DNA of 64,000 nt from an uncultured Stenotrophomonas sp. (lineage in GTDB: Bacteria; Pseudomonadota; Gammaproteobacteria; Xanthomonadales; Xanthomonadaceae). The stretch covers positions 124,001 to 188,000 of the forward strand of contig CAJYNG010000008.1 in NCBI GenBank assembly GCA_913775725.1, written 5' to 3'. The number at the start of each line of letters is the position of its first letter. The first letter of the stretch is position 1. The position numbers and the translations under genes were made by a program. The notes below the pieces were generated by a model that made no database searches, was not told where the DNA came from, and saw only the letters and a program-made list of their open reading frames with translations. This document shows positions 1 through 64,000 of this stretch, in pieces.

Positions 1-1029
1 GCCGTTGCTGCCAGCGAAGTAGTTGCCCTGGCGGCGCCGCGCATAGGCCGCCACCAGCTGCCAATCCTCGCCACGCTGGGCGAAGGCCACGCTGCCGTTC
101 CAGTCGCGCGGATCACGCAGGCTGTTGCGGTTGTCGCTGCCGCGCGCGATCTGCTTGAACGTGCGGGTGCGGTCGATGCTGTTGTCGGCCACGCCACCAC
201 GCACACGCAGGCCCCAGGCCTGGTCGTCGTCGAGGATGTCATCGACGTTCAGCGTTTCCATGTAGACCACGCCACCGATCGCGCTGGCGGCGTTGGCGGC
301 CAGGCTCGGCCCCTTCTCGATGCTGACCGAACTGATCAGGTCCGGGTCGAGGTAGCTGCGCTGCTGCACGCCGGCATAGCCGCGGTACACGTCGATGGCC
401 TGCTGGCCGCCGTCGATGATCACTGGCACCCGGTTCTGGCCCTGAAGGCCGCGGATGTTCACGTCCAGCGCACCGCCATTGCGCACGTCAGCGGTGTGCA
501 CGCCGACCGCACCGGCCAGCACGTCACCGATCGACTGGCCGCGGAACCGCTCAAGTTGCTGGCGGTCCAGGTGCACGCGCGAGCCGCTGTCGCGGTAAAC
601 GGCATCGGCATCGGCCAGGCCCCACGGCGAAGCCCCTTCGCCGGCCTGGCCGGCCACACGCAGGGTGCCGATCTGGCGCACGCCGGCATCGGTGGCGGGG
701 GCGGCCTGCAGCACCACGCCGCTGGCATCAAGCTGGAACGATAGGCCGGTGCCAGCGAGCAGCTTCGCCAGTGCGGCTTCGGTGTTGAGCGAGGCCTGCA
801 CGCCACCGCTGTGGCGGCCGCGGGTCAGGCGCGCATCGGCAGCGATGGACAGGCCAGACTGCTGGCCGAATGTGGTCAAGGCCTGGTCGAGCGGTCCGGC
901 CGGGATCTGCCAGCGAACGGCAGCGGCAGCATCCTGTGCATGGGCGGCGGCCGGCAACAGGCACGGCGTGGTCAGGGCCAGGCACAGCGCGATGGCCAGC
1001 GGGCGAGGGGAGGGGCAGGGTAGTTTCAT
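1..1029 (-). CDS. TonB-dependent receptor with STN signalling domain, FecA-like (3' part outside window)
   Basis: Outer-membrane, TonB-driven importer, probably of a ferric chelate, that also signals to a sigma/anti-sigma pair. The 343 visible codons run open to the window edge, so the beta-barrel is missing. The first ~32 residues are a Sec signal peptide (leucine/alanine-rich, ending AHAQD). Residues ~37-90 match the STN (secretin/TonB N-terminal) domain of transducing receptors such as FecA and FpvA. The plug domain starts near residue 130 with a TonB plug pattern and contains VIIDGGQQ. The gene follows fecR- and fecI-like genes on the same strand, as in E. coli fecIRA. I chose the ATG at 1029 because it begins the signal peptide. 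The substrate cannot be read from the sequence. Confidence 0.88.
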   Translation of the reverse strand, partial: MKLPCPSPRPLAIALCLALTTPCLLPAAAHAQDAAAAVRWQIPAGPLDQALTTFGQQSGLSIAADARLTRGRHSGGVQASLNTEAALAKLLAGTGLSFQLDASGVVLQAAPATDAGVRQIGTLRVAGQAGEGASPWGLADADAVYRDSGSRVHLDRQQLERFRGQSIGDVLAGAVGVHTADVRNGGALDVNIRGLQGQNRVPVIIDGGQQAIDVYRGYAGVQQRSYLDPDLISSVSIEKGPSLAANAASAIGGVVYMETLNVDDILDDDQAWGLRVRGGVADNSIDRTRTFKQIARGSDNRNSLRDPRDWNGSVAFAQRGEDWQLVAAYARRRQGNYFAGSNG

Positions 1030-1097
1030 GGGGCGGCAACATCCGCAATGGGTTCCCTTGTAGTGCCCGCCGAGCGCGCAGAAAGGGAACCGCCAAT

Positions 1098-2042
1098 TCA
1101 AACTGGACGCACAACGGTCCACCATGGCCAGCGTTGCTCGATGCGGATCGGCAGGGCGCGTGCCAGCAGTGTCAGGGCCTGCAGGCTGTCCAGGCGCGGC
1201 AGTACCGCGGTGACATTCAATGCGGACAGCGCCGGATCACAGCCCAGATAGCCACGATGGTGGCGGGCCAGTTCGTCGATCACCCGGATCAACGGCGTGT
1301 CCTGCACCTGCAGGCGTCCGTCCTGCCAGTCGCCGCGCAGAGGATCGGCCGCGACCGCTGTGAGTCCCCCCAAGGGTCCAATCTGCAGCGCACCTCCCGC
1401 AGGCACATCCAGGGCCGCACCGAACGTCGGCAGGCAGCGCACCACGCCTTCGAACACGTCCAATCGGCTGTCCTGCGCTTCGCGGCCGACCGCGAAGCGG
1501 GTGCCGATCGGCTGCAGATGCGCGCCAGGTACATGCACGGTCAGAGGCAGCCCGGTGAATGCGGGGTGGTGTCCGGTCTGCAGCAGCAGTTCGCCGCGCA
1601 GCAGATGCAGGGCGCGGTGGCCGTTGCCGATGTCGATGGTCACTTCGCTGTTGGCGTTGAGCCACAATTGGCTGCCATCGGTCAACGTCCAATGACCGGT
1701 GCGCCCGGCAACCGTGCGTTGCGTCTGCAGGTGGCGCTGCGCCCGCAGCCCGTGCAGGCCGAGCAGGGAGACCGCGCCGATGCCGAGGGCGCCTCCGATG
1801 CTGCGCAGGGCCCGCCGCCGGCGAAGGCGCGCAGCATCAAATGCGGTTGCGGCTGCCGGGGCCGACAGCGGGGCGAACGATTGCCAGACCGCCTCGACCC
1901 GTCGCCAGGCATCGGCGTGACCAGCATCGGCCTGCAGCCAGGCGTGCCAGCGCTGCTGGTCGCCGTCGCTCCAGCCCTGTTGGCGCAGCGCGAACCATTC
2001 GGCAGCCTGTTCCAGCGCCGGGCCGGTCAATGCCGCACTCAT
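1098..2042 (-). CDS. FecR-family anti-sigma / sigma regulator
   Basis: Inner-membrane protein that relays the signal of the downstream receptor to the upstream ECF sigma factor. The N-terminal ~55 residues are the DUF4880-type cytoplasmic domain (WFALRQQGW, then HADAWRRVE). A basic stretch and one membrane segment follow near residues 80-100 (RSIGGALGIGAVSLLGLHGL). The FecR periplasmic domain comes next, with TGHWTLTDGSQLWLNANSEV. The C-terminus is an STN-like DUF4974 domain (HHRGYLGCDPALSALNVTAVL). The start at 2042 forms an ATGA overlap with the sigma gene stop, which suggests translational coupling; an in-frame ATG at 2072 is less likely. About 314 residues, normal for the family. Confidence 0.88.
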   Translation of the reverse strand: MSAALTGPALEQAAEWFALRQQGWSDGDQQRWHAWLQADAGHADAWRRVEAVWQSFAPLSAPAAATAFDAARLRRRRALRSIGGALGIGAVSLLGLHGLRAQRHLQTQRTVAGRTGHWTLTDGSQLWLNANSEVTIDIGNGHRALHLLRGELLLQTGHHPAFTGLPLTVHVPGAHLQPIGTRFAVGREAQDSRLDVFEGVVRCLPTFGAALDVPAGGALQIGPLGGLTAVAADPLRGDWQDGRLQVQDTPLIRVIDELARHHRGYLGCDPALSALNVTAVLPRLDSLQALTLLARALPIRIEQRWPWWTVVRPV

Positions 2043-2563
2043 GTCGCTGCGTCGCCGGACAGGCGCAGGCAATGCAGCATGGCCTGCGCCATGTACTTCT
2101 TGACCATGCGCTCGGACACGCCCAGCTGTTGGCCGATCTCCGCATAGCCCAGTCCGGACAAGCGGGCCAGCAGGAAGGCACGCCGTGGTCGCTCGGCCAG
2201 GCCGGACAACATGTCAGCAATGGCGTGCAGCAGCTGCAACGCCTGTGTGCGCTCCTCCGCGGAGGGATGCACCGGCTCCGGTTGTGTGGCCAGCGCGGTC
2301 AGATAGGCGCGTTCCAGGTCCGCGCGCTGCCAGTGATTGACCAGCAGTGCGTGCGCGATGGTGCTGAGGTAGGCGCGCGGCAAGCGCAGTTCGGATGGAT
2401 CGACGCGACGGCTGAGCAGGCGCAGGAAGGTGTCCTGGGTCAGGTCGGCGGCGCAGTCGGCGTTGTGCGTACGGCGGCGCAGCCAGCCGAGCAGCCAGCC
2501 ATGGTGTTCGCGGTAGAACCCCGCCAGCGCAGTGCTGGAGGCGGCGGGCACGGCCATCGGCAT
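2039..2563 (-). CDS. ECF RNA polymerase sigma factor, FecI-like
   Basis: Extracytoplasmic-function sigma factor of 174 residues that should direct transcription of the linked TonB receptor when the receptor is loaded. Region 2 is visible at residues ~15-75 (FYREHHGWLLGWLRRRTHNADCAADLTQDTFLRLL). Region 4 is near residues 120-165 (LAERPRRAFLLARLSGLGYAEIGQQLGVSE), a helix-turn-helix. Residues SERMVKKYMAQAM close the HTH, as in FecI. The gene starts 8 bp from a strong Fur box and overlaps fecR by ATGA. There is no clear Shine-Dalgarno; ATG at 2557 is an alternative start. Iron repression through Fur is the expected control. Confidence 0.9.
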   Translation of the reverse strand: MPMAVPAASSTALAGFYREHHGWLLGWLRRRTHNADCAADLTQDTFLRLLSRRVDPSELRLPRAYLSTIAHALLVNHWQRADLERAYLTALATQPEPVHPSAEERTQALQLLHAIADMLSGLAERPRRAFLLARLSGLGYAEIGQQLGVSERMVKKYMAQAMLHCLRLSGDAAT

Positions 2564-2570
2564 GGGTCAT

Positions 2571-2592
2571 TAATGAGAATGATTCCCATTAT
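2571..2592. promoter_or_regulatory. Fur box upstream of the fecI-like gene
   Basis: The core TGAGAAT-G-ATTCCCA at 2574-2588 fits the 7-1-7 Fur inverted repeat TGATAAT-N-ATTATCA, and its two arms pair at six of seven positions. It lies immediately upstream of the fecI-like start on the minus strand, so iron-loaded Fur should block the sigma-sensor-receptor unit. The VOC gene diverges 120 bp away and could also be affected. Confidence 0.8.
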
Positions 2593-2707
2593 AGAGTGAT
2601 CGGGCGGAGCACGACAAACCCTGCGCATGCCGCAGCGGGGGAGGTCGCCGGATTTGCGATGCCCGGCGTGCTCGCCGACACTGCGGCTTTCCGCAAGGAG
2701 TGCCCGC

Positions 2708-3088
2708 ATGTTCAGCCACATCACCGTTGGAACGAATGACATGGACGTCGCGCGTCGCTTCTACGATGCCCTGTTCACCGCTCTGGGTGCACGTCCGGGA
2801 GTGTTCGATGACAAGGGCCGGCTGGTGTACTTCAAGGACGGCCGCATGTTCATCGTCACCGCACCGATCGACGGTCAGCCCGCATGCCATGCCAACGGCG
2901 GCACGATTGGTTTCACCCTCGACAGCGCCGAGGCCGTGCGCGGTTGGCAGGATGCCGGTGTCGCCCACGGTGGCACCGCCATCGAAGATCCGGCCGGCAT
3001 CCGCAGCATGGCCGGGCGCCAGTTGTTCCTGGCCTACCTGCGCGACCCGGACGGCAACAAGCTGTGCGCGGTGCATGTAATGTCGTGA
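2708..3088 (+). CDS. VOC (glyoxalase/bleomycin-resistance/dioxygenase) family protein
   Basis: Small cytoplasmic metal-binding fold protein of 126 residues. The VOC hallmarks are visible: MFSHITVGTNDMDVARRFYD at the start, with the first metal-ligand His at residue 4, and AYLRDPDGNKLCAVH near the end, the classic DPDGN turn before the last strand. A good ribosome site (AAGGAG at 2695-2700) sits 7 bp before the ATG at 2708, which excludes the longer in-frame start at 2627. It is a single gene between the divergent fec unit and betT. Members range from glyoxalase I-like enzymes to resistance proteins, and nothing here fixes the substrate. Confidence 0.85.
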   Translation: MFSHITVGTNDMDVARRFYDALFTALGARPGVFDDKGRLVYFKDGRMFIVTAPIDGQPACHANGGTIGFTLDSAEAVRGWQDAGVAHGGTAIEDPAGIRSMAGRQLFLAYLRDPDGNKLCAVHVMS

Positions 3089-3284
3089 TCGGATGGAAAC
3101 ACGCGGGCCGCGATTAACGTGGCCCGTGCGGTGCCATCAGGCGCAGGTACTCAGCAGCGCGCGCGTGATAACACGGAATCGCAGGATGGGCCTGTGACCG
3201 CAGGCCGCAACTTCATGCTCTGTCCACTGCGGTTCAGCCAGAATCGGTCGGCTAACCCTTTGATCTACCGGAGAACGCCGCCCC

Positions 3285-5264
3285 ATGGATGTACTGGAGC
3301 CGCAACAATCCCCGGTGCGCACCCTTCGGCCTGTGTTCGCCTTCGCGGCGATCGTTGTCGTGGCGTTCGCGCTGTTCGTCAGCCTGTTCCCGCTCGGTGC
3401 GGGCCGCCTTCTGGTCAAGGCGCAGGACTGGGCCGCACTCAATGTCGGCTGGTACTACCTGCTGGCGATGACCCTCTACCTGGTGTTCGTGGTGGGGGTG
3501 GCGCTGTCCAAGTACGGTGGCATCAAGCTGGGTGCCGACCATGACGAGCCGGAGTTCAGCTACCTCTCCTGGGCCGGCATGCTGTTCGCCGCCGGCATCA
3601 GCATCACCCTGTTCTTCTTCTGCGTTTCCGAACCGCTGACCCACTACCTGCAACCGCCGCAGGGCGATGCGGCCGCGGGCGAGGCTGGCGCGCGCCAGGC
3701 CATGCAGCTGCTGTTCCTGCACTGGGGCCTGCATGGTTGGGGCGTGTTCGCGCTTGCAGCGATGGCGATGGCCTATTTCGCCTACCGTCACAACCTGCCA
3801 CTGGCTCTGCGCTCGGCGCTGTACCCGCTCATCGGCAAACGCATCAACGGCCCGATCGGCTACACCGTGGACGCGCTGGGCATTGTCGCCACCGTGTTCG
3901 GCATCGGTGCCGACATGGGCTTCGGCGTGCTGCACCTCAACGCCGGCCTGTCGCACCTGTTCAACATCCCGCACTCCAACCTGGTGCAGATCATCCTGGT
4001 GGTCAGCATGATGGGCGCGGCGGTGGCCGTGGCTGTGTCCGGGGTGGAGAAGGGCGTGCGCTGGATGGCCAACATCAACATGCTGCTGGCCATCGCGCTG
4101 GTGCTGTTCATGCTGTGCGCCGGCCCCACCCAGTACCTGCTCAGCACGCTGATGCAGAACCTGGGCGACTACCTGGGCAGCGTGGTCGGCAAGAGTTTCG
4201 ATGTGTACGCCTATGGCGGCCGGCCGGAATGGCTGGGTGGCTGGACGGTGTTCTACTGGGCCTGGTGGATCGGCTGGGCACCGTTCGTTGGCCTGTTCAT
4301 CGCGCGTATCTCGCGTGGCCGCACCATCCGCGAATTCGTGTTCGGCGTGCTGCTGATCCCGCTGGGCTTCACCCTGGCCTGGCTGTCGATCTTCGGCAAC
4401 AGCGCGCTGGACCAGGTCTTGCACCACGGTCAGCAGCAACTGGCGCAGCTGGCGGTGGATGACCCACCGACGGTGCTGTATGCGCTGCTGGATGGCTATC
4501 CGTGGAGCCGCACGGTGATTGCGGTGACGGTGCTGGTCAGCTTCATCTTCTTCGTGACGTCGGCCGACTCGGGGGCGGTGGTGTTGTCCACGTTGTCCTC
4601 GCATGGCGGTGCGCCGGAGGATGATGGTCCGCGTTGGCTGCGCGTGTTCTGGGGCACGGTGATCGCGGTGCTGACCGCCGGGCTGCTGTTGGCCGGCAGC
4701 ATCGATGCACTGAAATCGGCGGTGGTGCTGGCGTCGCTGCCGTTCTCGGCGGTACTGCTGCTGATGATGTGGGGTTTGACCCGCGCCTTCAGTGACGAAT
4801 CGCACCGCAAGCGCGCGCTGCAGTACCGGCCATCGCCGCTGATCGGTGACGACCGCCACCACCAGGGCTGGCGCCAGCGCCTGAGCCAGGCCATGCATTT
4901 CCCGGTGCGCGACCAGGTCTACCGCTTCATGGACGACACGGTGAAGCCGGCGATGGAAGCGGTGGCCGAACAGCTGCGCGGTCAGGGCTGGGACGTGTCC
5001 ACGCGCTTCGAAGCCGGCGACATGGAGCTGACGGTCAACCACGGCGAGCAGCAGGACTTCCTGTACCGGGTGATCCTCAGCGGCTACCTGACGCCGTCGT
5101 TCGCCGCGCAGCAATTGCGCAACCAGCGCTACTACCGCGCCGAGGTGCACCTGTTCGAAGGCAGCCAGGATTACGACCTGGTGGGCTACAGCCGCAAGCA
5201 GATCATCAACGACATCATCAGCCAGTACGAACGGCACCTGCAGTTCCTGCACCTGAGCCGGTGA
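3285..5264 (+). CDS. betT: BetT-type choline/glycine betaine transporter (BCCT family)
   Basis: Secondary transporter of 659 residues, expected to import choline or betaine with protons as an osmoprotectant. About 12 membrane segments are visible. The BCCT signature lies in segment 8 (GWTVFYWAWWIGWAPFVGLF), followed by ARISRGRTIREFVFG. The hydrophilic C-terminal tail from about residue 500, with VRDQVYRFMDDTVKPAMEA and IISQYERHLQFLHL, closely follows E. coli BetT and is the part that senses osmolarity in that protein. The start at 3285 has a GGAG site at 3271-3274. No betI/betA/betB genes are beside it. A perfect 14-bp hairpin begins 4 bp after the stop. Confidence 0.92.
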   Translation: MDVLEPQQSPVRTLRPVFAFAAIVVVAFALFVSLFPLGAGRLLVKAQDWAALNVGWYYLLAMTLYLVFVVGVALSKYGGIKLGADHDEPEFSYLSWAGMLFAAGISITLFFFCVSEPLTHYLQPPQGDAAAGEAGARQAMQLLFLHWGLHGWGVFALAAMAMAYFAYRHNLPLALRSALYPLIGKRINGPIGYTVDALGIVATVFGIGADMGFGVLHLNAGLSHLFNIPHSNLVQIILVVSMMGAAVAVAVSGVEKGVRWMANINMLLAIALVLFMLCAGPTQYLLSTLMQNLGDYLGSVVGKSFDVYAYGGRPEWLGGWTVFYWAWWIGWAPFVGLFIARISRGRTIREFVFGVLLIPLGFTLAWLSIFGNSALDQVLHHGQQQLAQLAVDDPPTVLYALLDGYPWSRTVIAVTVLVSFIFFVTSADSGAVVLSTLSSHGGAPEDDGPRWLRVFWGTVIAVLTAGLLLAGSIDALKSAVVLASLPFSAVLLLMMWGLTRAFSDESHRKRALQYRPSPLIGDDRHHQGWRQRLSQAMHFPVRDQVYRFMDDTVKPAMEAVAEQLRGQGWDVSTRFEAGDMELTVNHGEQQDFLYRVILSGYLTPSFAAQQLRNQRYYRAEVHLFEGSQDYDLVGYSRKQIINDIISQYERHLQFLHLSR

Positions 5265-5267
5265 TGC

Positions 5268-5298
5268 GGTGGGTGCGGACCGTTGGTCCGCACCCACC
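5268..5298. terminator. Perfect hairpin after betT
   Basis: Fourteen base pairs (GGTGGGTGCGGACC) pair perfectly around a GTT loop, directly after the betT stop. There is no T-tract. A near copy lies at 8139-8163, also just beside a SMAG element, so this is a repeated module that may act as a transcript end or 3' stabiliser. Confidence 0.6.
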
Positions 5299-5299
5299 T

Positions 5300-5364
5300 G
5301 TAGAGCCGAGCCCGCGCTCGGCTCCTCGGTGTCGGAAGCGCAGCCGAGCATGGCTCGGCTCTAC
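5300..5364. repeat. SMAG palindromic repeat
   Basis: Two tandem stem-loops: GTAGAGCCGAGC...GCTCGGCTC and GCAGCCGAGCATGGCTCGGC, bounded by GTAG on the left and CTAC on the right. This is the S. maltophilia GTAG (REP-like) family. It sits between the convergent betT and TonB receptor genes. Confidence 0.85.
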
Positions 5365-5372
5365 AGTGGCAA

Positions 5373-7997
<2,625 letters not shown>

Positions 7998-8138
7998 GGA
8001 AGCGACAACGCCGAACGGGGGAGGAGCCGTCAGTACCGCATGCAGATACCTGCGCCTTCCAATGACGAAAGCGCATTCAGTTATACATCACAGGTTCTTA
8101 ACGAAAGTCGGTGCCTCCGCTGCGGCAGACCAATTTGG

Positions 8139-8163
8139 TGGGTGCGGACCGTTGGTCCGCACG
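8139..8163. repeat. Hairpin repeat, copy of the element at 5268
   Basis: GGGTGCGGACC-GTT-GGTCCGCAC repeats the 5268-5298 hairpin with one mismatch near the base. It lies in the 257-bp gap between the divergently positioned TonB receptor promoter and the end of the dehydrogenase gene, again next to a SMAG element. Confidence 0.6.
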
Positions 8164-8168
8164 CCCCT

Positions 8169-8235
8169 GTAGAGCCGAGCCTATGCTCGGCTCCGCACAC
8201 TGGCCGGAAAGCAGTCGAGCATGGCTCGGCTCTAC
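8169..8235. repeat. SMAG palindromic repeat
   Basis: A GTAG-bounded pair of stem-loops (AGCCGAGCCTATGCTCGGCT and CGAGCATGGCTCG), ending in CTAC. It lies 20 bp beyond the stop of the dehydrogenase gene. Confidence 0.85.
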
Positions 8236-8254
8236 AGAAGGCAATGTCAGACGA

Positions 8255-9232
8255 TCACGGCCGCAGCAGCACCTTGCCGTTGCGGCCCGAACCCGCACCG
8301 GCCTTTGCCGCTTGGGCGATGTCGTCCAGTGCGAAGATCTGCTCCACCGGCAGCGTCAGTTCGCCGCTCGCCGCACGCTTCAGCAGTTCGCCAACCAGCC
8401 GGCGCTTGTCCTCCACCGCCATCGCCTGGCTGACCTTGCTGCCCCAGAAGCCCTTCACCGTGGCTTCCTTGTAGATCAGGCCGCCGGCGGGAATGCGCAT
8501 CGGTTCGCCGCTCATCACACCGAACGACACCAGGGTGCCGTGGTGGCCGAGCAGGTCAACCAGGTCACCGCTGGCGTCGCCGCCGATGGAATCCACCGCG
8601 GCCGCGGCCTGTGCTTCGCCGGTCGCCTCACGCACGCGATCCTTCCAGCCGTCCACCGAGGTGTCGAACACATGATCGATGCCCAGCGCCCTCAACTGTG
8701 CGGCCGCATCGGCATTGCGCACCAGGTTGGCCACATGCACGCCACGGGCCCGCGCCAGCATCGCCAGCGACTTGCCCACCGCGCCATTGGCGGTGTTCTG
8801 CACGATCCACTGGCCTGCCTCGACATGCAGGAACTCCAGCAGCATCAGCGCGCTCAGTGGCATCGCGATCAGCTGCGCGGCCATCTCGTCCGGGATCGCT
8901 TCCGGCATCGGTATCACCATGCGTGCCGGGGCGATGAACGCCTCGGCCCAGGTGCCGTGCACCGAGGCGGCGGCAACCCGCTGGCCGATCTGCAGACCAT
9001 CGACACCGTCGCCAAGTGCATCGATCACGCCCAGTGCTTCACTGCCACCGATCGCCGGCAGCACCGGCTTGTAGCCATACAGGCCACGCACGGTCAGCAG
9101 ATCGTGGTTGTGGATCGAGGCCAGCACGGTACGGATGCGCACTTCGCCGGGGCCGGGCTCGGGCAGCGGTGCATCGGCAATGGCAAGGACGTCGGCCGGG
9201 TCGCCGAAGGAGGGGTACTGGGCAGCGCGCAT
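8255..9232 (-). CDS. Zinc-type alcohol dehydrogenase / NADPH:quinone reductase-like (MDR superfamily)
   Basis: Cytoplasmic NAD(P)H-dependent oxidoreductase of 325 residues. It starts MRAAQYPSFGDP with a GroES-like domain (PEPGPGEVRIRTVLASIHNHD). The Rossmann domain is near residues 130-260: WIVQNTANGAVGKSLAMLAR is the nucleotide-binding turn and AAVDSIGG follows. The zinc-ligand cysteines of true alcohol dehydrogenases are absent, so the quinone/enoyl reductase branch is more likely. I moved the start from an in-frame GTG/TTG-like extension to the ATG at 9232 because homologous folds begin there and GGAA lies ~10 bp upstream. It stands alone, divergent from nrdA. Confidence 0.85.
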   Translation of the reverse strand: MRAAQYPSFGDPADVLAIADAPLPEPGPGEVRIRTVLASIHNHDLLTVRGLYGYKPVLPAIGGSEALGVIDALGDGVDGLQIGQRVAAASVHGTWAEAFIAPARMVIPMPEAIPDEMAAQLIAMPLSALMLLEFLHVEAGQWIVQNTANGAVGKSLAMLARARGVHVANLVRNADAAAQLRALGIDHVFDTSVDGWKDRVREATGEAQAAAAVDSIGGDASGDLVDLLGHHGTLVSFGVMSGEPMRIPAGGLIYKEATVKGFWGSKVSQAMAVEDKRRLVGELLKRAASGELTLPVEQIFALDDIAQAAKAGAGSGRNGKVLLRP

Positions 9233-9349
9233 GGGCGGTGTTCCGGGGAAAGTTGATGTTGTACCGAACTGGGGACGCAGGCGCTGTCGACAAGGCGCCG
9301 CAGGTGCAACACGGCATCCTGCGACTGATCGTCGCGACATGTGCTGATT

Positions 9350-9395
9350 ACCGCATCTTGTGTTGACGACTCGGAGTATCCCCACTATGTTGTGG
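9350..9395 (+). promoter_or_regulatory. nrdA promoter with two NrdR-like boxes
   Basis: A sigma-70 promoter is visible: -35 TTGACG at 9363-9368, a 17-bp spacer, and -10 TATGTT at 9386-9391. Box 1 (ACCGCATCTTGTGT, 9350-9363) touches the -35. Box 2 (CCACTATGTTGTGG, 9382-9395) covers the -10. The boxes are in register about 32 bp apart, the three-helical-turn spacing typical of NrdR pairs. Both fit the NrdR pattern loosely. The leader from the expected start site to the nrdA ATG is about 265 nt, and I see no B12 box in it. Confidence 0.55.
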
Positions 9396-9662
9396 CCGTC
9401 ACTCCCGGTCAGCCGCCGCCGCCGGACATGCAGCAAACGTCCCGCGGCCCGCCCCTGAGGCTTGCCGTGTCGACGCGGCCGCCATCGTGCGGACGCAGGT
9501 CGCCCCCACGGCCCGGATACCGGCCGCAGGCGCAGGCAGATGCCGACGACCTACGTTCCCGTGCCCTGGCAATCCACCCGTTCGCCCCGTGCGCCGGTAT
9601 CGCGTGCAGGGCCGCCATGGCATCGACCGCCAACGCGCGTGCGAGCCTGGAGTTTCACCACC

Positions 9663-12026
9663 ATGACCGACAGTACCTTCCGCGTGGCCGATCTGGCCGG
9701 CGCTGGCGACGCCTTGCGCGCCGGTGGCGAGCGCGTGCCGACCTGGATCACCAAGGAGGCCGGCAACCGCCGCCTGCCGTTCGAGGCCGAGCGCCTGCAG
9801 CGCAGCATCGACGCCGTGCATGCCGAGTTCCCGCAGCTGGACGTGAGCGACTACCGCCGCGTAGTGCAGTCGATGGTCGAGCGCAAACCGAGCATCAGCG
9901 CCGATGACCTGGTCGATCTGCTGATCCGCGAGGCCGAGTCGCGGGTGGACCTGGTTGCACCCGAGTGGGAACAGTTTGCCGCGCGCATCTACCTGCGCCG
10001 CCTGTACAAGCGCGCCAGCCGCAACCGCTTCTACGATGTCGGCCTGAAGTACGGCTCCTACGTTGGCCTGCAGGAAAGCCTGGCCGACCGCGGCATCTAC
10101 AGCAACGACATCCTGCGTTGCTATTCGAAGGAAGAGCTGCAGCAGGCCGGCGAGATGATCGACCCGGACCGCGACCGCCTGTTCGCCTACAACGGCCTGT
10201 ACCTGCTGGCCACGCGCTATCTGGCCAGCGACCGCAGCCGCGAGGTCTACGAACTGCCGCAGGAGCGCTGGCTGACCATCGCGCTGTACCTCATGCAGGA
10301 AGAAAAGCCGCGCGAACGCCGTATGCAGCTGGTCGGCGAGGCGTACTGGGCGCTGTCCAACCTGTACATGACCGTCGCCACGCCGACCCTGGCCAATGCC
10401 GGCAAGGTGGGTGGGCAGCTGTCCAGCTGCTTCATCGACACGGTGGACGACAGCCTGCAGGGCATCTATGACTCCAACACCGATATCGCCCGCGTGTCCA
10501 AGCACGGTGGCGGCGTCGGCGCTTACCTGGGCTATGTGCGCAGCAGCGGCGCACCGATCCGTGGCGTGGCCAATTCTTCCGGTGGCGTGGTGCCGTGGAT
10601 CAAGCAGCTCAACAACACCGCGGTGTCGGTTGATCAGCTTGGCCAGCGCAAGGGCGCGGTGGCGGTGTACCTGGACATCTGGCACCGCGACATCGAAGCG
10701 TTCATGGACCTGCGCCTCAACAACGGCGACCAGCGCCTGCGCGCGCACGATGTGTTCACCTCGGTGTGCGTGCCCGACCTGTTCATGGAAGCGGTCGAGC
10801 GCCGCGCCGACTGGTACCTGTTCGACCCGCACGAGGTGAAGCAGGCCAAGGGCTGGTACCTGCAGGACTTCTACGATGAGACGCGCGGTGCGGGCAGCTT
10901 CCGTGACCGCTATGCCGAGCTGGTGGCCGACGAGCGCATCAGCCGCCGCACGGTGAAGGCGATCGATCTGTTCAAGCGGATCATGCTCAGCCAGCTGGAG
11001 ACCGGCAATCCGTTCCTGTTCTACCGCGACGAGGTCAATCGCCGGAACCCGAACAAGCACGCGGGCATGATCTATTCCAGCAACCTGTGCACCGAGATCC
11101 TGCAGAACATGAGCCCGACGCGGATGATCCAGGAGATTGTCAGCGGCGACCAGATCGTCACCACACGCCGCGCCGGTGACTTCGTGGTCTGCAACCTGTC
11201 CTCGATCAACCTCGGCCGCGCGATCAGTGCGCCGGATGACCTGCTGGCCACCGATGTGCTGGAGCGCCTGATCCCGATCCAGGTGCGCATGCTCGACAAC
11301 GTGATCGACCTCAACGCGCTGCCGGTGCCGCAGGCCACCATCACCAACCGCAAGTACCGCGCCATCGGCCTGGGCACGTTCGGTTGGCACCACCTGCTGG
11401 CGCAGCAGGCGATCCAGTGGGAATCACCGGATGCCGAGGAACTGGCCGACCGTCTCTACGAACGCATCAACTTCCTGACCATCCAGGCCAGCGCGCAGCT
11501 GGCGAAGGAGAAGGGCAGCTACCCGATGTTCGCGGGCAGCGACTGGCACAACGGGCGTTACTTCCGTGACCGCAACTACAGCGGCGCCGCGTGGGACAGC
11601 CTGGCCCGCGAGGTCGCCACGCATGGCCTGCGTAACGGCTGGTTGCTGGCCGTGGCGCCGAACATGAGCACCGCGCAGATTGCCGGCTCCACCGCCTCGA
11701 TCGACCCGATCTACAGCGCGTTCTACTACGAGGAAAAGAAGGACTTCCGGCGGCCGGTGGCGGCGCCGGGCCTGTCGCTGGAAACCTGGCCGTACTACGA
11801 GAAGGGCGCCTACAAGGTCGACCAGTTTGCCAGCGTGCGCCAGAACGCGCGGCGGCAGCGCCATGTCGACCAGTCGATCAGCTTCAACCTGTACGTGCCG
11901 AGCACGATCCGCGCGAGCACGCTGCTGGAGCTGCACCTGAGCGCCTGGCGGGAAGGGTTGAAAACCACCTACTACGTGCGCTCCAACGACATCGACATCA
12001 GCGAATGCGAGTGGTGCTCCAGCTGA
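9663..12026 (+). CDS. nrdA: Ribonucleoside-diphosphate reductase class Ia, alpha subunit
   Basis: Catalytic large subunit (787 residues) that reduces ribonucleoside diphosphates to deoxy forms for DNA synthesis, working with NrdB. An N-terminal ATP-cone-like region (residues ~22-95) should provide dATP/ATP control. Active-site residues are visible: C256 (LSSCF) and C510 (VVCNLSS) form the redox pair, and N474-C476-E478 (NLCTEIL) is the radical cysteine motif. The C-terminal shuttle pair is C782/C785 in ECEWCSS, spaced CxxC rather than the wider E. coli spacing. The ATG at 9663 has GGAG at 9649. It is the first gene of the nrdA-nrdB-flavodoxin-thioredoxin unit, with a SMAG element between nrdA and nrdB. 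Confidence 0.97.
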   Translation: MTDSTFRVADLAGAGDALRAGGERVPTWITKEAGNRRLPFEAERLQRSIDAVHAEFPQLDVSDYRRVVQSMVERKPSISADDLVDLLIREAESRVDLVAPEWEQFAARIYLRRLYKRASRNRFYDVGLKYGSYVGLQESLADRGIYSNDILRCYSKEELQQAGEMIDPDRDRLFAYNGLYLLATRYLASDRSREVYELPQERWLTIALYLMQEEKPRERRMQLVGEAYWALSNLYMTVATPTLANAGKVGGQLSSCFIDTVDDSLQGIYDSNTDIARVSKHGGGVGAYLGYVRSSGAPIRGVANSSGGVVPWIKQLNNTAVSVDQLGQRKGAVAVYLDIWHRDIEAFMDLRLNNGDQRLRAHDVFTSVCVPDLFMEAVERRADWYLFDPHEVKQAKGWYLQDFYDETRGAGSFRDRYAELVADERISRRTVKAIDLFKRIMLSQLETGNPFLFYRDEVNRRNPNKHAGMIYSSNLCTEILQNMSPTRMIQEIVSGDQIVTTRRAGDFVVCNLSSINLGRAISAPDDLLATDVLERLIPIQVRMLDNVIDLNALPVPQATITNRKYRAIGLGTFGWHHLLAQQAIQWESPDAEELADRLYERINFLTIQASAQLAKEKGSYPMFAGSDWHNGRYFRDRNYSGAAWDSLAREVATHGLRNGWLLAVAPNMSTAQIAGSTASIDPIYSAFYYEEKKDFRRPVAAPGLSLETWPYYEKGAYKVDQFASVRQNARRQRHVDQSISFNLYVPSTIRASTLLELHLSAWREGLKTTYYVRSNDIDISECEWCSS

Positions 12027-12040
12027 TCGCTGCGCCCCCT

Positions 12041-12102
12041 GTAGCGCCGAGCCCACGCTCGGCTCAGACGCGAAGAGCAGCCGAGCATGTGCTCGGCGCT
12101 AC
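12041..12102. repeat. SMAG palindromic repeat inside the nrd operon
   Basis: GTAGCGCCGAGCCCACGCTCGGC and GCAGCCGAGCATGTGCTCGGCGCTAC form two stem-loops bounded by GTAG and CTAC. They fill most of the 110-bp gap between nrdA and nrdB and should appear as RNA hairpins in a read-through transcript. Confidence 0.85.
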
Positions 12103-12136
12103 ATCCGCAACGCACGTAATACGAAGGTAAACGACC

Positions 12137-13177
12137 ATGGCAACCCCCCTCGACCGCATCAAGATCCTCGAACCGCGCCATCCCAACCGCAGCACCGGCA
12201 TCATCAATGGCCGCACCAGCGGCATCCTCAACTGGAACGATATCCCCTACCCGTCGTTCTATCGGGCCTACAAGGAGCTGTCGACCAACTTCTGGATTCC
12301 CGACGAGGTCGACATGAAGCTCGATGCCCGCCAGTACGGCGAGCTCAACGCTCGCGAGAAGAACGCCTACGACTCGATCATCGGTCTGCTGGCCACGCTC
12401 GATTCACCGCAGACCCGCTTCATCTACAACGTGGCCGAGTACATCACCGATCCGGCCGCGCATGCCAATGCGGCGATCATCGGCCAGCAGGAAGTGATCC
12501 ACAACGAGAGCTACAGCTACGTGCTGGCCTCGATCACCGACCTGCCGAACCAGAACCGCATCTTCGAGATCGCCCGCACCCACCCGACCATCATCAAGCG
12601 CAATGCGCCGATCATGGGGGCCTATGACGATTTCATGCGCGAGAAGACCGCCGAGACCCTGCTCAAGTCGTTGATCCAGTCCTCGATCCTGGAGGGCATC
12701 AATTTCTATTCCGGGTTCGCGTACTTCTACAACATGGTGCGGCAGAACCGCATGAACGGCACCGGCAAGATCATCAGCTTCATCAACCGTGACGAGCTGG
12801 CGCATACCAAGTTCATCAGCGAGCTGATCCGCGCCATCATCGGCGAGAACCCGGAGCTGCAGACCAACGAGTTGACTGCCTACGTGCATCAATCGTTCGA
12901 ACATGCCATCGAGCTGGAGACGCAGTGGTCGTCGGAGGTGCTGGATGGCATCGATGGCATCGACGTGGACGAGATGGTGCGCTACGTGAAGTACCGCGCC
13001 AACAAGATGGCCGGCATGCTCGGCATCGAGCGCCTGTACAGCGACACCACCGACAACGTGATGCCGTGGATCAAGGCCTACGCCGACAACTTCACTGAAA
13101 CCAAGACCGACTTCTTCGAGATGCGCAATGCAAGTTACAAGAAGACCAACGTCGACAACGGCTTCGACGATCTCTGA
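12137..13177 (+). CDS. nrdB: Ribonucleoside-diphosphate reductase class Ia, beta subunit
   Basis: Small subunit (346 residues) that holds the diferric centre and generates the tyrosyl radical used by NrdA. All six expected metal ligands can be placed: D89 (TLDSPQ), E119 and H122 (EVIH), E186 (ILEGIN), and E220 and H223 (DELAH). The radical tyrosine is Y126 in EVIHNESY, in the same spacing as E. coli Y122, so this is a conventional Tyr-radical class Ia protein rather than a Tyr-less variant. The start ATG at 12137 follows AAGG. Its 3' end is overlapped by the likely start of the flavodoxin gene. Confidence 0.97.
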   Translation: MATPLDRIKILEPRHPNRSTGIINGRTSGILNWNDIPYPSFYRAYKELSTNFWIPDEVDMKLDARQYGELNAREKNAYDSIIGLLATLDSPQTRFIYNVAEYITDPAAHANAAIIGQQEVIHNESYSYVLASITDLPNQNRIFEIARTHPTIIKRNAPIMGAYDDFMREKTAETLLKSLIQSSILEGINFYSGFAYFYNMVRQNRMNGTGKIISFINRDELAHTKFISELIRAIIGENPELQTNELTAYVHQSFEHAIELETQWSSEVLDGIDGIDVDEMVRYVKYRANKMAGMLGIERLYSDTTDNVMPWIKAYADNFTETKTDFFEMRNASYKKTNVDNGFDDL

Positions 13178-13670
13178 GCGCAGCGCCGCGCTGAGCATCC
13201 TGGTGGTGGTCGCCTCCTTGAGCGGCAACACCCGCGAGCTCGGCCGGCAGATTGCCGAGCGTTGCCGCGCCGCAGGTCATGCCGTGCACTGGCAGGAGGC
13301 CGACGACCTGCGGCAGGCGCCGCCGCTGGCCGCCGGCGAGGCCGACCTGGTGCTGCTGGGCTGCTGGACCGACAACGCCGGTCGCACGCCGGCGGAGATG
13401 AAGGCATGGGTCGCCGGCATCGCCGAGCGCGGCGAGCGGCCACGGCAGCTGGCGGTGTTCGGTACCGGCGAAACGCAGTGGGGGCAGGAGTATTACTGCG
13501 GTGCCGTGCACCGCCTGATCCGCTATTTCCGCAGCGACTACCCGCCGCTGGAGATCGAACAGATGCCGCATGGCGAACGCCATGCCGGGGCCATCGATGC
13601 CTGGACCGACGCGGTCCTGGCCCATTACTGGAGCAACACCGATGCAGATCATCGACGCCACCACGCCTGA
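13128..13670 (+). CDS. Flavodoxin-family protein linked to nrdAB
   Basis: FMN-binding flavodoxin fold, probably an electron donor. The phosphate-binding loop is SILVVVASLSGNTRELGRQI. Later loops GCWTDNAGRTPAEMKAW and AVFGTGETQWGQEYYCGAVH are where flavodoxins bind the flavin ring. The ATG at 13128 overlaps nrdB by 50 bp and gives an extra ~21 residues. A start at CTG 13191 or GTG 13203, just after the nrdB stop, would give a compact flavodoxin, so the true start is uncertain. It resembles the NrdI idea (a flavodoxin beside an RNR beta gene), but NrdI serves class Ib enzymes and this NrdB is class Ia. It could maintain or regenerate the NrdB cofactor; this is inferred from position. Confidence 0.8.
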   Translation: MQVTRRPTSTTASTISERSAALSILVVVASLSGNTRELGRQIAERCRAAGHAVHWQEADDLRQAPPLAAGEADLVLLGCWTDNAGRTPAEMKAWVAGIAERGERPRQLAVFGTGETQWGQEYYCGAVHRLIRYFRSDYPPLEIEQMPHGERHAGAIDAWTDAVLAHYWSNTDADHRRHHA

Positions 13671-13968
13671 GCAGTTCCAGCAGCTGCTGGCCGAGCACCC
13701 GCGGGTGCTGGTGGATTTTCACAAGGACCAGTGCCCGGGCTGCCGGATGCTGGAGATGTCGTTGCACCGGGTGGCCAACAGCGTCGCGGGGCAGGGCACG
13801 ACGCTGCTGCGGGTGCAGCTGGAGGTGCTGGGCGAGGCGTTCTTCAGGGAGCTGGGGCTGCGTCAGACGCCGACGCTCTCACTGTTCCGTGACGGCGACG
13901 AGCGTACCCGCCTGGCCGGGTTCCAGTCGCCGCAGCAGATTGAAGCCGCGATCGCGCTGCATTTGTAG
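13642..13968 (+). CDS. Thioredoxin-family protein, last gene of the nrd unit
   Basis: Small cytoplasmic thioredoxin fold of 108 residues without signal peptide. The active site is C31-P-G-C34 within VDFHKDQCPGCRMLEMSLHR, and the cis-proline is in LRQTPTLSLFRDGDE. The CPGC motif differs from CGPC of housekeeping thioredoxin and is closer to thioredoxin-like/NrdH-type donors. It starts 29 bp before the flavodoxin stop, with GGAG at 13631-13634. Position predicts that it reduces the NrdA C-terminal cysteines. A bidirectional hairpin terminator follows. Confidence 0.88.
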   Translation: MQIIDATTPEQFQQLLAEHPRVLVDFHKDQCPGCRMLEMSLHRVANSVAGQGTTLLRVQLEVLGEAFFRELGLRQTPTLSLFRDGDERTRLAGFQSPQQIEAAIALHL

Positions 13969-13980
13969 TGCGGAGATGGC

Positions 13981-14020
13981 GGGGTCGGATCCCTTGCCGG
14001 AGGCAAGGGCTCTGACCCCG
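13981..14020. terminator. Bidirectional hairpin terminator between nrd operon and mntH
   Basis: GGGGTCGGATCCCTTGCC pairs with GGCAAGGGCTCTGACCCC around a GGA loop with two small mismatches. It sits between two convergent genes. A close relative lies at 18990-19028, so this is a recurring intergenic hairpin of the genome. Confidence 0.65.
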
Positions 14021-14030
14021 GCAATTGGCC

Positions 14031-15362
14031 TCACCCGCCGTTGAAGGTATCCACCAGCAGCTTCACGTTCAACACCACGATCACCAGTGCGATCACCCAG
14101 GCGATCGCGCCCAGCCAGCGCGGTGCGACCAGCGCCCCCATCGTCACCTTGTCGGTCACGATCCGCACCAGCGGGATGATCGCGAATGGCAGTTGCATCG
14201 ACAGCACCACCTGGCTCAGTACCAGCAGCTTCACCGCGCCCTGATCGCCGAACAGCATGATCACCACCACCACCGGAATGATTGCCAGTGCGCGTGTGAT
14301 CAGTCGACGCAGCCACGGCGGCAGTCGCAGATGCAGGAAGCCTTCCATCACGATCTGGCCGGCCAGCGTAGCGGTCACCGTTGAATTCAGGCCCGAGGCC
14401 AGCAGGGCCACCGCGAACAACGTCGCCGCTGCGCCCACGCCCAGCATCGGCGCCAGCAGCTGGTGCGCCTGCTCGATGTCTTCCACATCAAATCGGCCGT
14501 TGGCATGGAACACCGCCGCCGCCAGGATCAGGATGCTGGCGTTGATGAACAATGCCAGGGTCAGCGCGAGGGTACTGTCGGTCACTGCCCAGCGCAGGGC
14601 ACTGCGACGGCCCTCGTCGGTGCGCGGATAGGCGCGGGTCTGCACGATGGACGAATGCAGGTACAGGTTGTGCGGCATCACCGTGGCACCAATGATGCCG
14701 ATGGCGATGTACAGCGCGTGTGGATCGGTCACTACCTGGGTGCGCGGAATGAAGCCGCCCAGCACGTCCATCACCGGTGGTGCAGCCATTGCGATCTGCA
14801 CCGCGAAGCAGGCGAAGATCACCATCAGCAGCGCGATCACGAAGGCTTCCAGCGCCCGGAAGCCGCGGTTCATCAGCAGCAGTACCAGCAGCGTGTCCAG
14901 GGCGGTGATCACCGCGCCCCATAGCAACGGCAGGTCGAACAGCAGCTTCAGCGCGATCGCGGTGCCGATCACCTCGGCCAGGTCGCAGGCGATGATCGCC
15001 GCCTCGCACAGCGCCCACAGCGCCAGGTTCATCGGTTTCGGGTACCGCGCGCGGCAGGCCTGCGCCAGGTCCATGCCGGTGGCGATACCGAGCCGCGCCG
15101 ACAGCGCCTGCAGGATCACCGCCATCAGGTTGGAGATGAGGATGACCGACAGCAGCAGGTAGCCGAAGCGCGAACCACCGGCGAGGTCGGTGGCCCAGTT
15201 GCCTGGGTCCATGTAGCCGACCGAGATCATGTAGCCCGGGCCGAGGAAGGCCAGCAGGCGGAACCACCAGTGCCCCTTGTCGGGCACCGCCACCGAGGCG
15301 TTGAGCGCGCCCAGGCTGGCCGGAGTGGAGGCCGAAGGGTCGCGGGGGGCCAGGGTGTTCAT
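14031..15362 (-). CDS. mntH: Manganese transporter, Nramp family
   Basis: Proton-coupled Mn(II) importer of the inner membrane, about 443 residues with 11 membrane segments. The Nramp metal-site motif is [11 protein letters not shown] in segment 1. The segment-6 motif is [20 protein letters not shown]. These are the diagnostic Nramp residues (DPGN and MPH). I chose the ATG at 15362 because upstream candidates (ATG 15392, TTG 15398) lie inside the promoter and operator. This start leaves almost no leader and a poorly placed AGGAG. Repression by Mn-loaded MntR is expected from the operator at 15370-15389 and the divergent mntR gene. Confidence 0.93.
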
Positions 15363-15369
15363 GGGTCCG

Positions 15370-15389
15370 AATATAGCTCCTGCTATAGT
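15370..15389. promoter_or_regulatory. MntR box upstream of mntH
   Basis: AATATAGC-TCCT-GCTATAGT is a near-perfect palindrome with the ATAGC-N4-GCTAT core of MntR sites known from enteric bacteria. It overlaps a probable mntH -10 (TATAGC on the minus strand, with TTGTTT as a -35). The distance to the mntH ATG is 7 bp. Confidence 0.75.
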
Positions 15390-15479
15390 CATTAGCAATG
15401 TGAAACAATCGTCTTTATCGCGTTACTGGTCCAGAATTCAGGTTCAACACCGGATCAACCCGGAAGGACAGGCGCAGGC

Positions 15480-15944
15480 GTGGGCAAGACCGACGATTCG
15501 ACATCGCTGAAAAGCACCCCCTTGATCGAGGCCGAGCGCCAGGTCGAGAGCTTCCGGCAAGTGCGCGAGGCGCACCGGATGGAGCTGGTGGAGGACTATG
15601 TCGAGCTGATCTCGGATCTGCTGGCCGACGGCGGCGAGGCCCGCCAGGTCGACATCGCCACCCGCCTGGGCGTGGCCCAGCCCACCGTGGCGAAGATGCT
15701 GCGGCGCCTGGCCCGCGATGGCTGGGTGGTGCAGCGGCCGTACCGCGGCGTGTTTCTGACCCCGGAAGGCGAGGCGCTGGCCCATGCCAGCCGCCAGCGC
15801 CACCAGACCGTGGAGCGCTTCCTGCTGGCGCTGGGCGTGGACCCGGATACCGCGCGGCGCGATGCCGAGGGCATCGAGCACCATGTGAGCGAGCAGACGC
15901 TGGCCTTGTTTGAAGCGTTCGTGCGCAAGGCCGAGGGTGGTTGA
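15480..15944 (+). CDS. mntR: Manganese-responsive repressor MntR (DtxR family)
   Basis: Metal-dependent DNA-binding repressor of 154 residues. The winged helix-turn-helix is at residues ~40-100 ([20 protein letters not shown], then [19 protein letters not shown]). The dimerisation/metal-binding helices follow, with [21 protein letters not shown] and [12 protein letters not shown], carrying the His/Glu ligands typical of MntR. It lacks the SH3-like third domain, as E. coli MntR does. The start is GTG at 15480 with GGAAGGA upstream. It is divergent from mntH, and the same palindrome recurs before the nearby TonB receptor, so its regulon probably includes both. Confidence 0.92.
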
Positions 15945-15999
15945 GCAGACCGATGGCGCCGCGCCATGTTCGGCGGCCGTTCGCGCGATCCCGGTTTTT

Positions 16000-16068
16000 G
16001 TAGAGCCGAGCCATGCTCGGCTGCCGTTCGCGCGGTGATGGAATGAGTCGAGCATGGCTCGACTCTAC
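16000..16068. repeat. SMAG palindromic repeat overlapping a stop codon
   Basis: GTAGAGCCGAGCCATGCTCGGC and GAGTCGAGCATGGCTCGACTCTAC form the usual two stem-loops. The terminal CTAC provides the TAG stop (minus strand, 16067-16065) of the thioredoxin-like gene. Confidence 0.85.
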
Positions 16069-16613
16069 AATCCAGGCGGGCAGCGCGCCTGTTCCTGCGC
16101 GCACGCGCGTTTCGTCCATTCCTTCAATACCGGTTGCAGGCCTTCATAGCGCCGGCCTTGCCAGCCATTGGCCAGCACCGTGCCGTCGGCATCGATCAGC
16201 ACCAGATTCGGCGGGGCCAGCCCGGCCAAGGCCTGCAGTGCCGGCATGCGCGCTGCGCGGCGTGGGTCCAGCACCGGCCATGGCATGTCCTGCGCGTGCA
16301 TGTAGCGGCGCAGCGCGGCCTCGCTTTCATCCAGGCTGACGTACACCACTTCGGTATCGGCGCCGGCCTCGCGTAATGCGTCGCGCACGCTGCGCAGTGT
16401 GGGTACGAAGGCGTGGCACGGCGCACACCAGTCGGCGCCGAAGTACAGCGCCACCAGCTTCGGCGGCGGCGACCACTGCATCGGCCGCAGCGAACGCTGT
16501 TCCGGCCGCATCAGCGAGGCCGAAACCTGCGCGTGCAGGTCCGCAGCCATCGCCGGTGCGGCCAGCAGCACGGCACAGGCCAGCAACAACGCTCGCAGTG
16601 CTTCAGAACGCAT
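16065..16613 (-). CDS. Periplasmic thioredoxin-like protein coupled to TonB receptor
   Basis: Exported thioredoxin-fold protein of 182 residues. The signal peptide is residues 1-24 (ALLLACAVLLAAPAMAAD). The active site C63-A-P-C66 is in LYFGADWCAPCHAFVPTLR, with a TlpA/nucleoredoxin-like layout, and VYVSLDESEAAL follows. The cis-proline region is GLAPPNLVLIDADG. The start ATG at 16613 lies within the end of the TonB receptor gene (11-bp overlap), so the two are almost surely co-translated. Because the receptor plug carries C91/C94, the protein may keep that cysteine pair in the right redox state; this is inference. Its stop codon is donated by a SMAG repeat. Confidence 0.85.
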   Translation of the reverse strand: MRSEALRALLLACAVLLAAPAMAADLHAQVSASLMRPEQRSLRPMQWSPPPKLVALYFGADWCAPCHAFVPTLRSVRDALREAGADTEVVYVSLDESEAALRRYMHAQDMPWPVLDPRRAARMPALQALAGLAPPNLVLIDADGTVLANGWQGRRYEGLQPVLKEWTKRACAQEQARCPPGL

Positions 16614-18762
16614 AGCGCAGGTTGACGTACCAGGAGCGCGCGAAACGCGGTCCGTATACATAGTCGCTGTCACGCAGCGCGCCCACTTCCAGATCCTTCT
16701 GGCGCTGATCGAAGACGTTCTTGACGCCCGCGGCCACCGACACTTCCTGCTGCGCCTGCGCGCCCAGATGGCGGTGCCAGCGCGCACCGAGGTCGGTGAC
16801 CAGGAACGAACGCGTACGGTGCAGCTCGCCCAACCGGTTGTTCAGTACCGACATCGGGCCGGTATGGCGCAGCGCGACGAAGGTCTCCCAGGGCTCGGCG
16901 GGCATCCAGCTGAGCTGGGCCAGGCCCGTCCAGCGAGGGGTCTTCAGGTAGTCGCGGCTTTCGATGATGGTATCGCCGCCATCGCCGGTGTCGTCGAAGA
17001 TGCGCTGCGGTTCGCGGAAGCGCGAGCGGTACCACGAGGCACCGGCGGTCAGGCGCCACTGCGGCGAGGGTTGCCAGCCGAGGTTGGTTTCCGCGCCCAG
17101 CACGTTGGAGCCGGAGGCGTTGTAGCGCAGCTGGCTCAGTTGTCCGTCATCGCCGCGCTGGATCTCACCCAGCGCGAAAGTATCGCGGATGCGTGCATAG
17201 GACGCAGTGGCATCCCAGCTCCACACCGGATTGGCCGGGTCCGACCGCCAATCGAAGCCGAACAGGGTGGTCAACGCTCGCTCTTCCTTCAGGCCATCGG
17301 TGTTGCGCACGCGCACCTGTTCGCCGCCGAGGGTATCGACGTGCACATCCTCGACGAAGATCTCCGGTGCACGGAAGCCGGTGGCAATGCCCGCCCGCCA
17401 TTTCAGGTTTGGGGTGGCCTGCCAGGCCAGCGCGATGCGCGGCGAGAACACCGCATTGTCCAGCTCCGAGCTCTTGTCCACGCGGGCGCCCAGCACCAGG
17501 TCGACGTTGTCACGCAGGCTCCATTCGTCCTGGATGAAGGCGCCCAGGTTGTGGAAGGTCGCATCCTCCAGCACGGCAAGACGCTGGCCGTCACCGGTAC
17601 GATTGTCGTCGCGCAGCGCCTCGTGCTTGTACTGCACGCCGAAGGCCAGCGCGTGCGCGCCCAGCCGCCAGTTCAACTGGCTGTCGATGTAGTGCAGCGG
17701 GTTGTGGGTGCGGCCGTACTGGCGCCACGAACGCGAGGCCGCGCTGCCGGCCACGTTGGGGTCCAGCTGCGAGGGGTCATAGCCGGGCGCTGACGGATCG
17801 GTGACCACGTCGCCAAGACCGCCATAGAAACTGTCGCGATCGATGTCGGCAAAGGCGTAGGCCAGGCGGAAATCGACGTCGGCGTTGACTTCCTGATCCC
17901 ACGACACGCTGCCTCGGCGGTATTTCGTATCCAGCGATTCGGCGATGTTGGCCAGATACTCGGGCTGGTCCAGGCGATTGCCGCCGCGGCGGGTTTCATC
18001 GGTCACCTGCAGGTCCAGGCGCAGCCGCGTACCCGGCGTGGGCGCGTACCAGGCCTGCAGCCCGCCGACCTTGAGGTTCTTGCGGGTGATCTCGGTGTAG
18101 CCGTCACCGTTGTAGTCGATGCCGCTGTTCCAGTTGCGCTGGGCAATCACCGACAGGCCGGCGTCTGCTTCCTTGGCCACCAGGTCCAGCCGCACATCGG
18201 CGTTCTTCTGCGGCGTACCTTTCAATACATCCACGCCGGCCTGCACATGGCCACCGCTGCGCGCCGGCAGCGGCGGAATCAGGTTGATCACACCGGCCAC
18301 CGCGCCCGGGCCGTACAGCGCCGAGCCACCACCCTTGACCACTTCGATGCGATCGACGAACCCGGCCGGGATCTGTTCCAGGCCGTACACGCTGCCCAGC
18401 GTGGACAGCAGCGGGATGCCATCGAACAACAGCTGGTTGTAGGCGCCGGGCAGGCCCAGCAGCTGTACTTCGCTGGTGTTGCAGTTCTGGCAGTTGCTCT
18501 CCACGCGCAGGCCGTTGATCAGCTCGGCTGCGCGCGAGAAGTCGGTGGCAGCGCGCAGCGCGATGTCTTCCTTGCGCAGCACTTCGGTGCGGATCGGGAC
18601 ATCGGACAGCAGGCGTTCGCTGCGGGTGGCGGTGCTGACCTTCACCTGCACGCGATCCAGCTCGGTCGGTTTCGGTGTGGCGGCCAGTGCGGGCAGCGGC
18701 AGGGTCAGGGCGATGGCGGCGGCCAGGGGCAGCCGATGGAAGAGGGGGGTGGCAACGGGCAT
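16603..18762 (-). CDS. TonB-dependent receptor with NCxxCN plug motif, probable manganese-regulated importer
   Basis: Outer-membrane transporter of 719 residues. The signal peptide is residues 1-28 (LAAAIALTLPLPALAA). The plug holds SNCQNCNTSEVQLLGL (C91, C94), LLFDGIPLLSTLGSVYGLEQ and VVKGGGSALYGPGAVAGVIN. The barrel ends SWYVNLRYAF. The ATG at 18762 begins the signal peptide and has AAGGA upstream; the longer in-frame start at 18870 would run through the promoter. The promoter contains an MntR-type palindrome at 18836-18855, and mntR/mntH are just downstream, so Mn(II) or a Mn chelate is the best ligand guess. The NCQNCN plug subtype is widespread, and its ligand is otherwise unknown to me. 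Confidence 0.9.
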   Translation of the reverse strand: MPVATPLFHRLPLAAAIALTLPLPALAATPKPTELDRVQVKVSTATRSERLLSDVPIRTEVLRKEDIALRAATDFSRAAELINGLRVESNCQNCNTSEVQLLGLPGAYNQLLFDGIPLLSTLGSVYGLEQIPAGFVDRIEVVKGGGSALYGPGAVAGVINLIPPLPARSGGHVQAGVDVLKGTPQKNADVRLDLVAKEADAGLSVIAQRNWNSGIDYNGDGYTEITRKNLKVGGLQAWYAPTPGTRLRLDLQVTDETRRGGNRLDQPEYLANIAESLDTKYRRGSVSWDQEVNADVDFRLAYAFADIDRDSFYGGLGDVVTDPSAPGYDPSQLDPNVAGSAASRSWRQYGRTHNPLHYIDSQLNWRLGAHALAFGVQYKHEALRDDNRTGDGQRLAVLEDATFHNLGAFIQDEWSLRDNVDLVLGARVDKSSELDNAVFSPRIALAWQATPNLKWRAGIATGFRAPEIFVEDVHVDTLGGEQVRVRNTDGLKEERALTTLFGFDWRSDPANPVWSWDATASYARIRDTFALGEIQRGDDGQLSQLRYNASGSNVLGAETNLGWQPSPQWRLTAGASWYRSRFREPQRIFDDTGDGGDTIIESRDYLKTPRWTGLAQLSWMPAEPWETFVALRHTGPMSVLNNRLGELHRTRSFLVTDLGARWHRHLGAQAQQEVSVAAGVKNVFDQRQKDLEVGALRDSDYVYGPRFARSWYVNLRYAF

Positions 18763-18835
18763 GAGGGCGTCGTCCTTGGGGGAAGAAAGGCGGCGAGGGC
18801 GACCTGGCTGACGCATATGAAAGCAGTGGCTTATC

Positions 18836-18855
18836 AATATAGCAAGTGCTATATA
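18836..18855. promoter_or_regulatory. MntR-type palindrome upstream of the TonB receptor
   Basis: AATATAGC-AAGT-GCTATATA has the same left arm and core (ATAGC-N4-GCTATA) as the mntH operator at 15370-15389. It lies 74 bp before the receptor ATG, where it would overlap promoter elements. This ties the receptor/thioredoxin pair to manganese control. Confidence 0.7.
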
Positions 18856-18989
18856 ACGAAGCCGCAGCAATTCCGAGTGGAGCGCCGGCCGGGTTAGATT
18901 ATGGTGGTGTTATAACATTACATAAAACAACCACAGCCCTGCCGGTGGTCATGTCCGGAGGATGGCGTTGCCGTGTGGGCAGGGAGGTT

Positions 18990-19028
18990 GGGGTCAGAGC
19001 CCTTTCCCTTGGAAAGGGATCCGACCCC
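18990..19028. terminator. Hairpin terminator after the fabR-like gene
   Basis: GGGGTCAGAGCCCTTTCC and GGAAAGGGATCCGACCCC pair around CTT. It lies 12 bp past the stop of the fabR-like gene and is related to the 13981-14020 hairpin. Confidence 0.65.
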
Positions 19029-19040
19029 GGGTACCGATCG

Positions 19041-19697
19041 TCAGCCGCGGCGGAATGCGGCGGGGGTACGGGCGCCGACGATGATCATGCGGATCATCGT
19101 GGAGATCTGTTCGACCAGTTCCGGATCCTTCTCCGGCGGCAGGTCCATGGCGGTGGCGCCCATCGCGAACACCAGCCGGGTGATGGCCTTGGCCACCAGT
19201 TCCGGGGCATGCAGTACGGCGCCATCCAGTGCGGCCAGGCGCACCAGGTCGTGCTGCAGCTCTTCCTCGAAATAGTGCAGCTCGCGTTCGACCGCGTGCT
19301 TGAAGTCGTCCGAGCCGACCGCGCCTTCTCGCAGCAGTACGTGCAGCAGCTTGTCGTCGGCGCGCAGCTGCTCCATGAAGGTCTCCACCGAGACCCGCAC
19401 CACGCTGGTGGCGGTGGAGGTGGCGCGTTGGCGGGCCTCGCCGATGATGGTGCGCAGCGAGCGGCCGGCGGCGTCGATCAGCGCCACGGCCAGTTCATCC
19501 ATGTCGCGGAACTGCCGGTAGAAGCTGTTCGGCGCGATGCCGGCCTCACGTGCCACTTCGCGCAGGCTGAGCGTGGACAGGCTGCGGTGCGGCCCGATCA
19601 GTTTCAGGGCGGCGGCCAGCAGATCCTCGCGGCTCACCGTACGGCGGGCCGGGCTGTTGGCATCTTCGGGCGTCGACAAGGCGGTGGCGGCGGCCAT
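19041..19697 (-). CDS. TetR-family repressor of unsaturated fatty acid synthesis, FabR/DesT-like
   Basis: DNA-binding repressor of about 218 residues. The helix-turn-helix is [20 protein letters not shown] near residues 45-66, almost identical to that of E. coli FabR ([20 protein letters not shown]). The text after it ([19 protein letters not shown], then [10 protein letters not shown] and [12 protein letters not shown]) also follows FabR. It diverges from a ferredoxin reductase/desaturase pair, the same arrangement as desT with desCB in Pseudomonas, and two overlapping palindromes lie between them. I prefer the ATG at 19697; ATG 19727 and TTG 19733 are in-frame but close to the promoter. The fatty-acid saturation signal (acyl-CoA) is inferred from the family. 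Confidence 0.85.
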   Translation of the reverse strand: [218 protein letters not shown]

Positions 19698-19743
19698 GGG
19701 GGTTCCGGTGGGGCGAGGCTGAATCATACCCAATCCGGTTCAA

Positions 19744-19768
19744 TATACACATGTATACACAGGTGTAT
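19744..19768. promoter_or_regulatory. Double palindromic operator between fabR-like and desC-like genes
   Basis: Two perfect dyads overlap: TATACA-CA-TGTATA (19744-19757) and ATACAC-AG-GTGTAT (19755-19768). They lie between divergent promoters. The TACA/TGTA core resembles E. coli FabR sites, so this is probably where the repressor controls both itself and the desaturase operon. Confidence 0.65.
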
Positions 19769-19789
19769 GTGCGCCCGTATAGTTCGCTC

Positions 19790-20860
19790 ATGAGCGCTGT
19801 CGTCCGTCCGTCCCTGTTCTCTCCGTACCGCTGGGTCTCGCCGTCGCTGTTCGATTTCTGGGCGGGCCAGCTCAATCCCCTGTGGACCCTGCGCGAGCCG
19901 GTGGCCCGCCTGGTCCGGCGTGAGCCGGCCGGCGAGGGCGCGGCGACCCTGGTCCTGCGCACCAACCGGCACTGGGCCGGCATGCGCGCTGGCCAGCACG
20001 TCACCCTCGGCGTCGAGATTGAAGGACGCCTGTGGCAGCGCAGCTACAGCCCCACCGCACTGGGTCGGCGCGAGCTGGCGATCACCGTCAAGGCGGTCGA
20101 GGGCGGCCGGGTCAGCCAGCATCTGGTCAACCATGCGCAGCCGGGCGAACTGTTCCGCCTCGATGCCGCCTTCGGCGAATTCCATATGCCTGCCGCCGCG
20201 CCGGTGTTGCTGCTGGCTGCCGGCAGTGGCATCACGCCGATGCGCAGCCTGTTGCGCGACGCCTGCCAGCGCCCGTTGGCAGCACCGGTGGACCTGTTCT
20301 ATTGGGAGCGCACCGCTGCCGATCTGCAGTTCCGTGATGAACTGCAGGCGCTGGCTGCGGCACATCCGAACCTGCGCGTGCATCTGCTGACCACCCGCGA
20401 GGGTGAGGTGCCGGCCGCGCGAATCGATACCCATGATCTGCAGGTGGCCGGTGATGACACGCCGCTTGCGCAGCGCCATGTGCTGGCCTGCGGCCCGGAC
20501 GGCTTCGTTGCCGCTGCGCGCGAACGCCTGGCGCACCAGGTGGCTGGCTTCCAGGCCGAAGCCTTTACCCCGCCGGCGCCGCTGCGCGATGCCAGCAGCG
20601 AAGGCGAGGTGTCGCTGACGCTTGCGCGCAGTGGCCGCCAGCTGAGCGTGCCGCGTGGCCGCTCGCTGCTGGAAAGCCTCGAAGCCCATGGCATCAAGCC
20701 CAAGCATGGCTGCCGCATGGGAATCTGCAACAGCTGCAGCTGTGACCGCGTCAGTGGCGCCACTCGCCACCTGCGCACCGGCGACCTGCAGTCCGAATCG
20801 GCACAGCCGGTACGGATCTGCGTGAGCGCACCGACCACCGACCTGACCCTGGATCTCTGA
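19790..20860 (+). CDS. Ferredoxin reductase partner of acyl desaturase (DesC-like)
   Basis: Electron-transfer flavoprotein of 356 residues that should pass electrons from NAD(P)H to the downstream desaturase. The FAD domain has RSYSP (RxYS motif) in GRLWQRSYSPTALG. The nucleotide domain has LLLAAGSGITPMRSLLRDA. The C-terminal plant-type [2Fe-2S] ferredoxin holds C308, C313, C316 and C344 (HGCRMGICNSCSC ... VRIC). The ATG at 19790 follows the operator by only ~20 bp, and no clear Shine-Dalgarno is seen. The desaturase gene begins 11 bp after its stop. Confidence 0.9.
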   Translation: MSAVVRPSLFSPYRWVSPSLFDFWAGQLNPLWTLREPVARLVRREPAGEGAATLVLRTNRHWAGMRAGQHVTLGVEIEGRLWQRSYSPTALGRRELAITVKAVEGGRVSQHLVNHAQPGELFRLDAAFGEFHMPAAAPVLLLAAGSGITPMRSLLRDACQRPLAAPVDLFYWERTAADLQFRDELQALAAAHPNLRVHLLTTREGEVPAARIDTHDLQVAGDDTPLAQRHVLACGPDGFVAAARERLAHQVAGFQAEAFTPPAPLRDASSEGEVSLTLARSGRQLSVPRGRSLLESLEAHGIKPKHGCRMGICNSCSCDRVSGATRHLRTGDLQSESAQPVRICVSAPTTDLTLDL

Positions 20861-20871
20861 GGACGCCTGCC

Positions 20872-22020
20872 ATGACCCGCGCTACCGACCGTGCCCTGAG
20901 CACCGCCGAGATGCATGCCTTCGGTGAGGAGCTCGATGCGATCCGCGACCGTGTGATCGGCAGCCTCGGCGCCTCCGATACCCGCTACATCCGCCGCGTG
21001 GCTGCCGCCGTGCGCTGGTTCGGCGTAGGCGGCCGTGGCCTGCTGTTCCTGGCGGCATTCTCGCCGCTGTTCTGGATGCCGCTGCTGTGGCCGGCCGCGA
21101 TCACCGGCACGCTGTTGCTGGCGCTGTCGAAGATCCTGGAGAACATGGAGCTGGGCCACAACGTCATGCACGGCCAGTTCGACTGGACCGGCGACCCCAA
21201 GCTCAATGGCAACACCTACGAGTGGGATATCGTTGCCACCGCCGACAACTGGCGCAAGACCCACAATTTCCGCCACCACACCTACACCAACGTGCGTGGC
21301 ATGGACGATGACATCGGCTACGGTCTGCTGCGCATCTTCCCGGAACAGCGCTGGAAGCCGTTCTACCTGCTGCAGCCGATCATCGCGCCGATCTTCGCGC
21401 TGCTGTTCCAGTGGGGCGTTGCCGCGCAGGACCTGCGCCTGGGCCGTTGGCTGAAAGGTCGCATCAGCGGCCGTGCGATGTGGATGCAGACCCGCCCGGT
21501 GGCGCGAAAGATGGCCCGCCAGGTGCTGAAGGACTACGTGTTCTTCCCGCTGCTGGCCGGCCCGTTCTTCCTCACCGTGATGCTGGGCAACATGGTGGCC
21601 AATGGCCTGCGCAACATCTGGACCTACGTGATCATCTTCTGCGGCCACTTCACCGCCGAATCGGAAACCTTCCCGAAGGAATGCCTGCGCAATGAATCGC
21701 GCGGCCACTGGTACCTGCGCCAGCTGCGCGGTTCGTCCAACATCAGCGGCGGCTTCCTGATCAACGTGCTGTCAGGCAACCTCAGCCACCAGATCGAGCA
21801 TCACTTCTACCCGGACCTACCGGCCAACCGCTATGCGGCCATCGCCAAGGAAGTGAAGGACATCTGCCGCCGCTACGGCCAGCACTACAACAACGGCTCG
21901 CTGCCGCGCCAGTTCGGCCAGGTGGTCTGGCGCATCCTGCGTCACGCGTTCCCGAGCAAACCGCGCCGCCTGCCGATGTCGGACATCATGTCCGCACCGG
22001 CATCGGCCAACGCGGGCTGA
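20872..22020 (+). CDS. Membrane acyl-CoA / fatty acid desaturase (DesB-like)
   Basis: Integral membrane di-iron desaturase of 382 residues that introduces a double bond (probably delta-9) into saturated acyl chains. The three histidine boxes are intact: H96-x3-H100 (GHNVMHG), H131-x3-H135-H136 (HNFRHHTY) and H306-x3-H310-H311 (HQIEHHFYP). Four membrane stretches lie between them. It is preceded by GAGGA overlapping the stop of the reductase gene, giving a two-gene operon. Expression is probably repressed by the adjacent FabR/DesT-like protein when unsaturated acyl groups are plentiful. Confidence 0.92.
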   Translation: MTRATDRALSTAEMHAFGEELDAIRDRVIGSLGASDTRYIRRVAAAVRWFGVGGRGLLFLAAFSPLFWMPLLWPAAITGTLLLALSKILENMELGHNVMHGQFDWTGDPKLNGNTYEWDIVATADNWRKTHNFRHHTYTNVRGMDDDIGYGLLRIFPEQRWKPFYLLQPIIAPIFALLFQWGVAAQDLRLGRWLKGRISGRAMWMQTRPVARKMARQVLKDYVFFPLLAGPFFLTVMLGNMVANGLRNIWTYVIIFCGHFTAESETFPKECLRNESRGHWYLRQLRGSSNISGGFLINVLSGNLSHQIEHHFYPDLPANRYAAIAKEVKDICRRYGQHYNNGSLPRQFGQVVWRILRHAFPSKPRRLPMSDIMSAPASANAG

Positions 22021-22025
22021 TCGAC

Positions 22026-22361
22026 TCAGCCCGCCTTCGCCAGGGCCGCCTGTTCGCGGTCCAGGCGACGCAGGAACACCTGCATTTCCTTGCGTGCCTG
22101 CTGGTCACCCTTGCTGCCGGCCACGCTCAACCCGCGCTGCCATGCTTCGCGCGCCGCCTGCGGCTGGCCACCGGCCAGCCAGGCCTTGCCGAGAAGCTTC
22201 CAGGCGGCCGAGTACTGCGGATCAAGCACCACGCAACGGCCCAGATGGGTCGCTGCGCGCACCGGATTGCCGGCATCCAGCCAGCCCTTGCCCAGGCCGA
22301 AGCGCAGCAACGCGCCGTCCTTGCCGGCGGCGAGCATGCATTCCAGTGCTTCGATGTTCAT
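22026..22361 (-). CDS. Small TPR protein, third gene of the sodA operon
   Basis: Protein of 111 residues without signal peptide. Two tetratricopeptide-like units are visible: ALLRFGLGKGWLDAGNPVRA and WKLLGKAWLAGGQPQAAREAW, the second with the typical ALG/AW spacing. The ATG at 22361 forms an ATGA overlap with the flavin reductase stop, so it is translated with the sodA operon. It probably mediates protein contacts; no partner is evident. Its end is 5 bp from the convergent desaturase stop. Confidence 0.8.
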   Translation of the reverse strand: MNIEALECMLAAGKDGALLRFGLGKGWLDAGNPVRAATHLGRCVVLDPQYSAAWKLLGKAWLAGGQPQAAREAWQRGLSVAGSKGDQQARKEMQVFLRRLDREQAALAKAG

Positions 22362-22936
22362 CAGCGCACCTCCACCAGCAGTTCGGCCGGACCCGGCTGG
22401 AAGCGGCCGCGATGGAACAGCAGCGGTGCGCCGCCGTTCTCGTGCACTTCGATGATGCGGCCGGCCAGCAGCAGGTGATCGCCCACCGGCCACTGCGCGT
22501 GACGGGTGCAGGTGAGGTGGGCCACCGCACCGGCGATGCGTGGCGGGGCGTCTTCGTCGTCATCCAGCAATGCCAGGCCGTCGAAGCGGTTGCGTACCTG
22601 CGGATCGGCAAAGCGCCGGGCCAGTGCTTCCTGGTCGGCCGCCAGCACGCTGATCGCAAAGCGGGTGGCGCGCTGGAAGGTGGACAGGCTCTGCGCGTGC
22701 AACGCCAGGTTCCACAGCACCAGCGGCGGCTGCAATGACACCGGCACGAACGAATTGATGGTCAGGCCGATGGGTTTGCCCTGCGCATCGCGTGCGCAGA
22801 CGATGGCCACGCCGGTAGGAAAGTGGCCGAGCAGCCGCCGCAGGGCACGCGGCGGCATCTCGACCGACGGCACCGGGGCCGGGGCGGGGAAGACCCCCGC
22901 CCACGGCCCGGCGTACGGCAGTGTCTCGCCGCTCAT
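22361..22936 (-). CDS. Flavin reductase-like domain protein
   Basis: FMN-binding split-barrel flavin reductase of 191 residues, expected to reduce free flavin with NAD(P)H. The domain begins [20 protein letters not shown] and continues with [20 protein letters not shown], the usual flavin-contact strand, and [29 protein letters not shown] precedes the end. It overlaps sodA by ATGA and the TPR gene by ATGA, so the three genes are tightly coupled. Reduced flavin can reduce ferric iron, so pairing with superoxide dismutase under a SoxR-type promoter suggests a role in redox stress or iron handling. That role is inferred. Confidence 0.85.
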
Positions 22937-23562
22937 GAGGCCCTGGCCTGGCGGTAGCGCCGGCCGACCTCGGCCCAGTTGATGATGTTGAAGAACGCAC
23001 CGATGTAGTCCGGGCGACGGTTCTGGTAGTGCAGGTAGTAGGCGTGCTCCCAGACATCCAGTGCGAGGATCGGGGCATTGCCGGACAGGCCGACGGCTGC
23101 ACCCATCAGTGGGCTGTCCTGGTTGGCGCTGCTTTCCACCTGCAGGCGGCCATCGCGATCGCTGGTCAGCCACGCCCAGCCGCTGCCGAAGCGGGTCTGC
23201 GCAGCCTTGGTGAAGGCATCCTTGAAGGCATCGAAGCCGCCAAGATCGCGGTCGATGGCGGCGGCCAGTTCATCATCGGGTGCACCACCATTGGTGCTGA
23301 GCACCGTCCAGAACAGGCTGTGGTTGGCGTGGCCGCCACCGTTGTTGCGGACCGCGCCACGCTGCGCCTCGGGCACGGCATCGAGGTTGGCGATCAGCGC
23401 CTCGACCGGCTGCTCGGCGATGCCGGCCTGCTCGATGGCGGCATTGAGGTTGTTGACGTAGGTCTGGTGGTGCTTGCTGTGATGGATCTCCATCGTGCGC
23501 TCATCGAAATGCGGCTCGAGGGCGTCGTAGGCATAGGGCAGCGGGGGAAGCAAGTACGACAT
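22933..23562 (-). CDS. sodA: Superoxide dismutase, Mn type
   Basis: Cytoplasmic superoxide dismutase of 209 residues. Metal ligands lie in [12 protein letters not shown] (H27), [10 protein letters not shown] and [19 protein letters not shown] (Asp and His). The second-shell Gln in ANQDSPLMG sits where Mn enzymes have it, and GSGWAWL supports Mn over Fe. The start ATG at 23562 has GGAG 9 bp upstream and removes a spurious 22-residue extension. It heads a three-gene operon and its promoter contains a SoxR-like box. Confidence 0.95.
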
Positions 23563-23610
23563 CGAAGCAATCTCCGTGGGGAAGGCCTGAAGGCTGGCCG
23601 TGGGGAGATC

Positions 23611-23641
23611 GTTATCGCACCTCAACATTGGTTGAGGTCAA
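23611..23641 (-). promoter_or_regulatory. sodA promoter with SoxR-type box
   Basis: On the minus strand the -35 is TTGACC (23641-23636) and the -10 is GATAAC (23616-23611), separated by 19 bp. The spacer region contains the palindrome CCTCAACATTGGTTGAGG (23620-23637), which matches the SoxR half-sites CCTCAA...TTGAGG with the same 6-bp centre. An over-long 19-bp spacer is the signature of MerR/SoxR-activated promoters. Confidence 0.75.
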
Positions 23642-23751
23642 GGGGAGGGATTGAAATGCGTGAGAGGGAGCAAGAGCGGCACTACCAGAACCCGCTTTTC
23701 GAACCCTCACCGGCGCGCTGATGCGCTGCCCGCGCTCGCAGGAAACTGTCA

Positions 23752-23857
23752 GGAGGAGGCGGGGGCCGCTGGACAGGACCGTTGGCGCCAAGAATGGCGC
23801 CATCGAGCACCATGGAGGGGCTTTTGCGTGTCCTGGCCAGCGGCCCCCGCCCCCTCC
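23752..23857. repeat. Large nested inverted repeat (28-bp arms with inner hairpin)
   Basis: The arms 23752-23779 and 23830-23857 match at 26 of 28 positions when one is reverse-complemented (core GGCGGGGGCCGCTGG). The 50-bp loop holds a second hairpin, TGGCGCC-AAGAAT-GGCGCCA, at 23783-23802. It lies in a 351-bp gap between the sodA promoter and the end of the lipoprotein gene. It does not have the GTAG ends of SMAG and has no T-tract. It could be a transcript end, a structured RNA or a small mobile element. Confidence 0.7.
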
Positions 23858-23913
23858 AACACGTATCAACAAAAGCGCCGGCAGGCGAACCAGCCGCCAG
23901 CGTTTTCATCAAC

Positions 23914-25425
23914 TCAACTCAACCAGTCCTTGCACGCTCCATCCACCTGTTCACCGCAGGCCTGCTGCATCCGCTGCTGCAGTCGCGCCAGTGTCTCGGC
24001 GCCCTGGTGCTTGCCGCTCCACGTCTTCAACTGCCCGGCCAGGCGCTCGAAGCGCTGGCGGGTGCGCTGGTGGTAGCCCGAAGGCTGCGCTTCCAGCTCG
24101 GCGATCAGCGACGCGGTGGCCTGCTCGATGCGTGGTGCATCGTCCGGCGCCAGCTTCAGCAGGCCCTCCACGTACAGCACGCCCCATTGCACGCGGGTGG
24201 CCGGGCCCTGGGCGCCGTCGTAGGCACGCTTCAACCACTCCAGCGCACCGGCGGTGTCGCCGCGCTGCTCGGCCAGTTCGGCCAGCTCGGGCATGTAGTA
24301 GTACGGCTGTTCGCTGCGCTTCAGCTCGGCCAGCAACAGCGCCTCGGCACCCGCGTCGTCGCCGACCTCACGCAGGGCATAGACCGCGCTGCTGATCGTG
24401 GCCTGGCGTGCATGCGCATCGGTGGCGGCGGCATCGGCAGCGGCCACGCGCTGCCTGACTCGATCGACCAGCGCGGCGGGCAATGCGCCCTTCGGCTGCT
24501 GCTGACGGGCCAGCGACACTTCGGTCAGCGCGCGCGACAACGCGTCGTCGGCGCGGTCGCCGCGCTCGGCGTCTGCCCGCTCCAGTGCGACCAGCAGCTG
24601 CTGTCCCAGCGTGTTGCTGGTGGCCGGCCCGGCACTGGCCTGCTTGACCAGCTGCACGCCTGCATAGCCCAGCAACTCGCGGTTGCGGCGTACTTCCGCC
24701 GGTTGCGCCAGCACTGCCTGCAGCAGCTCGCGTACTTCGGTGGGCGAGGCATCGGGCTTTTCGGCCGTTGCCAAGGCAAGCAGGGCGAAGCGGCGTTGCA
24801 GGGCGGCATCCGGTGCGGCCTTGGACAACTGGCGCAGCACATCCTGGCTTCTGCGCTCGCCGGCCAGGCGGTTGGCGTCCACTTCCCAGCCGTAGTCGCC
24901 CAGCACCTGCCAGTCTTCGGCGGCCAGTCGGTCCGGCGTTGCCAACGCGGTGGCCAAGGTGGCGGCAACTGCACTGCGGCGGCCTGCGGCGACGGTCAGT
25001 GCCCGGGTCAGTTCGGCGGCGTCATTGCCGCCGGCCACGCGGGTGATTTCGTTGCGCTGTGGGTCCAGCACGATCAGCGTCGGATAGCCGCGTACGCCGA
25101 AGCGCTCGCCCCAGGCCTGCGCACCTTCCTCGTCGCCATCCAGGTAGACGGGAACGAACTTGCTGGTCAGCGCGATGAAGGCCGGGTCCTTGAACAGGCC
25201 CGCCTTGAGCTGGTTGCACGGCGGGCACCAGACTGCGCCCCAGTACAGCAGCACCGGCTTGCCGCTATCGGCGGCCTCGGCGAAGGCATCATCGACGTCG
25301 CCCTGGCGCCAGGAGATTTCCTTGGCCAACGCGGGCGCCTCGGCGGAGTTGGCGGTGGAAACCGGGGCTGGGGTGCAGGCGCTCAGCGCCGAAGCCAGCA
25401 GCAACACGGAAAGCGCGACGCGCAT
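23914..25425 (-). CDS. Thioredoxin-family lipoprotein with helical repeats
   Basis: Membrane-anchored periplasmic protein of 503 residues. The lipobox is LSAC with C17 (MRVALSVLLLASALSAC). A DsbD-gamma/YyaL-like thioredoxin domain follows, with active site C67-P-P-C70 in LLYWGAVWCPPCNQLKAG and GVRGYPTLIVLD holding the cis-proline. From about residue 160 the protein is alanine/leucine-rich helices (TPDRLAAEDWQVLGDYGW, then LLLAELKRSEQPYYYMPELA and GDTAGALEWLKRAYDGA) that look TPR-like. It probably reduces disulphides in exported proteins; the partner is unknown. ATG 25434 is an equally usable start three codons upstream. Confidence 0.82.
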   Translation of the reverse strand: MRVALSVLLLASALSACTPAPVSTANSAEAPALAKEISWRQGDVDDAFAEAADSGKPVLLYWGAVWCPPCNQLKAGLFKDPAFIALTSKFVPVYLDGDEEGAQAWGERFGVRGYPTLIVLDPQRNEITRVAGGNDAAELTRALTVAAGRRSAVAATLATALATPDRLAAEDWQVLGDYGWEVDANRLAGERRSQDVLRQLSKAAPDAALQRRFALLALATAEKPDASPTEVRELLQAVLAQPAEVRRNRELLGYAGVQLVKQASAGPATSNTLGQQLLVALERADAERGDRADDALSRALTEVSLARQQQPKGALPAALVDRVRQRVAAADAAATDAHARQATISSAVYALREVGDDAGAEALLLAELKRSEQPYYYMPELAELAEQRGDTAGALEWLKRAYDGAQGPATRVQWGVLYVEGLLKLAPDDAPRIEQATASLIAELEAQPSGYHQRTRQRFERLAGQLKTWSGKHQGAETLARLQQRMQQACGEQVDGACKDWLS

Positions 25426-25553
25426 CGGCAGCATCTCGTAGGGCAGGGTGACAGTCCATTGTAGGAACGGTCGGGGAGCCTGCTGATTCAGTTTGCTTAT
25501 GACGGGCGTGCTGCAGGGCATGACGCCCACCGGGCATTGCCCGGCGGATGCCT

Positions 25554-26003
25554 TCAGGCCGCTGCCCGCACCATCTGCTGATACACCAACCCATTGAACT
25601 CGCCGACGTTACCGTCCAGCGCGAAGCCATAGCGCAGGTAGGTCGGCACTGCATTGAGCGAGGCGCGCACGGTCAGGACCGGCTCGCGCACCTGCGGGAG
25701 CACCGCCTCGAACAGGGCATGGCCGATACCCTGACCCTGGCAGCCGGGATCGACGAACAGCATCGCCAGGTGCCGGCCTTCCTTCAGCTCGACCACGCCG
25801 ACGACGCGGCCGTCCTGCTCGGCCACCAGGATGTGGTTGTCACCGTGCAGGCGCGCGCCGAACGCTTCGGTTGCGGCGACGCTGCCGAAGGTGGCGATGC
25901 CGGCCGCGCTGAGCGAAGGCGCGACCGCCGCAGTGAAGGCAGCCAGGCACACCGCGCTGATCGCGGGCAGGTCATCGACGTGGGCAGGGCGGATCCTCGG
26001 CAT
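25554..26003 (-). CDS. GNAT-family N-acetyltransferase
   Basis: Acetyl-CoA-dependent acetyltransferase fold of 149 residues. Motif A is LAMLFVDPGCQGQGIGHALF, with the Q/RxxGxG/A acetyl-CoA loop as QGQGIG. The C-terminal region has YLRYGFALDGNVGEFNGLVY, typical of small-molecule GNATs. The ATG at 26003 follows GGAAGA; an in-frame ATG at 26036 is less well placed. It diverges from the LLM oxidoreductase gene. The substrate is unknown. Confidence 0.87.
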   Translation of the reverse strand: MPRIRPAHVDDLPAISAVCLAAFTAAVAPSLSAAGIATFGSVAATEAFGARLHGDNHILVAEQDGRVVGVVELKEGRHLAMLFVDPGCQGQGIGHALFEAVLPQVREPVLTVRASLNAVPTYLRYGFALDGNVGEFNGLVYQQMVRAAA

Positions 26004-26069
26004 GCAGTGTTCTTCCGGTGGTGGGCAGCGCGTCATCGTTGCCGCAGGCCTGCACGCTAAGCTGGCGGC

Positions 26070-27005
26070 ATGAGTGATTTCAATCCCGCCTATGCTTCCT
26101 TGTTTCCGCAACAGGGTCTGAGCCTGGGCCTGATGACGCCCGTGGCGTCGCATGGGTTGGCCGATCCATGCGACGCCCGACGCATCGCGCGACTGGCCGA
26201 TGACCTGGGCTTTGCCGCGCTGTGGACGCGCGACGTGCCGCTGATGGTGCCGCAGGGGCCCGATGCCACCGCCAGTGCACTGGACGATCCGTTCCTGTGG
26301 CTGGGCATGCTGGCCGCTGCGACCGAGCGCATTGTGGTCGGCAGCGCGGCCATCGTGCTGCCATTGCGCCAGCCGCTGCAGGTGGCAAAGTCGGCCTTGA
26401 GCCTGGACCGGATCAGCGGCGGACGCTTCGTGCTGGGACTGGGTTCGGGTGACCGCCCGGAAGAGTTCGCCGCCTTCGGCGAGGATCTGGAGGGCAGGGC
26501 GGCGACGTTCCGTGAGCGCTGGACCTTGTTGCGCGCGGCGCTGTCACCGGAGGCCGATGAGCGGACCGCCGTACTGCAGGCGACCGGGGGCTTCGACGTA
26601 CTGCCGGCGCCGGCAACGCGCGTCCCGATGCTGGTGGTGGGTACCGCGCGGCAGAGCCTGCAGTGGATCGCGCGCGAGGCCGAAGGCTGGGCCACCTATC
26701 ACCGCGAGGAGGTCGCGCAGGAAGGACGCATCGGCCTGTGGCAGCAGGCGCTGGTGCAGCGCGGTGGGCCAGGCAAGCCATTCGTGCAGTCGATGCTTCT
26801 GGATCTGCAGGCAGATCCGCAGGCGCCAGCCGAGCCGCTGCCGCTGGGCCTGAAGGTCGGACGCGACGGGCTGCGCGACTATCTGCAACGGGTGCATGCG
26901 CAGGGCGTGGCGCATGTGATGTTCAACCTGGTCGACAACGGGCGACCGATGGAGGCGGTGTTGCGGGAGATTGGTGAGCACGTTCTGCCGCATTTGGTCC
27001 CGTAG
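26070..27005 (+). CDS. Luciferase-like (LLM) class flavin-dependent oxidoreductase
   Basis: Flavin-dependent monooxygenase-type TIM barrel of 311 residues. The N-terminus LSLGLMTPVASHG, then ADDLGFAALWTRDVPL, and LAAATERIVVGSAAIVLPLR are family landmarks. SGGRFVLGLGSGDRPEEFAAFG is the usual central motif. The protein ends EIGEHVLPHL. It resembles the short LLM group whose substrates are mostly unassigned. Its TAG stop is the last three bases of the GTAG that opens a SMAG element. Confidence 0.86.
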   Translation: MSDFNPAYASLFPQQGLSLGLMTPVASHGLADPCDARRIARLADDLGFAALWTRDVPLMVPQGPDATASALDDPFLWLGMLAAATERIVVGSAAIVLPLRQPLQVAKSALSLDRISGGRFVLGLGSGDRPEEFAAFGEDLEGRAATFRERWTLLRAALSPEADERTAVLQATGGFDVLPAPATRVPMLVVGTARQSLQWIAREAEGWATYHREEVAQEGRIGLWQQALVQRGGPGKPFVQSMLLDLQADPQAPAEPLPLGLKVGRDGLRDYLQRVHAQGVAHVMFNLVDNGRPMEAVLREIGEHVLPHLVP

Positions 27006-27056
27006 GCGTCCACATTGGTGGACACGTTCAAGCAGTCGAGCACGGCTCGACTCTAC
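27002..27056. repeat. SMAG palindromic repeat overlapping a stop codon
   Basis: GTAG at 27002 is followed by the hairpin GTCCACATTGGTGGAC, then AGTCGAGCACGGCTCGACT, and CTAC at 27053-27056. The left GTAG contains the TAG stop of the LLM gene (27003-27005). The first hairpin differs in sequence from the usual CCGAGC type, so this is a hybrid or variant element. Confidence 0.75.
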
Positions 27057-27070
27057 ATGGGGTTCGCATC

Positions 27071-27085
27071 TGCGTATCATTCGCA
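27071..27085. promoter_or_regulatory. Fur box upstream of the DUF3817 gene
   Basis: TGCGTAT-C-ATTCGCA is a 7-1-7 palindrome with one mismatched pair, very like the fecI box at 2574-2588. It ends 27 bp before the GTG start, so it should overlap the promoter and give iron repression. Confidence 0.7.
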
Positions 27086-27112
27086 TTTGATACCCCGATG
27101 CCGGAGCCCCGC

Positions 27113-27442
27113 GTGACCCAACATCCCCCCATGCACCCGACCGGACGCCTGTTCGCCGCGGTCGCTTTCATCGAGGCCGTGACCTGGGCCGGCCTGCTCA
27201 TCGGCATATGGATGAAGTACGGCCCGATGGCCAACGTCGCGCTGGTGAAGCTGTTCGGGCCCCTGCACGGCGTGGCCTTCCTGGTCTATGTGGCGGTCAC
27301 CCTGTTTGCGGCGGTGCGCCTGCGCTGGCCGTGGTGGGCCAGTGCCTTGGCGCTGCTGGCGGCAATCCCGCCGCTGGTGACGCTTCCGCTGGAGTGGTGG
27401 TTCAAGCGCCGTGGCCTGCTGGGCCTGCGTGCGATGCGCTGA
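27113..27442 (+). CDS. DUF3817 inner-membrane protein, probably iron-regulated
   Basis: Small membrane protein of 109 residues with three hydrophobic segments. The DUF3817 signature is visible: GRLFAAVAFIEAVTWAGLLI followed by KYGP, then GPLHGVAFLVYVAVTLFAAV, and the end LVTLPLEWWFKRR. I chose GTG 27113 because GGAG ends 6 bp before it; ATG 27098 lies before that site. The family has no assigned activity. A Fur box precedes it and the siderophore operon follows 154 bp later, so a role in iron limitation is plausible. Confidence 0.82.
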   Translation: MTQHPPMHPTGRLFAAVAFIEAVTWAGLLIGIWMKYGPMANVALVKLFGPLHGVAFLVYVAVTLFAAVRLRWPWWASALALLAAIPPLVTLPLEWWFKRRGLLGLRAMR

Positions 27443-27471
27443 ACCCACTGTTGCATGCCCATTCAAGAGAA

Positions 27472-27509
27472 TGGGTATCAAATGCAAATACGAGCCGTTA
27501 TCATTTGAG
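27472..27509. promoter_or_regulatory. Fur-like sites upstream of the siderophore operon
   Basis: TGGGTATCAAATGCA (27472-27486) shares 11 of 15 positions with the better box at 27071-27085. CCGTTATCATTTGAG (27495-27509) keeps the TATCATT core. Together they form an extended Fur-type region 88 bp before the MFS start. Each site alone is weak. Confidence 0.5.
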
Positions 27510-27596
27510 GGTGGCATCCGGTCCTGAGTGGCGCGGGTGCCGGGTGGGGCGTGCAGACGCGCCCGGCCAATCCTTTCCTGTTACGGCTGGTGTTTC

Positions 27597-28793
27597 ATGC
27601 ACGCACGTCCCGTCGTTCCCGGCTTGCCGGCGCTGGTGTTGGCTGCCCTGATCGGCACCATGGCGATGATGTCCTTCGTCGCCGTGATCGGTCCGGTGGT
27701 CCGCATGCTCGGTTTGTCCGAGTGGCATGCCGGGCTATCGGTCACCGCTGCAGGCGTGCTGTGGATGCTGGCCGCGCGCCCCTGGGGCCAGCTCAGCGAC
27801 CGCATCGGACGCAAGCGCGTACTGATGCTGGCGATGAGTGCCTACACCGTGGTCTACATCGCGCTGGCGGTGTTCATCGACGTCGCCCTGCAGGCAGTGC
27901 CGCCGGTGCTGGTGTCAGTGCTGGTGCTGGTCGGCGCGCGTGGCCTGATCGGCCTGTTCTACGCGGCGGTGCCTCCTACCGCAGCCGCGCTGATCGCCGA
28001 CAAGGCACCCACCGGACAGCGTGCGAAGTTCCTCGCCCGCCTGGGCAGCGCCAACGCACTGGGCATGGTGCTCGGTCCGGCCGCCGCGGGCTGGCTGGCC
28101 TATACGAACCTGTCGCTGGCGCTGTACGTGGCCGCGCTGCTGCCGTTGCTGGCACTGGCATTGCTGGCCTGGCGGCTGCCGGCTACACCGCCGGTGGTGG
28201 GCGCGTCCGCACAGCGCCGCACGCCGATGAGCCGCCTCGACGCGCGCCTGCGCCTGCCGCAGCTGGCAGCGTTCATTGCGATGGTCTCGGTGACCATCGC
28301 GCAGGTCACGGTTGGCTTCTTCGCGATTGATCGCCTGGGCCTGGATGCGGCTGCGGGGGCGCGCATGGCCGGCATTGCACTCACAGCGGTCGGCGTCGGC
28401 CTGATCCTGGCGCAGGCGCTGGTGATGAAGCTGGAGGTGCATCCACGCCGCTGGATCGTCCTCGGCGCCCTCATTTCCGGCATCGGCTTTGCTTCGGTGG
28501 CGGGCGTGCAGCAGGCCTGGCAGTTGCCGGCGGCGTATGCGTTGGCCGCGTTCGGCATGGGCTTCGTATTCCCCTCGTTCCAGGCGCTGGCCGCCGATGC
28601 GGTGGAGGCGCACGAGCAGGGCGCCGCCGCCGGCACCGTGGCGGCCGCGCAGGGGCTGGGCATGGTGGCCGGGCCGATGCTCGGCACGCTGTTGTATCGC
28701 GGCGGGCCCAGCCTGCCTTACCTGCTGGTCGGCGCACTGCTGTTGTTGCTGTGCGCGCTGGCCGCAGCGCATCGGATGAAGGAGACCCCATGA
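27597..28793 (+). CDS. MFS transporter, probable catecholate siderophore exporter
   Basis: Twelve-segment major facilitator of 398 residues in the inner membrane. The DHA1-type motif between segments 2 and 3 is RPWGQLSDRIGRKRVL, and GMVLGPAAAGWLAY in segment 5 is the drug/H+ antiporter motif C. It is the first gene of the siderophore operon and overlaps entC by ATGA, the place EntS-type exporters occupy elsewhere, so export of the finished siderophore is the likely task. The ATG at 27597 was chosen over an in-frame start at 27528 because the upstream 23 residues are hydrophilic and lie near the promoter. Confidence 0.87.
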   Translation: MHARPVVPGLPALVLAALIGTMAMMSFVAVIGPVVRMLGLSEWHAGLSVTAAGVLWMLAARPWGQLSDRIGRKRVLMLAMSAYTVVYIALAVFIDVALQAVPPVLVSVLVLVGARGLIGLFYAAVPPTAAALIADKAPTGQRAKFLARLGSANALGMVLGPAAAGWLAYTNLSLALYVAALLPLLALALLAWRLPATPPVVGASAQRRTPMSRLDARLRLPQLAAFIAMVSVTIAQVTVGFFAIDRLGLDAAAGARMAGIALTAVGVGLILAQALVMKLEVHPRRWIVLGALISGIGFASVAGVQQAWQLPAAYALAAFGMGFVFPSFQALAADAVEAHEQGAAAGTVAAAQGLGMVAGPMLGTLLYRGGPSLPYLLVGALLLLLCALAAAHRMKETP

Positions 28794-29983
28794 ACGATTC
28801 CCTGATGCAGGGCGCGTGGCCGGAGGCTGTGCCGGCACCGCTGGACAGCACCGACGACGGGTCGCTGTTCCTGCTGCAGCATGCCGGCCAGCACGTGCAC
28901 GCACGCGGCTGCCGCGCCGCGCTGCAGGCCGGTGCACTGGCGACATTGGCAGAACGCGTCTCGGAGTTCTTTGCCCAGCAGCGTGGTGGCCCGGGCCTGC
29001 TGGTTGGCGCGGTGCCGTTCGAACCGCGTGCGGACGATGCGCTGTACCAGCCCGAGCGCCTGCTGCCGGCGCTGGCACTGCAGCCGCAGGCCGCACCGCC
29101 GATGGACGGCGCCCTGCGGGCCGAGCCTGCGCCGCAGGACTATGCGTCAGCGGTTGCCGCGGCGGTGCAGGCCCTGCGTGCGCCCGAGCAGAACCTGCAC
29201 AAGGTGGTGCTGGCGCGCAGCCTGCTGGCGCGCACCCGCCAGGCGCTGTCCCCGGACGTGCTGCTGGCACGTCTGGGTGCGGATCCGTCGGTGGCGACCT
29301 ACGCGGTGCCGTTGCCGGTGGAGCTGGGCCAGGCGCCGGCGTGGCTGGTGGGGGCCACACCGGAACTGCTGTTGCGCAAGCGTGGCGCCGAACTGTTGTC
29401 TCATCCGCTGGCGGGCTCTGCGCGGCGCAGCGCCGATGCCGCCGAGGACGAGCGTGCGGCGCAGGCGTTGCTGGCCTCGACCAAGGACCACGACGAGCAC
29501 CGCCATGTGGTCGAGGCCATCGTCGAGGGCCTGGCGCCGTACTGCAGCCACATCGATGCGCAGCCGCGGCCGGTGCTGCATGCCACCGCCAGCATGTGGC
29601 ATCTGGGCACCCGCATCCACGCCACGCTGAAGGATCCGCAGACGTCTGCCGCCGAACTGCTGGCGCAGCTGCACCCCACGCCGGCGGTCTGCGGTACGCC
29701 GCGGCTGGCGGCGCTGCAGCGTATCCGGGAACTGGAACCGGTGCCGCGTGGCTTCTATGCCGGCGCCGTGGGTTGGTTGGACGCACAGGGTGACGGTGAC
29801 TGGTACGTGGCGATCCGCTGCGCGCGCCTGCAGGGCACGCAGCTGCGCCTGTACGCCGGTGCCGGCATCGTCGCCGAGTCGCAGCCCGAGGCCGAGGTGG
29901 CCGAAACCGCAGCGAAGTTCGCTGCCCTGTTGAACGCGCTGGGTGTCCATGAATCCGCGCCCGCCATCGAGCCTGCTGCATGA
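28790..29983 (+). CDS. entC: Isochorismate synthase
   Basis: Converts chorismate to isochorismate, the first step to 2,3-dihydroxybenzoate. The protein has 397 residues and the chorismate-binding fold: [17 protein letters not shown], then [20 protein letters not shown], and [38 protein letters not shown] and [13 protein letters not shown] are the signature C-terminal motifs, and [15 protein letters not shown] ends the active site. AAGGAG stands 5 bp before the ATG at 28790, which overlaps the MFS stop. The next gene overlaps by ATGA. Confidence 0.94.
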
Positions 29984-31632
29984 ACACTTCCACTGACGCT
30001 TCCCGCCTGCCATTGCAGCAGGTATGGCCGGATGACCTGATGGCGCGCTATCGCGAGGCTGGGCACTGGCGTGGCGAGACCTTCCCGGCGTTCCTGCGCG
30101 AGCGGGCGGAACGATTCGCCGATGACATCGCAGTGGTTGCCGGTGACGTGCGCCTGAGCTACGCGCAGCTGTGGCACGAGGCAGGCCGTATCGGCGCGGG
30201 CCTGCTGGCGCTCGGCCTGCAGCCCGGCGAACGGGTACTGGTGCAGCTGGGCAACACCGCAGGCTTCGTCACCACAGTCTGCGGCCTGTTCCGCGCCGGG
30301 CTGGTGCCGGTGTACGCGTTGCCGGCGCATCGCATCACCGAGCTCGTGCACTTTGCCAACAAGGCCGAAGCCAGTGCCTACATCACCACCGAACTGCACG
30401 ATGGCTTCGATCATCGCGGGCTGGCGCGGGCGCTGCAGGCCGAAGTGCCGGCCGTGCGCCATGTGGTGATCGACGGCGAGGCGGCGGAGTTCATCGCGCT
30501 GGACGCACTGCAGGGCGATCGCAGCCAGCTGCCGGCCGATCCGGACCCGCAGTCAGTGGCGTTCCTGCAGATTTCCGGTGGCAGTACCGGGCTGTCCAAG
30601 CTGATCCCGCGCACGCACGACGACTACATCTATTCGTTCCGTGCCAGCAATGATCTCTGCGGTATCGACCGCGACAGCGTCTACCTGGTCGCGCTGCCGG
30701 CTGCGCACAATTTCCCGATGAGTTCGCCGGGCTTCTTCGGCGCACTGTATGCCGGCGCCCGCGTGGTGCTCAGCCCCGGACCCGGGCCGGATGCGGCCTT
30801 CCCGCTGATCGCCCGTGAACAGGTGACCTGCTGCGGGCTGGTGCCGCCGCTGGCGTTGCTGTGGGCACAGGCCGCGGCTACGAGCAAGCATGACCTGTCC
30901 AGCCTGCAGGTATTGCAGGTAGGCGGCGCCAAACTGGTGCCGGAAGCCGCCCGGCGGGTGATCGACGGTCTTGGCTGCACGCTGCAGCAGGTGTTCGGCA
31001 TGGCCGAAGGCCTGGTCAACTACACGCGGCTGGATGATCCGGAGGAGCTGATCGTGGCCTGCCAGGGCCGGCCGATCAGTCCGGATGATGAAGTGCGCGT
31101 GGTTGATGACCATGACCAGCCGGTGGCCGAAGGCGAGGTGGGGCATCTGCTCACCCGTGGCCCGTACACCATCCGTGGCTACCACAACGATGCGGTGGCC
31201 AATGCGCGATCGTTCACCGACGACGGCTTCTATCGCACCGGCGACCGTGTGCAGCAGCTGCCCGGAGGCTACCTGGTGGTGCAAGGGCGTGCGGGTGACC
31301 ACATCAACCGCGCCGGCGAGAAGATCTCCGCCGAAGAGATTGAAGATCATCTGCTGGCCCATCCCGGCGTGTTCGACGCCGCCGTGGTCTCCATTCCCGA
31401 TGAGTATCTGGGTGAGCGCAGCTGCGCCTTCGTGATTCCGCAGGGCGAACCGTTCAAGGCGCCGGCTCTGAAATCCTGGATGCGCGGGCGCGGCCTGGCG
31501 GCGTTCAAGGTGCCGGATCAGATCGTGTTCGTCGACAGCTTCGATACCACCGCGGTCGGCAAGATCAGCCGCCGCGAACTGCGCGCGCAGCTGCGTGCGC
31601 GTCATCTGCAACAGACAGGAGGAACGCGCTGA
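29980..31632 (+). CDS. entE: 2,3-dihydroxybenzoate-AMP ligase
   Basis: Stand-alone adenylating enzyme of 550 residues that activates 2,3-dihydroxybenzoate with ATP and loads it on the aryl carrier protein. The P-loop-like motif is [20 protein letters not shown]. The aryl-acid pocket region is [15 protein letters not shown], as in EntE and DhbE. Later motifs are [28 protein letters not shown] and [20 protein letters not shown], and the catalytic Lys is in [11 protein letters not shown]. The ATGA overlap with entC and the TGATG overlap with entB show tight coupling. Confidence 0.96.
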
Positions 31633-32264
31633 TGGCGCTACCCCGTATCACCGACTACCCCTTGCCGACCGCCGCTGAACTCCCGCAGGCGCGTGGCCCG
31701 TGGCGCCCCCAGCGCGATCGCATTGCGCTGCTGGTGCACGACATGCAACGTTACTTCCTGGCCGCATTCGACGCTGGCAACGCGCCGCTGCGGCCGGCCG
31801 TGGACAATATCGCACGCTTGTTGGCGCATTGCCGCGCGCACGGCATTCCGGTGTTCTACACCGCCCAGCATGGCGACCAGGATCGCCGTGACCGTGGCCT
31901 GCAGGCCGACCTGTGGGGACCGGGCATGCGCCGCAGCGCCGATCACGAACCGATCATCGAGGCGCTGGCACCCCAGCCGGGCGAGCACGTGCTGGTGAAG
32001 CACCGCTACAGCGCGTTCCAGCGCAGCAACCTGGAGACGCTGATGCGGGTACGTGGGCGCGACCAGCTGCTGGTGACCGGCGTGTACGCCCATATCGGCT
32101 GCACCGCGACCGTGGTCGAGGCCTTCCAGCGTGATATCGAGGCCTTCATCGCCGCCGATGCGGTGGCGGACTTCTCGCGCGCCGATCACGATCAGGCACT
32201 GCATTGGATCGCACGAACCTGCGGAGTGCCGATGACCACCGACCAGCTGCTGGAGGTGCTGTGA
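31632..32264 (+). CDS. entB: Isochorismatase (EntB N-terminal type, no carrier domain)
   Basis: Hydrolyses isochorismate to 2,3-dihydro-2,3-dihydroxybenzoate. Only the isochorismatase domain is present (210 residues); the aryl carrier domain that E. coli EntB has at its C-terminus is a separate gene downstream. Motifs are RIALLVHDMQRYFLAAFD (catalytic Asp), GEHVLVKHRYSAFQRSNLE (catalytic Lys) and VTGVYAHIGCTATVVEAFQ. The last residues match E. coli EntB up to the point where its linker starts. It overlaps entE and entB' by 1-3 bp. Confidence 0.95.
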   Translation: MALPRITDYPLPTAAELPQARGPWRPQRDRIALLVHDMQRYFLAAFDAGNAPLRPAVDNIARLLAHCRAHGIPVFYTAQHGDQDRRDRGLQADLWGPGMRRSADHEPIIEALAPQPGEHVLVKHRYSAFQRSNLETLMRVRGRDQLLVTGVYAHIGCTATVVEAFQRDIEAFIAADAVADFSRADHDQALHWIARTCGVPMTTDQLLEVL

Positions 32265-32521
32265 TGGCTGCCACCGGTGAGGTGCTGGATCTGGAGCGGA
32301 TGCGTGCCGATGTGGCGCGCGTGCTGGAGTGCACACCGGCCGAGATCGGTGACGACGACAACCTGATCGACCTGGACCTGGATTCGATGCGCATGCTCGG
32401 CCTGGTCCTGGCCTGGGGCAACACCGGCCTGCCGCTGGAGTTCTCGCAGCTGGCCGAGCACACCACGCTGCGCCAGTGGTGGAACGTGGTGCAGCAACTG
32501 CAGGCCGCGCAGAACGCATGA
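32264..32521 (+). CDS. Stand-alone aryl carrier protein (EntB')
   Basis: Carrier protein of 85 residues that carries dihydroxybenzoate as a thioester for EntF. The phosphopantetheine attachment serine is in DLDLDSMRMLGLVL, and residues NLIDLDLDS form the usual loop before helix 2. In E. coli this domain is fused to EntB. Its first codon overlaps the entB stop (TGATG) and its stop overlaps entF (ATGA), so it is made in step with its partners. No 4'-phosphopantetheinyl transferase gene is nearby, so modification must be done by an enzyme encoded elsewhere. Confidence 0.92.
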   Translation: MAATGEVLDLERMRADVARVLECTPAEIGDDDNLIDLDLDSMRMLGLVLAWGNTGLPLEFSQLAEHTTLRQWWNVVQQLQAAQNA

Positions 32522-35500
32522 ACGCCGTCGCGCTGGCCACGTCGGTGGCGCTGACCGAGGCCCAGGCCGGACTGTGGTTCGCACAGCGGCTGGCACCGGA
32601 CAACCCGTCATTCAATACCGCGCACGCGGTGTGGATCGACGGCCCGCTGGACGTGGCCGCGTTCGTCGCAGCGGCAGACCAGGCCGCAGTTGAGGCAGAG
32701 GCCTTCGCGCTGCGCTTTGCCGAGGGTGCCGATGGCCAGCCCCTGCAGTGGCGCGATCCGGCACATGTGCCACGGGTTTCGGTACGTGATGTTTCCACCG
32801 AGGCGGATCCCGCCGCTGCGGCGCTTAGCCTCATGCAAGCCGACCGGCTGAGCCCGGTGGATCCCACCCGCGACCGGATCAGCCTGCAGTTGCTGCTTGA
32901 TCTGGGTGGGCAGCGCTGGGTCTGGTACCTGCGTGTGCATCACCTGGCGGCCGATGGATACGGCATGGCGCTGTTCACTGATCGCGTGTGCGCGTTGTAT
33001 GCCGGTCGTACCGGTGAGTCACTGCCGGGGCTGGCGGGCGTGCTGGCCGATGATGCCGCTTATCGTGCCGACCCGCGCCGCACGCAGGCCGGGCAGTGGT
33101 GGCGCGAGCACATGCAGGGGGCACCGGCGGGCGTCGGCTTGGCCGGTACGCTCGCGGCCAGTGACGACGCGCTGCGCTGGGTGCAGCCGCTCGATGCGGC
33201 CTTCCGTGAGCAGTTGCTGCAGGCATCGGTACGTTGGTTGCAGGCCTGGCCGGACGTGCTGGCCGCGTTGTCGGCCGAGTACCTCCGGCGGATGAGCGCG
33301 GCCGATGAAGTGGTGCTGGGCGTGCCCTACATGGGCCGGCTCGGCAACGCGTCGGCGCGGGTACCTGCGATGGTGATGAATGTGTTGCCGCTGCGTGTGG
33401 CGGCCGGCGAGGGCAGCGTCGAAACCTTTACCCGCAGCCTGGGCCGGCAGCTCAGCCAGGGTCGCAAGCACGGCCGTTACCGCGGCGAGCAACTGCGCCG
33501 GGACCTGGGCCTGGTGGGGGCGCAGCAGCGCCTGCACGGTCCCATGGTGAATGTGCAGCCGTTCTACAAGCCGCTGGCGCTGACGGGCGTGCAGGCGACG
33601 CTGGAGGTGCTGTGCACCGGGCCGGTGGATGACCTGACGCTGGGCTTCCGTGGCGATGGCCAGAGTCTGCTGGATCTTGAGGTCGAAGCCAATCCCGCGC
33701 TGTACAGCCGCGAGGATGTCGAGGCGCACGCGGCGCGGTTGCTGCATTTCGTGTCGGCGGCACTGCAGGCTGAGGATATCGCAGCCGTACCTCTGGCGAC
33801 GCCCGGGGAGGCGCAGCAGGTGCTGCAGGACTTCAATGCCACCGCGCACGCGCTGCCGCAGACGACCCTGGTCGAGCTGCTGCAGCAGGGCATGGATCGG
33901 GATCCGCACGCGCCAGCGCTGGTGTTCGGCGACACTACGCTGGACTACGCAACGCTGGAAGCGCGCAGTTTCGCGCTGGCGGCACAGCTGCGGGCGATGG
34001 ATGTCGGCCCGGGCAGCGTGGTGGCGGTGGCGTTGCCGCGCTCGCTGGAGCTGGTGATCGCGCTGCTGGCGGTGCTGCGTGCCGGAGCCGCCTACCTGCC
34101 GTTGGACCTTGCCCATCCGGACGAGCGGCTGGCACGTATTCTCGCCTCGGCACAGCCGGTGTGCGTGCTGGCTGCGGCGGACGTCTCGGCGCGTATGGCC
34201 GATGTGCCGGTGCTTGCGCCGGAGCAGTGGACTGCGCTGAGTTTCGCCGCGCCATGGGCCGATCCTGCGCCCAGCGATGCGGCTTATGTGATCTATACCT
34301 CCGGTTCGACCGGCGAACCGAAGGGCGTGGTCGTCGAACATCGTGCCATCGTCAACCGCCTGCTGTGGATGCGCGAGCACTACGGCATCCGTGCCGACGA
34401 CCGCGTGCTGCAGAAGACCCCGGCCACCTTCGATGTCTCGGTCTGGGAATTCTTCCTGCCGCTGCTGTGCGGGGCCACGCTGGTGGTCGCCGGGCCCGAT
34501 GCACACCGCGATCCCTCTGAACTGGCGCGCTTGATCCGTGGGCATGGCATCACCACGGCGCATTTCGTGCCGTCGATGCTCGATGCCTTCCTGGCTGCGC
34601 CGGCCTCGGCGGGGCTGCAGCTGCGCCGGGTATTCACCAGTGGCGAAGCGCTGGATGCCGCGTTGCGCGACCGCTTCCACGCGCGTGTGCACGCAGAACT
34701 GCATAACCTGTATGGCCCGACCGAAGCTGCGGTGGATGTCAGCTACTGGCCGGCGTCGGCGCAGGATCGTTCGCGGCCGGTGCCGATCGGGTTCCCGGTC
34801 TGGAATACCCGCCTGTACGTGCTGGACGCCCGGATGCAGCCGGTGCCGGTCGGTGTGGCCGGTGACCTGTACCTGGGCGGGGTGCAGCTGGCACGCGGCT
34901 ACCTCGGTCGCGATGATCTCACTGCGGAGCGCTTTCTCGCGGATCCTTTCCTGCCGGGCGAGCGCATCTACCGCACCGGTGATGTGGCGCGCTGGCGCCA
35001 CGATGGTGCCGTTGAGTATCTCGGCCGCAGTGACCATCAGGTAAAACTGCGCGGCCTGCGTATCGAGCTGGGCGAGATCGAGGCGGCACTGCGCGAGCTG
35101 CCTGGCATGGAGCGCGTGGAAGTGCTGCTGCGCCAGGACGCGCCCGGCGATGCCCGGTTGGTGGCCTATGTGCCAGCGGCGCTTGCCGATGCCGTAACGC
35201 TGCGCAGCCACCTGGCCACGCGCGTGCCGGACTATATGGTGCCCTCGGCATTCGTCGGCGTGGACTACTGGCCGGTGACCGCCAACGGCAAGCTCGACCG
35301 CAACGCGTTGCCGAAGCCACCGCAGCATGAGGTCGCTGGATTGGCACCGCGCACGCCGTTGGAACAGGAGCTGGCGTTCCTGTTCGCACAGGCGCTTGGG
35401 CGTGAGGTGCCGGTGGCGGTGGATGCGGATTTCTTCAGTCTCGGCGGTGACTCGCTGTCGGCGGTGCACCTGCTGCTGGCGATCGAACAGCGCTGGCGCT

Positions 35501-36408
35501 GTGATCTGGGTCTGGGTGCCTTGTTTGCGCAGCCCACCGTGGCCGCACTGGCGGTACGCATTGCCGAGCCACCCGCGCTGGCCGATCACGCGCTGGGACC
35601 GGTGATCGCATTGGCCGCAACCGACGCTGCCGGGCCCTCGCCGCTGTTCGTGCTGCATCCGGCCGGTGGCATCGCCTGGAACTACCGCACCCTGGCCCGG
35701 GCACTGCAGCCGGCACGCCCGGTGTACGGCCTGCAGTCGCCGGCACTGGACGCGCGGCAGCCGCTGCCGGGCAGCATCGAGGCGATGGCCAACGACTACG
35801 TGCAGCGCGTGGTCGCATTGCAGCCGAAGGGGCCGGTGCATCTGCTGGGCTGGTCGGTGGGTGGCATCCTCGCCCAGGCGATGGCGGTGCGCCTGCATGA
35901 GATCGGCCGCGACGTCGGCGAGCTGGTGCTCCTCGACGCCTATCCCAGCGAGTGCTGGCGGGCCGAGCCGGAACCCGATGCCATCGCCGCATTGCGGGCA
36001 CTGCTGGCGATTGCCGGCCACGATCCGGATGCGCATCCGGAACTGGACAGTCGCGAACGCATTCTGGCGTTCCTGCGACGTGGCGGCAGTGCACTTGGCA
36101 GCCTGCCGGATGTGGTGCTCGATGGCGTGGTGCGCGCGGTGACCGGCACCAATCGACTGATCCGCGAACATGTTCATCAACCGTTCGACGGCACGCTGGT
36201 GCACGTGCGTGCGGGCCAGGATCATCAGGCGCGGCCGCAGCTGCAGTCGGCGTTGTGGCGGACCCATGCGCGCAAGGTGCAGGCGCTGGAACTGCCGTTC
36301 CTGCACGCCGAACTGACCGGCCGCGATGCGGTGGCGCAGCTGGCGCCATGGTTGTCGGCGCGGCTGCGCCAATGGGACGAGCAACAGGAGATCGCAACAT
36401 GCAGTTGA
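32518..36408 (+). CDS. entF: Non-ribosomal peptide synthetase EntF (C-A-PCP-TE)
   Basis: Module of 1296 residues that condenses dihydroxybenzoate with an amino acid and releases the product. Condensation domain: active site HHLAADG at residue ~141. Adenylation domain from ~450: [17 protein letters not shown] at ~592, and the pocket [27 protein letters not shown] and [11 protein letters not shown]. Read in the standard order this gives the code D-V-W-H-F-S-L-V-D, as in E. coli EntF, so the substrate should be L-serine. Carrier: [16 protein letters not shown] (Ser ~979). Thioesterase: [10 protein letters not shown] (~1111) with a C-terminal catalytic His near 1262. Overall length and order match E. 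coli EntF. Confidence 0.95.
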
Positions 36409-37157
36409 CCGGTTTTGAAGGCCGCGTGGCATTGGTGACCGGTGCCTCCGGTGGCATCGGCGAGGCACTGGTACGGCTGTTGGTCGAGGCCGGGTGCACC
36501 GTGGTGGCGACTGATCGCGAGGCGCCGCGCGTGGCCGATACCCGGGTGACGTCGCTCGCACTCGACGTGACTGACAGTGCGGCTGTGGACGCGCTGGTGG
36601 ACCGGGTAGAGTCCAGCATCGGGCCAATCGCGCTGGCCGCCAACGTGGCCGGGGTGCTGCATGTGGGTGGCGTGACCGAGACCACCGACGACGACTGGCG
36701 TCGGGTATTCGCGGTCAACGCCGATGGCGTATTCCATGTCGGGCGTGCACTGGCACGGGTGATGTCGCCGCGCGGGCAGGGCGCGATGGTTACCGTCAGC
36801 TCGAATGCGGCCGGCGTGCCGCGGCATGGCATGGCCGCCTACGCGGCATCCAAGGCCGCCGCCACGATGTTCACCCGCTGCCTCGGGCTGGAACTGGCGC
36901 CGCTGGGCATCCGCTGCAACATCGTCGCCCCGGGATCGACGCTGACCCCGATGCAGACCGGCATGTGGCAGGACGAACACGGTGCCGAGCGGGTGATTGC
37001 CGGCAACCTGGCGACCTACAAGGCCGGCATTCCACTGCGCAAGCTGGCCACCCCGGAAGACATCGCCCATTCGGTGATGTTCCTGCTCTCCGAGCAGGCC
37101 GGACATGTGGCGATGAGCGACCTGTATGTGGATGGCGGCGCCACCCTTCGCGGCTGA
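36399..37157 (+). CDS. entA: 2,3-dihydro-2,3-dihydroxybenzoate dehydrogenase
   Basis: NAD-dependent short-chain dehydrogenase of 252 residues that completes 2,3-dihydroxybenzoate. The nucleotide loop is [15 protein letters not shown], the catalytic Tyr/Lys pair is in [13 protein letters not shown], and [10 protein letters not shown] is the usual NNAG-type strand. The C-terminus is [12 protein letters not shown]. It begins inside the 3' end of entF (10-bp overlap) with CAGGAG 7 bp upstream. It is the last gene of the operon and is followed by a SMAG element. The product pathway (with entC and entB) is inferred from the operon. Confidence 0.95.
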
Positions 37158-37163
37158 GCTTCC

Positions 37164-37223
37164 GTAGAGCCGAGCCCACGCTCGGCTGAGGGCGAAGGCA
37201 GCCGAGCATGGGCTCGGCTCTAC
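37164..37223. repeat. SMAG palindromic repeat after entA
   Basis: GTAGAGCCGAGCCCACGCTCGGC and GCAGCCGAGCATGGGCTCGGCTCTAC, bounded by GTAG and CTAC. It separates the convergent entA and phytase-like esterase genes. Confidence 0.85.
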
Positions 37224-37247
37224 AGAGAGCGTGGCATCGGTTTGCGG

Positions 37248-38705
37248 TCAGGGCAGGGTCAGGCGGTACACCAGCACGCGGTTGTCGTTGTCGTAGGCAC
37301 TGTCGCAGGCCTGGCCCTGCATGCGGCAATGGCGGGCGATGAAGTCGTTGTCGTTGCCGATCAGCAGCAGTACGTCGTTCGGGTGCTGCGGGTCCAGCGC
37401 CGGCAGCACGTCCATGGCTTCCCACTTTTCCGAGAGCAGTCCGGTATGTGGGCCGCGCTTCGTGTCCAGGTCCAGCCCGGCACGCGCAAGCTGCGGGCGG
37501 TCGAGCAGGTTCAGCAGTTCGTCGCTGCGGGCGGGCATGATCTCCGGCTTCAGCGCGGTGCCGGTCGGGTCGGCCAGAACCGAGGCCGTGCCGGTTTCAT
37601 AAGTACTTCCGGCCAGGTTGGTGGCGTCGGCCACATCGACCAGCAGCACCGACTTGTAGACGATCGGGTCATCGCCGTCCTTGCCCAGCCCGTTGCCATC
37701 GCGGGCCAGCAGCAGGAAGCGATGGTCGTCCAGCGCACGCAGCTCGCTCTGCGCGGCGGTGCGGTCCAGCTTTCCCTTGCCGTCGTGCGCGTAGGCGGGC
37801 AGGGCCATCACGTAATGGCCGATCGGCTGCTGTGGCGTCGGCAAGGCCGTCACGTCGTAGACCAGTACGCGGGTGTTGATGCGGCCCGCCGCGTTGCCCT
37901 GCGCGCTGTCCTGCAGCGTGGCGCTCTGCAGGGCGACGAACAGGCGAGTGCCGTCGGGTGACAGGCCCATGCCTTCCACGCCCTGGTTGTTGCGTCGGCC
38001 GGTCTGCGGTGGTGCCAGTGAACCGAACGCCGGTTTGCCTTCGCGCTGCGGACGGATCGCAGGCGGTGCCACGATCACACCCTGCAGCTGACCCTGCGCA
38101 TCGAAGTAGTAGACGTTGGCGGTGTACTCGTCGCCGACGTAGAAGTGGCCATCAGCGGTGAACTGCAGCGACTCGGCATCCAGCGAGACCTTGCCTGCGC
38201 CTGCGCCGCTGGCCGGCGAGGGCAGCACCACCTCGCGCTGGGTGACCGTGTGGTCACCCGGGTCGGCACCGGTGAACGGCTGCCCGTTGAAATCCTTCAG
38301 TACCACGCCCTCGTCGGGCACCATCGTCAGCGTGCCAAGCTCGGGCTTGCCCGGGGAAACGTCGATGCGCAGCTGCATGCGCTCCACGCGCCCGGTGTAG
38401 TCGTAGAACAGGCCGGCCTCGGGATCGTTGCGGCCGCGGTCGGGCAGCGTCCACAGCACGCCCTCATAACCGCTGGCGGTGCGCTTCCAGGTGCCGGGCT
38501 GCACCGCCAGCGACGAGAACGATCCCAGCGTGTCGCCCAGGAAGTCCACCGTGCCCGCCGGCAGCCGCCCGGCGGCGACCAGGCCCTTGTCCACATAGGT
38601 ACGACCGCCCACCTGCAGGGTGCGTGGCGGTGCGCCAGCGGCCTCGTGCGGAGCGGAGTGTCCGCTGGCGGAGAGGGTGGCCAGCAGCAGGGCGGTCGCG
38701 AGCAT
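37248..38705 (-). CDS. Exported phytase-like esterase
   Basis: Periplasmic or extracellular beta-propeller protein of 485 residues. The signal peptide is residues 1-18 (ATALLLATLSASGHSAP). Landmarks of the 'esterase-like activity of phytase' family are visible: GTVDFLGDTLGSFSSLAV, LWTLPDRGRNDPEAGLFYDY, LDAESLQFTADGHFYVGDEY, GVEGMGLSPDGTRLFVALQS and LLARDGNGLGKDGDD. It lies 20 bp after a TonB receptor gene on the same strand and so is probably co-transcribed. A phosphate-ester substrate is suggested by the family name only. No activity can be claimed from sequence alone. Confidence 0.85.
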   Translation of the reverse strand: MLATALLLATLSASGHSAPHEAAGAPPRTLQVGGRTYVDKGLVAAGRLPAGTVDFLGDTLGSFSSLAVQPGTWKRTASGYEGVLWTLPDRGRNDPEAGLFYDYTGRVERMQLRIDVSPGKPELGTLTMVPDEGVVLKDFNGQPFTGADPGDHTVTQREVVLPSPASGAGAGKVSLDAESLQFTADGHFYVGDEYTANVYYFDAQGQLQGVIVAPPAIRPQREGKPAFGSLAPPQTGRRNNQGVEGMGLSPDGTRLFVALQSATLQDSAQGNAAGRINTRVLVYDVTALPTPQQPIGHYVMALPAYAHDGKGKLDRTAAQSELRALDDHRFLLLARDGNGLGKDGDDPIVYKSVLLVDVADATNLAGSTYETGTASVLADPTGTALKPEIMPARSDELLNLLDRPQLARAGLDLDTKRGPHTGLLSEKWEAMDVLPALDPQHPNDVLLLIGNDNDFIARHCRMQGQACDSAYDNDNRVLVYRLTLP

Positions 38706-38725
38706 CGGTGGACTCCGGGGGTCGA

Positions 38726-41044
38726 TCAGAAGCGAAGGTCGATCGTACCGAACACCTGGCGCGGTGCCGAGGCGTGGAACACGTACAGCTTGCCGGCCGG
38801 GTCACTGGGTGCGAACACGCTCGAATCCAGGTTGCTGGCGTAGCGCTTGTTGGTCAGGTTGGTCACGTTGAACGACAGGCGCATGCCCTTGGCGAAGCCG
38901 ACCTGGCCGAAGTCATAGCCGCCGGCCAGATCGAACACGGTAAAGCCGCCGAAGCCCTGGTCGTTGGTGTAGGTGTAGAAGCGTTCGCCGGTGTACTTGC
39001 CGCGCAGGCTGGCGAACCAGCCGTTGTCACGCCAGGTGATCTCGGTGGCCAGCAGCTGCTTGGGTGTATCGGTCTGGATCTTGCCCTTGATCTGCTGCTC
39101 GACACCGGCCTGCATGTAGTTGGAGGCGTAGGTCGAACGGTTCAGCGAGGCCGTGGTGTACCAGCTGAAGTGCTCGTTCGGGGTCCACAGCACGGTCAGC
39201 TCGGCGCCGCGGCTGTCGACGCCGCCCACGTTGTAGAAGCGGTTGCCACAGGTCGGGCCGACCGGCTGGCGCGAGTCACAGGGGTTGTACTGCAGCAGGC
39301 GGTTGTCGAAGCGCACGCTGTAGGCGGCGATCGAGGCCTGCAGGGTATCGGTGACGAAGCGGTAGCCGGCTTCCAGCGAGCGCGATTCCTCCGGCTTCAG
39401 GTTGCCCTGCGCATTCCAGGTGGCCTGGCTGACCGCCTGCGGGCCCAGCTTGAAACCGCCCTGGAACATGGCGATGTTCTCGGCGTAGCTGGCGAAGATC
39501 TCGTGGTGCTCGGCCAGGCGGAAGTTGGCGCCGATGCTGGGCAGGAAGTTCTTGCTGGCCTTCAACGAACCGGTGGCGAACTGGTTGTTCGAGGTCGGCG
39601 AGATCGGCGTCTTCGCGTCGCCGGGCAGTGCTTGTGCATCGGAGGTGGCATGCGGGCTCTTGGCGCCGAACTCCAGCGTCAGGCGATCATCAAGCAGGCG
39701 CCAGGTGTCTTTCAGGAAGAACTGATGGGTCTTCCAGCGCGTGCGCTGGGCGAACACGCCGACGTCGGAGGGCAGGGTGTTCATGCCACTCAGGTCGCGC
39801 GGGCCATCCACGGCGGTCTGGTAGCGCTCGGCACTGCTGGTGTTGCGCTCGTACCAGACGCCGCCTTCGATGCGATGTGCGCCCAGCTCCCAGTCGAACG
39901 ACAGCGTGCCGCCATCGCGGTCGATGGTGTAGATGGTGTTGCGGAAGATGATCGGGATCTCCTGCGCCGTGCCCTTGTTCGACCATGCGCCGCTGTTCCA
40001 GTTGTGGCCTTCGCCGCGGTCATCGTGGTGGTAGGCCAGGGCGCGCAGGCTGAAGCCATCGGCCAGGAAGAAATCGCCGGCCAGATAGTAGAGGTTGTCA
40101 TCGCGCAGGATCTGCCCGGCGGTGAAGGCACCATCGGCATCCTTGTCCGGGCCGCTGTTGTCGCACTTCTTCGCGTTGAGGCTGGCGGTATTGCAGTAAG
40201 CCTTGGCCACGGCCTTGTTCCAGTCCGGCGCATAGCCGCCCCAGTCCCAGCCGAGGCCGCGCGACATCTCGTCCTTGGACAGGTAGAAGTAGTCAGCCTG
40301 CGTGGTCCGCGAGGTATCGACGAAACCGGTGATCTGGCCGCGGCCGAAGTTCCACACGCCCTTGGCATTGAACTGCTTGGTGGTGGACTTGTTGTAGGCG
40401 GTCTGGTCGTTCCACAGATCGGAGACGGCATTCATGCCGGAGACGTAGCCGGAGAAGCCGTTGTACTCGCCGCTGTCCACGCGCACGAAAGTGCGACGAT
40501 TGGCATCGCTGCCGAAGGTCTGCACCACGCGGCCACCGAGTTCCTGGGCCGGGCGGTCGGAGGTGTACGAGATGGTGCCGCCGAGGTTGCTGGTGGACGG
40601 CGTGCCGAGGCTGCCGATGCCTACCGCCAGTTCCGCACCGGCCATGTTCTCGCTGATCAGCGCGCGGTTGATGGTCAGTCCGTTGTAGTTGTTGTACGCA
40701 CCGTCGCCCAGTGGCACGCCGTCCAGCGTGTAGCCGAGGCGGGTGGAGTTGAAGCCGCGCAGGCTGAGCGTCATCGACTGCTCGTTGGTGCCCAGTGCGT
40801 CGGCCGACTGTGCATTGACGCCCGGCAGCAGGTTCAGAGTCTTCTGCAGGCTGGTACCCGGCGGCAGGATATCGAGGTTCTCGCGGGTGATGCGCTGCAC
40901 CTGGCGCGCTTCACCGCTGCCGATCACCGAGACCGCATCGAGGGTGGTGGCGGAGGGCGTGCTGGAGGTCGGGGCAGCGTCCTGCGCCCAGGCCGCGGGA
41001 GCGAGCGCGATCGACAGCGCGGCAGCCAACAAAGTCTTCGTCAT
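38726..41044 (-). CDS. TonB-dependent receptor, probably phosphate-regulated
   Basis: Outer-membrane transporter of 772 residues. The signal peptide is residues 1-21 (LLAAALSIALAPAAWAQ). The plug has RITRENLDILPPGTSLQKTL, SLRGFNSTRLGYTLDGVPLG and GTPSTSNLGGTISYTSDRP. The barrel ends QVFGTIDLRF. The N-terminal extension of 79 codons upstream of the ATG at 41044 is promoter-like sequence and is excluded. It is followed 20 bp later by the phytase-like esterase. The upstream region holds a candidate Pho box, so import of a phosphorus-containing or metal-phosphate compound is a reasonable hypothesis. Confidence 0.9.
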   Translation of the reverse strand: MTKTLLAAALSIALAPAAWAQDAAPTSSTPSATTLDAVSVIGSGEARQVQRITRENLDILPPGTSLQKTLNLLPGVNAQSADALGTNEQSMTLSLRGFNSTRLGYTLDGVPLGDGAYNNYNGLTINRALISENMAGAELAVGIGSLGTPSTSNLGGTISYTSDRPAQELGGRVVQTFGSDANRRTFVRVDSGEYNGFSGYVSGMNAVSDLWNDQTAYNKSTTKQFNAKGVWNFGRGQITGFVDTSRTTQADYFYLSKDEMSRGLGWDWGGYAPDWNKAVAKAYCNTASLNAKKCDNSGPDKDADGAFTAGQILRDDNLYYLAGDFFLADGFSLRALAYHHDDRGEGHNWNSGAWSNKGTAQEIPIIFRNTIYTIDRDGGTLSFDWELGAHRIEGGVWYERNTSSAERYQTAVDGPRDLSGMNTLPSDVGVFAQRTRWKTHQFFLKDTWRLLDDRLTLEFGAKSPHATSDAQALPGDAKTPISPTSNNQFATGSLKASKNFLPSIGANFRLAEHHEIFASYAENIAMFQGGFKLGPQAVSQATWNAQGNLKPEESRSLEAGYRFVTDTLQASIAAYSVRFDNRLLQYNPCDSRQPVGPTCGNRFYNVGGVDSRGAELTVLWTPNEHFSWYTTASLNRSTYASNYMQAGVEQQIKGKIQTDTPKQLLATEITWRDNGWFASLRGKYTGERFYTYTNDQGFGGFTVFDLAGGYDFGQVGFAKGMRLSFNVTNLTNKRYASNLDSSVFAPSDPAGKLYVFHASAPRQVFGTIDLRF

Positions 41045-41176
41045 GTTACGGACACTCAGGCAGGCACGAGCCACCGCGCTGCCGCGGAGCTCATGGAATT
41101 GGAAAGGGGAGACAAGCGATGCGACTGCAGGCGCTGCAGGCGCCGTGGGTCCACGTGAAAATGGTGCGCTAGACAG

Positions 41177-41194
41177 ATGACTGTCTGGTGACAC
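41177..41194 (-). promoter_or_regulatory. Candidate Pho box upstream of receptor-esterase pair
   Basis: On the minus strand GTGTCAC-CAGA-CAGTCAT resembles two PhoB half-sites (CTGTCAT) separated by four bases; five and six of seven positions match. A third CTGTC follows. It lies about 130 bp before the receptor ATG. Confidence 0.4.
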
Positions 41195-41227
41195 CGTTAC
41201 ACGCGTAGCATGCCGGAGCATGCATTG

Positions 41228-41294
41228 ATATATGCCAACCTTGGTTGGCATGCGCGGCGTCGTTGGTGGAACGCCAACCAAGGTTGGCGTCTAC
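41228..41294. repeat. SMAG-like palindromic repeat (CCAACC type)
   Basis: ATGCCAACCTTGGTTGGCAT (41232-41251) and ACGCCAACCAAGGTTGGCGT (41271-41290) form two perfect stem-loops, with CTAC at 41291-41294. It has a different stem sequence from the AGCCGAGC type, so it is a second SMAG subfamily. Confidence 0.78.
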
Positions 41295-41328
41295 AGGGGC
41301 GCCGAACGAGGTCGGCGTCAATCTGCGA

Positions 41329-41706
41329 TCAACCCGTGTTGCGCGGCTTGCGCGTGCGCTTCGGCTTTGCGGTATCACCGCCGCTGGCGGCGCCATCCTG
41401 CAGCGCCTGCAGCCAGGACAGGGTGTCCACGTAGTCGATGAAATGGCGCAGGTAACCTGGGCTGGTGGCCTGCATCGTGTCCAGCATGCGTTGCACCAGC
41501 ACCGCCGAGTTCAGCGGGCCGCCATCGGCGGGAGCCTCGGTGCGCAGCGAGCGGCGCACCTGCAGTTCGCTGCGCAGCTCGGACCACTCGCGCTGCACCT
41601 GCTGCAGCATTGGCACCTGCGGGTAATGCGGCAGCGAGCGCGACCCCGCATCGAGGTCGCGCACCAGTGCGCGCAGGCCCTCCAGGGCTGGCGGCTTACT
41701 TGGCAT
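41329..41706 (-). CDS. DUF2894 protein, fourth gene of motor-like operon
   Basis: Protein of 125 residues without signal peptide or membrane segment. It has a helical body (ALEGLRALVRDLDAGSRSL, REWSELRSELQVRRSL, VLVQRMLDTMQATSPGYLRH) and a basic, lysine-rich tail (AKPKRTRKPRNTG). The motif FIDYVDTLSWLQAL near residue 95 matches what I know of DUF2894 proteins, which occur beside OmpA-like and DUF802 genes. It begins 11 bp before the OmpA-like stop. Its function is unknown. The basic tail hints at a nucleic-acid or membrane-lipid contact. Confidence 0.8.
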   Translation of the reverse strand: MPSKPPALEGLRALVRDLDAGSRSLPHYPQVPMLQQVQREWSELRSELQVRRSLRTEAPADGGPLNSAVLVQRMLDTMQATSPGYLRHFIDYVDTLSWLQALQDGAASGGDTAKPKRTRKPRNTG

Positions 41707-42334
41707 CCGCGGCCTTGGGCTTGGAAATCGGCGCGATCTCCACGCGACGGTTGCGTGCGCGGCCGTCTTCGCTTGCATTGGAACTGACCGGCTGCTCGCT
41801 GCCGAACGCGGCGGCGAACACGGCGTCGGCCGGTACGCCATCGGCGATCAGGGTGCGGGTCACGGTCAGCGATCGTTGTGCCGACAGCTCCCAGTTGTCG
41901 GCGAAGCGGCGGTTGCCTTCGCGCACCGGTGCGTCATCGGTGAAGCCGCTGACCATCAGGATCTCTTCGCGCGTGCCCAGATAGGCGGCCAGCGGCGCAG
42001 CCAGGCTGCGCAGCAGCTCCTGGCCTTCCGGCTGCAACTGGTCGGAGTTCAGCGCGAACAGCACGCTGCCGCTGATGCCGATGCGGCCATCGACCAGCGT
42101 CACCCGGCCGGCAGCCAGCGGGCCGGCCAGCGCCTGTTCCAGGGTCTGCAGGCGCTTGGCTTCGGCCTGGCGCTGCTTCACTTCCTGGTCTAGCCGTTGC
42201 GAAAGCTCCAGCTGCACGGCAACCACGCCGACCAGGATCAGCACGAACGCGCCCAGCAGCACCGACATCAGGTCGCCGAAGGCGGCCCAGATCGGGGCGT
42301 GTGAGCCGCCGTCGACCTCCAGCTCGTCGCTCAT
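41696..42334 (-). CDS. MotB/ZorB-like stator protein with OmpA peptidoglycan-binding domain
   Basis: Inner-membrane protein of 212 residues with one N-terminal membrane segment and a periplasmic OmpA-like domain. The segment WAAFGDLMSVLLGAFVLILV (residues 16-35) places D21 exactly where MotB and ZorB carry the ion-binding aspartate (AYADFM-type motif). The OmpA_C domain has LMVSGFTDDAPV, NWELSAQRSLTVTRTL and ASEDGRARNRRVEI, including the peptidoglycan-contact Asp and Arg. It overlaps the MotA/TolQ-like gene by ATGA. The pair predicts a proton- or sodium-driven motor anchored to the cell wall. Confidence 0.9.
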   Translation of the reverse strand: MSDELEVDGGSHAPIWAAFGDLMSVLLGAFVLILVGVVAVQLELSQRLDQEVKQRQAEAKRLQTLEQALAGPLAAGRVTLVDGRIGISGSVLFALNSDQLQPEGQELLRSLAAPLAAYLGTREEILMVSGFTDDAPVREGNRRFADNWELSAQRSLTVTRTLIADGVPADAVFAAAFGSEQPVSSNASEDGRARNRRVEIAPISKPKAADAK

Positions 42335-44595
42335 GCGCTACCGGCCTTGCCGCGGCGCGTGGCCAGCTGCTGCAGTTCTTCCATTACCTGCTTCTGCGAC
42401 AGTAGGCTGAGGTCAACCACCTCGCGCGCCTGCGCCACGTAGTAGGCCAGCTGTTCGTCGCTGCGGGCCAGCGAGGCATCCAGAGCACCGCCAATCTGTT
42501 CCAGGCGGCCGGACAGCTCGGTGGAGGCGCTGCCGAACTGTGCGACCGCTTCACCAAAGGTGCCGGCCAGCTGGCCGACGTCACCGGCGCTGCCGTTGAG
42601 CGCTGCGGCAATGCCATCCAGCTTCCCGGTCTCGGCGGCGATATGGTCGGTGAAGCGGTTGCCGACGCGTTCCAGCAGCTCGGCGGAGCCGCCGACCAGC
42701 GCGTCCACGGCGGTGCGCTGCTCGTGCGAAGCATGATTGATCGCGTCGAGCAGGGTCTGCACGGTGGCCAGCAGGCGACCGCGCTCTTCCAGCATTGCGT
42801 TGTCGCGCACCAGGCTTTCGGACAGGGTGCTGCGCAGTTCGTTGATGACGTCGGCCGCGGCCTTCGGCGCGGCGGCAGCGGTCTGCAGCAGGGTGGACAC
42901 TTCGGCCAGCGTGGCGCTGGCCTGTGCACGACCGTTCTCGCCGATCTGCTGTGCGGTCGCCGCCAGCGTGTCGCAGACCTGCTGCTGCTGCGCAGCCAGG
43001 CGCTCGCCGTTGGCCTGCAGGCGCTCGGCCAGGTCGGTGGAAACGTGCTGCAAGGCATCGCTCCAGCGCTGCAGGCGCTGTTCGTCGCCGGTCTGCAGCT
43101 GTGCCTGCAGCGTGGCGTGGGCCTGCTGCAGCTCGGCGCTGACCGCGTCCCAGTGCGCTTGGCGCTGCTGCTCGCGGCTGTCCAGGCTGGCCTGCAGTTT
43201 GGCATGCGCGGTCGCAGTAGCGGCCTGCGCGGCCTGCCAATCCTGCAAGCGCTGCTGTTCGTGGTCCTGCAGCAGCGACTGGCTGGCGCTGTGGCGCTGC
43301 TCCAGTGCCTGCAGCAGCGCCTGCGCGTGCTCGTCCAGCTGCTGACCGGCTGCGAGCAGCGCCTGCTGCTGGCGCTCGACCAGCGCGCTGTTCAGGGCCT
43401 GCTGCTGTTCAGCGGCAGCACGCAAGGCCTCCGCATTGTCCTGTGCATCGGCCTGCAGGCGCTCCCCGATACGCGCGACCAGCGCTTCGGCCTGCGTGCC
43501 CTGGCCATCGCTGAAAGCCTGCAGGTGCTGGCGCAGATCGCCCACCAGTGCCTGCTGTGCCTGGGTTTGCTCACTCACCACCTTGGCCCAGCTGGCCTCG
43601 GTTGCAACGCGGCTGCGCTCGAAACCGTCGCTCAGGCCAGCCAGTTGCTGCTGCACGGCCTGCTCGACGCGGGCGTGCAGTGCTTCGCCGTGACGGGCCA
43701 GGCCAGCCAGGGTGGTCTCGGCCATCGGCTGCAGCGCGCCACCGATGGCGGCGGCGCTGGCTTCAGCCCCTTCGCGCAGTGATTGCTGCAGCGAGACCGC
43801 CAGGCGTTCCTGCAGGGCCTGGCTCTGGGTCAGGAACTCGGCCTGGCCCGCCAGCAGGCGTTCATTGGCAGCCGCACTGTGCTGTTCGAACGCGCTGGTC
43901 ATCGCCTGCAGGCGGTCGACCAGCGCCGGCAGTGCAGTGGACTGTGCCTGCAGCAGGCGCAGCGATTCGGCGCGCTGCCAGGTCTGCGAGTACGGATGCA
44001 GGTCGCCGGCAATGGCGCGGTCCAGCTGCTGTACGGCCTGCAGGCGGTCACGACGCAGCAGCGCTGCCAGCAGGCCGAGCATGGCCGAGCTGGCCACACC
44101 GGCAATCGAGGTGCCGAATGCCACCGCCAGGCCCTGTACCGGTGAGGCCAGCGAGCCGCGGATGGCGGCCATGTCGGTCGCGCTCTGCAGGGCCAGGCCG
44201 GTGCCGCGCAGCGTGTCCATCATGCCCAGCAGGGTGCCGAGCATGCCCAGCAGCACCAGCAGGCCAACCAGGTACGGGGTCAGCACCGGTGCGGGCAGGG
44301 CGGTGCGCTCGCCTTCCACGCGCAGGCGCACGGCGTTGCGCAGGCCCACTGGCACGCGCTCCAGCCAGGGGGCGAGGCTTTCCTTCGCGCTGGACAGGTC
44401 GTTCAGTGCGCTGCGCAGGCCGTTGCTGGCCTGGCGGTAGCGGTACAGCTCCACGCCACCGGCGATGTAGCAGGCCGCGATGATCGCCGCCACCGCTGCA
44501 CCCAACGGATGCACCGAAACGTAGCCAATGCCGATCCAGCACACGGCCAGCAGGCCGACAAGGAAAACAACGACATGGAAAGCAGTTCTGGACAT
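42331..44595 (-). CDS. DUF802 protein: MotA/TolQ/ZorA-like channel with long helical tail
   Basis: Membrane protein of 754 residues. Four membrane segments: residues 5-26, 31-50, 105-127 and 152-180. Segments 3 and 4 (LVLLGMLGTLLGMMDTLRGT and PVQGLAVAFGTSIAGVASSA) carry the GxxGTxxG...T and S/AxGLxxAxxxT patterns of the MotA/TolQ/ExbB proton-channel family. Residues ~185-754 are a soluble, Gln/Ala-rich, heptad-like coiled coil with repeated blocks (ALVERQQQALLAAGQQLDEH). ZorA proteins have the same layout. Start ATG 44595 was chosen over an in-frame 47-residue hydrophilic extension. Confidence 0.87.
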   Translation of the reverse strand: MSRTAFHVVVFLVGLLAVCWIGIGYVSVHPLGAAVAAIIAACYIAGGVELYRYRQASNGLRSALNDLSSAKESLAPWLERVPVGLRNAVRLRVEGERTALPAPVLTPYLVGLLVLLGMLGTLLGMMDTLRGTGLALQSATDMAAIRGSLASPVQGLAVAFGTSIAGVASSAMLGLLAALLRRDRLQAVQQLDRAIAGDLHPYSQTWQRAESLRLLQAQSTALPALVDRLQAMTSAFEQHSAAANERLLAGQAEFLTQSQALQERLAVSLQQSLREGAEASAAAIGGALQPMAETTLAGLARHGEALHARVEQAVQQQLAGLSDGFERSRVATEASWAKVVSEQTQAQQALVGDLRQHLQAFSDGQGTQAEALVARIGERLQADAQDNAEALRAAAEQQQALNSALVERQQQALLAAGQQLDEHAQALLQALEQRHSASQSLLQDHEQQRLQDWQAAQAATATAHAKLQASLDSREQQRQAHWDAVSAELQQAHATLQAQLQTGDEQRLQRWSDALQHVSTDLAERLQANGERLAAQQQQVCDTLAATAQQIGENGRAQASATLAEVSTLLQTAAAAPKAAADVINELRSTLSESLVRDNAMLEERGRLLATVQTLLDAINHASHEQRTAVDALVGGSAELLERVGNRFTDHIAAETGKLDGIAAALNGSAGDVGQLAGTFGEAVAQFGSASTELSGRLEQIGGALDASLARSDEQLAYYVAQAREVVDLSLLSQKQVMEELQQLATRRGKAGSA

Positions 44596-44605
44596 GGTGT
44601 TCCGG

Positions 44606-45259
44606 TCAGTGGGAGCGCAGGGCGTCTTGCAGCCCTTCGATCGGGTGGAAGCGCAGCTGCAGCTCGGCGAGCAGCAGCGTGCGCATGTCATGGCGGAAGG
44701 CCGTGCGCCAGCCGGGCTGGCCGTGTACGCGTTCAAATCGGGCGCCGAGCACTGCCGGCGCAGTGGCCAGCAGGCTGTGCTCGCGCGGGGTGAGGGTCTG
44801 TTCCATCACCGCATCGACCTCGGCCAGCCTTGCGAGCTCCGGCGAAACCTGCACCAGCTGGTCGCGCAGGCGGCCGCGCAGGCGCCCGGTGGCGGTCTGG
44901 ATGGCCTGCTGCAGTACCCGGTAGCGCTGGCGCAGCGAGGCGAAGTTGGGTGCAGCGGCAGCTTCGGCCAGGTCCAGCAGGCGCTCGGCCTCGGCATCCT
45001 CACGGATCGAGGCCAGCAGGCTGGCGTGCGCCTGGGCGCAGTCAGCCAATACATCCTCGGCCGCTTCAGTGGTCTCACCCGGTTCGGGTAGGCGTCCGCC
45101 GAGCGCCCCGGACAGGGCCACGGCACGGCTCCAGTCCACCCACTGGCCGAGGCGATCGGTCAGGGCGGGACTGGTGGCCGGCATCGCGCCGTCGCTGAGA
45201 CGGGCGAGCAGGCGGAGGAACTCCGGTCCACCCAGGACCGGCTGCGCTGCGTTCGCCAT
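44606..45259 (-). CDS. DUF3348 protein, first gene of motor-like operon
   Basis: Soluble protein of 217 residues, helical and acidic. It fits DUF3348: LGGPEFLRLLARLSDGA at the start, GQWVDWSRAVALSGALGG, then a helical middle (LRQRYRVLQQAIQTATGRLR) and the end HDMRTLLLAELQLRFHPIEG. It has no catalytic motif that I recognise. It precedes the DUF802 gene by 10 bp, so the four genes form one transcription unit. In other beta/gammaproteobacteria this family is commonly found next to the same partners (my general knowledge, not checked here). ATG 45259 is preferred over TTG 45277. Confidence 0.8.
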   Translation of the reverse strand: MANAAQPVLGGPEFLRLLARLSDGAMPATSPALTDRLGQWVDWSRAVALSGALGGRLPEPGETTEAAEDVLADCAQAHASLLASIREDAEAERLLDLAEAAAAPNFASLRQRYRVLQQAIQTATGRLRGRLRDQLVQVSPELARLAEVDAVMEQTLTPREHSLLATAPAVLGARFERVHGQPGWRTAFRHDMRTLLLAELQLRFHPIEGLQDALRSH

Positions 45260-45404
45260 CAAGGGGTGAGGGGCCAAAAACCGTTGATTTTACAGCCAGA
45301 TGACCCCGGCTGGATGAAGGCGGGGCCGGGGTGGGGCGCCCGCAGGCGCGACAAGGCTTAGAATGTCCGGCTGCACCCATCCGTTCGACCCCTGGAGTTC
45401 CCCA

Positions 45405-46325
45405 ATGACCGTTGCGCAGTTCTACCCGATCGGCACCCCCGGACAGCCCTGGGGCGACGCGGAACGCGCACAGTGGCGGGCCCGCCAGCAGCGCCAGCGC
45501 AGCTACCACGACGACGTGGTGACCGCGCTCGAGCGCCTGGACGACAGCTTCGATGTGATCCAGTACGGCCAGCTGGACTATGCGCCGGACCATTACCCGC
45601 TGTTTGCCGTGGTCAACCACGACTGGAACCCGGCGCTACCGACCGCGCTGATCACCGGTGGCGTGCATGGCTACGAGACCAGCGGCGTGCATGGCGCCCT
45701 GCAGTTCCTGGAACAGCAGGCCGAGCGTTACCTGGGCCGGCTGAACCTGATCGTGGCGCCGTGCGTCAGCCCGTGGGGCTACGAGCGCATCCAGCGCTGG
45801 AACCCGGATGCCATCGACCCGAACCGCAGCTTCCGTGACGGCGGCCAGATCGTGGAAGCGGCCGCGCTGATGGCCTGGGTGGCCGAGCGCAAGCCGAAAC
45901 TGCTGGTGCACCTGGACCTGCACGAGACCACAGACAGCGACCTGCAGGAGTTCGATCCGGCCCGCTGCGCCCGCGACGGCAAGCCGTTCGAGCGCGACAC
46001 CATTCCGGATGGCTTCTACGTGATCGGCAACAGCGAAGATCCGCAGGCCGAATTCCAGAAGGCATTGATCACCGCCGTCGCCCCGGTCACCCATATCGCC
46101 CCGGCCGACGCCGAGGGCAACCTGGTCGGCCTGCCGCTGCAGTCGCCGGGCGTGGTCTGGGGCGAATCGCGTTCGATCGGCGCCTGCGCCGGCTTCACCG
46201 ACGCGCGCTTTGCCACCACCACCGAGGTCTACCCGGACAGCCCGCGCACCAACCCGCAGGAATGCAACGACGCCCAGGTGGCGGCGGTGTGCGCGGGTCT
46301 GGATTTCGCCCTGGCGGCGCAGTAA
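45405..46325 (+). CDS. M14-family metallocarboxypeptidase
   Basis: Zinc peptidase of 306 residues without signal peptide. The M14 zinc ligands are visible: H88 and E91 (GGVHGYETSG), and H173 in LVHLDLHETTDSD. The C-terminal region TTEVYPDSP holds an additional acidic catalytic element. It resembles the short bacterial M14/aspartoacylase-like enzymes, such as MpaA-type or succinylglutamate desuccinylase relatives, so a peptide or acyl-amino-acid substrate is likely. GGAG precedes the ATG at 45405. It diverges from the motor-like operon. Confidence 0.85.
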   Translation: MTVAQFYPIGTPGQPWGDAERAQWRARQQRQRSYHDDVVTALERLDDSFDVIQYGQLDYAPDHYPLFAVVNHDWNPALPTALITGGVHGYETSGVHGALQFLEQQAERYLGRLNLIVAPCVSPWGYERIQRWNPDAIDPNRSFRDGGQIVEAAALMAWVAERKPKLLVHLDLHETTDSDLQEFDPARCARDGKPFERDTIPDGFYVIGNSEDPQAEFQKALITAVAPVTHIAPADAEGNLVGLPLQSPGVVWGESRSIGACAGFTDARFATTTEVYPDSPRTNPQECNDAQVAAVCAGLDFALAAQ

Positions 46326-46375
46326 CGCATCAACACGAGATAGCGCCGGGCCTTGCCCGGCGGGTCGGGCGCGAG

Positions 46376-46768
46376 CTAGCCCAGCAGGATCACACCCCAC
46401 ACCGTGCCGACCATCAGCAGTGCGGTGGTCTGTGCGGCGCTGCCCATGTCCTTGGCGTTCTTGGATAGCGGGTGGTGGTCAAGCGAGATGCGGTCGACCA
46501 CCGCTTCGATGGCCGAGTTGAGCAACTCCACCAGCAGGCTGATGAAGCAGACCGCCAGCACCACAGCGCGTTCGATCGCACTGATGTCCAGCAGGAACGC
46601 GGTAGCGATCAGCAGCGCATGCAGCAGCAACAGCTGTCGGAAGGCCGCTTCGCCGCGGAACGTTGCGATGAAGCCGTCGCGCGAATGGATGAGCGTATGG
46701 AAGATGCGGCGAAGCCCGGTCTTGCCGTGAGGATACTTGCCGCTGTCCCTGGGGTGAGGTGGCTGCAT
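46376..46768 (-). CDS. dgkA: Diacylglycerol kinase
   Basis: Small integral membrane kinase of 130 residues with three membrane helices that recycles diacylglycerol to phosphatidic acid. The signature ELLNSAIEAVVDRIS matches the DgkA pattern E-x2-N-x2-I-E-x3-D, and KNAKDMGSAAQ follows, as in E. coli (AKDMGSAAV). The N-terminus has GLRRIFHTLIHSRDGF and an amphipathic start. ATG 46768 with AGGA 7 bp upstream is chosen over in-frame extensions of charged sequence. Confidence 0.93.
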   Translation of the reverse strand: MQPPHPRDSGKYPHGKTGLRRIFHTLIHSRDGFIATFRGEAAFRQLLLLHALLIATAFLLDISAIERAVVLAVCFISLLVELLNSAIEAVVDRISLDHHPLSKNAKDMGSAAQTTALLMVGTVWGVILLG

Positions 46769-46850
46769 GCCGGTCCTGCCATGAAATGACCTGACGAGAG
46801 CATGTGCACCCGGGCGTCGGGAAAGCGTCGGACGCCCGTTCGATTTTCCT

Positions 46851-47477
46851 TCAGCCGCCCTCGCGCTGCGCCTGGACGGCCTGGTCGAGGGTGTCCAGTT
46901 CATCCGTCGGCGAGGCCAGCCATGCCGGGTACGCCTCGGTCTCGACGAAGTCGGAAGATTGCAGCACATCATCGAACGCCGGATTGACCTTCTGCGCATG
47001 GCGCAGCAGGCCGGACATCAGCCCGCAGATGCGAACGGCCGCCTGGAAGGCGCCCTGCAGCGATCCGGCCGGCTCGGTGACCGTGTTGAGGAAGGCCGCA
47101 TAGGCCGGGCCATCGAAGACGAAGTCCTCGCGCTGCTGGAAAGCATCGCCGTTGAGGTTGGCTTCGCCGGAGATGTGCCGCGAGAATCCCCAGGACCAGA
47201 TGTCGAGGAAGCGCAGGTCATCCAGCATCCGGCGCGCGTCGTCTGTCAGCGGAACTGCGCCGGACAGGGCGTGCTCCAGGGTGGCCGCTGCGAACGGTTC
47301 GGTGCCCTCGTGGGCCAGGAAATCGCTCAGGCAGCGCAGGCCACCGGGATGGTGCGGGTCCAGTTGCAGCGCCCGGTAGATCACCCGTGCGCCTTCCACG
47401 TGACGGCCCTGGGCGATGAAGATGTTGAGGGCATGGTGCGCGAGCTGGTCGGCGCTGAGGTCGGCGATGCGGGTCAT
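46851..47477 (-). CDS. Hypothetical protein with TPR-like N-terminus
   Basis: Soluble protein of 208 residues. The N-terminal ~70 residues hold TPR-like text (HALNIFIAQGRHVEGARVIY, ALQLDPHHPGGLRCLSDFLA). The rest is acidic without motifs I recognise (FSRHISGEANLNGDAFQQ, FLNTVTEPAGSLQGAFQAA). A GGAA site lies 5 bp before the ATG at 47477. It is transcribed toward dgkA, 82 bp away. I cannot assign a function. Confidence 0.72.
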   Translation of the reverse strand: MTRIADLSADQLAHHALNIFIAQGRHVEGARVIYRALQLDPHHPGGLRCLSDFLAHEGTEPFAAATLEHALSGAVPLTDDARRMLDDLRFLDIWSWGFSRHISGEANLNGDAFQQREDFVFDGPAYAAFLNTVTEPAGSLQGAFQAAVRICGLMSGLLRHAQKVNPAFDDVLQSSDFVETEAYPAWLASPTDELDTLDQAVQAQREGG

Positions 47478-47622
47478 CGTGGTTCCATCTGGTTGCGAAG
47501 GGCCTGCGGTGACACCGCCACCAACGGACCGGGGGCTGATCATTGCAGAACCGCCCGTGTCCTGCCAGGAAGCCATGGGCTGACGGCCGTGCCCTGGCGT
47601 CGGCGCCGATGGTGCAGGAGGA

Positions 47623-48846
47623 CTACTTTCCAGCCTCCAGGCGCCGGGCAAGGTGGCAAAGAAGTGCAGCCGCCGCCGCGCAGGATGCAATGGCCAGTGG
47701 CAGCAGTGCGGGTCCCTGGGTCGTGAAGCTGGCGGCATAGCCGATGATCGCGGACAGCAGATAGTGCAATGTGCCCATCAACGCCGACGCAACGCCGACC
47801 TGGCGGCCTGCACTTGCCATCGTCAACGCAGTCAGGTTGCCGAAGACCAGACCAAGCGCTCCGATGGCCACGGCCAGCAGTACCGCATAGAGCCATAGCC
47901 CGGCGATGCCGCTCTTCACCGACAGGAGCAAAGCAATTCCCGCAAGACCATGCGTGGCGATGCCAAGGAGCATCGCTCTCTGCGGGTGTACACCCCGTGC
48001 CAGCATGCGGTTGCCGATCTGTCCGCCCAGCACCAGGCCAATGGAGTTGCCCGCGAACAGATAGCTGAACTGCAGTGGTGTCAGTGCGAAATGCTGTGTG
48101 AAGACGAACGCCGAGCTGCTGATGTAGAGGAACAGCGAGCCCAGGATGAATCCACCGGCGAGGGTGTAGGCAACGAACACGGCGCTGCCCAGCTGCCGCG
48201 CGTAGGCGCGCAGCACGCCTGTGAAGTGGATCGACACCCGTTCGTGGCGGGGCAGGGAGTCCGGCAGTGCAAGCAGGCACCAACCGAGACCCGCCGCGCC
48301 CAGCGCCGACAGCGTCCAGAAGATGAAGCGCCAGCCACCATGGCCGAGCAGGAAGCCTCCCAGCAAAGGAGCAAGGATCGGTGCGATCATCATCACCTGC
48401 ATCAGCAGGGAGAAGATGCGCGCCGCCGCAGCCGTGTTGCAGCGGTCGGCGACGATGGCACGAGGGGCGACCAGGCCGCCAGCGGCACCCAGTGCCTGCA
48501 GCAGGCGTGCGACCAGCAGCCATTCGATTGAAGGGGCCAGCGCGGCGAGGATCGACCCCAACACGAACAGCACGAGGCCTGCCAGCAGTGGCAGGCGGCG
48601 GCCATAGCGATCCAGCAGTGGGCCATACAGGGCCTGCCCGATCGCCAGCCCCGCCAGGAATACTGATAGCGTCTGCTGCACACGCCCTGCATCGACGCCG
48701 AATTCACCGGCAATGGCCGGCATGGCAGGCAGGTACATGTCGATGGCCATCGCGTCCAGCGCGGTAAGCAGGGCCAGCAGCACGATGAGTGTTGGACCAA
48801 TAGCCACTGCGGAGTGTGCGGGGATTCTCTCCTGCGTACTGTTCAT
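47623..48846 (-). CDS. Bcr/CflA-type MFS efflux transporter
   Basis: Twelve-segment drug/H+ antiporter of 407 residues. The DHA1 motif A between segments 2 and 3 is LYGPLLDRYGRRLPLL, and LLALLTALDAMAIDMYLPAMPAIA in segment 1 is characteristic of Bcr/CflA. RAIVADRCNTAAAARIF follows in segment 4. The ATG at 48846 overlaps the TetR stop by ATGA, so it is the last gene of a SIP-TetR-MFS operon. The natural substrate is unknown; it may export a toxic compound or a siderophore-related product. Confidence 0.87.
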   Translation of the reverse strand: MNSTQERIPAHSAVAIGPTLIVLLALLTALDAMAIDMYLPAMPAIAGEFGVDAGRVQQTLSVFLAGLAIGQALYGPLLDRYGRRLPLLAGLVLFVLGSILAALAPSIEWLLVARLLQALGAAGGLVAPRAIVADRCNTAAAARIFSLLMQVMMIAPILAPLLGGFLLGHGGWRFIFWTLSALGAAGLGWCLLALPDSLPRHERVSIHFTGVLRAYARQLGSAVFVAYTLAGGFILGSLFLYISSSAFVFTQHFALTPLQFSYLFAGNSIGLVLGGQIGNRMLARGVHPQRAMLLGIATHGLAGIALLLSVKSGIAGLWLYAVLLAVAIGALGLVFGNLTALTMASAGRQVGVASALMGTLHYLLSAIIGYAASFTTQGPALLPLAIASCAAAAALLCHLARRLEAGK

Positions 48847-49442
48847 GGTCCTGCCGTGGCCTGCAGCGAGTCGGAGAGAAGGCGCTGCATGGCCTTGAGC
48901 CGGTCGTTGACCTGACGCCCGTTGGTGTAGATCAGCTTGACGTGCAGGCTGTCGACGATGGCCAGATAGGCGTTGCCGTAGAGCGCGATATCGGCTTTGG
49001 AGATTCGTCCGTCCACGGCATGCGACTGAAGCAGCTTGTGCTCGAAATTGTCGGACAGGGTCGCGAGATAGCGGATGTATCCTTCGTCGATCTGTTCCAC
49101 CAGTGCCTGCGGTGGGATATAGGCCGTACGCAGCAGGAAGCGCAGATGCTGGGATTGGAGATAGCGCTTGGCCAGGCGTTCGCAGTACAGCGAGCCTGGC
49201 TGCGCGGTGGTGCGTTCATCGGCAAAGCACTGTTGCGCGAACTGCATTTCCTGCACCAGCGCATCGGCGTAGACCTCCAGGAACAGGGCGTCCTTCCCGG
49301 AGAAATGCGCATACAGCGATGCTTTGCGGATGTCAACGGCTTCAGCGATTTCATTGAGCGACGAGCCGTCATAACCACGCTCGGCGAAATGGATGACGGC
49401 GGCATCGCAGATTCTCTCGACTGCTGGCGAACGCGTTGTCAT
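48843..49442 (-). CDS. TetR-family transcriptional repressor of efflux operon
   Basis: DNA-binding protein of 199 residues. The helix-turn-helix is SLNEIAEAVDIRKASLYAHF at residues ~27-46, followed by SGKDALFLEVYADAL, the usual start of the ligand domain. The C-terminal ligand-binding part is not recognisable. It lies between a siderophore-interacting protein gene and the MFS gene. A palindrome at 50293-50310 fits a TetR operator in the operon promoter, so it probably represses its own operon. Confidence 0.87.
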   Translation of the reverse strand: MTTRSPAVERICDAAVIHFAERGYDGSSLNEIAEAVDIRKASLYAHFSGKDALFLEVYADALVQEMQFAQQCFADERTTAQPGSLYCERLAKRYLQSQHLRFLLRTAYIPPQALVEQIDEGYIRYLATLSDNFEHKLLQSHAVDGRISKADIALYGNAYLAIVDSLHVKLIYTNGRQVNDRLKAMQRLLSDSLQATAGP

Positions 49443-49490
49443 GGAGGTGTTCCTCGATAGGGCAGGGATGGCGCTGGTCGTCAGGAGGAG

Positions 49491-50225
49491 CTATTCGCGA
49501 TGGTCGGCGCTGCCGGCTTTCCAGTAGCCCATGGCGCTGAGCCGCCGTCGATCGATTGCATGCTCCTTCTTTAAATGAAGGCGCAGCGCGCGCACGGACG
49601 TTGATTCGCCGGCGATCCAGACATAGCCCGGGCCAAGAGGAAGCGAGAGGTTCAATACGGCGTGCTGCAATGAGAGGCCCGGACTGGCTCCCTCCTCGAT
49701 CCAGTTGACCAGGACGCCGGAAGGGGCCTCGATCGGTTGCCGGTCCGCCGCCGAAGGAATCTCCACGTAGGCACGCACATCGATGCCATTGGGCAGGGTC
49801 GCGGCAATGGCCTGCATCGCCGGAAGCGCCGTCGCATCGCCGGCCAGAATCACCCAGCGCGCATCCTCGGGCAAAGCCCACTCACCGCTGCGAGGGCCGG
49901 CAATGCCAATCTCATCGCCGATCCTGGCCTGCTCGGCCCAGCTGGAGAGTGGTCCGGTTGCGTTGCCGTGGCCGTGGAGAACGAAGTCCAGGTCGATTTC
50001 AGCCTGCTGTCGATCGATACGCCGGAGCGTGTAAGCGCGCCCTTCGCCGGTCGGCAGGAACACTTTCACCCATGCGGCCGGATGCTCGACGCCCGGGGTC
50101 ATCAGGAATGCCGCAGCGCCTGGCCCGGTTACCGTGATCCGCCGCATATGGGGCGTGAGCGCTTCAATCGACTTCACCTGGACGGTGAACAGTTCCGCGT
50201 GTTTTGAGTTCGTGTGACGGGTCAT
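49491..50225 (-). CDS. Siderophore-interacting protein (FAD-dependent ferric-chelate reductase)
   Basis: Cytoplasmic flavoprotein of 244 residues in the ViuB/SIP family, which reduces ferric siderophores to release iron. The FAD motif RAYTLRRID is the family R-x-Y-T-x-R, with WAEQARIGDEIGIAGPRSG in the next loop. The nucleotide region is RWVILAGDATALPAMQAI, and the C-terminal YVWIAGESTSVRALRLHLKKE and RRLSAMGYWKAG are typical SIP. The start at 50225 has only an ATG and no clear Shine-Dalgarno. No TonB receptor for a siderophore is adjacent. It heads the operon with TetR and MFS. Confidence 0.87.
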   Translation of the reverse strand: MTRHTNSKHAELFTVQVKSIEALTPHMRRITVTGPGAAAFLMTPGVEHPAAWVKVFLPTGEGRAYTLRRIDRQQAEIDLDFVLHGHGNATGPLSSWAEQARIGDEIGIAGPRSGEWALPEDARWVILAGDATALPAMQAIAATLPNGIDVRAYVEIPSAADRQPIEAPSGVLVNWIEEGASPGLSLQHAVLNLSLPLGPGYVWIAGESTSVRALRLHLKKEHAIDRRRLSAMGYWKAGSADHRE

Positions 50226-50292
50226 GCAGCTGCGCCTTCCGTGCCTTGGGGCGCCACGGGGCGGCACCCTATGGCGTGGACGTCACCATAGA

Positions 50293-50310
50293 CTACCGAC
50301 CGGTAGGTAG
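50293..50310. promoter_or_regulatory. TetR-type operator of the SIP operon
   Basis: CTACCGACCGGTAGGTAG is an 18-bp palindrome with one mismatched pair (16 of 18 positions), 68 bp upstream of the SIP start on the minus strand. Its length and TAC/GTA arms are typical of TetR-family operators, and a TetR gene lies in the operon. It is the only strong dyad in the interval. Confidence 0.65.
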
Positions 50311-50366
50311 CAAGTCATGGGTGCTGGAGATTCAGCTTCAAGCAGCCAGTCAGGCGACTGATCCCA

Positions 50367-50897
50367 TCAGTCTGCGGGGCTGCGCGAATCCCGGATCGAA
50401 TAGACCACGGAGAAGATCTTCCAGCCCTGCTCGGTCCGGATCAGCTGCCACATTTCCTTGCCCCAGTTGGTCTTCACCCCGTCGTCGTGGAAGCTGTAGT
50501 CGAACGACACCGAGGCCACATCGCCGTCCGTTTCGATCTTCGCGTTGGAGAACTTCTCCTCCTTCGGTCTCGACGAGGCAATGGCCCCATCGATCAGCGC
50601 GATGAAGTTGTTGGCGGGTATCTGCCGTGCCTTGATCGCATCGGGCTTGGCCTTGCGGATGTCCTGCAGGCGCACATCCTCGGAAACGAACTGCCAGCCG
50701 ATATCTTCTGGTTTGTCCGAGAAGAACAGGCTCATGTAGGTCGGCTTGTCCTTGTTGATCAGCGAGGTGCGGAACGATTCGACCACCTGTTTGATCGCCC
50801 TGACGTCGGTGGGGGCGTTCTGCGCGGCGTAGGCTGGCAGGCACACCGGGAGAAAAAGGGCGAGAGCGGCGAAGCGTGCACGTGCGTTGGGCATCAT
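50367..50897 (-). CDS. Exported SnoaL/NTF2-like protein of unknown role
   Basis: Secreted protein of 176 residues. The signal peptide is residues 1-24 (FAALALFLPVCLPAYAAQ). The mature part resembles a cone-shaped NTF2/SnoaL fold: VRAIKQVVESFRTSLINKDK at the start, YMSLFFSDKPEDIGWQFVS, and the final strands GDVASVSFDYSFHDDG and WQLIRTEQGWKIFSVVYSI. Proteins of this fold bind small ligands or act as simple enzymes. No partner gene is evident. Its start is ATG 50897 (another ATG one codon later). Confidence 0.8.
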   Translation of the reverse strand: MMPNARARFAALALFLPVCLPAYAAQNAPTDVRAIKQVVESFRTSLINKDKPTYMSLFFSDKPEDIGWQFVSEDVRLQDIRKAKPDAIKARQIPANNFIALIDGAIASSRPKEEKFSNAKIETDGDVASVSFDYSFHDDGVKTNWGKEMWQLIRTEQGWKIFSVVYSIRDSRSPAD

Positions 50898-50981
50898 GGG
50901 TTCCTGGGGAGGTGGAGCCGCATCACCGTGCGTAGGCGGGTGGAAACATCGTCCTTGCGGCCCCGTGGAGTGCAGTCCGAC

Positions 50982-51602
50982 CTATCGGGTCAGGGCGTCG
51001 AACAGGCGATTGCGGTCCGCGTCGCTCATCGACCAGCTCTGACCGAGCGGGGCCATGCGCACGGATTCGGTCCGGCCGCAGGCCCGGTACTGCCAGATTT
51101 CCGAACCATCGGGTTGGGCTGTCACGTCGATGCCCTCCAGGCGCGCGCACTGCAACCGGGCCAACGCCATCGGCGCGAAGTGCAGCATGTAGTGCTGCAC
51201 CCGGTCGGCCGGCATTGCCGTGCCGGCAGGCAGCGGATGGGCCGGGCCGTACTCGGCGAGCAGGCCAACGCAGGTCGCTGCGGCGGACAGGGGATTTCGA
51301 CCGAAGGCCCGGGAGGCATCCTGCTCCACACCCTTTTCCAGAGCCTTGCCTTCCTTGCTGCTGGCATAGGCCTCGGCGGCCTGTAGTTGCGCGGCGTCGA
51401 GTGTCGACAGCCAGTGCTGGCGACCTTCCTGCAACTGCAGTTTCAGGCCCTGCAGGGTCTTCTGGCAGCGTGCTGCGATCGCCTGCGTCTGCACGAAGTC
51501 CTTCCCACGATCACCGGGCGTCGCGGACGCTGCTGCCGCAGTTGAGGCAACAGCGAGGGCCATGCAGGCGATCACCAGATTCCGTCCCATTCCATTGCGC
51601 AT
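50982..51602 (-). CDS. Exported hypothetical protein
   Basis: Protein of 206 residues with a signal peptide near residues 1-30 (LVIACMALAVASTAAAASAT). It has two to four cysteines in the mature part (AARCQKTL, TCVGLL, QCARLEG, YRACGRTES), probably disulphide-bonded. Helical text such as WLSTLDAAQLQAAEAY dominates the middle. I see no enzyme motif. ATG 51602 is preferred (GAGGT upstream); ATG 51590 is an alternative start. It lies 84 bp from the SnoaL-like gene in the same orientation, so they may be co-transcribed. Confidence 0.72.
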   Translation of the reverse strand: MRNGMGRNLVIACMALAVASTAAAASATPGDRGKDFVQTQAIAARCQKTLQGLKLQLQEGRQHWLSTLDAAQLQAAEAYASSKEGKALEKGVEQDASRAFGRNPLSAAATCVGLLAEYGPAHPLPAGTAMPADRVQHYMLHFAPMALARLQCARLEGIDVTAQPDGSEIWQYRACGRTESVRMAPLGQSWSMSDADRNRLFDALTR

Positions 51603-51767
51603 CCTGCACCTCATGGAGAGTTTGACGGCGCACGCTAGCACGGATGGCGGGCACCGCAACAGGCCGGTTTGACGTTGGGTTGAAGAAGGTCTGCGTGGAT
51701 GATGCGCGGGCGCGCGGTGCAGGATTGGCTCGTGCCGGTTGTGCAGATCGCCGCCACGAACACGGAC

Positions 51768-53204
51768 TCAGCGCGGCACAGCTTCGGCCGGACCGCTCGC
51801 GATCCACCCTCCACCCAGGGACAGGAAAAGATCCACCTGGCGATCGACCCGTTGCGCGCGCGAGGCGGCCAACGCGGACTCGGCATCTGCCAGCGCGGCC
51901 TGGGCCGAGAGCAGGTCCAGGAAATCGATCCTGCCGAACCGGTAGAGCCGCTGCGCCTGCCCGCTGGCTCGCGCCGCGTCCTCGCGCGCCTGCGCCAGGC
52001 TGCGCTCACGTTCAAGTACCTGGGTACAGGCAGAAAGTGCGGTTTCAGTCTCGCGGAGGGCCTGCAGCACGGTGCCGTCAAACGACGCCAGCGCCGCATC
52101 GACATTGGCACCGGCTGCCGCAATGCGGGCCTTGGTGAGGCTGCGGTTGGGCCAGCGCCATGACAGCAACGGTCCGATGCTGGCCCCAAAGCTGTTGGAA
52201 GACAGCAGGTGACTTGCAGCACCGGCTGCGCCGGCCGAAGCTCCCAGCGTTACCTGGGGATAGAGGTTGGCGGTCTCAACGCCGATCAACGCAGACGCCG
52301 CGGCCAGGCTGCGCTCAGCTGCACGTATGTCCGGGCGGCGCTGGATCAGCTGCCAACCGTCGCCGACGGGAAGTCGCTCGCCTGGTTCGGGCGGCTGCTG
52401 GCACGCTGCCGCCTCTTCCGGGTAGTCAGCCGGCACTTTTCCCATCAGTGCCGCCAGCTCGAACAGGCTGGCCTGGCGCTCGGATTCCAGGTGCGGGAGT
52501 GTCGCCGCGCTGCGATTGACGGCGGCACCGGCACGGCTGACATCGAAGTCTGTTCCGCGCCCGCCAGCGGCCAACCGGCGGGTGGCGTCCAGCGTGGCAC
52601 GCTGTGTCGCCAGCACCTGCCGGGTCGCAGCCAAGGTGTGATTGCTGGAGCACACGCGCAGATAGGCACGGGTGACGGCAGCAGCGACGACCACGCGGAC
52701 CTGGTCCCGTGCCGCAGCGACCGCCTCCGCGTTCGCATTCGCGGCTTCGATGCCACGGCGGATGCCGCCTGCAAGATCCAGCGGGTAGGAGAGGTGAAGA
52801 CCCAGCGCATAGGACTGCGGCGCGGCCGACGCCTGGGTGTAGCCACCGGCATGGGTGAGCGTGCCCGATGCGTCCACTTCGGCCTGCACCGAACCGCGCG
52901 CGCGGTACTCCAGCACGGTAGCGCTGGCGCGCCGAAGGTTGGCATCGGCGGCGCGCAGGTCGGTATTGGCCGCCAGTGCTTCGCGTACGTAGGCGTCAAG
53001 CTGGGGGTCGCCATACAGTTGCCACCACCGATCCGGTGGCGCGTTCTGGCTGAACGATGCCTCCTGCACCGAGAGAAACGTCCGCGCGGCCCGCGGGGAG
53101 GCCGCGACCGCATTCGCAGGCAAGTGATAGTCGGGGCCGGACACGCAGGCCGTCATCGGCAGCAGCAGGGCAAGCAGCCCACCACGTACTGTTCGCAAAC
53201 TCAC
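51768..53204 (-). CDS. Outer-membrane efflux lipoprotein (NodT/OprM type)
   Basis: TolC-like outer-membrane channel of 478 residues that would serve the adjacent FUSC pump. The lipobox is LLPMTAC (C20), followed by VSGPDYHLP. The two OEP repeats are visible: AALAANTDLRAADANLRRAS and QRRPDIRAAERSLAAASALI, and ARVSVG-like barrel text RAYLRVCSSN is between them. The start is GTG at 53204, overlapping the membrane-fusion stop by GTGA, which indicates coupling. This is the last gene of the four-gene unit. Confidence 0.88.
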   Translation of the reverse strand: MSLRTVRGGLLALLLPMTACVSGPDYHLPANAVAASPRAARTFLSVQEASFSQNAPPDRWWQLYGDPQLDAYVREALAANTDLRAADANLRRASATVLEYRARGSVQAEVDASGTLTHAGGYTQASAAPQSYALGLHLSYPLDLAGGIRRGIEAANANAEAVAAARDQVRVVVAAAVTRAYLRVCSSNHTLAATRQVLATQRATLDATRRLAAGGRGTDFDVSRAGAAVNRSAATLPHLESERQASLFELAALMGKVPADYPEEAAACQQPPEPGERLPVGDGWQLIQRRPDIRAAERSLAAASALIGVETANLYPQVTLGASAGAAGAASHLLSSNSFGASIGPLLSWRWPNRSLTKARIAAAGANVDAALASFDGTVLQALRETETALSACTQVLERERSLAQAREDAARASGQAQRLYRFGRIDFLDLLSAQAALADAESALAASRAQRVDRQVDLFLSLGGGWIASGPAEAVPR

Positions 53205-54085
53205 TTGCAGGCTCCCTGTGCCGAGGGCGTGATGGTCACATTGGCAGTGCGACCGACGATCAGCCGTGTATCCGGCGGGGCATCATCGATACGGATGCGT
53301 ACCGGGATGCGCTGTGCCAGCCTCACCCAGGTGTAGGTCGGCGCCACGGCGGGCAGCAGGTTGTGCGTGCTTGAGCGCTGATCGTCGGCAATGCCGGCGG
53401 CGATGGTGTCCACGTGTCCGCGGACGTCGCGGTCGTCGCCCATCAGCCGCGCCACGGCAGCATCGCCCTCGGTGATGCAGGCCAGTTTGGTTTCCTCGAA
53501 GTAGCCCTCGATACGCAGGCTGCGGGTGTCGATCAGCGCCAGCGCCTGCGCACCGGGTTGCAGGTAGTCGCCCGCGTGCAGGTCCAGGTTGGTAATGATG
53601 CCATCGGTGGTCGCGCGCACCTCGGTGCGTTGCACGTTGAGCTGGGCAACGCGCTGTTCGGCCCGCGCCTGCGCCAAGGTGGCCAGCTCGGTATCGACCT
53701 TGGCGGCATTGCGTTCGCGTGTTTCCGATGCGACAAGGTTGCCAAGTGCGTTGTCCCGCGTTGATTCGCGGCGGGCCAGCGCCAACGTGGCGCGTGCGCT
53801 GTTGACCGCTGCGTCGGCCTTCTCCAGCGCGGCAGCGAAGCGCGGTTGATCCAGCACCAGCAGCAGCTGTCCGGTGCTGACCCGCTGGTTGTCGTGCACC
53901 AGCACCTGGGTGACCAGTCCCCCCATGTCCGACGCAACGCGCACCACATCGGCGCGCACCCGCCCATCCCGCGTCCATGGGCGCGTTTCGTAACGATTCC
54001 AGATGGAAAGCGCGGCAATGGCGGCAAGCGCGCACACGCCCAGCGTTGCGCTCCAGCGCCCGATGACAGCAAGCAGGTGTTTCAT
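53201..54085 (-). CDS. HlyD-family membrane fusion protein (AaeA-like)
   Basis: Periplasmic adaptor of 294 residues with one N-terminal membrane anchor (LGVCALAAIAALSIW). The biotinyl-lipoyl half is TRDGRVRADVVRVASDMGGL, then VTQVLVHDNQRVSTGQLLLV. The short hairpin ALALARRESTRDN...AEQRVAQLNVQRTEV and RATTDGIITNLDLHAGDYLQ follow. The order after the FUSC and DUF1656 genes matches AaeXAB-type aromatic-acid efflux systems. It links the inner-membrane pump to the outer-membrane factor. Confidence 0.9.
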   Translation of the reverse strand: MKHLLAVIGRWSATLGVCALAAIAALSIWNRYETRPWTRDGRVRADVVRVASDMGGLVTQVLVHDNQRVSTGQLLLVLDQPRFAAALEKADAAVNSARATLALARRESTRDNALGNLVASETRERNAAKVDTELATLAQARAEQRVAQLNVQRTEVRATTDGIITNLDLHAGDYLQPGAQALALIDTRSLRIEGYFEETKLACITEGDAAVARLMGDDRDVRGHVDTIAAGIADDQRSSTHNLLPAVAPTYTWVRLAQRIPVRIRIDDAPPDTRLIVGRTANVTITPSAQGACK

Positions 54086-54086
54086 T

Positions 54087-54296
54087 TCATTTCTCGAGCA
54101 GGGGCGAGAGCCGGATCATCAGCTCCGCCAGGATCACGAACAGGGACAGGCCCACCAGTGGCCGTGCGGCGAACAACCGGTACAGACCGAGGCTGGCGAG
54201 CAGGCGTGAGGTCAGCATCGACAGCGCCAGCGCGGCGGCAGCCACGGCGAGCAGGCCGGGGATCAGCACGCCATCAATGGAAATATCAGAAAACAT
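54087..54296 (-). CDS. DUF1656 small membrane protein (AaeX-like)
   Basis: Membrane protein of 69 residues with two hydrophobic segments (LIPGLLAVAAAALALSML and PLVGLSLFVILAELMIRL). It lies between the FUSC gene and the adaptor with only 1-2 bp gaps. This position and size are those of AaeX in E. coli. It is too short to be seen as a separate gene in a larger spurious reading frame, but the ATG at 54296 and the conserved MFSDISIDG start support it. Confidence 0.85.
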   Translation of the reverse strand: MFSDISIDGVLIPGLLAVAAAALALSMLTSRLLASLGLYRLFAARPLVGLSLFVILAELMIRLSPLLEK

Positions 54297-54298
54297 GG

Positions 54299-56269
54299 TC
54301 AGTGCCGATGGGTGAGCAAGGGGGCCAGCAGGTCGCGGCGCAACCCGCAGAGCAGGTGCAGCAGATGCCCTCGATCGGCCTCGCTGATGGCTGTCGCGGC
54401 CTCGCGCATGCAGTCCAACAGTTCCAGAAGATGGGCGTCGACACTGCGTGGCGCGTGGGCGCGGCCCATGAAATGTGCGGCGACGCGTTCGATCAGCGCC
54501 GCATGAAGCGCCCGAACGTGCGGGTTCTCCAGGCACTTGTCCAGAGCACGGAGTTGGCAGGATGCACGTGCCGCGCGAACGTCCGCAAACAACGCTCGCA
54601 GGTCGTGTGCTGCGTTGGAACGGCCCTGCAACCTGGGAGCGAGCAGCCCGATTCGATCCAGCATGCGGCTGAGCCAGGCGCGGGTCACATCGCCTTTTCC
54701 GGCGGCGTGTCGTGCGATGTCCCGATGGACCGAACGCTCCAACCGTGCGCGGTTGCGGCCCGCATCGGCGGTCTGGAACAACTGCATGATGCACAGTGCC
54801 ACCGCCGTGCCGACGAACAACGCAACGCTGTTGTTGAGTGCGCCGACGATGTTGACCGCATTGGTCGCGCCCAGGCCGGCGATGAGCGGAAACGTCAGCA
54901 CCACGCCCAGCGCAGCCATGATGAAGGCTGGCCTGGCCAGGAACGATCCGCACAGCAGCAGCACCGGCGCGAGCGCGGCAATCAGGCCGGTTATATCGGA
55001 CAACGCGGGGAAGATCAGCAGGCCGTAGAGCAGGCCGACGGCAACGCCGATGCACGATCCCACCAGATAGCGCATCACATGCGGTGCCGGCGCTTCGAGG
55101 GTGCCGAACAGGACGCATGCAGTGCCGATGATCGACACCGCCGTGGCGCCCTCCGACCAGCCGGTAATAATCCACAGTACGCAGCTCAGCAGGATGCCCA
55201 TGAACGCGCCCAGCGCGCTGCGCGCGGCGATCCTGTGATCCCGGTGAATCACTACGCCCTGCCCATTCCGCGCAAGACGGTCAGGTACCTGCAGGCGCCA
55301 GTCGGGACGGGCAGTGTGCAGTTGCGCCTGCAGCACGCGGCAGTCGGCGTGGGCGAGGTCGAGTTCAGCCCGTTGCGTGGCGAGGCCGGTCTGCAGCAGG
55401 TCGCGCCAGCCCGTTGCATCCATGGCGCCGGTCTGCGGTGAACGCAGCCATGCGATGGAATCCTCCATCGCACTGGACAGCATCAGTACGTCCAGCATCC
55501 GGTCATGCAGGGCACGCAGGATCTGCACCTGGGCCACACCGTCGGCGCTGTCGAAGGGCAGGTGGATCGACAGTACATGCAGCTCGAGCAGGTCGGCTGC
55601 CACTTTCGAGCGGTCCGACGCCAGCACCGTGTCCGATGCACCGGCGCGCATGTCGCGTGTCCATCGTTCCGCATCATCCAGTACGGCAGCAACCCGCGCG
55701 TGCACGCGCATCGAGACCCGGCGCGGCAGCACCAACCCATGTACCAGCGTGGCGGCCAGGATACCGATGGAGATTTCCTGCACCCGCGTGATGGCAATGG
55801 TGAACACCTCTCCCGGCACCATCACCGCAGGAAAACCAATCAGACTGGTGGTATAGCCGGCCAGCAGGAACGCGTACGCACGTGGCGTGCGGTCGAGCAT
55901 CGCCAGGTACAGGCACAGCGCCATCCACGTGGCGAGCGCGGCGCTCAGCACCAAGGGCGCATTGGCGAAGCGTGGCACCAGCGCGACGGTGGCGATGGCC
56001 CCACCCACGGTACCGAGCAGGCGGAACAGACCTCGGCTGAGGGTTGCGCCGGACAGCGGCTGCGACACCAGATAGACCGTGCCGATCACCCAGAACGGGC
56101 GGTTCAGGCCGATCCGCAGAGAGACATACAGCCCCAGCGACGCGGCGAGCAGGCATTTGAGCGAGAACAGCACCGCCTCCTGGTCGGTCCTGAGGGCAGG
56201 GCTTTTCAACCGGGCAAATGCCTGGAGCAGGTGGGGGAGGAACGGGCTGGGGGCGTGCATGCGGCTCAT
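54299..56269 (-). CDS. FUSC-family inner-membrane efflux pump
   Basis: Aromatic-compound efflux protein of 656 residues (fusaric acid resistance/AaeB family). Two membrane blocks are visible: residues ~35-200 (LFSLKCLLAASLGLYVSLRI, FWVIGTVYLVSQPLSGATLS) and ~350-520 (AARSALGAFMGILLSCVLWI, APHVMRYLVGSCIGVAVGLL). The blocks flank a cytoplasmic helical region. It is the first gene of a FUSC-DUF1656-HlyD-OMF operon. The regulator beside it is AraC-type, whereas the S. maltophilia FuaABC pump is controlled by a LysR protein, so I do not call this fuaA. Confidence 0.9.
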   Translation of the reverse strand: MSRMHAPSPFLPHLLQAFARLKSPALRTDQEAVLFSLKCLLAASLGLYVSLRIGLNRPFWVIGTVYLVSQPLSGATLSRGLFRLLGTVGGAIATVALVPRFANAPLVLSAALATWMALCLYLAMLDRTPRAYAFLLAGYTTSLIGFPAVMVPGEVFTIAITRVQEISIGILAATLVHGLVLPRRVSMRVHARVAAVLDDAERWTRDMRAGASDTVLASDRSKVAADLLELHVLSIHLPFDSADGVAQVQILRALHDRMLDVLMLSSAMEDSIAWLRSPQTGAMDATGWRDLLQTGLATQRAELDLAHADCRVLQAQLHTARPDWRLQVPDRLARNGQGVVIHRDHRIAARSALGAFMGILLSCVLWIITGWSEGATAVSIIGTACVLFGTLEAPAPHVMRYLVGSCIGVAVGLLYGLLIFPALSDITGLIAALAPVLLLCGSFLARPAFIMAALGVVLTFPLIAGLGATNAVNIVGALNNSVALFVGTAVALCIMQLFQTADAGRNRARLERSVHRDIARHAAGKGDVTRAWLSRMLDRIGLLAPRLQGRSNAAHDLRALFADVRAARASCQLRALDKCLENPHVRALHAALIERVAAHFMGRAHAPRSVDAHLLELLDCMREAATAISEADRGHLLHLLCGLRRDLLAPLLTHRH

Positions 56270-56339
56270 GCTAGTGATCGGCCGGCATGGCGAATTTCGC
56301 TACAATGACAACCAATCGCTAAAACCGGTCAATGTGAGA

Positions 56340-57134
56340 ATGGCTCGCATTTCGCTCCCCGGCTTTGACCTGGACCCGGACGAGACCGATCGCCCGGCGG
56401 TCGCCAGCCGCCTGCAGGTGGCCGAGCACGACGCGGAAATTCCGGTGCACGAGCACCGCAAGGGCCAGCTGATTCTTGCGCTGCATGGCGCGGTGACCTG
56501 CGAAGTGGCCAATGCGTTGTGGATCGTGCCGCCCCAGTGTGGCGTCTGGATTCCGGGTGGCATGCCGCACAGCAACCGCGCCACCGCCAACGCGCGCCTG
56601 TGCTACCTGTTCGTCGAGCCCGGCATCGTCGATCTGCCCATGCAATGCGTGACGCTGGCGATCTCCCCGATGCTGCGCGAGATGATCCTGCACCTGGCCG
56701 ACGCGCCGCTGGACTACCCGCATGGCAGCCACGCCGACCGGCTGGCGCGCGTGTTGCTGGACGAGCTGGTACAGATGCCGGCCGAGCACCTGTCGTTGCC
56801 GGTCAGCCATCACCCGAAGGTGCGTGCGCTGGCTGCGGCGCTGTCGGCGGATCCGGCAGACCGCAGCACCATCGGCCAGTGGGCCGTGCGTCTGGCCCTG
56901 GGCGAGCGCACGTTGACCCGGCTCATCGAACGGGAAACGGGATTGTCCTTCGGGCGCTGGCGGCAGCAGCTGCACCTGCTCATCGCCATTCGGGAACTTG
57001 CCGCGGGTGCACCGGTACAACGCGTTTCCGAGACGCTGGGCTATGAGTCGGTGACGGCCTTCATCACGATGTTCAAGAAAGCGCTTGGCCTTTCCCCGGC
57101 GCGGTACCTCGCGGTGCGCCTGCGAGGGCAGTAG
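56340..57134 (+). CDS. AraC-family transcriptional regulator with cupin sensor
   Basis: Regulator of 264 residues. The N-terminal cupin half has HDAEIPVHEHRKGQLILALH and VPPQCGVWIPGGMPHSNRAT, the latter the common metal/ligand-binding barrel strand. The C-terminal AraC DNA-binding domain has two HTHs: WAVRLALGERTLTRLIERET and APVQRVSETLGYESVTAFIT, then FKKALGLSPARYLA. It diverges from the FUSC operon by 70 bp and is the probable activator or repressor of it in response to an aromatic substrate. The ATG at 56340 follows a short leader; no clear operator is seen in the gap. Confidence 0.87.
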   Translation: MARISLPGFDLDPDETDRPAVASRLQVAEHDAEIPVHEHRKGQLILALHGAVTCEVANALWIVPPQCGVWIPGGMPHSNRATANARLCYLFVEPGIVDLPMQCVTLAISPMLREMILHLADAPLDYPHGSHADRLARVLLDELVQMPAEHLSLPVSHHPKVRALAAALSADPADRSTIGQWAVRLALGERTLTRLIERETGLSFGRWRQQLHLLIAIRELAAGAPVQRVSETLGYESVTAFITMFKKALGLSPARYLAVRLRGQ

Positions 57135-57151
57135 CGGGGAACAACGGGCGA

Positions 57152-57171
57152 AGCCGTTGCCCGGAACGGCT
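57152..57171. terminator. Short hairpin after the AraC gene
   Basis: AGCCGTT-GCCCGG-AACGGCT forms a 7-bp stem beginning 18 bp after the AraC stop. It lacks a T-tract and is a weak terminator candidate. Its right arm touches the end of the hydrolase remnant. Confidence 0.4.
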
Positions 57172-57300
57172 ACTTCGCGGTGTCGGAGACCGATTGAATC
57201 GCGGCCACCACCGCAGCAGGGTCCTCGCGCTGGAGGGTGTGGCCGGTTGCCAGGTAGCGGTGCGAGCCACGCGTGAAGCCCGAGAAGAGCAGGGCGTGTG
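57170..57300 (-). pseudogene. C-terminal remnant of an alpha/beta hydrolase gene
   Basis: The last ~43 codons read HALLFSGFTRGSHRYLATGH, TLQREDPAAVVAAI and then QSVSDTAK followed by TAG. GTGHTLQREDPAAV-type text carrying the catalytic His is typical of the end of alpha/beta hydrolases. Upstream of about 57300 the frame continues into sequence with no relation to that fold, so the gene has lost its 5' part, including the nucleophile elbow. It marks a likely junction where the toxin island was inserted. The rest of the 440-bp gap up to 57574 shows no gene that I can support. Confidence 0.55.
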
Positions 57301-57574
57301 CGGCAGTTGTGCTGCTAGTGTTGTGAGCTATGAACACGGCCTCCCTGTAGAAGAAGTCATGGGAGCGGGGCGTAGGCCGCTGAATGGCCACGGATGCTTG
57401 AATCTGTGACCGGTTACGCGACTCCACACTTGAATATGCAAGCGTCCTCAACGATAAAGGCGGCATGTGGCACCGCCGCATTCCGGACCAGGGACGATCC
57501 GAAGCATGACGCGGGGAACACCTCCGCGTTCTCGTTCCCGCCGGCGCTGTGTTCGTCCAGGAAGGAGAACAGGG

Positions 57575-60500
57575 ATGTTGGAACGACTGAAGACCATTTC
57601 GTGTGCCGTGCTGGCGATTGTTGCGGTCGGCGGCTTCGCCCCTGCAGTGGCACAGGCGCAGGAAAGCAAGATTACCTGGCGCATTTCGCAGCCCGGCGGC
57701 GATGCGACGCAGTACAAGACTCAACAGGCGGCGGTAACTGCCATCAAGAACCTGCCGGCGCCCAGCCCGTTCCCGCCGGAGTTCCAGTTCGGCTGGCAGT
57801 CTGTCGACAAGATCAAGTCGAAAGTCGTGGACTTGAACGGAAACACGTCGATTACCTACTGGATGGGGAAGTCGCAGCCCTCCGACCCGGACTGGTCCTA
57901 TATAGGGCGTGACATATTTCCGACGGAAGAGGCGATGGTTGCCGATTTTCTTGCGGACGAACAAGCCAGCAATCCCGTGTGCCCCGGGGCAGCGGTAACT
58001 CCGTCAGGCGAGTGGTTTGCGGCGTCGCCCGATCAGGAAGGTGTCATTGAGTCACGCTACTACGATCTGACTTCAATGGTTGGCAACAATACGGCTGAAT
58101 CGCCCTGCGTGCCGTATACCGGAACGGTGGCGGTCGCGCGTACCCGGCGCTTGAATTGCCCGATTCCTCTTACGCAGTGGTCCAACACACACAACGCCTG
58201 CGTCAGCGAGGAATTCGTTGCAACCATTACCTCGAAGTCGCAGAAGTGCGACAAGGACAGCGCGGGTCCGAGTTGTCCTTCGACAGAAAAAGGTGAGGAG
58301 GCAAACAACGCGCCTTGCGACGGCACCGTAGGCAATCCGTGCGACGTCAAAACGGGCGAGAAATACGAAATCGCGCAGGACTTCGATCTGGGCTGGATCG
58401 CGCTGACGCGGTTCTATCACTCTGGCATCTCCACGTCCTCCGGCGGCTTCGGCTATGGCTGGACCCATTCGCTGGGCGCCCACCTGGCACTGGACGGCGT
58501 TGACAGTGTGGGCATCATTGAAAGCACCGGTTTCCAGCGCGCATTCAAGAAGATCGGCCAAGCCTATGAAGCGGACGACGACAGTGGTGACCGTCTGGTC
58601 CAGAACAGCAACTGGACACTGTACTCGGCAAATTCCATCTCTACCTTCGGCGCGGACGGGCGTCTTGCCGCCAAGCGCTTCCCGGATGGCACGTCGCTGA
58701 CCTACATCTATGACGACAGCGACCGCCTTGCAGCCGTCACCCACAGCAGTGGCCGCACGCTGGAGTTCGTTTACCCGTCCAACGACTATGAGGCGCTGAT
58801 CAGTTCGGTGCTGGTCGAAGGCATTGCGCTCGCCGCCTATACCTACACGCCGCAGAACCAGGTCGCCACGGTGACCTATGCGGGTGGCGGTGTGCGCACG
58901 TATCACTACGAGAACCAGGACTTCCACCAGCATCTGACCGGCATCACGGCGGAGGACGGGCGTCGCTACAGCACTTTTACCTATGATTCCGACGGTCGTG
59001 TCATTTCCAGTCAGCACGCCGGCGGTGCCGATGGCGTGACGCTGGCCTATAGCCCCAACGGCGGTGCGGTCGTGACGGACGCGCTGGGGCGGCAGACCGA
59101 CTACACCCTGACGCCCGGCGGCGATACCGCCCCGTCGCGCAAGGTGACCGGCCTGACCGATTCGCAGGGAACCGTCAGCCGGACCTACTACGACCAGAGT
59201 GTCGACTTCCGCCGGCGCCTGGATACCTACACTGATCGTCGCGGCATCCAGACCAAGCACACCTATGCGCAGGGTACCGATGCGGTGAGCGGCCGTGCCG
59301 TCAGCATCCATACCGTGACCGAAGCGGTCGGCTTGCCCGAGCAGCGTGTGGTGACCACGGCGCGCGACGTCGAAACCAATGCGGTACTGACCACCCGGAT
59401 CGGCAATCGTGAAACCCGAACGTCCTTCAATGGCCGGCGCCAGCCGACAACCAACACGGTGACCGACATCGCGTCCGGTCAGACGCGAATCACCAGCTAC
59501 ACGTATTGCGAAGCTGCGGACGTGGCTGCGGCAGGGAGCTGCCCTGTGGAAGGGCTGCTGAAGAGCGTGGATGGTCCGCGCACGGATGTGGTTGATGCCG
59601 TTACCTACGCCTACTATCCGGCGGATGATGCGGGATGCGCGACCAGCGGTGCCTGCAGCTATCGCAAGGGCGACCTGCGCAGCGTGACCAATGCGCTGGG
59701 CCAGACGGTCGAGACGCTGGCCTACGACGCGTTCGGTAGGCCGTTGTCGGTCAAGGATGCCAACGGGGTTGTGACCGACTACACCTACCATGCCCGCGGC
59801 TGGCCGACCTCGGTCACCGTGCGCGGTGCCGCCACAGCCGAGAATCGGGTCACCCAGATCAGCTACTGGCCGACCGGCCAGGTGCAACAGGTCACCGAGC
59901 CTGACGGCAGCAGCGTTACCTATGTCTATGACGCCGCCCAGCGGCTGACGGATATCGCCGACAACGCCGGCAACACCATCCACTACACGCTGGACAACGC
60001 CGGCAACCGCCTCAAGGAAGACACGCTGGATACTGGCGGCACCCTGCGTCGCACCCTGGCACGGACGTTCAACACGCTCGGCCAGCTGACCGCACTGAAG
60101 GACGCGAGCAATCACGCCACCGGCTTTGCCTACGATGCGAACGGCAACCCGCAGACCGTGACCGACGCCCTGCAGCGCGTGACCAGCCAGCAGTACGATC
60201 CGCTCAACCGACTGGCGCAGACCCTGCAGGATGTCGGCGGCGTGGCGGCGGAGATCCGCAGCCAGTACAACGCGCTGGACCAGGTCACCCAGGTCACCGA
60301 CCCGAAAGGCCTGCATACGACCTATGCCTACAACGGGTTCGGTGACCTGACCGGGCAGGTCAGCCCGGACAGTGGCGCCAGCAGCTTCACCGTGGACGCC
60401 GCCGGCAACCGCAAGACGGCCACCGATGCACGCGGCGTCACCGCCACCTATCACTACGATGCGCTCAACCGCCTGATCGGCATTGCCTATCCAGACCCCA

Positions 60501-62344
60501 ATCTGGACGTGGGCTACAGCTATGACGTGGCACCGACTGCCTGTGCCGCCGACGAGCGCTTTGCCAAGGGGCGCGTGGGCCAGGTGCTGCATGCCAATGG
60601 CAGCACCCAGTACTGCCACGACCGCTTCGGCCAGGTCACCCGTAAAGTGCAGACCGTCAACGGTGTGGCCAGCACGCTGCGCTACGCCTACAGCAAGTCG
60701 GGCCGTCTGACTGCGTTGACCTACCCCGACGGCAGCGTGGCCGACTACGTGCGCGATATCCAGGGCCGCATCAGCCAGATCGGCCTGACCCGCCCCGGCC
60801 AGGCACGGCAGATCGTGGTGAACAACGTGACCTACGCGGCCTTCGGCCCGGCGACCGGCTGGACCTACGGCAACGGCCGCCAGCTGCAGCGTCCTTTGGA
60901 TCTGGACTACCGCCCGCAAGCAGTGCACGACCCGGCCGCAGGCGGCCTATCGCTGGGCTATGGCTACGATCCCGTCGGTTCGATCACCGAGTTGAAGAAC
61001 GGCACAGGCTCGACGGTGCTGGCCAAGTACGCCTACGACACGCTGGGCCGCCTGACCCAGACCCAGGACGGCGCGACCGGCACGCCGATTGAAACCTATG
61101 CGTATGACGCCACCGGCAATCGCACCGCGCTGACCACTTCGGCGGGCACTGCCAGCTACACCTATCCCGCAACCAGCCACCGGCTGACCGCCGTGGACGG
61201 CGAAGCGCGCAACCATGACGCGGTGGGCAACACCACCAGCATCGGTAGCAAGGCGTTCACCTACAACGATGCCAACCGCATGAACGCGGTGAAGCAGGGT
61301 AACGCCACACTGGAGAGCTACGCGTACAACCATCGTGGCGAGCGCGTGCTGCGCACCCCGACCGGTGGTGCAGCGCAGATCACGCTCTATGGCGAGGCAG
61401 GGAAGTGGCTGGGCAATTATTCGGCGACGGGCGAGGCTCAGCAGCAGGCGATCTGGCTGGACAACTACCCGGTGGCACTCATCAATGTGCCAAGCACAGG
61501 TGTGCCGGAGCTGGCCTATGTCCAGCCGGACCATCTGGGTACACCGCGCGTGGTGATCGACCCGACGCGGAATGCTGCGATCTGGGAGTGGAGCAACAAG
61601 AGCGAGGTGTTCGGCAACCAGATTCCGAGTGCGGATCCGGATGGTGATGGCCTGCCCTTTCTATTGGCCCTCCGTTTCCCAGGGCAGCAGGCGACCGATG
61701 CGAGCGGCTTCTTCTACAACTCGCAGCGAGAGTATGACCCTGAGGTTGGACGGTATTCTCAGGCCGATCCGTTGGGATTGAATGGTGGCATTTTGTTGTA
61801 TCTCTATGCGAGTGCGAGGCCGGTCGCTTCGATGGATCCATTTGGGTTGCTGGATTGGGAGTTGAATCCGGTTGCATGGAAGAGGGGAACTCGAAATGGC
61901 GACATGACTGCGACGTACCCGGGCGCACCGACATCTGAATTCAGGGCCAATACGCTTGCTCGGACGACCATGGAATGGACTATCAGCCCTAAGTGCAATT
62001 GCGATGCTGCGGGCCACTATCTTGAAGAATATGCCGTTGGCCTCACCCCCACTGTGCTGATGCGCGACCGATATGATTCTCCTGCCATCAGGCGTTCGAC
62101 GATGCGTGACGAAATGGATCATGTCGGAGACCTGCAGGGCTGGGCCGAAAATGCAAGAGCGGCCGCAGAGCGATTCGAAGCTAGTATTGGCGCAAACCGG
62201 TATCAGAGCGCGCAGGAATGTGAGGTGCAAAGTGCTGCCGCAATGCAGAGCCATTTGTCGGAGAGCATTCTTCCTGCGGTGATCAGGTCAAGGCAACAGT
62301 GGGATGATAGTGGCAAGCATCGATTGATAATCAGGGGGCGGTGA
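57575..62344 (+). CDS. Secreted RHS-repeat protein with variable C-terminal toxin-like domain
   Basis: Large RHS/YD-repeat protein of 1589 residues. The signal peptide is residues 1-28 (AVLAIVAVGGFAPAVAQAQ). A DUF6531-like region is at ~249-330 (CDVKTGEKYEIAQDFDLGWI). YD repeats run from ~360 to ~1380. The conserved RHS core ends near residues 1388-1425 (EVGRYSQADPLGLN, ARPVASMDPFGLLDW). The remaining ~164 residues are a separate domain with MRDEMDHVGDLQGW at ~1511 and QQWDDSGKH near the end. Codon GC falls from about 61760, as expected for a swapped module. AAGGAG precedes the ATG at 57575. Function as an interbacterial toxin is inferred. Confidence 0.88.
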   Translation: MLERLKTISCAVLAIVAVGGFAPAVAQAQESKITWRISQPGGDATQYKTQQAAVTAIKNLPAPSPFPPEFQFGWQSVDKIKSKVVDLNGNTSITYWMGKSQPSDPDWSYIGRDIFPTEEAMVADFLADEQASNPVCPGAAVTPSGEWFAASPDQEGVIESRYYDLTSMVGNNTAESPCVPYTGTVAVARTRRLNCPIPLTQWSNTHNACVSEEFVATITSKSQKCDKDSAGPSCPSTEKGEEANNAPCDGTVGNPCDVKTGEKYEIAQDFDLGWIALTRFYHSGISTSSGGFGYGWTHSLGAHLALDGVDSVGIIESTGFQRAFKKIGQAYEADDDSGDRLVQNSNWTLYSANSISTFGADGRLAAKRFPDGTSLTYIYDDSDRLAAVTHSSGRTLEFVYPSNDYEALISSVLVEGIALAAYTYTPQNQVATVTYAGGGVRTYHYENQDFHQHLTGITAEDGRRYSTFTYDSDGRVISSQHAGGADGVTLAYSPNGGAVVTDALGRQTDYTLTPGGDTAPSRKVTGLTDSQGTVSRTYYDQSVDFRRRLDTYTDRRGIQTKHTYAQGTDAVSGRAVSIHTVTEAVGLPEQRVVTTARDVETNAVLTTRIGNRETRTSFNGRRQPTTNTVTDIASGQTRITSYTYCEAADVAAAGSCPVEGLLKSVDGPRTDVVDAVTYAYYPADDAGCATSGACSYRKGDLRSVTNALGQTVETLAYDAFGRPLSVKDANGVVTDYTYHARGWPTSVTVRGAATAENRVTQISYWPTGQVQQVTEPDGSSVTYVYDAAQRLTDIADNAGNTIHYTLDNAGNRLKEDTLDTGGTLRRTLARTFNTLGQLTALKDASNHATGFAYDANGNPQTVTDALQRVTSQQYDPLNRLAQTLQDVGGVAAEIRSQYNALDQVTQVTDPKGLHTTYAYNGFGDLTGQVSPDSGASSFTVDAAGNRKTATDARGVTATYHYDALNRLIGIAYPDPNLDVGYSYDVAPTACAADERFAKGRVGQVLHANGSTQYCHDRFGQVTRKVQTVNGVASTLRYAYSKSGRLTALTYPDGSVADYVRDIQGRISQIGLTRPGQARQIVVNNVTYAAFGPATGWTYGNGRQLQRPLDLDYRPQAVHDPAAGGLSLGYGYDPVGSITELKNGTGSTVLAKYAYDTLGRLTQTQDGATGTPIETYAYDATGNRTALTTSAGTASYTYPATSHRLTAVDGEARNHDAVGNTTSIGSKAFTYNDANRMNAVKQGNATLESYAYNHRGERVLRTPTGGAAQITLYGEAGKWLGNYSATGEAQQQAIWLDNYPVALINVPSTGVPELAYVQPDHLGTPRVVIDPTRNAAIWEWSNKSEVFGNQIPSADPDGDGLPFLLALRFPGQQATDASGFFYNSQREYDPEVGRYSQADPLGLNGGILLYLYASARPVASMDPFGLLDWELNPVAWKRGTRNGDMTATYPGAPTSEFRANTLARTTMEWTISPKCNCDAAGHYLEEYAVGLTPTVLMRDRYDSPAIRRSTMRDEMDHVGDLQGWAENARAAAERFEASIGANRYQSAQECEVQSAAAMQSHLSESILPAVIRSRQQWDDSGKHRLIIRGR

Positions 62345-62345
62345 A

Positions 62346-62798
62346 TTGAAGAACGTCGCGCTTTTCCTAGCGATCGCACTGAGTAGTGCGGCATGTTCCA
62401 CACTTGATGGTCACAAGGTCTGCAGTGAGGCCCAGATAAGGTATGTCGAATCGGCTTCAGTTGCCGAATCCAGGGTTGGCAGATTCGAGGTGACACATAT
62501 GTCTGGTCCCGCAATCCGGATTGCGCTCGACGGTCCTGACGGTCATGTCGCTGCCCGGAGCGCGGTCACCGAGCAGAGACAGAAGGGAAGCCCAAGTTGG
62601 AAGATTTTCAACCCGATCCTTGAGGAGGTTGCTGGCCCCACCCGGAGTCTGCGTGTCAGTCGCGGCAAGCCGCAGGTAGTATTGTTTGATGCAAACGGTC
62701 TCTTCGTTCCCGGGCAGGCAGATGAACATAAGGAATACTCAGTAGTGTTTCGCGACATCAATGGGTGTGACTACAGGTCTGAGCCTTTCACCCCTTGA
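62346..62798 (+). CDS. Lipoprotein, candidate immunity protein for the RHS toxin
   Basis: Protein of 150 residues with TTG start, 1 bp after the RHS stop and preceded by a G-rich stretch. The lipobox is ALSSAAC (C17) in LFLAIALSSAACSTLDG. The mature part has no known motif (VGRFEVTHMSGPAIRIALDG, EEVAGPTRSLRVSRGKPQVV, KEYSVVFRDINGCDYRSEP); it may be beta-rich. Location directly after a toxin-like RHS tip, low GC and a membrane-anchored periplasmic position suit an immunity protein against a toxin acting in the periplasm. It could also be an ordinary lipoprotein. Confidence 0.65.
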   Translation: MKNVALFLAIALSSAACSTLDGHKVCSEAQIRYVESASVAESRVGRFEVTHMSGPAIRIALDGPDGHVAARSAVTEQRQKGSPSWKIFNPILEEVAGPTRSLRVSRGKPQVVLFDANGLFVPGQADEHKEYSVVFRDINGCDYRSEPFTP

Positions 62799-63266
62799 TG
62801 CCGACTGCCGGGGCGAGGCTTGGGCTGTTTGTGGCGGGTTCTGGAATCCGTAGCGGGATGGCCATGCGCGTCGAGACGGTGGCGCATGAACGTGGCGGAT
62901 TCCGCGAGGCCGCGCCCGTTGCTACCGATTCTGTCTTTCCTTGCTACGGATGGAGAGTGAAATCCTAGAAAGGTGGGCGGCGGCGTTCTTTGCCAAAGAA
63001 TCCACGTGAGGTACGCCTTCGTCGCCAGTCAGAGGACTCTCTATCCCACCATGCTGCTCTGCCGAGTGCTGGCTGTTTCCGTGTCGGGATTTGATGACTA
63101 CTTAGGCCGACAGTCTGCCGGAACGAGCGATTCTCTGATGCCGACCGTCGTACCGAGATCCTGGCCGTTCCAGAAGGCCCGTAGGAGCACGTATACCCGC
63201 CATAGCAAATGGCGGCGGTGTCACGTTTCGGTCGTTCAGCTGTATACGTCTGAGAGGTTCGCGTAG
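62799..63266. other. Gene-free interval in the toxin island
   Basis: These 468 bp hold no gene that I can support. A small frame at 62973-63266 has no Shine-Dalgarno and unconvincing composition. The stretch may contain decayed toxin or immunity sequence and the promoter of the next gene; no terminator hairpin or repeat stands out. Confidence 0.5.
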
Positions 63267-63656
63267 ATGAATGAGGATTTCAACGCGCTCGAATGGTGTG
63301 ACGCCACGTTGCTGGCTATCAACATCGATAGAAGCAATCCAGGCGTATGCGATGAGGTAAAGGTCCACGTGCGCTGGCCGGACGGTCGGAAGTCAATCGT
63401 TTGCTTCTCGGAAGCGTACGGGTGCTCGGCGCTCATGAACTTCGGCGTACTGGGGGAGGAGGGAATAGAGTTCGCCAGGGTCGACGAAGACGAGCCGGGG
63501 CTCGCTGATCTTCTTGATCGTTGGAAGGCGGTCGGCTATCCGCTGTCCGGTCTGAAGTGTTTTCGTATCGAGACCAGCTCGACCGGAAGCGTCATTCTGA
63601 TCTACGCCAGGACATGGCGGATCGAGAATCAGCCGATGGCGGATGCAGTGCCCTGA
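63267..63656 (+). CDS. Hypothetical protein, possible orphan immunity protein
   Basis: Acidic protein of 129 residues without signal peptide (MNEDFNALEWCDATLLAINI; FSEAYGCSALMNFGVLGEEG; ADLLDRWKAVGYPLSGLKCF; VILIYARTWRIENQP). I do not recognise the family. Small acidic single-domain proteins behind RHS genes are often immunity proteins left from exchanged toxin modules. The neighbouring gene starts 10 bp later, so they may be co-transcribed. There is no obvious ribosome site before the ATG at 63267. Confidence 0.6.
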   Translation: MNEDFNALEWCDATLLAINIDRSNPGVCDEVKVHVRWPDGRKSIVCFSEAYGCSALMNFGVLGEEGIEFARVDEDEPGLADLLDRWKAVGYPLSGLKCFRIETSSTGSVILIYARTWRIENQPMADAVP

Positions 63657-63666
63657 AGGACATTCC

Positions 63667-64000
63667 GTGCCCAGATCCCTCACCCCCGACGAGGTCTCCC
63701 TCATCCACAGGCTGCTGCCGGAGACGACCGAGCTGTCCGAACGGTTGTTGAAGGATCTGGCGCTCGCCCAGGTGGAGGACGTGGAGGTCGTCGGATTCGG
63801 GGGCGTGGTGTTCCTGTCCAGCACGACCCAGGTCTTCGGAAGTGACATTGCCACGGCCATGCTTGCCGATGCCGACGGCGTGCCGGTGAGAGTCACCCTG
63901 TGCCTGGACAATCACGATCAGCTCTTCGAGCTGGAGCTGTGCAAGGTGGACTTCTCACCGATCATCGGCGTCGATCTGAGGAGCGCTTTCAGCGAGCACT
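63667..64000 (+). CDS. Hypothetical protein, cut by the window end
   Basis: The first 111 codons are visible and open at the window edge. The start is GTG 63667 with GAAGGA 7 bp upstream. The N-terminus MPRSLTPDEVSLIHRLLPET and later VEVVGFGGVVFLSSTTQVFG are reminiscent of the DUF6984-like group found beside toxin modules, but I am not certain. ATAMLADADGVPVRVTLCLD and FELELCKVDFSPIIG follow. It could be another immunity-type or regulatory protein of the island. Confidence 0.65.
   Translation, partial: MPRSLTPDEVSLIHRLLPETTELSERLLKDLALAQVEDVEVVGFGGVVFLSSTTQVFGSDIATAMLADADGVPVRVTLCLDNHDQLFELELCKVDFSPIIGVDLRSAFSEH

Follow-up and report, generated by a model that had tools for sequence, protein, structure and literature searches.

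The window, by which we mean the whole stretch of 64,000 nucleotides analyzed here, carries on its minus strand a cluster of four genes running from 45259 down to 41329, which by open reading frames and Pfam matches come in the order DUF3348, a ZorA-like gene (DUF802/MotA-like), an OmpA/ZorB-like gene and DUF2894. The genes are tightly packed, with 10 bp between DUF3348 and zorA, a 4-bp overlap of zorA and zorB and an 11-bp overlap of zorB and DUF2894, and the original prediction for this DNA was correct both in the coordinates of the cluster and in describing its genes as overlapping or 10 bp apart. The features of the cluster are as follows.

44606..45259, minus strand: DUF3348 protein, 217 aa (PF11828, 7.8e-59; PADLOC PDLC00658, 4e-77; both on the 223-aa open reading frame)
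42331..44595, minus strand: ZorA (type III), 754 aa, MotA/TolQ-like core and DUF802-containing tail (PADLOC ZorA3, 1088 bits)
43966..44595, minus strand: motor region of ZorA, residues 1-210, with four TM-like segments; residues 101-175 are the most conserved
42346..42870, minus strand: end part of the ZorA tail, about residues 576-750, from conservation and gaps scored block by block across 40 sequences
41696..42334, minus strand: ZorB (type III), 212 aa, one TM segment and an OmpA-like domain (PADLOC ZorB3, 380 bits; PF00691, 2.9e-18)
41329..41706, minus strand: DUF2894 protein, 125 aa, ATG at 41706, basic C-terminal tail (PF11445, 2.4e-25; PADLOC PDLC00654, 2.5e-72; both on the 170-aa open reading frame)

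The order of the four genes was surveyed in two sets of loci. The first set consisted of 40 loci selected by a DUF3348 match, 20 from the genus of the window and 20 from other genera of its family, with the window's own locus as one of them, and the four-gene order was present in all 40. In the second set, made of 80 named loci selected by ZorB (the best 80 of 547 confirmed matches), the order was found in 75; the contigs of the remaining five start 2.9 kb or less before zorB, and DUF3348 therefore probably lies off the contig in these. Since the same order is repeated at 40/40 and 75/80 loci, the gene set is not a chance association. When the neighbouring open reading frames were clustered, the DUF3348 cluster covered 33 of the 40 loci because the gene caller was a crude one, and the gene-order survey found DUF3348 at every locus. 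The ZorB sequences closest to that of the window among the best 80 of 547 matches are 98-99% identical to it and come from S. maltophilia-group records, which points to a Stenotrophomonas origin of the window. One further record, titled Bacillus subtilis SK7B5 (JAHREJ010000010.1), holds a Stenotrophomonas-like Zorya III locus and looks mislabelled or contaminated.

All four proteins were matched by the type III profiles of PADLOC, with 1088 bits for ZorA3 (spanning residues 45-800 of the 801-aa open reading frame), 380 bits for ZorB3, 240 bits for the DUF2894 component and 258 bits for the DUF3348 component, and the type I and type II models gave only weak matches for ZorA and ZorB of the window. 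The locus thus holds every gene by which Zorya III is recognised, namely a tailed ZorA, a ZorB with its Asp and OmpA domain, DUF3348 and DUF2894, with zorAB flanked by both DUF genes. This gene set is already known, having been named and tested in 2021. In the part of Payne et al. 2021 (PMC8565338) that deals with it, Zorya type III is defined as ZorAB together with DUF3348 (ZorF) and DUF2894 (ZorG), 6,401 gene pairs (zorBC in the printed text) with flanking DUF3348 and DUF2894 are given, and the operon of Stenotrophomonas nitritireducens DSM 12575 is described as lowering phage plaquing and protecting cultures when placed in E. coli BL21-AI. The same definition is restated in the relevant section of Mariano et al. 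2025 (PMC11890865), where Stenotrophomonas is counted among the main carriers. The names of the two partners clash between sources, as DUF3348 is ZorF and DUF2894 is ZorG in the sections of these two papers concerned, and in PADLOC-DB 2.0 they are ZorG3 (window 44606-45259) and ZorF3 (window 41329-41841), respectively.

The original prediction had pictured a Zorya-like motor with unknown partners that could be an undescribed system. Its statement that DUF3348 and DUF2894 take the place of ZorC, ZorD and ZorE agrees with the PADLOC identity of the flanking genes, but its two claims of novelty were not borne out: both partners are named components of Zorya III, and the same gene set, with PADLOC matches for all four members, is the published system. 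A new defence system was accordingly rejected as a candidate, the gene set being identical to that of Zorya III. Zorya I was rejected on the grounds that zorAB is flanked by DUF3348 and DUF2894 and that no ZorC or ZorD match occurs in the 20 of 24 flanking genes that were scanned between 26070 and 56813; searched genome-wide, the ZorC1 model matched none of the 91 genomes of the genus, a search in which the positive control gave no signal either. Zorya II was rejected as PADLOC placed no ZorE beside zorAB, in the operon or in those 20 of 24 flanking genes, and the single ZorE2 model used gave no match in the window's genome and, in seven of the 91 genomes, nothing beyond short partial matches that reached 33.2 bits at best.

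In comparison with the Zorya III of S. nitritireducens DSM 12575, the locus has the same four families, the same by profile matches, and likewise a Stenotrophomonas host. It differs in its DUF2894, which is without the N-terminal half that most relatives possess. The likeness to Zorya I and II (ZorAB-CD and ZorAB-E in the part of PMC11890865 on the system types) lies in the ZorA/ZorB motor, the long ZorA tail, the ion-binding Asp of ZorB and its wall-binding domain. Unlike in these types, the motor genes of the window are accompanied not by ZorC, ZorD or ZorE but by DUF3348 and DUF2894, which are without a recognised nuclease. We conclude that the locus is very probably a complete Zorya type III anti-phage system, for which phage protection is published for the Stenotrophomonas relative and predicted for the copy in the window.

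The distribution of the system was examined in 91 genomes from the genus of the window, each species being represented once. ZorB3 was detected (E below 1e-100) in 88 of them and was missing from G016 and G021, which are 99-100% complete, and from G071, which is 76% complete. DUF3348 was found in 87 of the 91, the additional gap being G030, where ZorB is 2.1 kb from the contig start and DUF3348 is for this reason probably off the contig. Outside the genus, DUF3348 was present in 20 of 20 genomes of another genus of the family, in 70 of 198 genomes and 18 of 54 genera of a family-wide draw, in 26 of 100 genomes of a second family (one per genus) and in 8 of 369 genomes of a class-wide draw. The motor protein had no match in 50,697 phage records and was present in 27 of 72,556 plasmid records, every one of these replicons being at least 366 kb in size, with hosts belonging to Caballeronia, Paraburkholderia, Burkholderia, Cupriavidus, Variovorax, Azoarcus and Aquabacterium. 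Within the genus the operon has the character of a resident locus of the chromosome that is close to core, rather than that of a mobile-island gene.

The entire PADLOC library was run on the surroundings of the operon, covering 30 neighbours, i.e. the 20 of 24 predicted flanking genes between 26070 and 56813 mentioned above and 10 of the 24 genes listed for six other loci. The defence-island setting that had been raised with the original prediction found no support, as no convincing defence gene is among these 30, and a defence island was rejected, the sole match being a partial one of 38.9 bits to a luciferase-like oxidoreductase. Among the 40 loci, members of one subclade tend to share their neighbours, and different subclades tend to have different ones. 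Those of the window include an NRPS/siderophore-type cluster, a TonB receptor, an AstE/M14-like enzyme and a diacylglycerol kinase. The siderophore-type region around the operon (26070-41044 and 49491-50225) comprises a luciferase-like enzyme, an AMP ligase, an NRPS, a short-chain dehydrogenase, a TonB receptor and a siderophore-interacting protein, and the NRPS cluster is common to 6 of the 40 loci. Further along, an open frame of 1589 aa with a signal-like start occupies 57575-62344 of the window.

Inheritance was analyzed by comparing ZorAB and rpoB trees of 29 genomes. The window's genome is missing from this comparison because no rpoB match was found in its assembly (scored 99.8% complete), perhaps owing to an assembly gap. 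The two trees have 13 of 26 splits in common, against at most two in 500 label shuffles, and one split, present in both, sets apart 12 species of the genus. The correlation of ZorAB and rpoB distances is weak (Mantel r 0.17, with 109 of 999 permutations as high), and eight of the 18 rpoB splits with support of at least 90 are contradicted by equally supported ZorAB splits; some transfer or uneven rates must therefore be allowed. All four genes are under purifying selection, the median dN/dS among 11 close loci being 0.086 for DUF3348, 0.097 for ZorA, 0.046 for ZorB and 0.066 for DUF2894, with 0.072 for a neighbouring enzyme gene.

Near-core presence, the absence of a defence island and the lack of a match in phage records are unusual for a defence system, and they lead to the chief alternative, in which Stenotrophomonas, Xanthomonas and many beta-proteobacteria have the operon as a resident core motor that serves mainly in the upkeep of the envelope or the chromosome, the protection seen in E. 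coli being a side effect of over-expression or of a response to wall damage. Such a motor would fit the counts of 88/91 for ZorB3 in the genus and 20/20 for DUF3348 in another genus, the dN/dS range of 0.046-0.097 that resembles that of the non-defence neighbour, the want of a convincing defence match in the 30 neighbours scanned, the phage and plasmid record counts (none, and 27 of 72,556 on replicons of at least 366 kb) and partners in which Pfam recognises no nuclease. It is opposed by the plaquing and culture protection that PMC8565338 describes for the relative in its account of the operon, and by the dispensability of the operon, which is lacking in three genomes of the genus, including two that are 99-100% complete, and in most genera drawn from the family (18 of 54 positive). 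Moreover, conserved defence systems do exist: the type III Zorya of R. solanacearum is presented as a highly conserved defence system in a 2026 review that includes a survey of its own (PMC13064858), so that the core status of the system is partly in print. Against the defence reading, a study of infection in B. cenocepacia saw a change in no more than the first one or two genes of Zorya III, which its authors do not list among the systems that they considered transcriptionally active. Taken as a whole we regard the housekeeping motor as unlikely, and the reading as a Zorya III defence system is retained.

The ZorA-ZorB design put forward in the original prediction was borne out by the strong ZorA3 and ZorB3 matches and by matches to the PDB chains 8vvn_C and 8vvn_B, and its particulars, i.e. 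four TM segments, a tail of about 570 residues and an ion-binding Asp at position 21 in WAAFGDLM of ZorB, all proved right by hydropathy and alignments. In Pfam the 801-aa open reading frame of ZorA gave DUF802 (PF05650, 1.7e-6) and MotA_ExbB (PF01618, 3.4e-4), the latter with 20.8 bits against a cut-off of 22.9. Hydropathy places the TM-like stretches of ZorA at residues 7-27, 29-43, 107-121 and 164-173, after which the tail follows. The motor region has a mean column identity of 80% in 23 sequences. In the tail, aligned from 40 sequences, a spacer of variable length at about residues 401-475 comes before the conserved end part, of which the blocks 576-650 and 701-750 are well conserved and the block 651-700 less so. 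A profile of the 23 motor regions was searched against 177,635 PDB sequences and yielded a single significant chain, 8vvn_C, a type I ZorA of Shewanella, with a modest match (1.9e-5, 27 bits).

ZorB was matched by NCBIfam NF006547 with 376 bits, and its OmpA-like peptidoglycan-binding domain extends over residues 92-196. In the PDB it matched MotB/OmpA domains widely, and its TM region was also covered in 8vvn_B (1.2e-5) and in 8qyd_F (8.3e-6), a chain of what we take to be the E. coli ZorAB entry. The Asp is kept at all 40 loci of the same family (the window's included), in 26 of 26 aligned sequences and in all 80 named loci (the best 80 of 547), where 79 fit the motif F[GA]DL[MW] and one reads FSDLM. 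It is extremely improbable that the operon encodes just a flagellar MotAB stator or a transporter motor of the TolQR/ExbBD type, for although the pair has MotA-like TM3 and TM4, a MotB-like Asp and an OmpA domain in common with flagellar MotAB stators, and ZorB gives MotB-like and OmpA-like matches and ZorA a weak MotA_ExbB match, it departs from those stators in the long cytoplasmic tail of about 570 residues and in its partner genes, its ZorA3 and ZorB3 matches are strong, DUF3348 and DUF2894 keep it constant company, and the flagellar MotB models of NCBIfam are all below cut-off among the matches listed (25 of 38).

The two partners of the Zorya III motor were analyzed by structure prediction, domain search and divergence. 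The AF2 model of DUF3348 is an all-helical plain bundle (pLDDT 87, pTM 0.82), and the model of DUF2894 is poor (pTM 0.42). The DUF2894 protein has a basic C-terminal tail that is conserved in 46 of 46 sequences. A nuclease domain was sought in both proteins by Pfam and found in neither. The short DUF2894 without the N-terminal half is seen in the window's lineage, and some other lineages, e.g. L223 and L213, also look short. With ZorB and the motor held constant, the divergence of DUF3348 follows that of the ZorA tail, with a partial r of 0.60 for the end part and 0.62 for the middle (0 of 999 permutations in each case), and a second comparison points in the same direction. DUF3348 also follows the ZorA motor, with a partial r of 0.61 given rpoB and 0.47 given ZorB and the tail end. 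Within ZorA, the tail is the part that it follows most closely. The divergence of DUF2894 tracks ZorB more than it tracks the end of the ZorA tail.

On this material a mechanism can be proposed for the Zorya III of the window. By analogy with types I and II, five copies of ZorA and two of ZorB would be expected to assemble in the inner membrane into a rotary motor driven by ions, with Asp21 of ZorB probably carrying the ion. When a phage disturbs the envelope, the OmpA domain of ZorB may grip the cell wall, a binding and sensing role modelled on types I and II, and rotation, again as in those types, would then move the long cytoplasmic tail of ZorA. The all-helical DUF3348 may dock on this tail, with the conserved end part as the likeliest site, and DUF2894 could, via its basic tail, meet nucleic acid or recruit something that does. 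We rate these last two steps, docking by DUF3348 and nucleic-acid contact by DUF2894, as about equally likely to be right or wrong. The basis for docking is correlational and unspecific, judging from sequence divergence, as the middle of the tail is tracked as much as its end and the motor is tracked too, and the DNA-contact step is weak because DUF2894 follows ZorB over the tail end and its model is poor.

According to Mariano et al. 2025 (PMC11890865), recruitment of a nuclease is the presumed mode of action of types I and II, and the partners of type III are without a recognised one. We found no paper in the openly licensed literature that is devoted to the mechanism of Zorya III, and the conserved end of the ZorA tail together with its rate-tracking with DUF3348 gives a concrete docking prediction. 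In its widest form the proposal would make Zorya III a resident, largely vertical and nuclease-free core motor of Stenotrophomonas, Xanthomonas and their relatives, in which wall-sensed rotation of the ZorA tail acts through a helical DUF3348 adaptor bound to it and through DUF2894 with its basic tail, and whose native task goes beyond phage defence or is other than it, and this we put forward as a tentative and rather doubtful idea. Among the points added here is the near-core status of the system in the genus, i.e. nearly every species examined carries Zorya III, and such status in two genera raises, for the native hosts, the question of whether the Zorya motor serves only defence.
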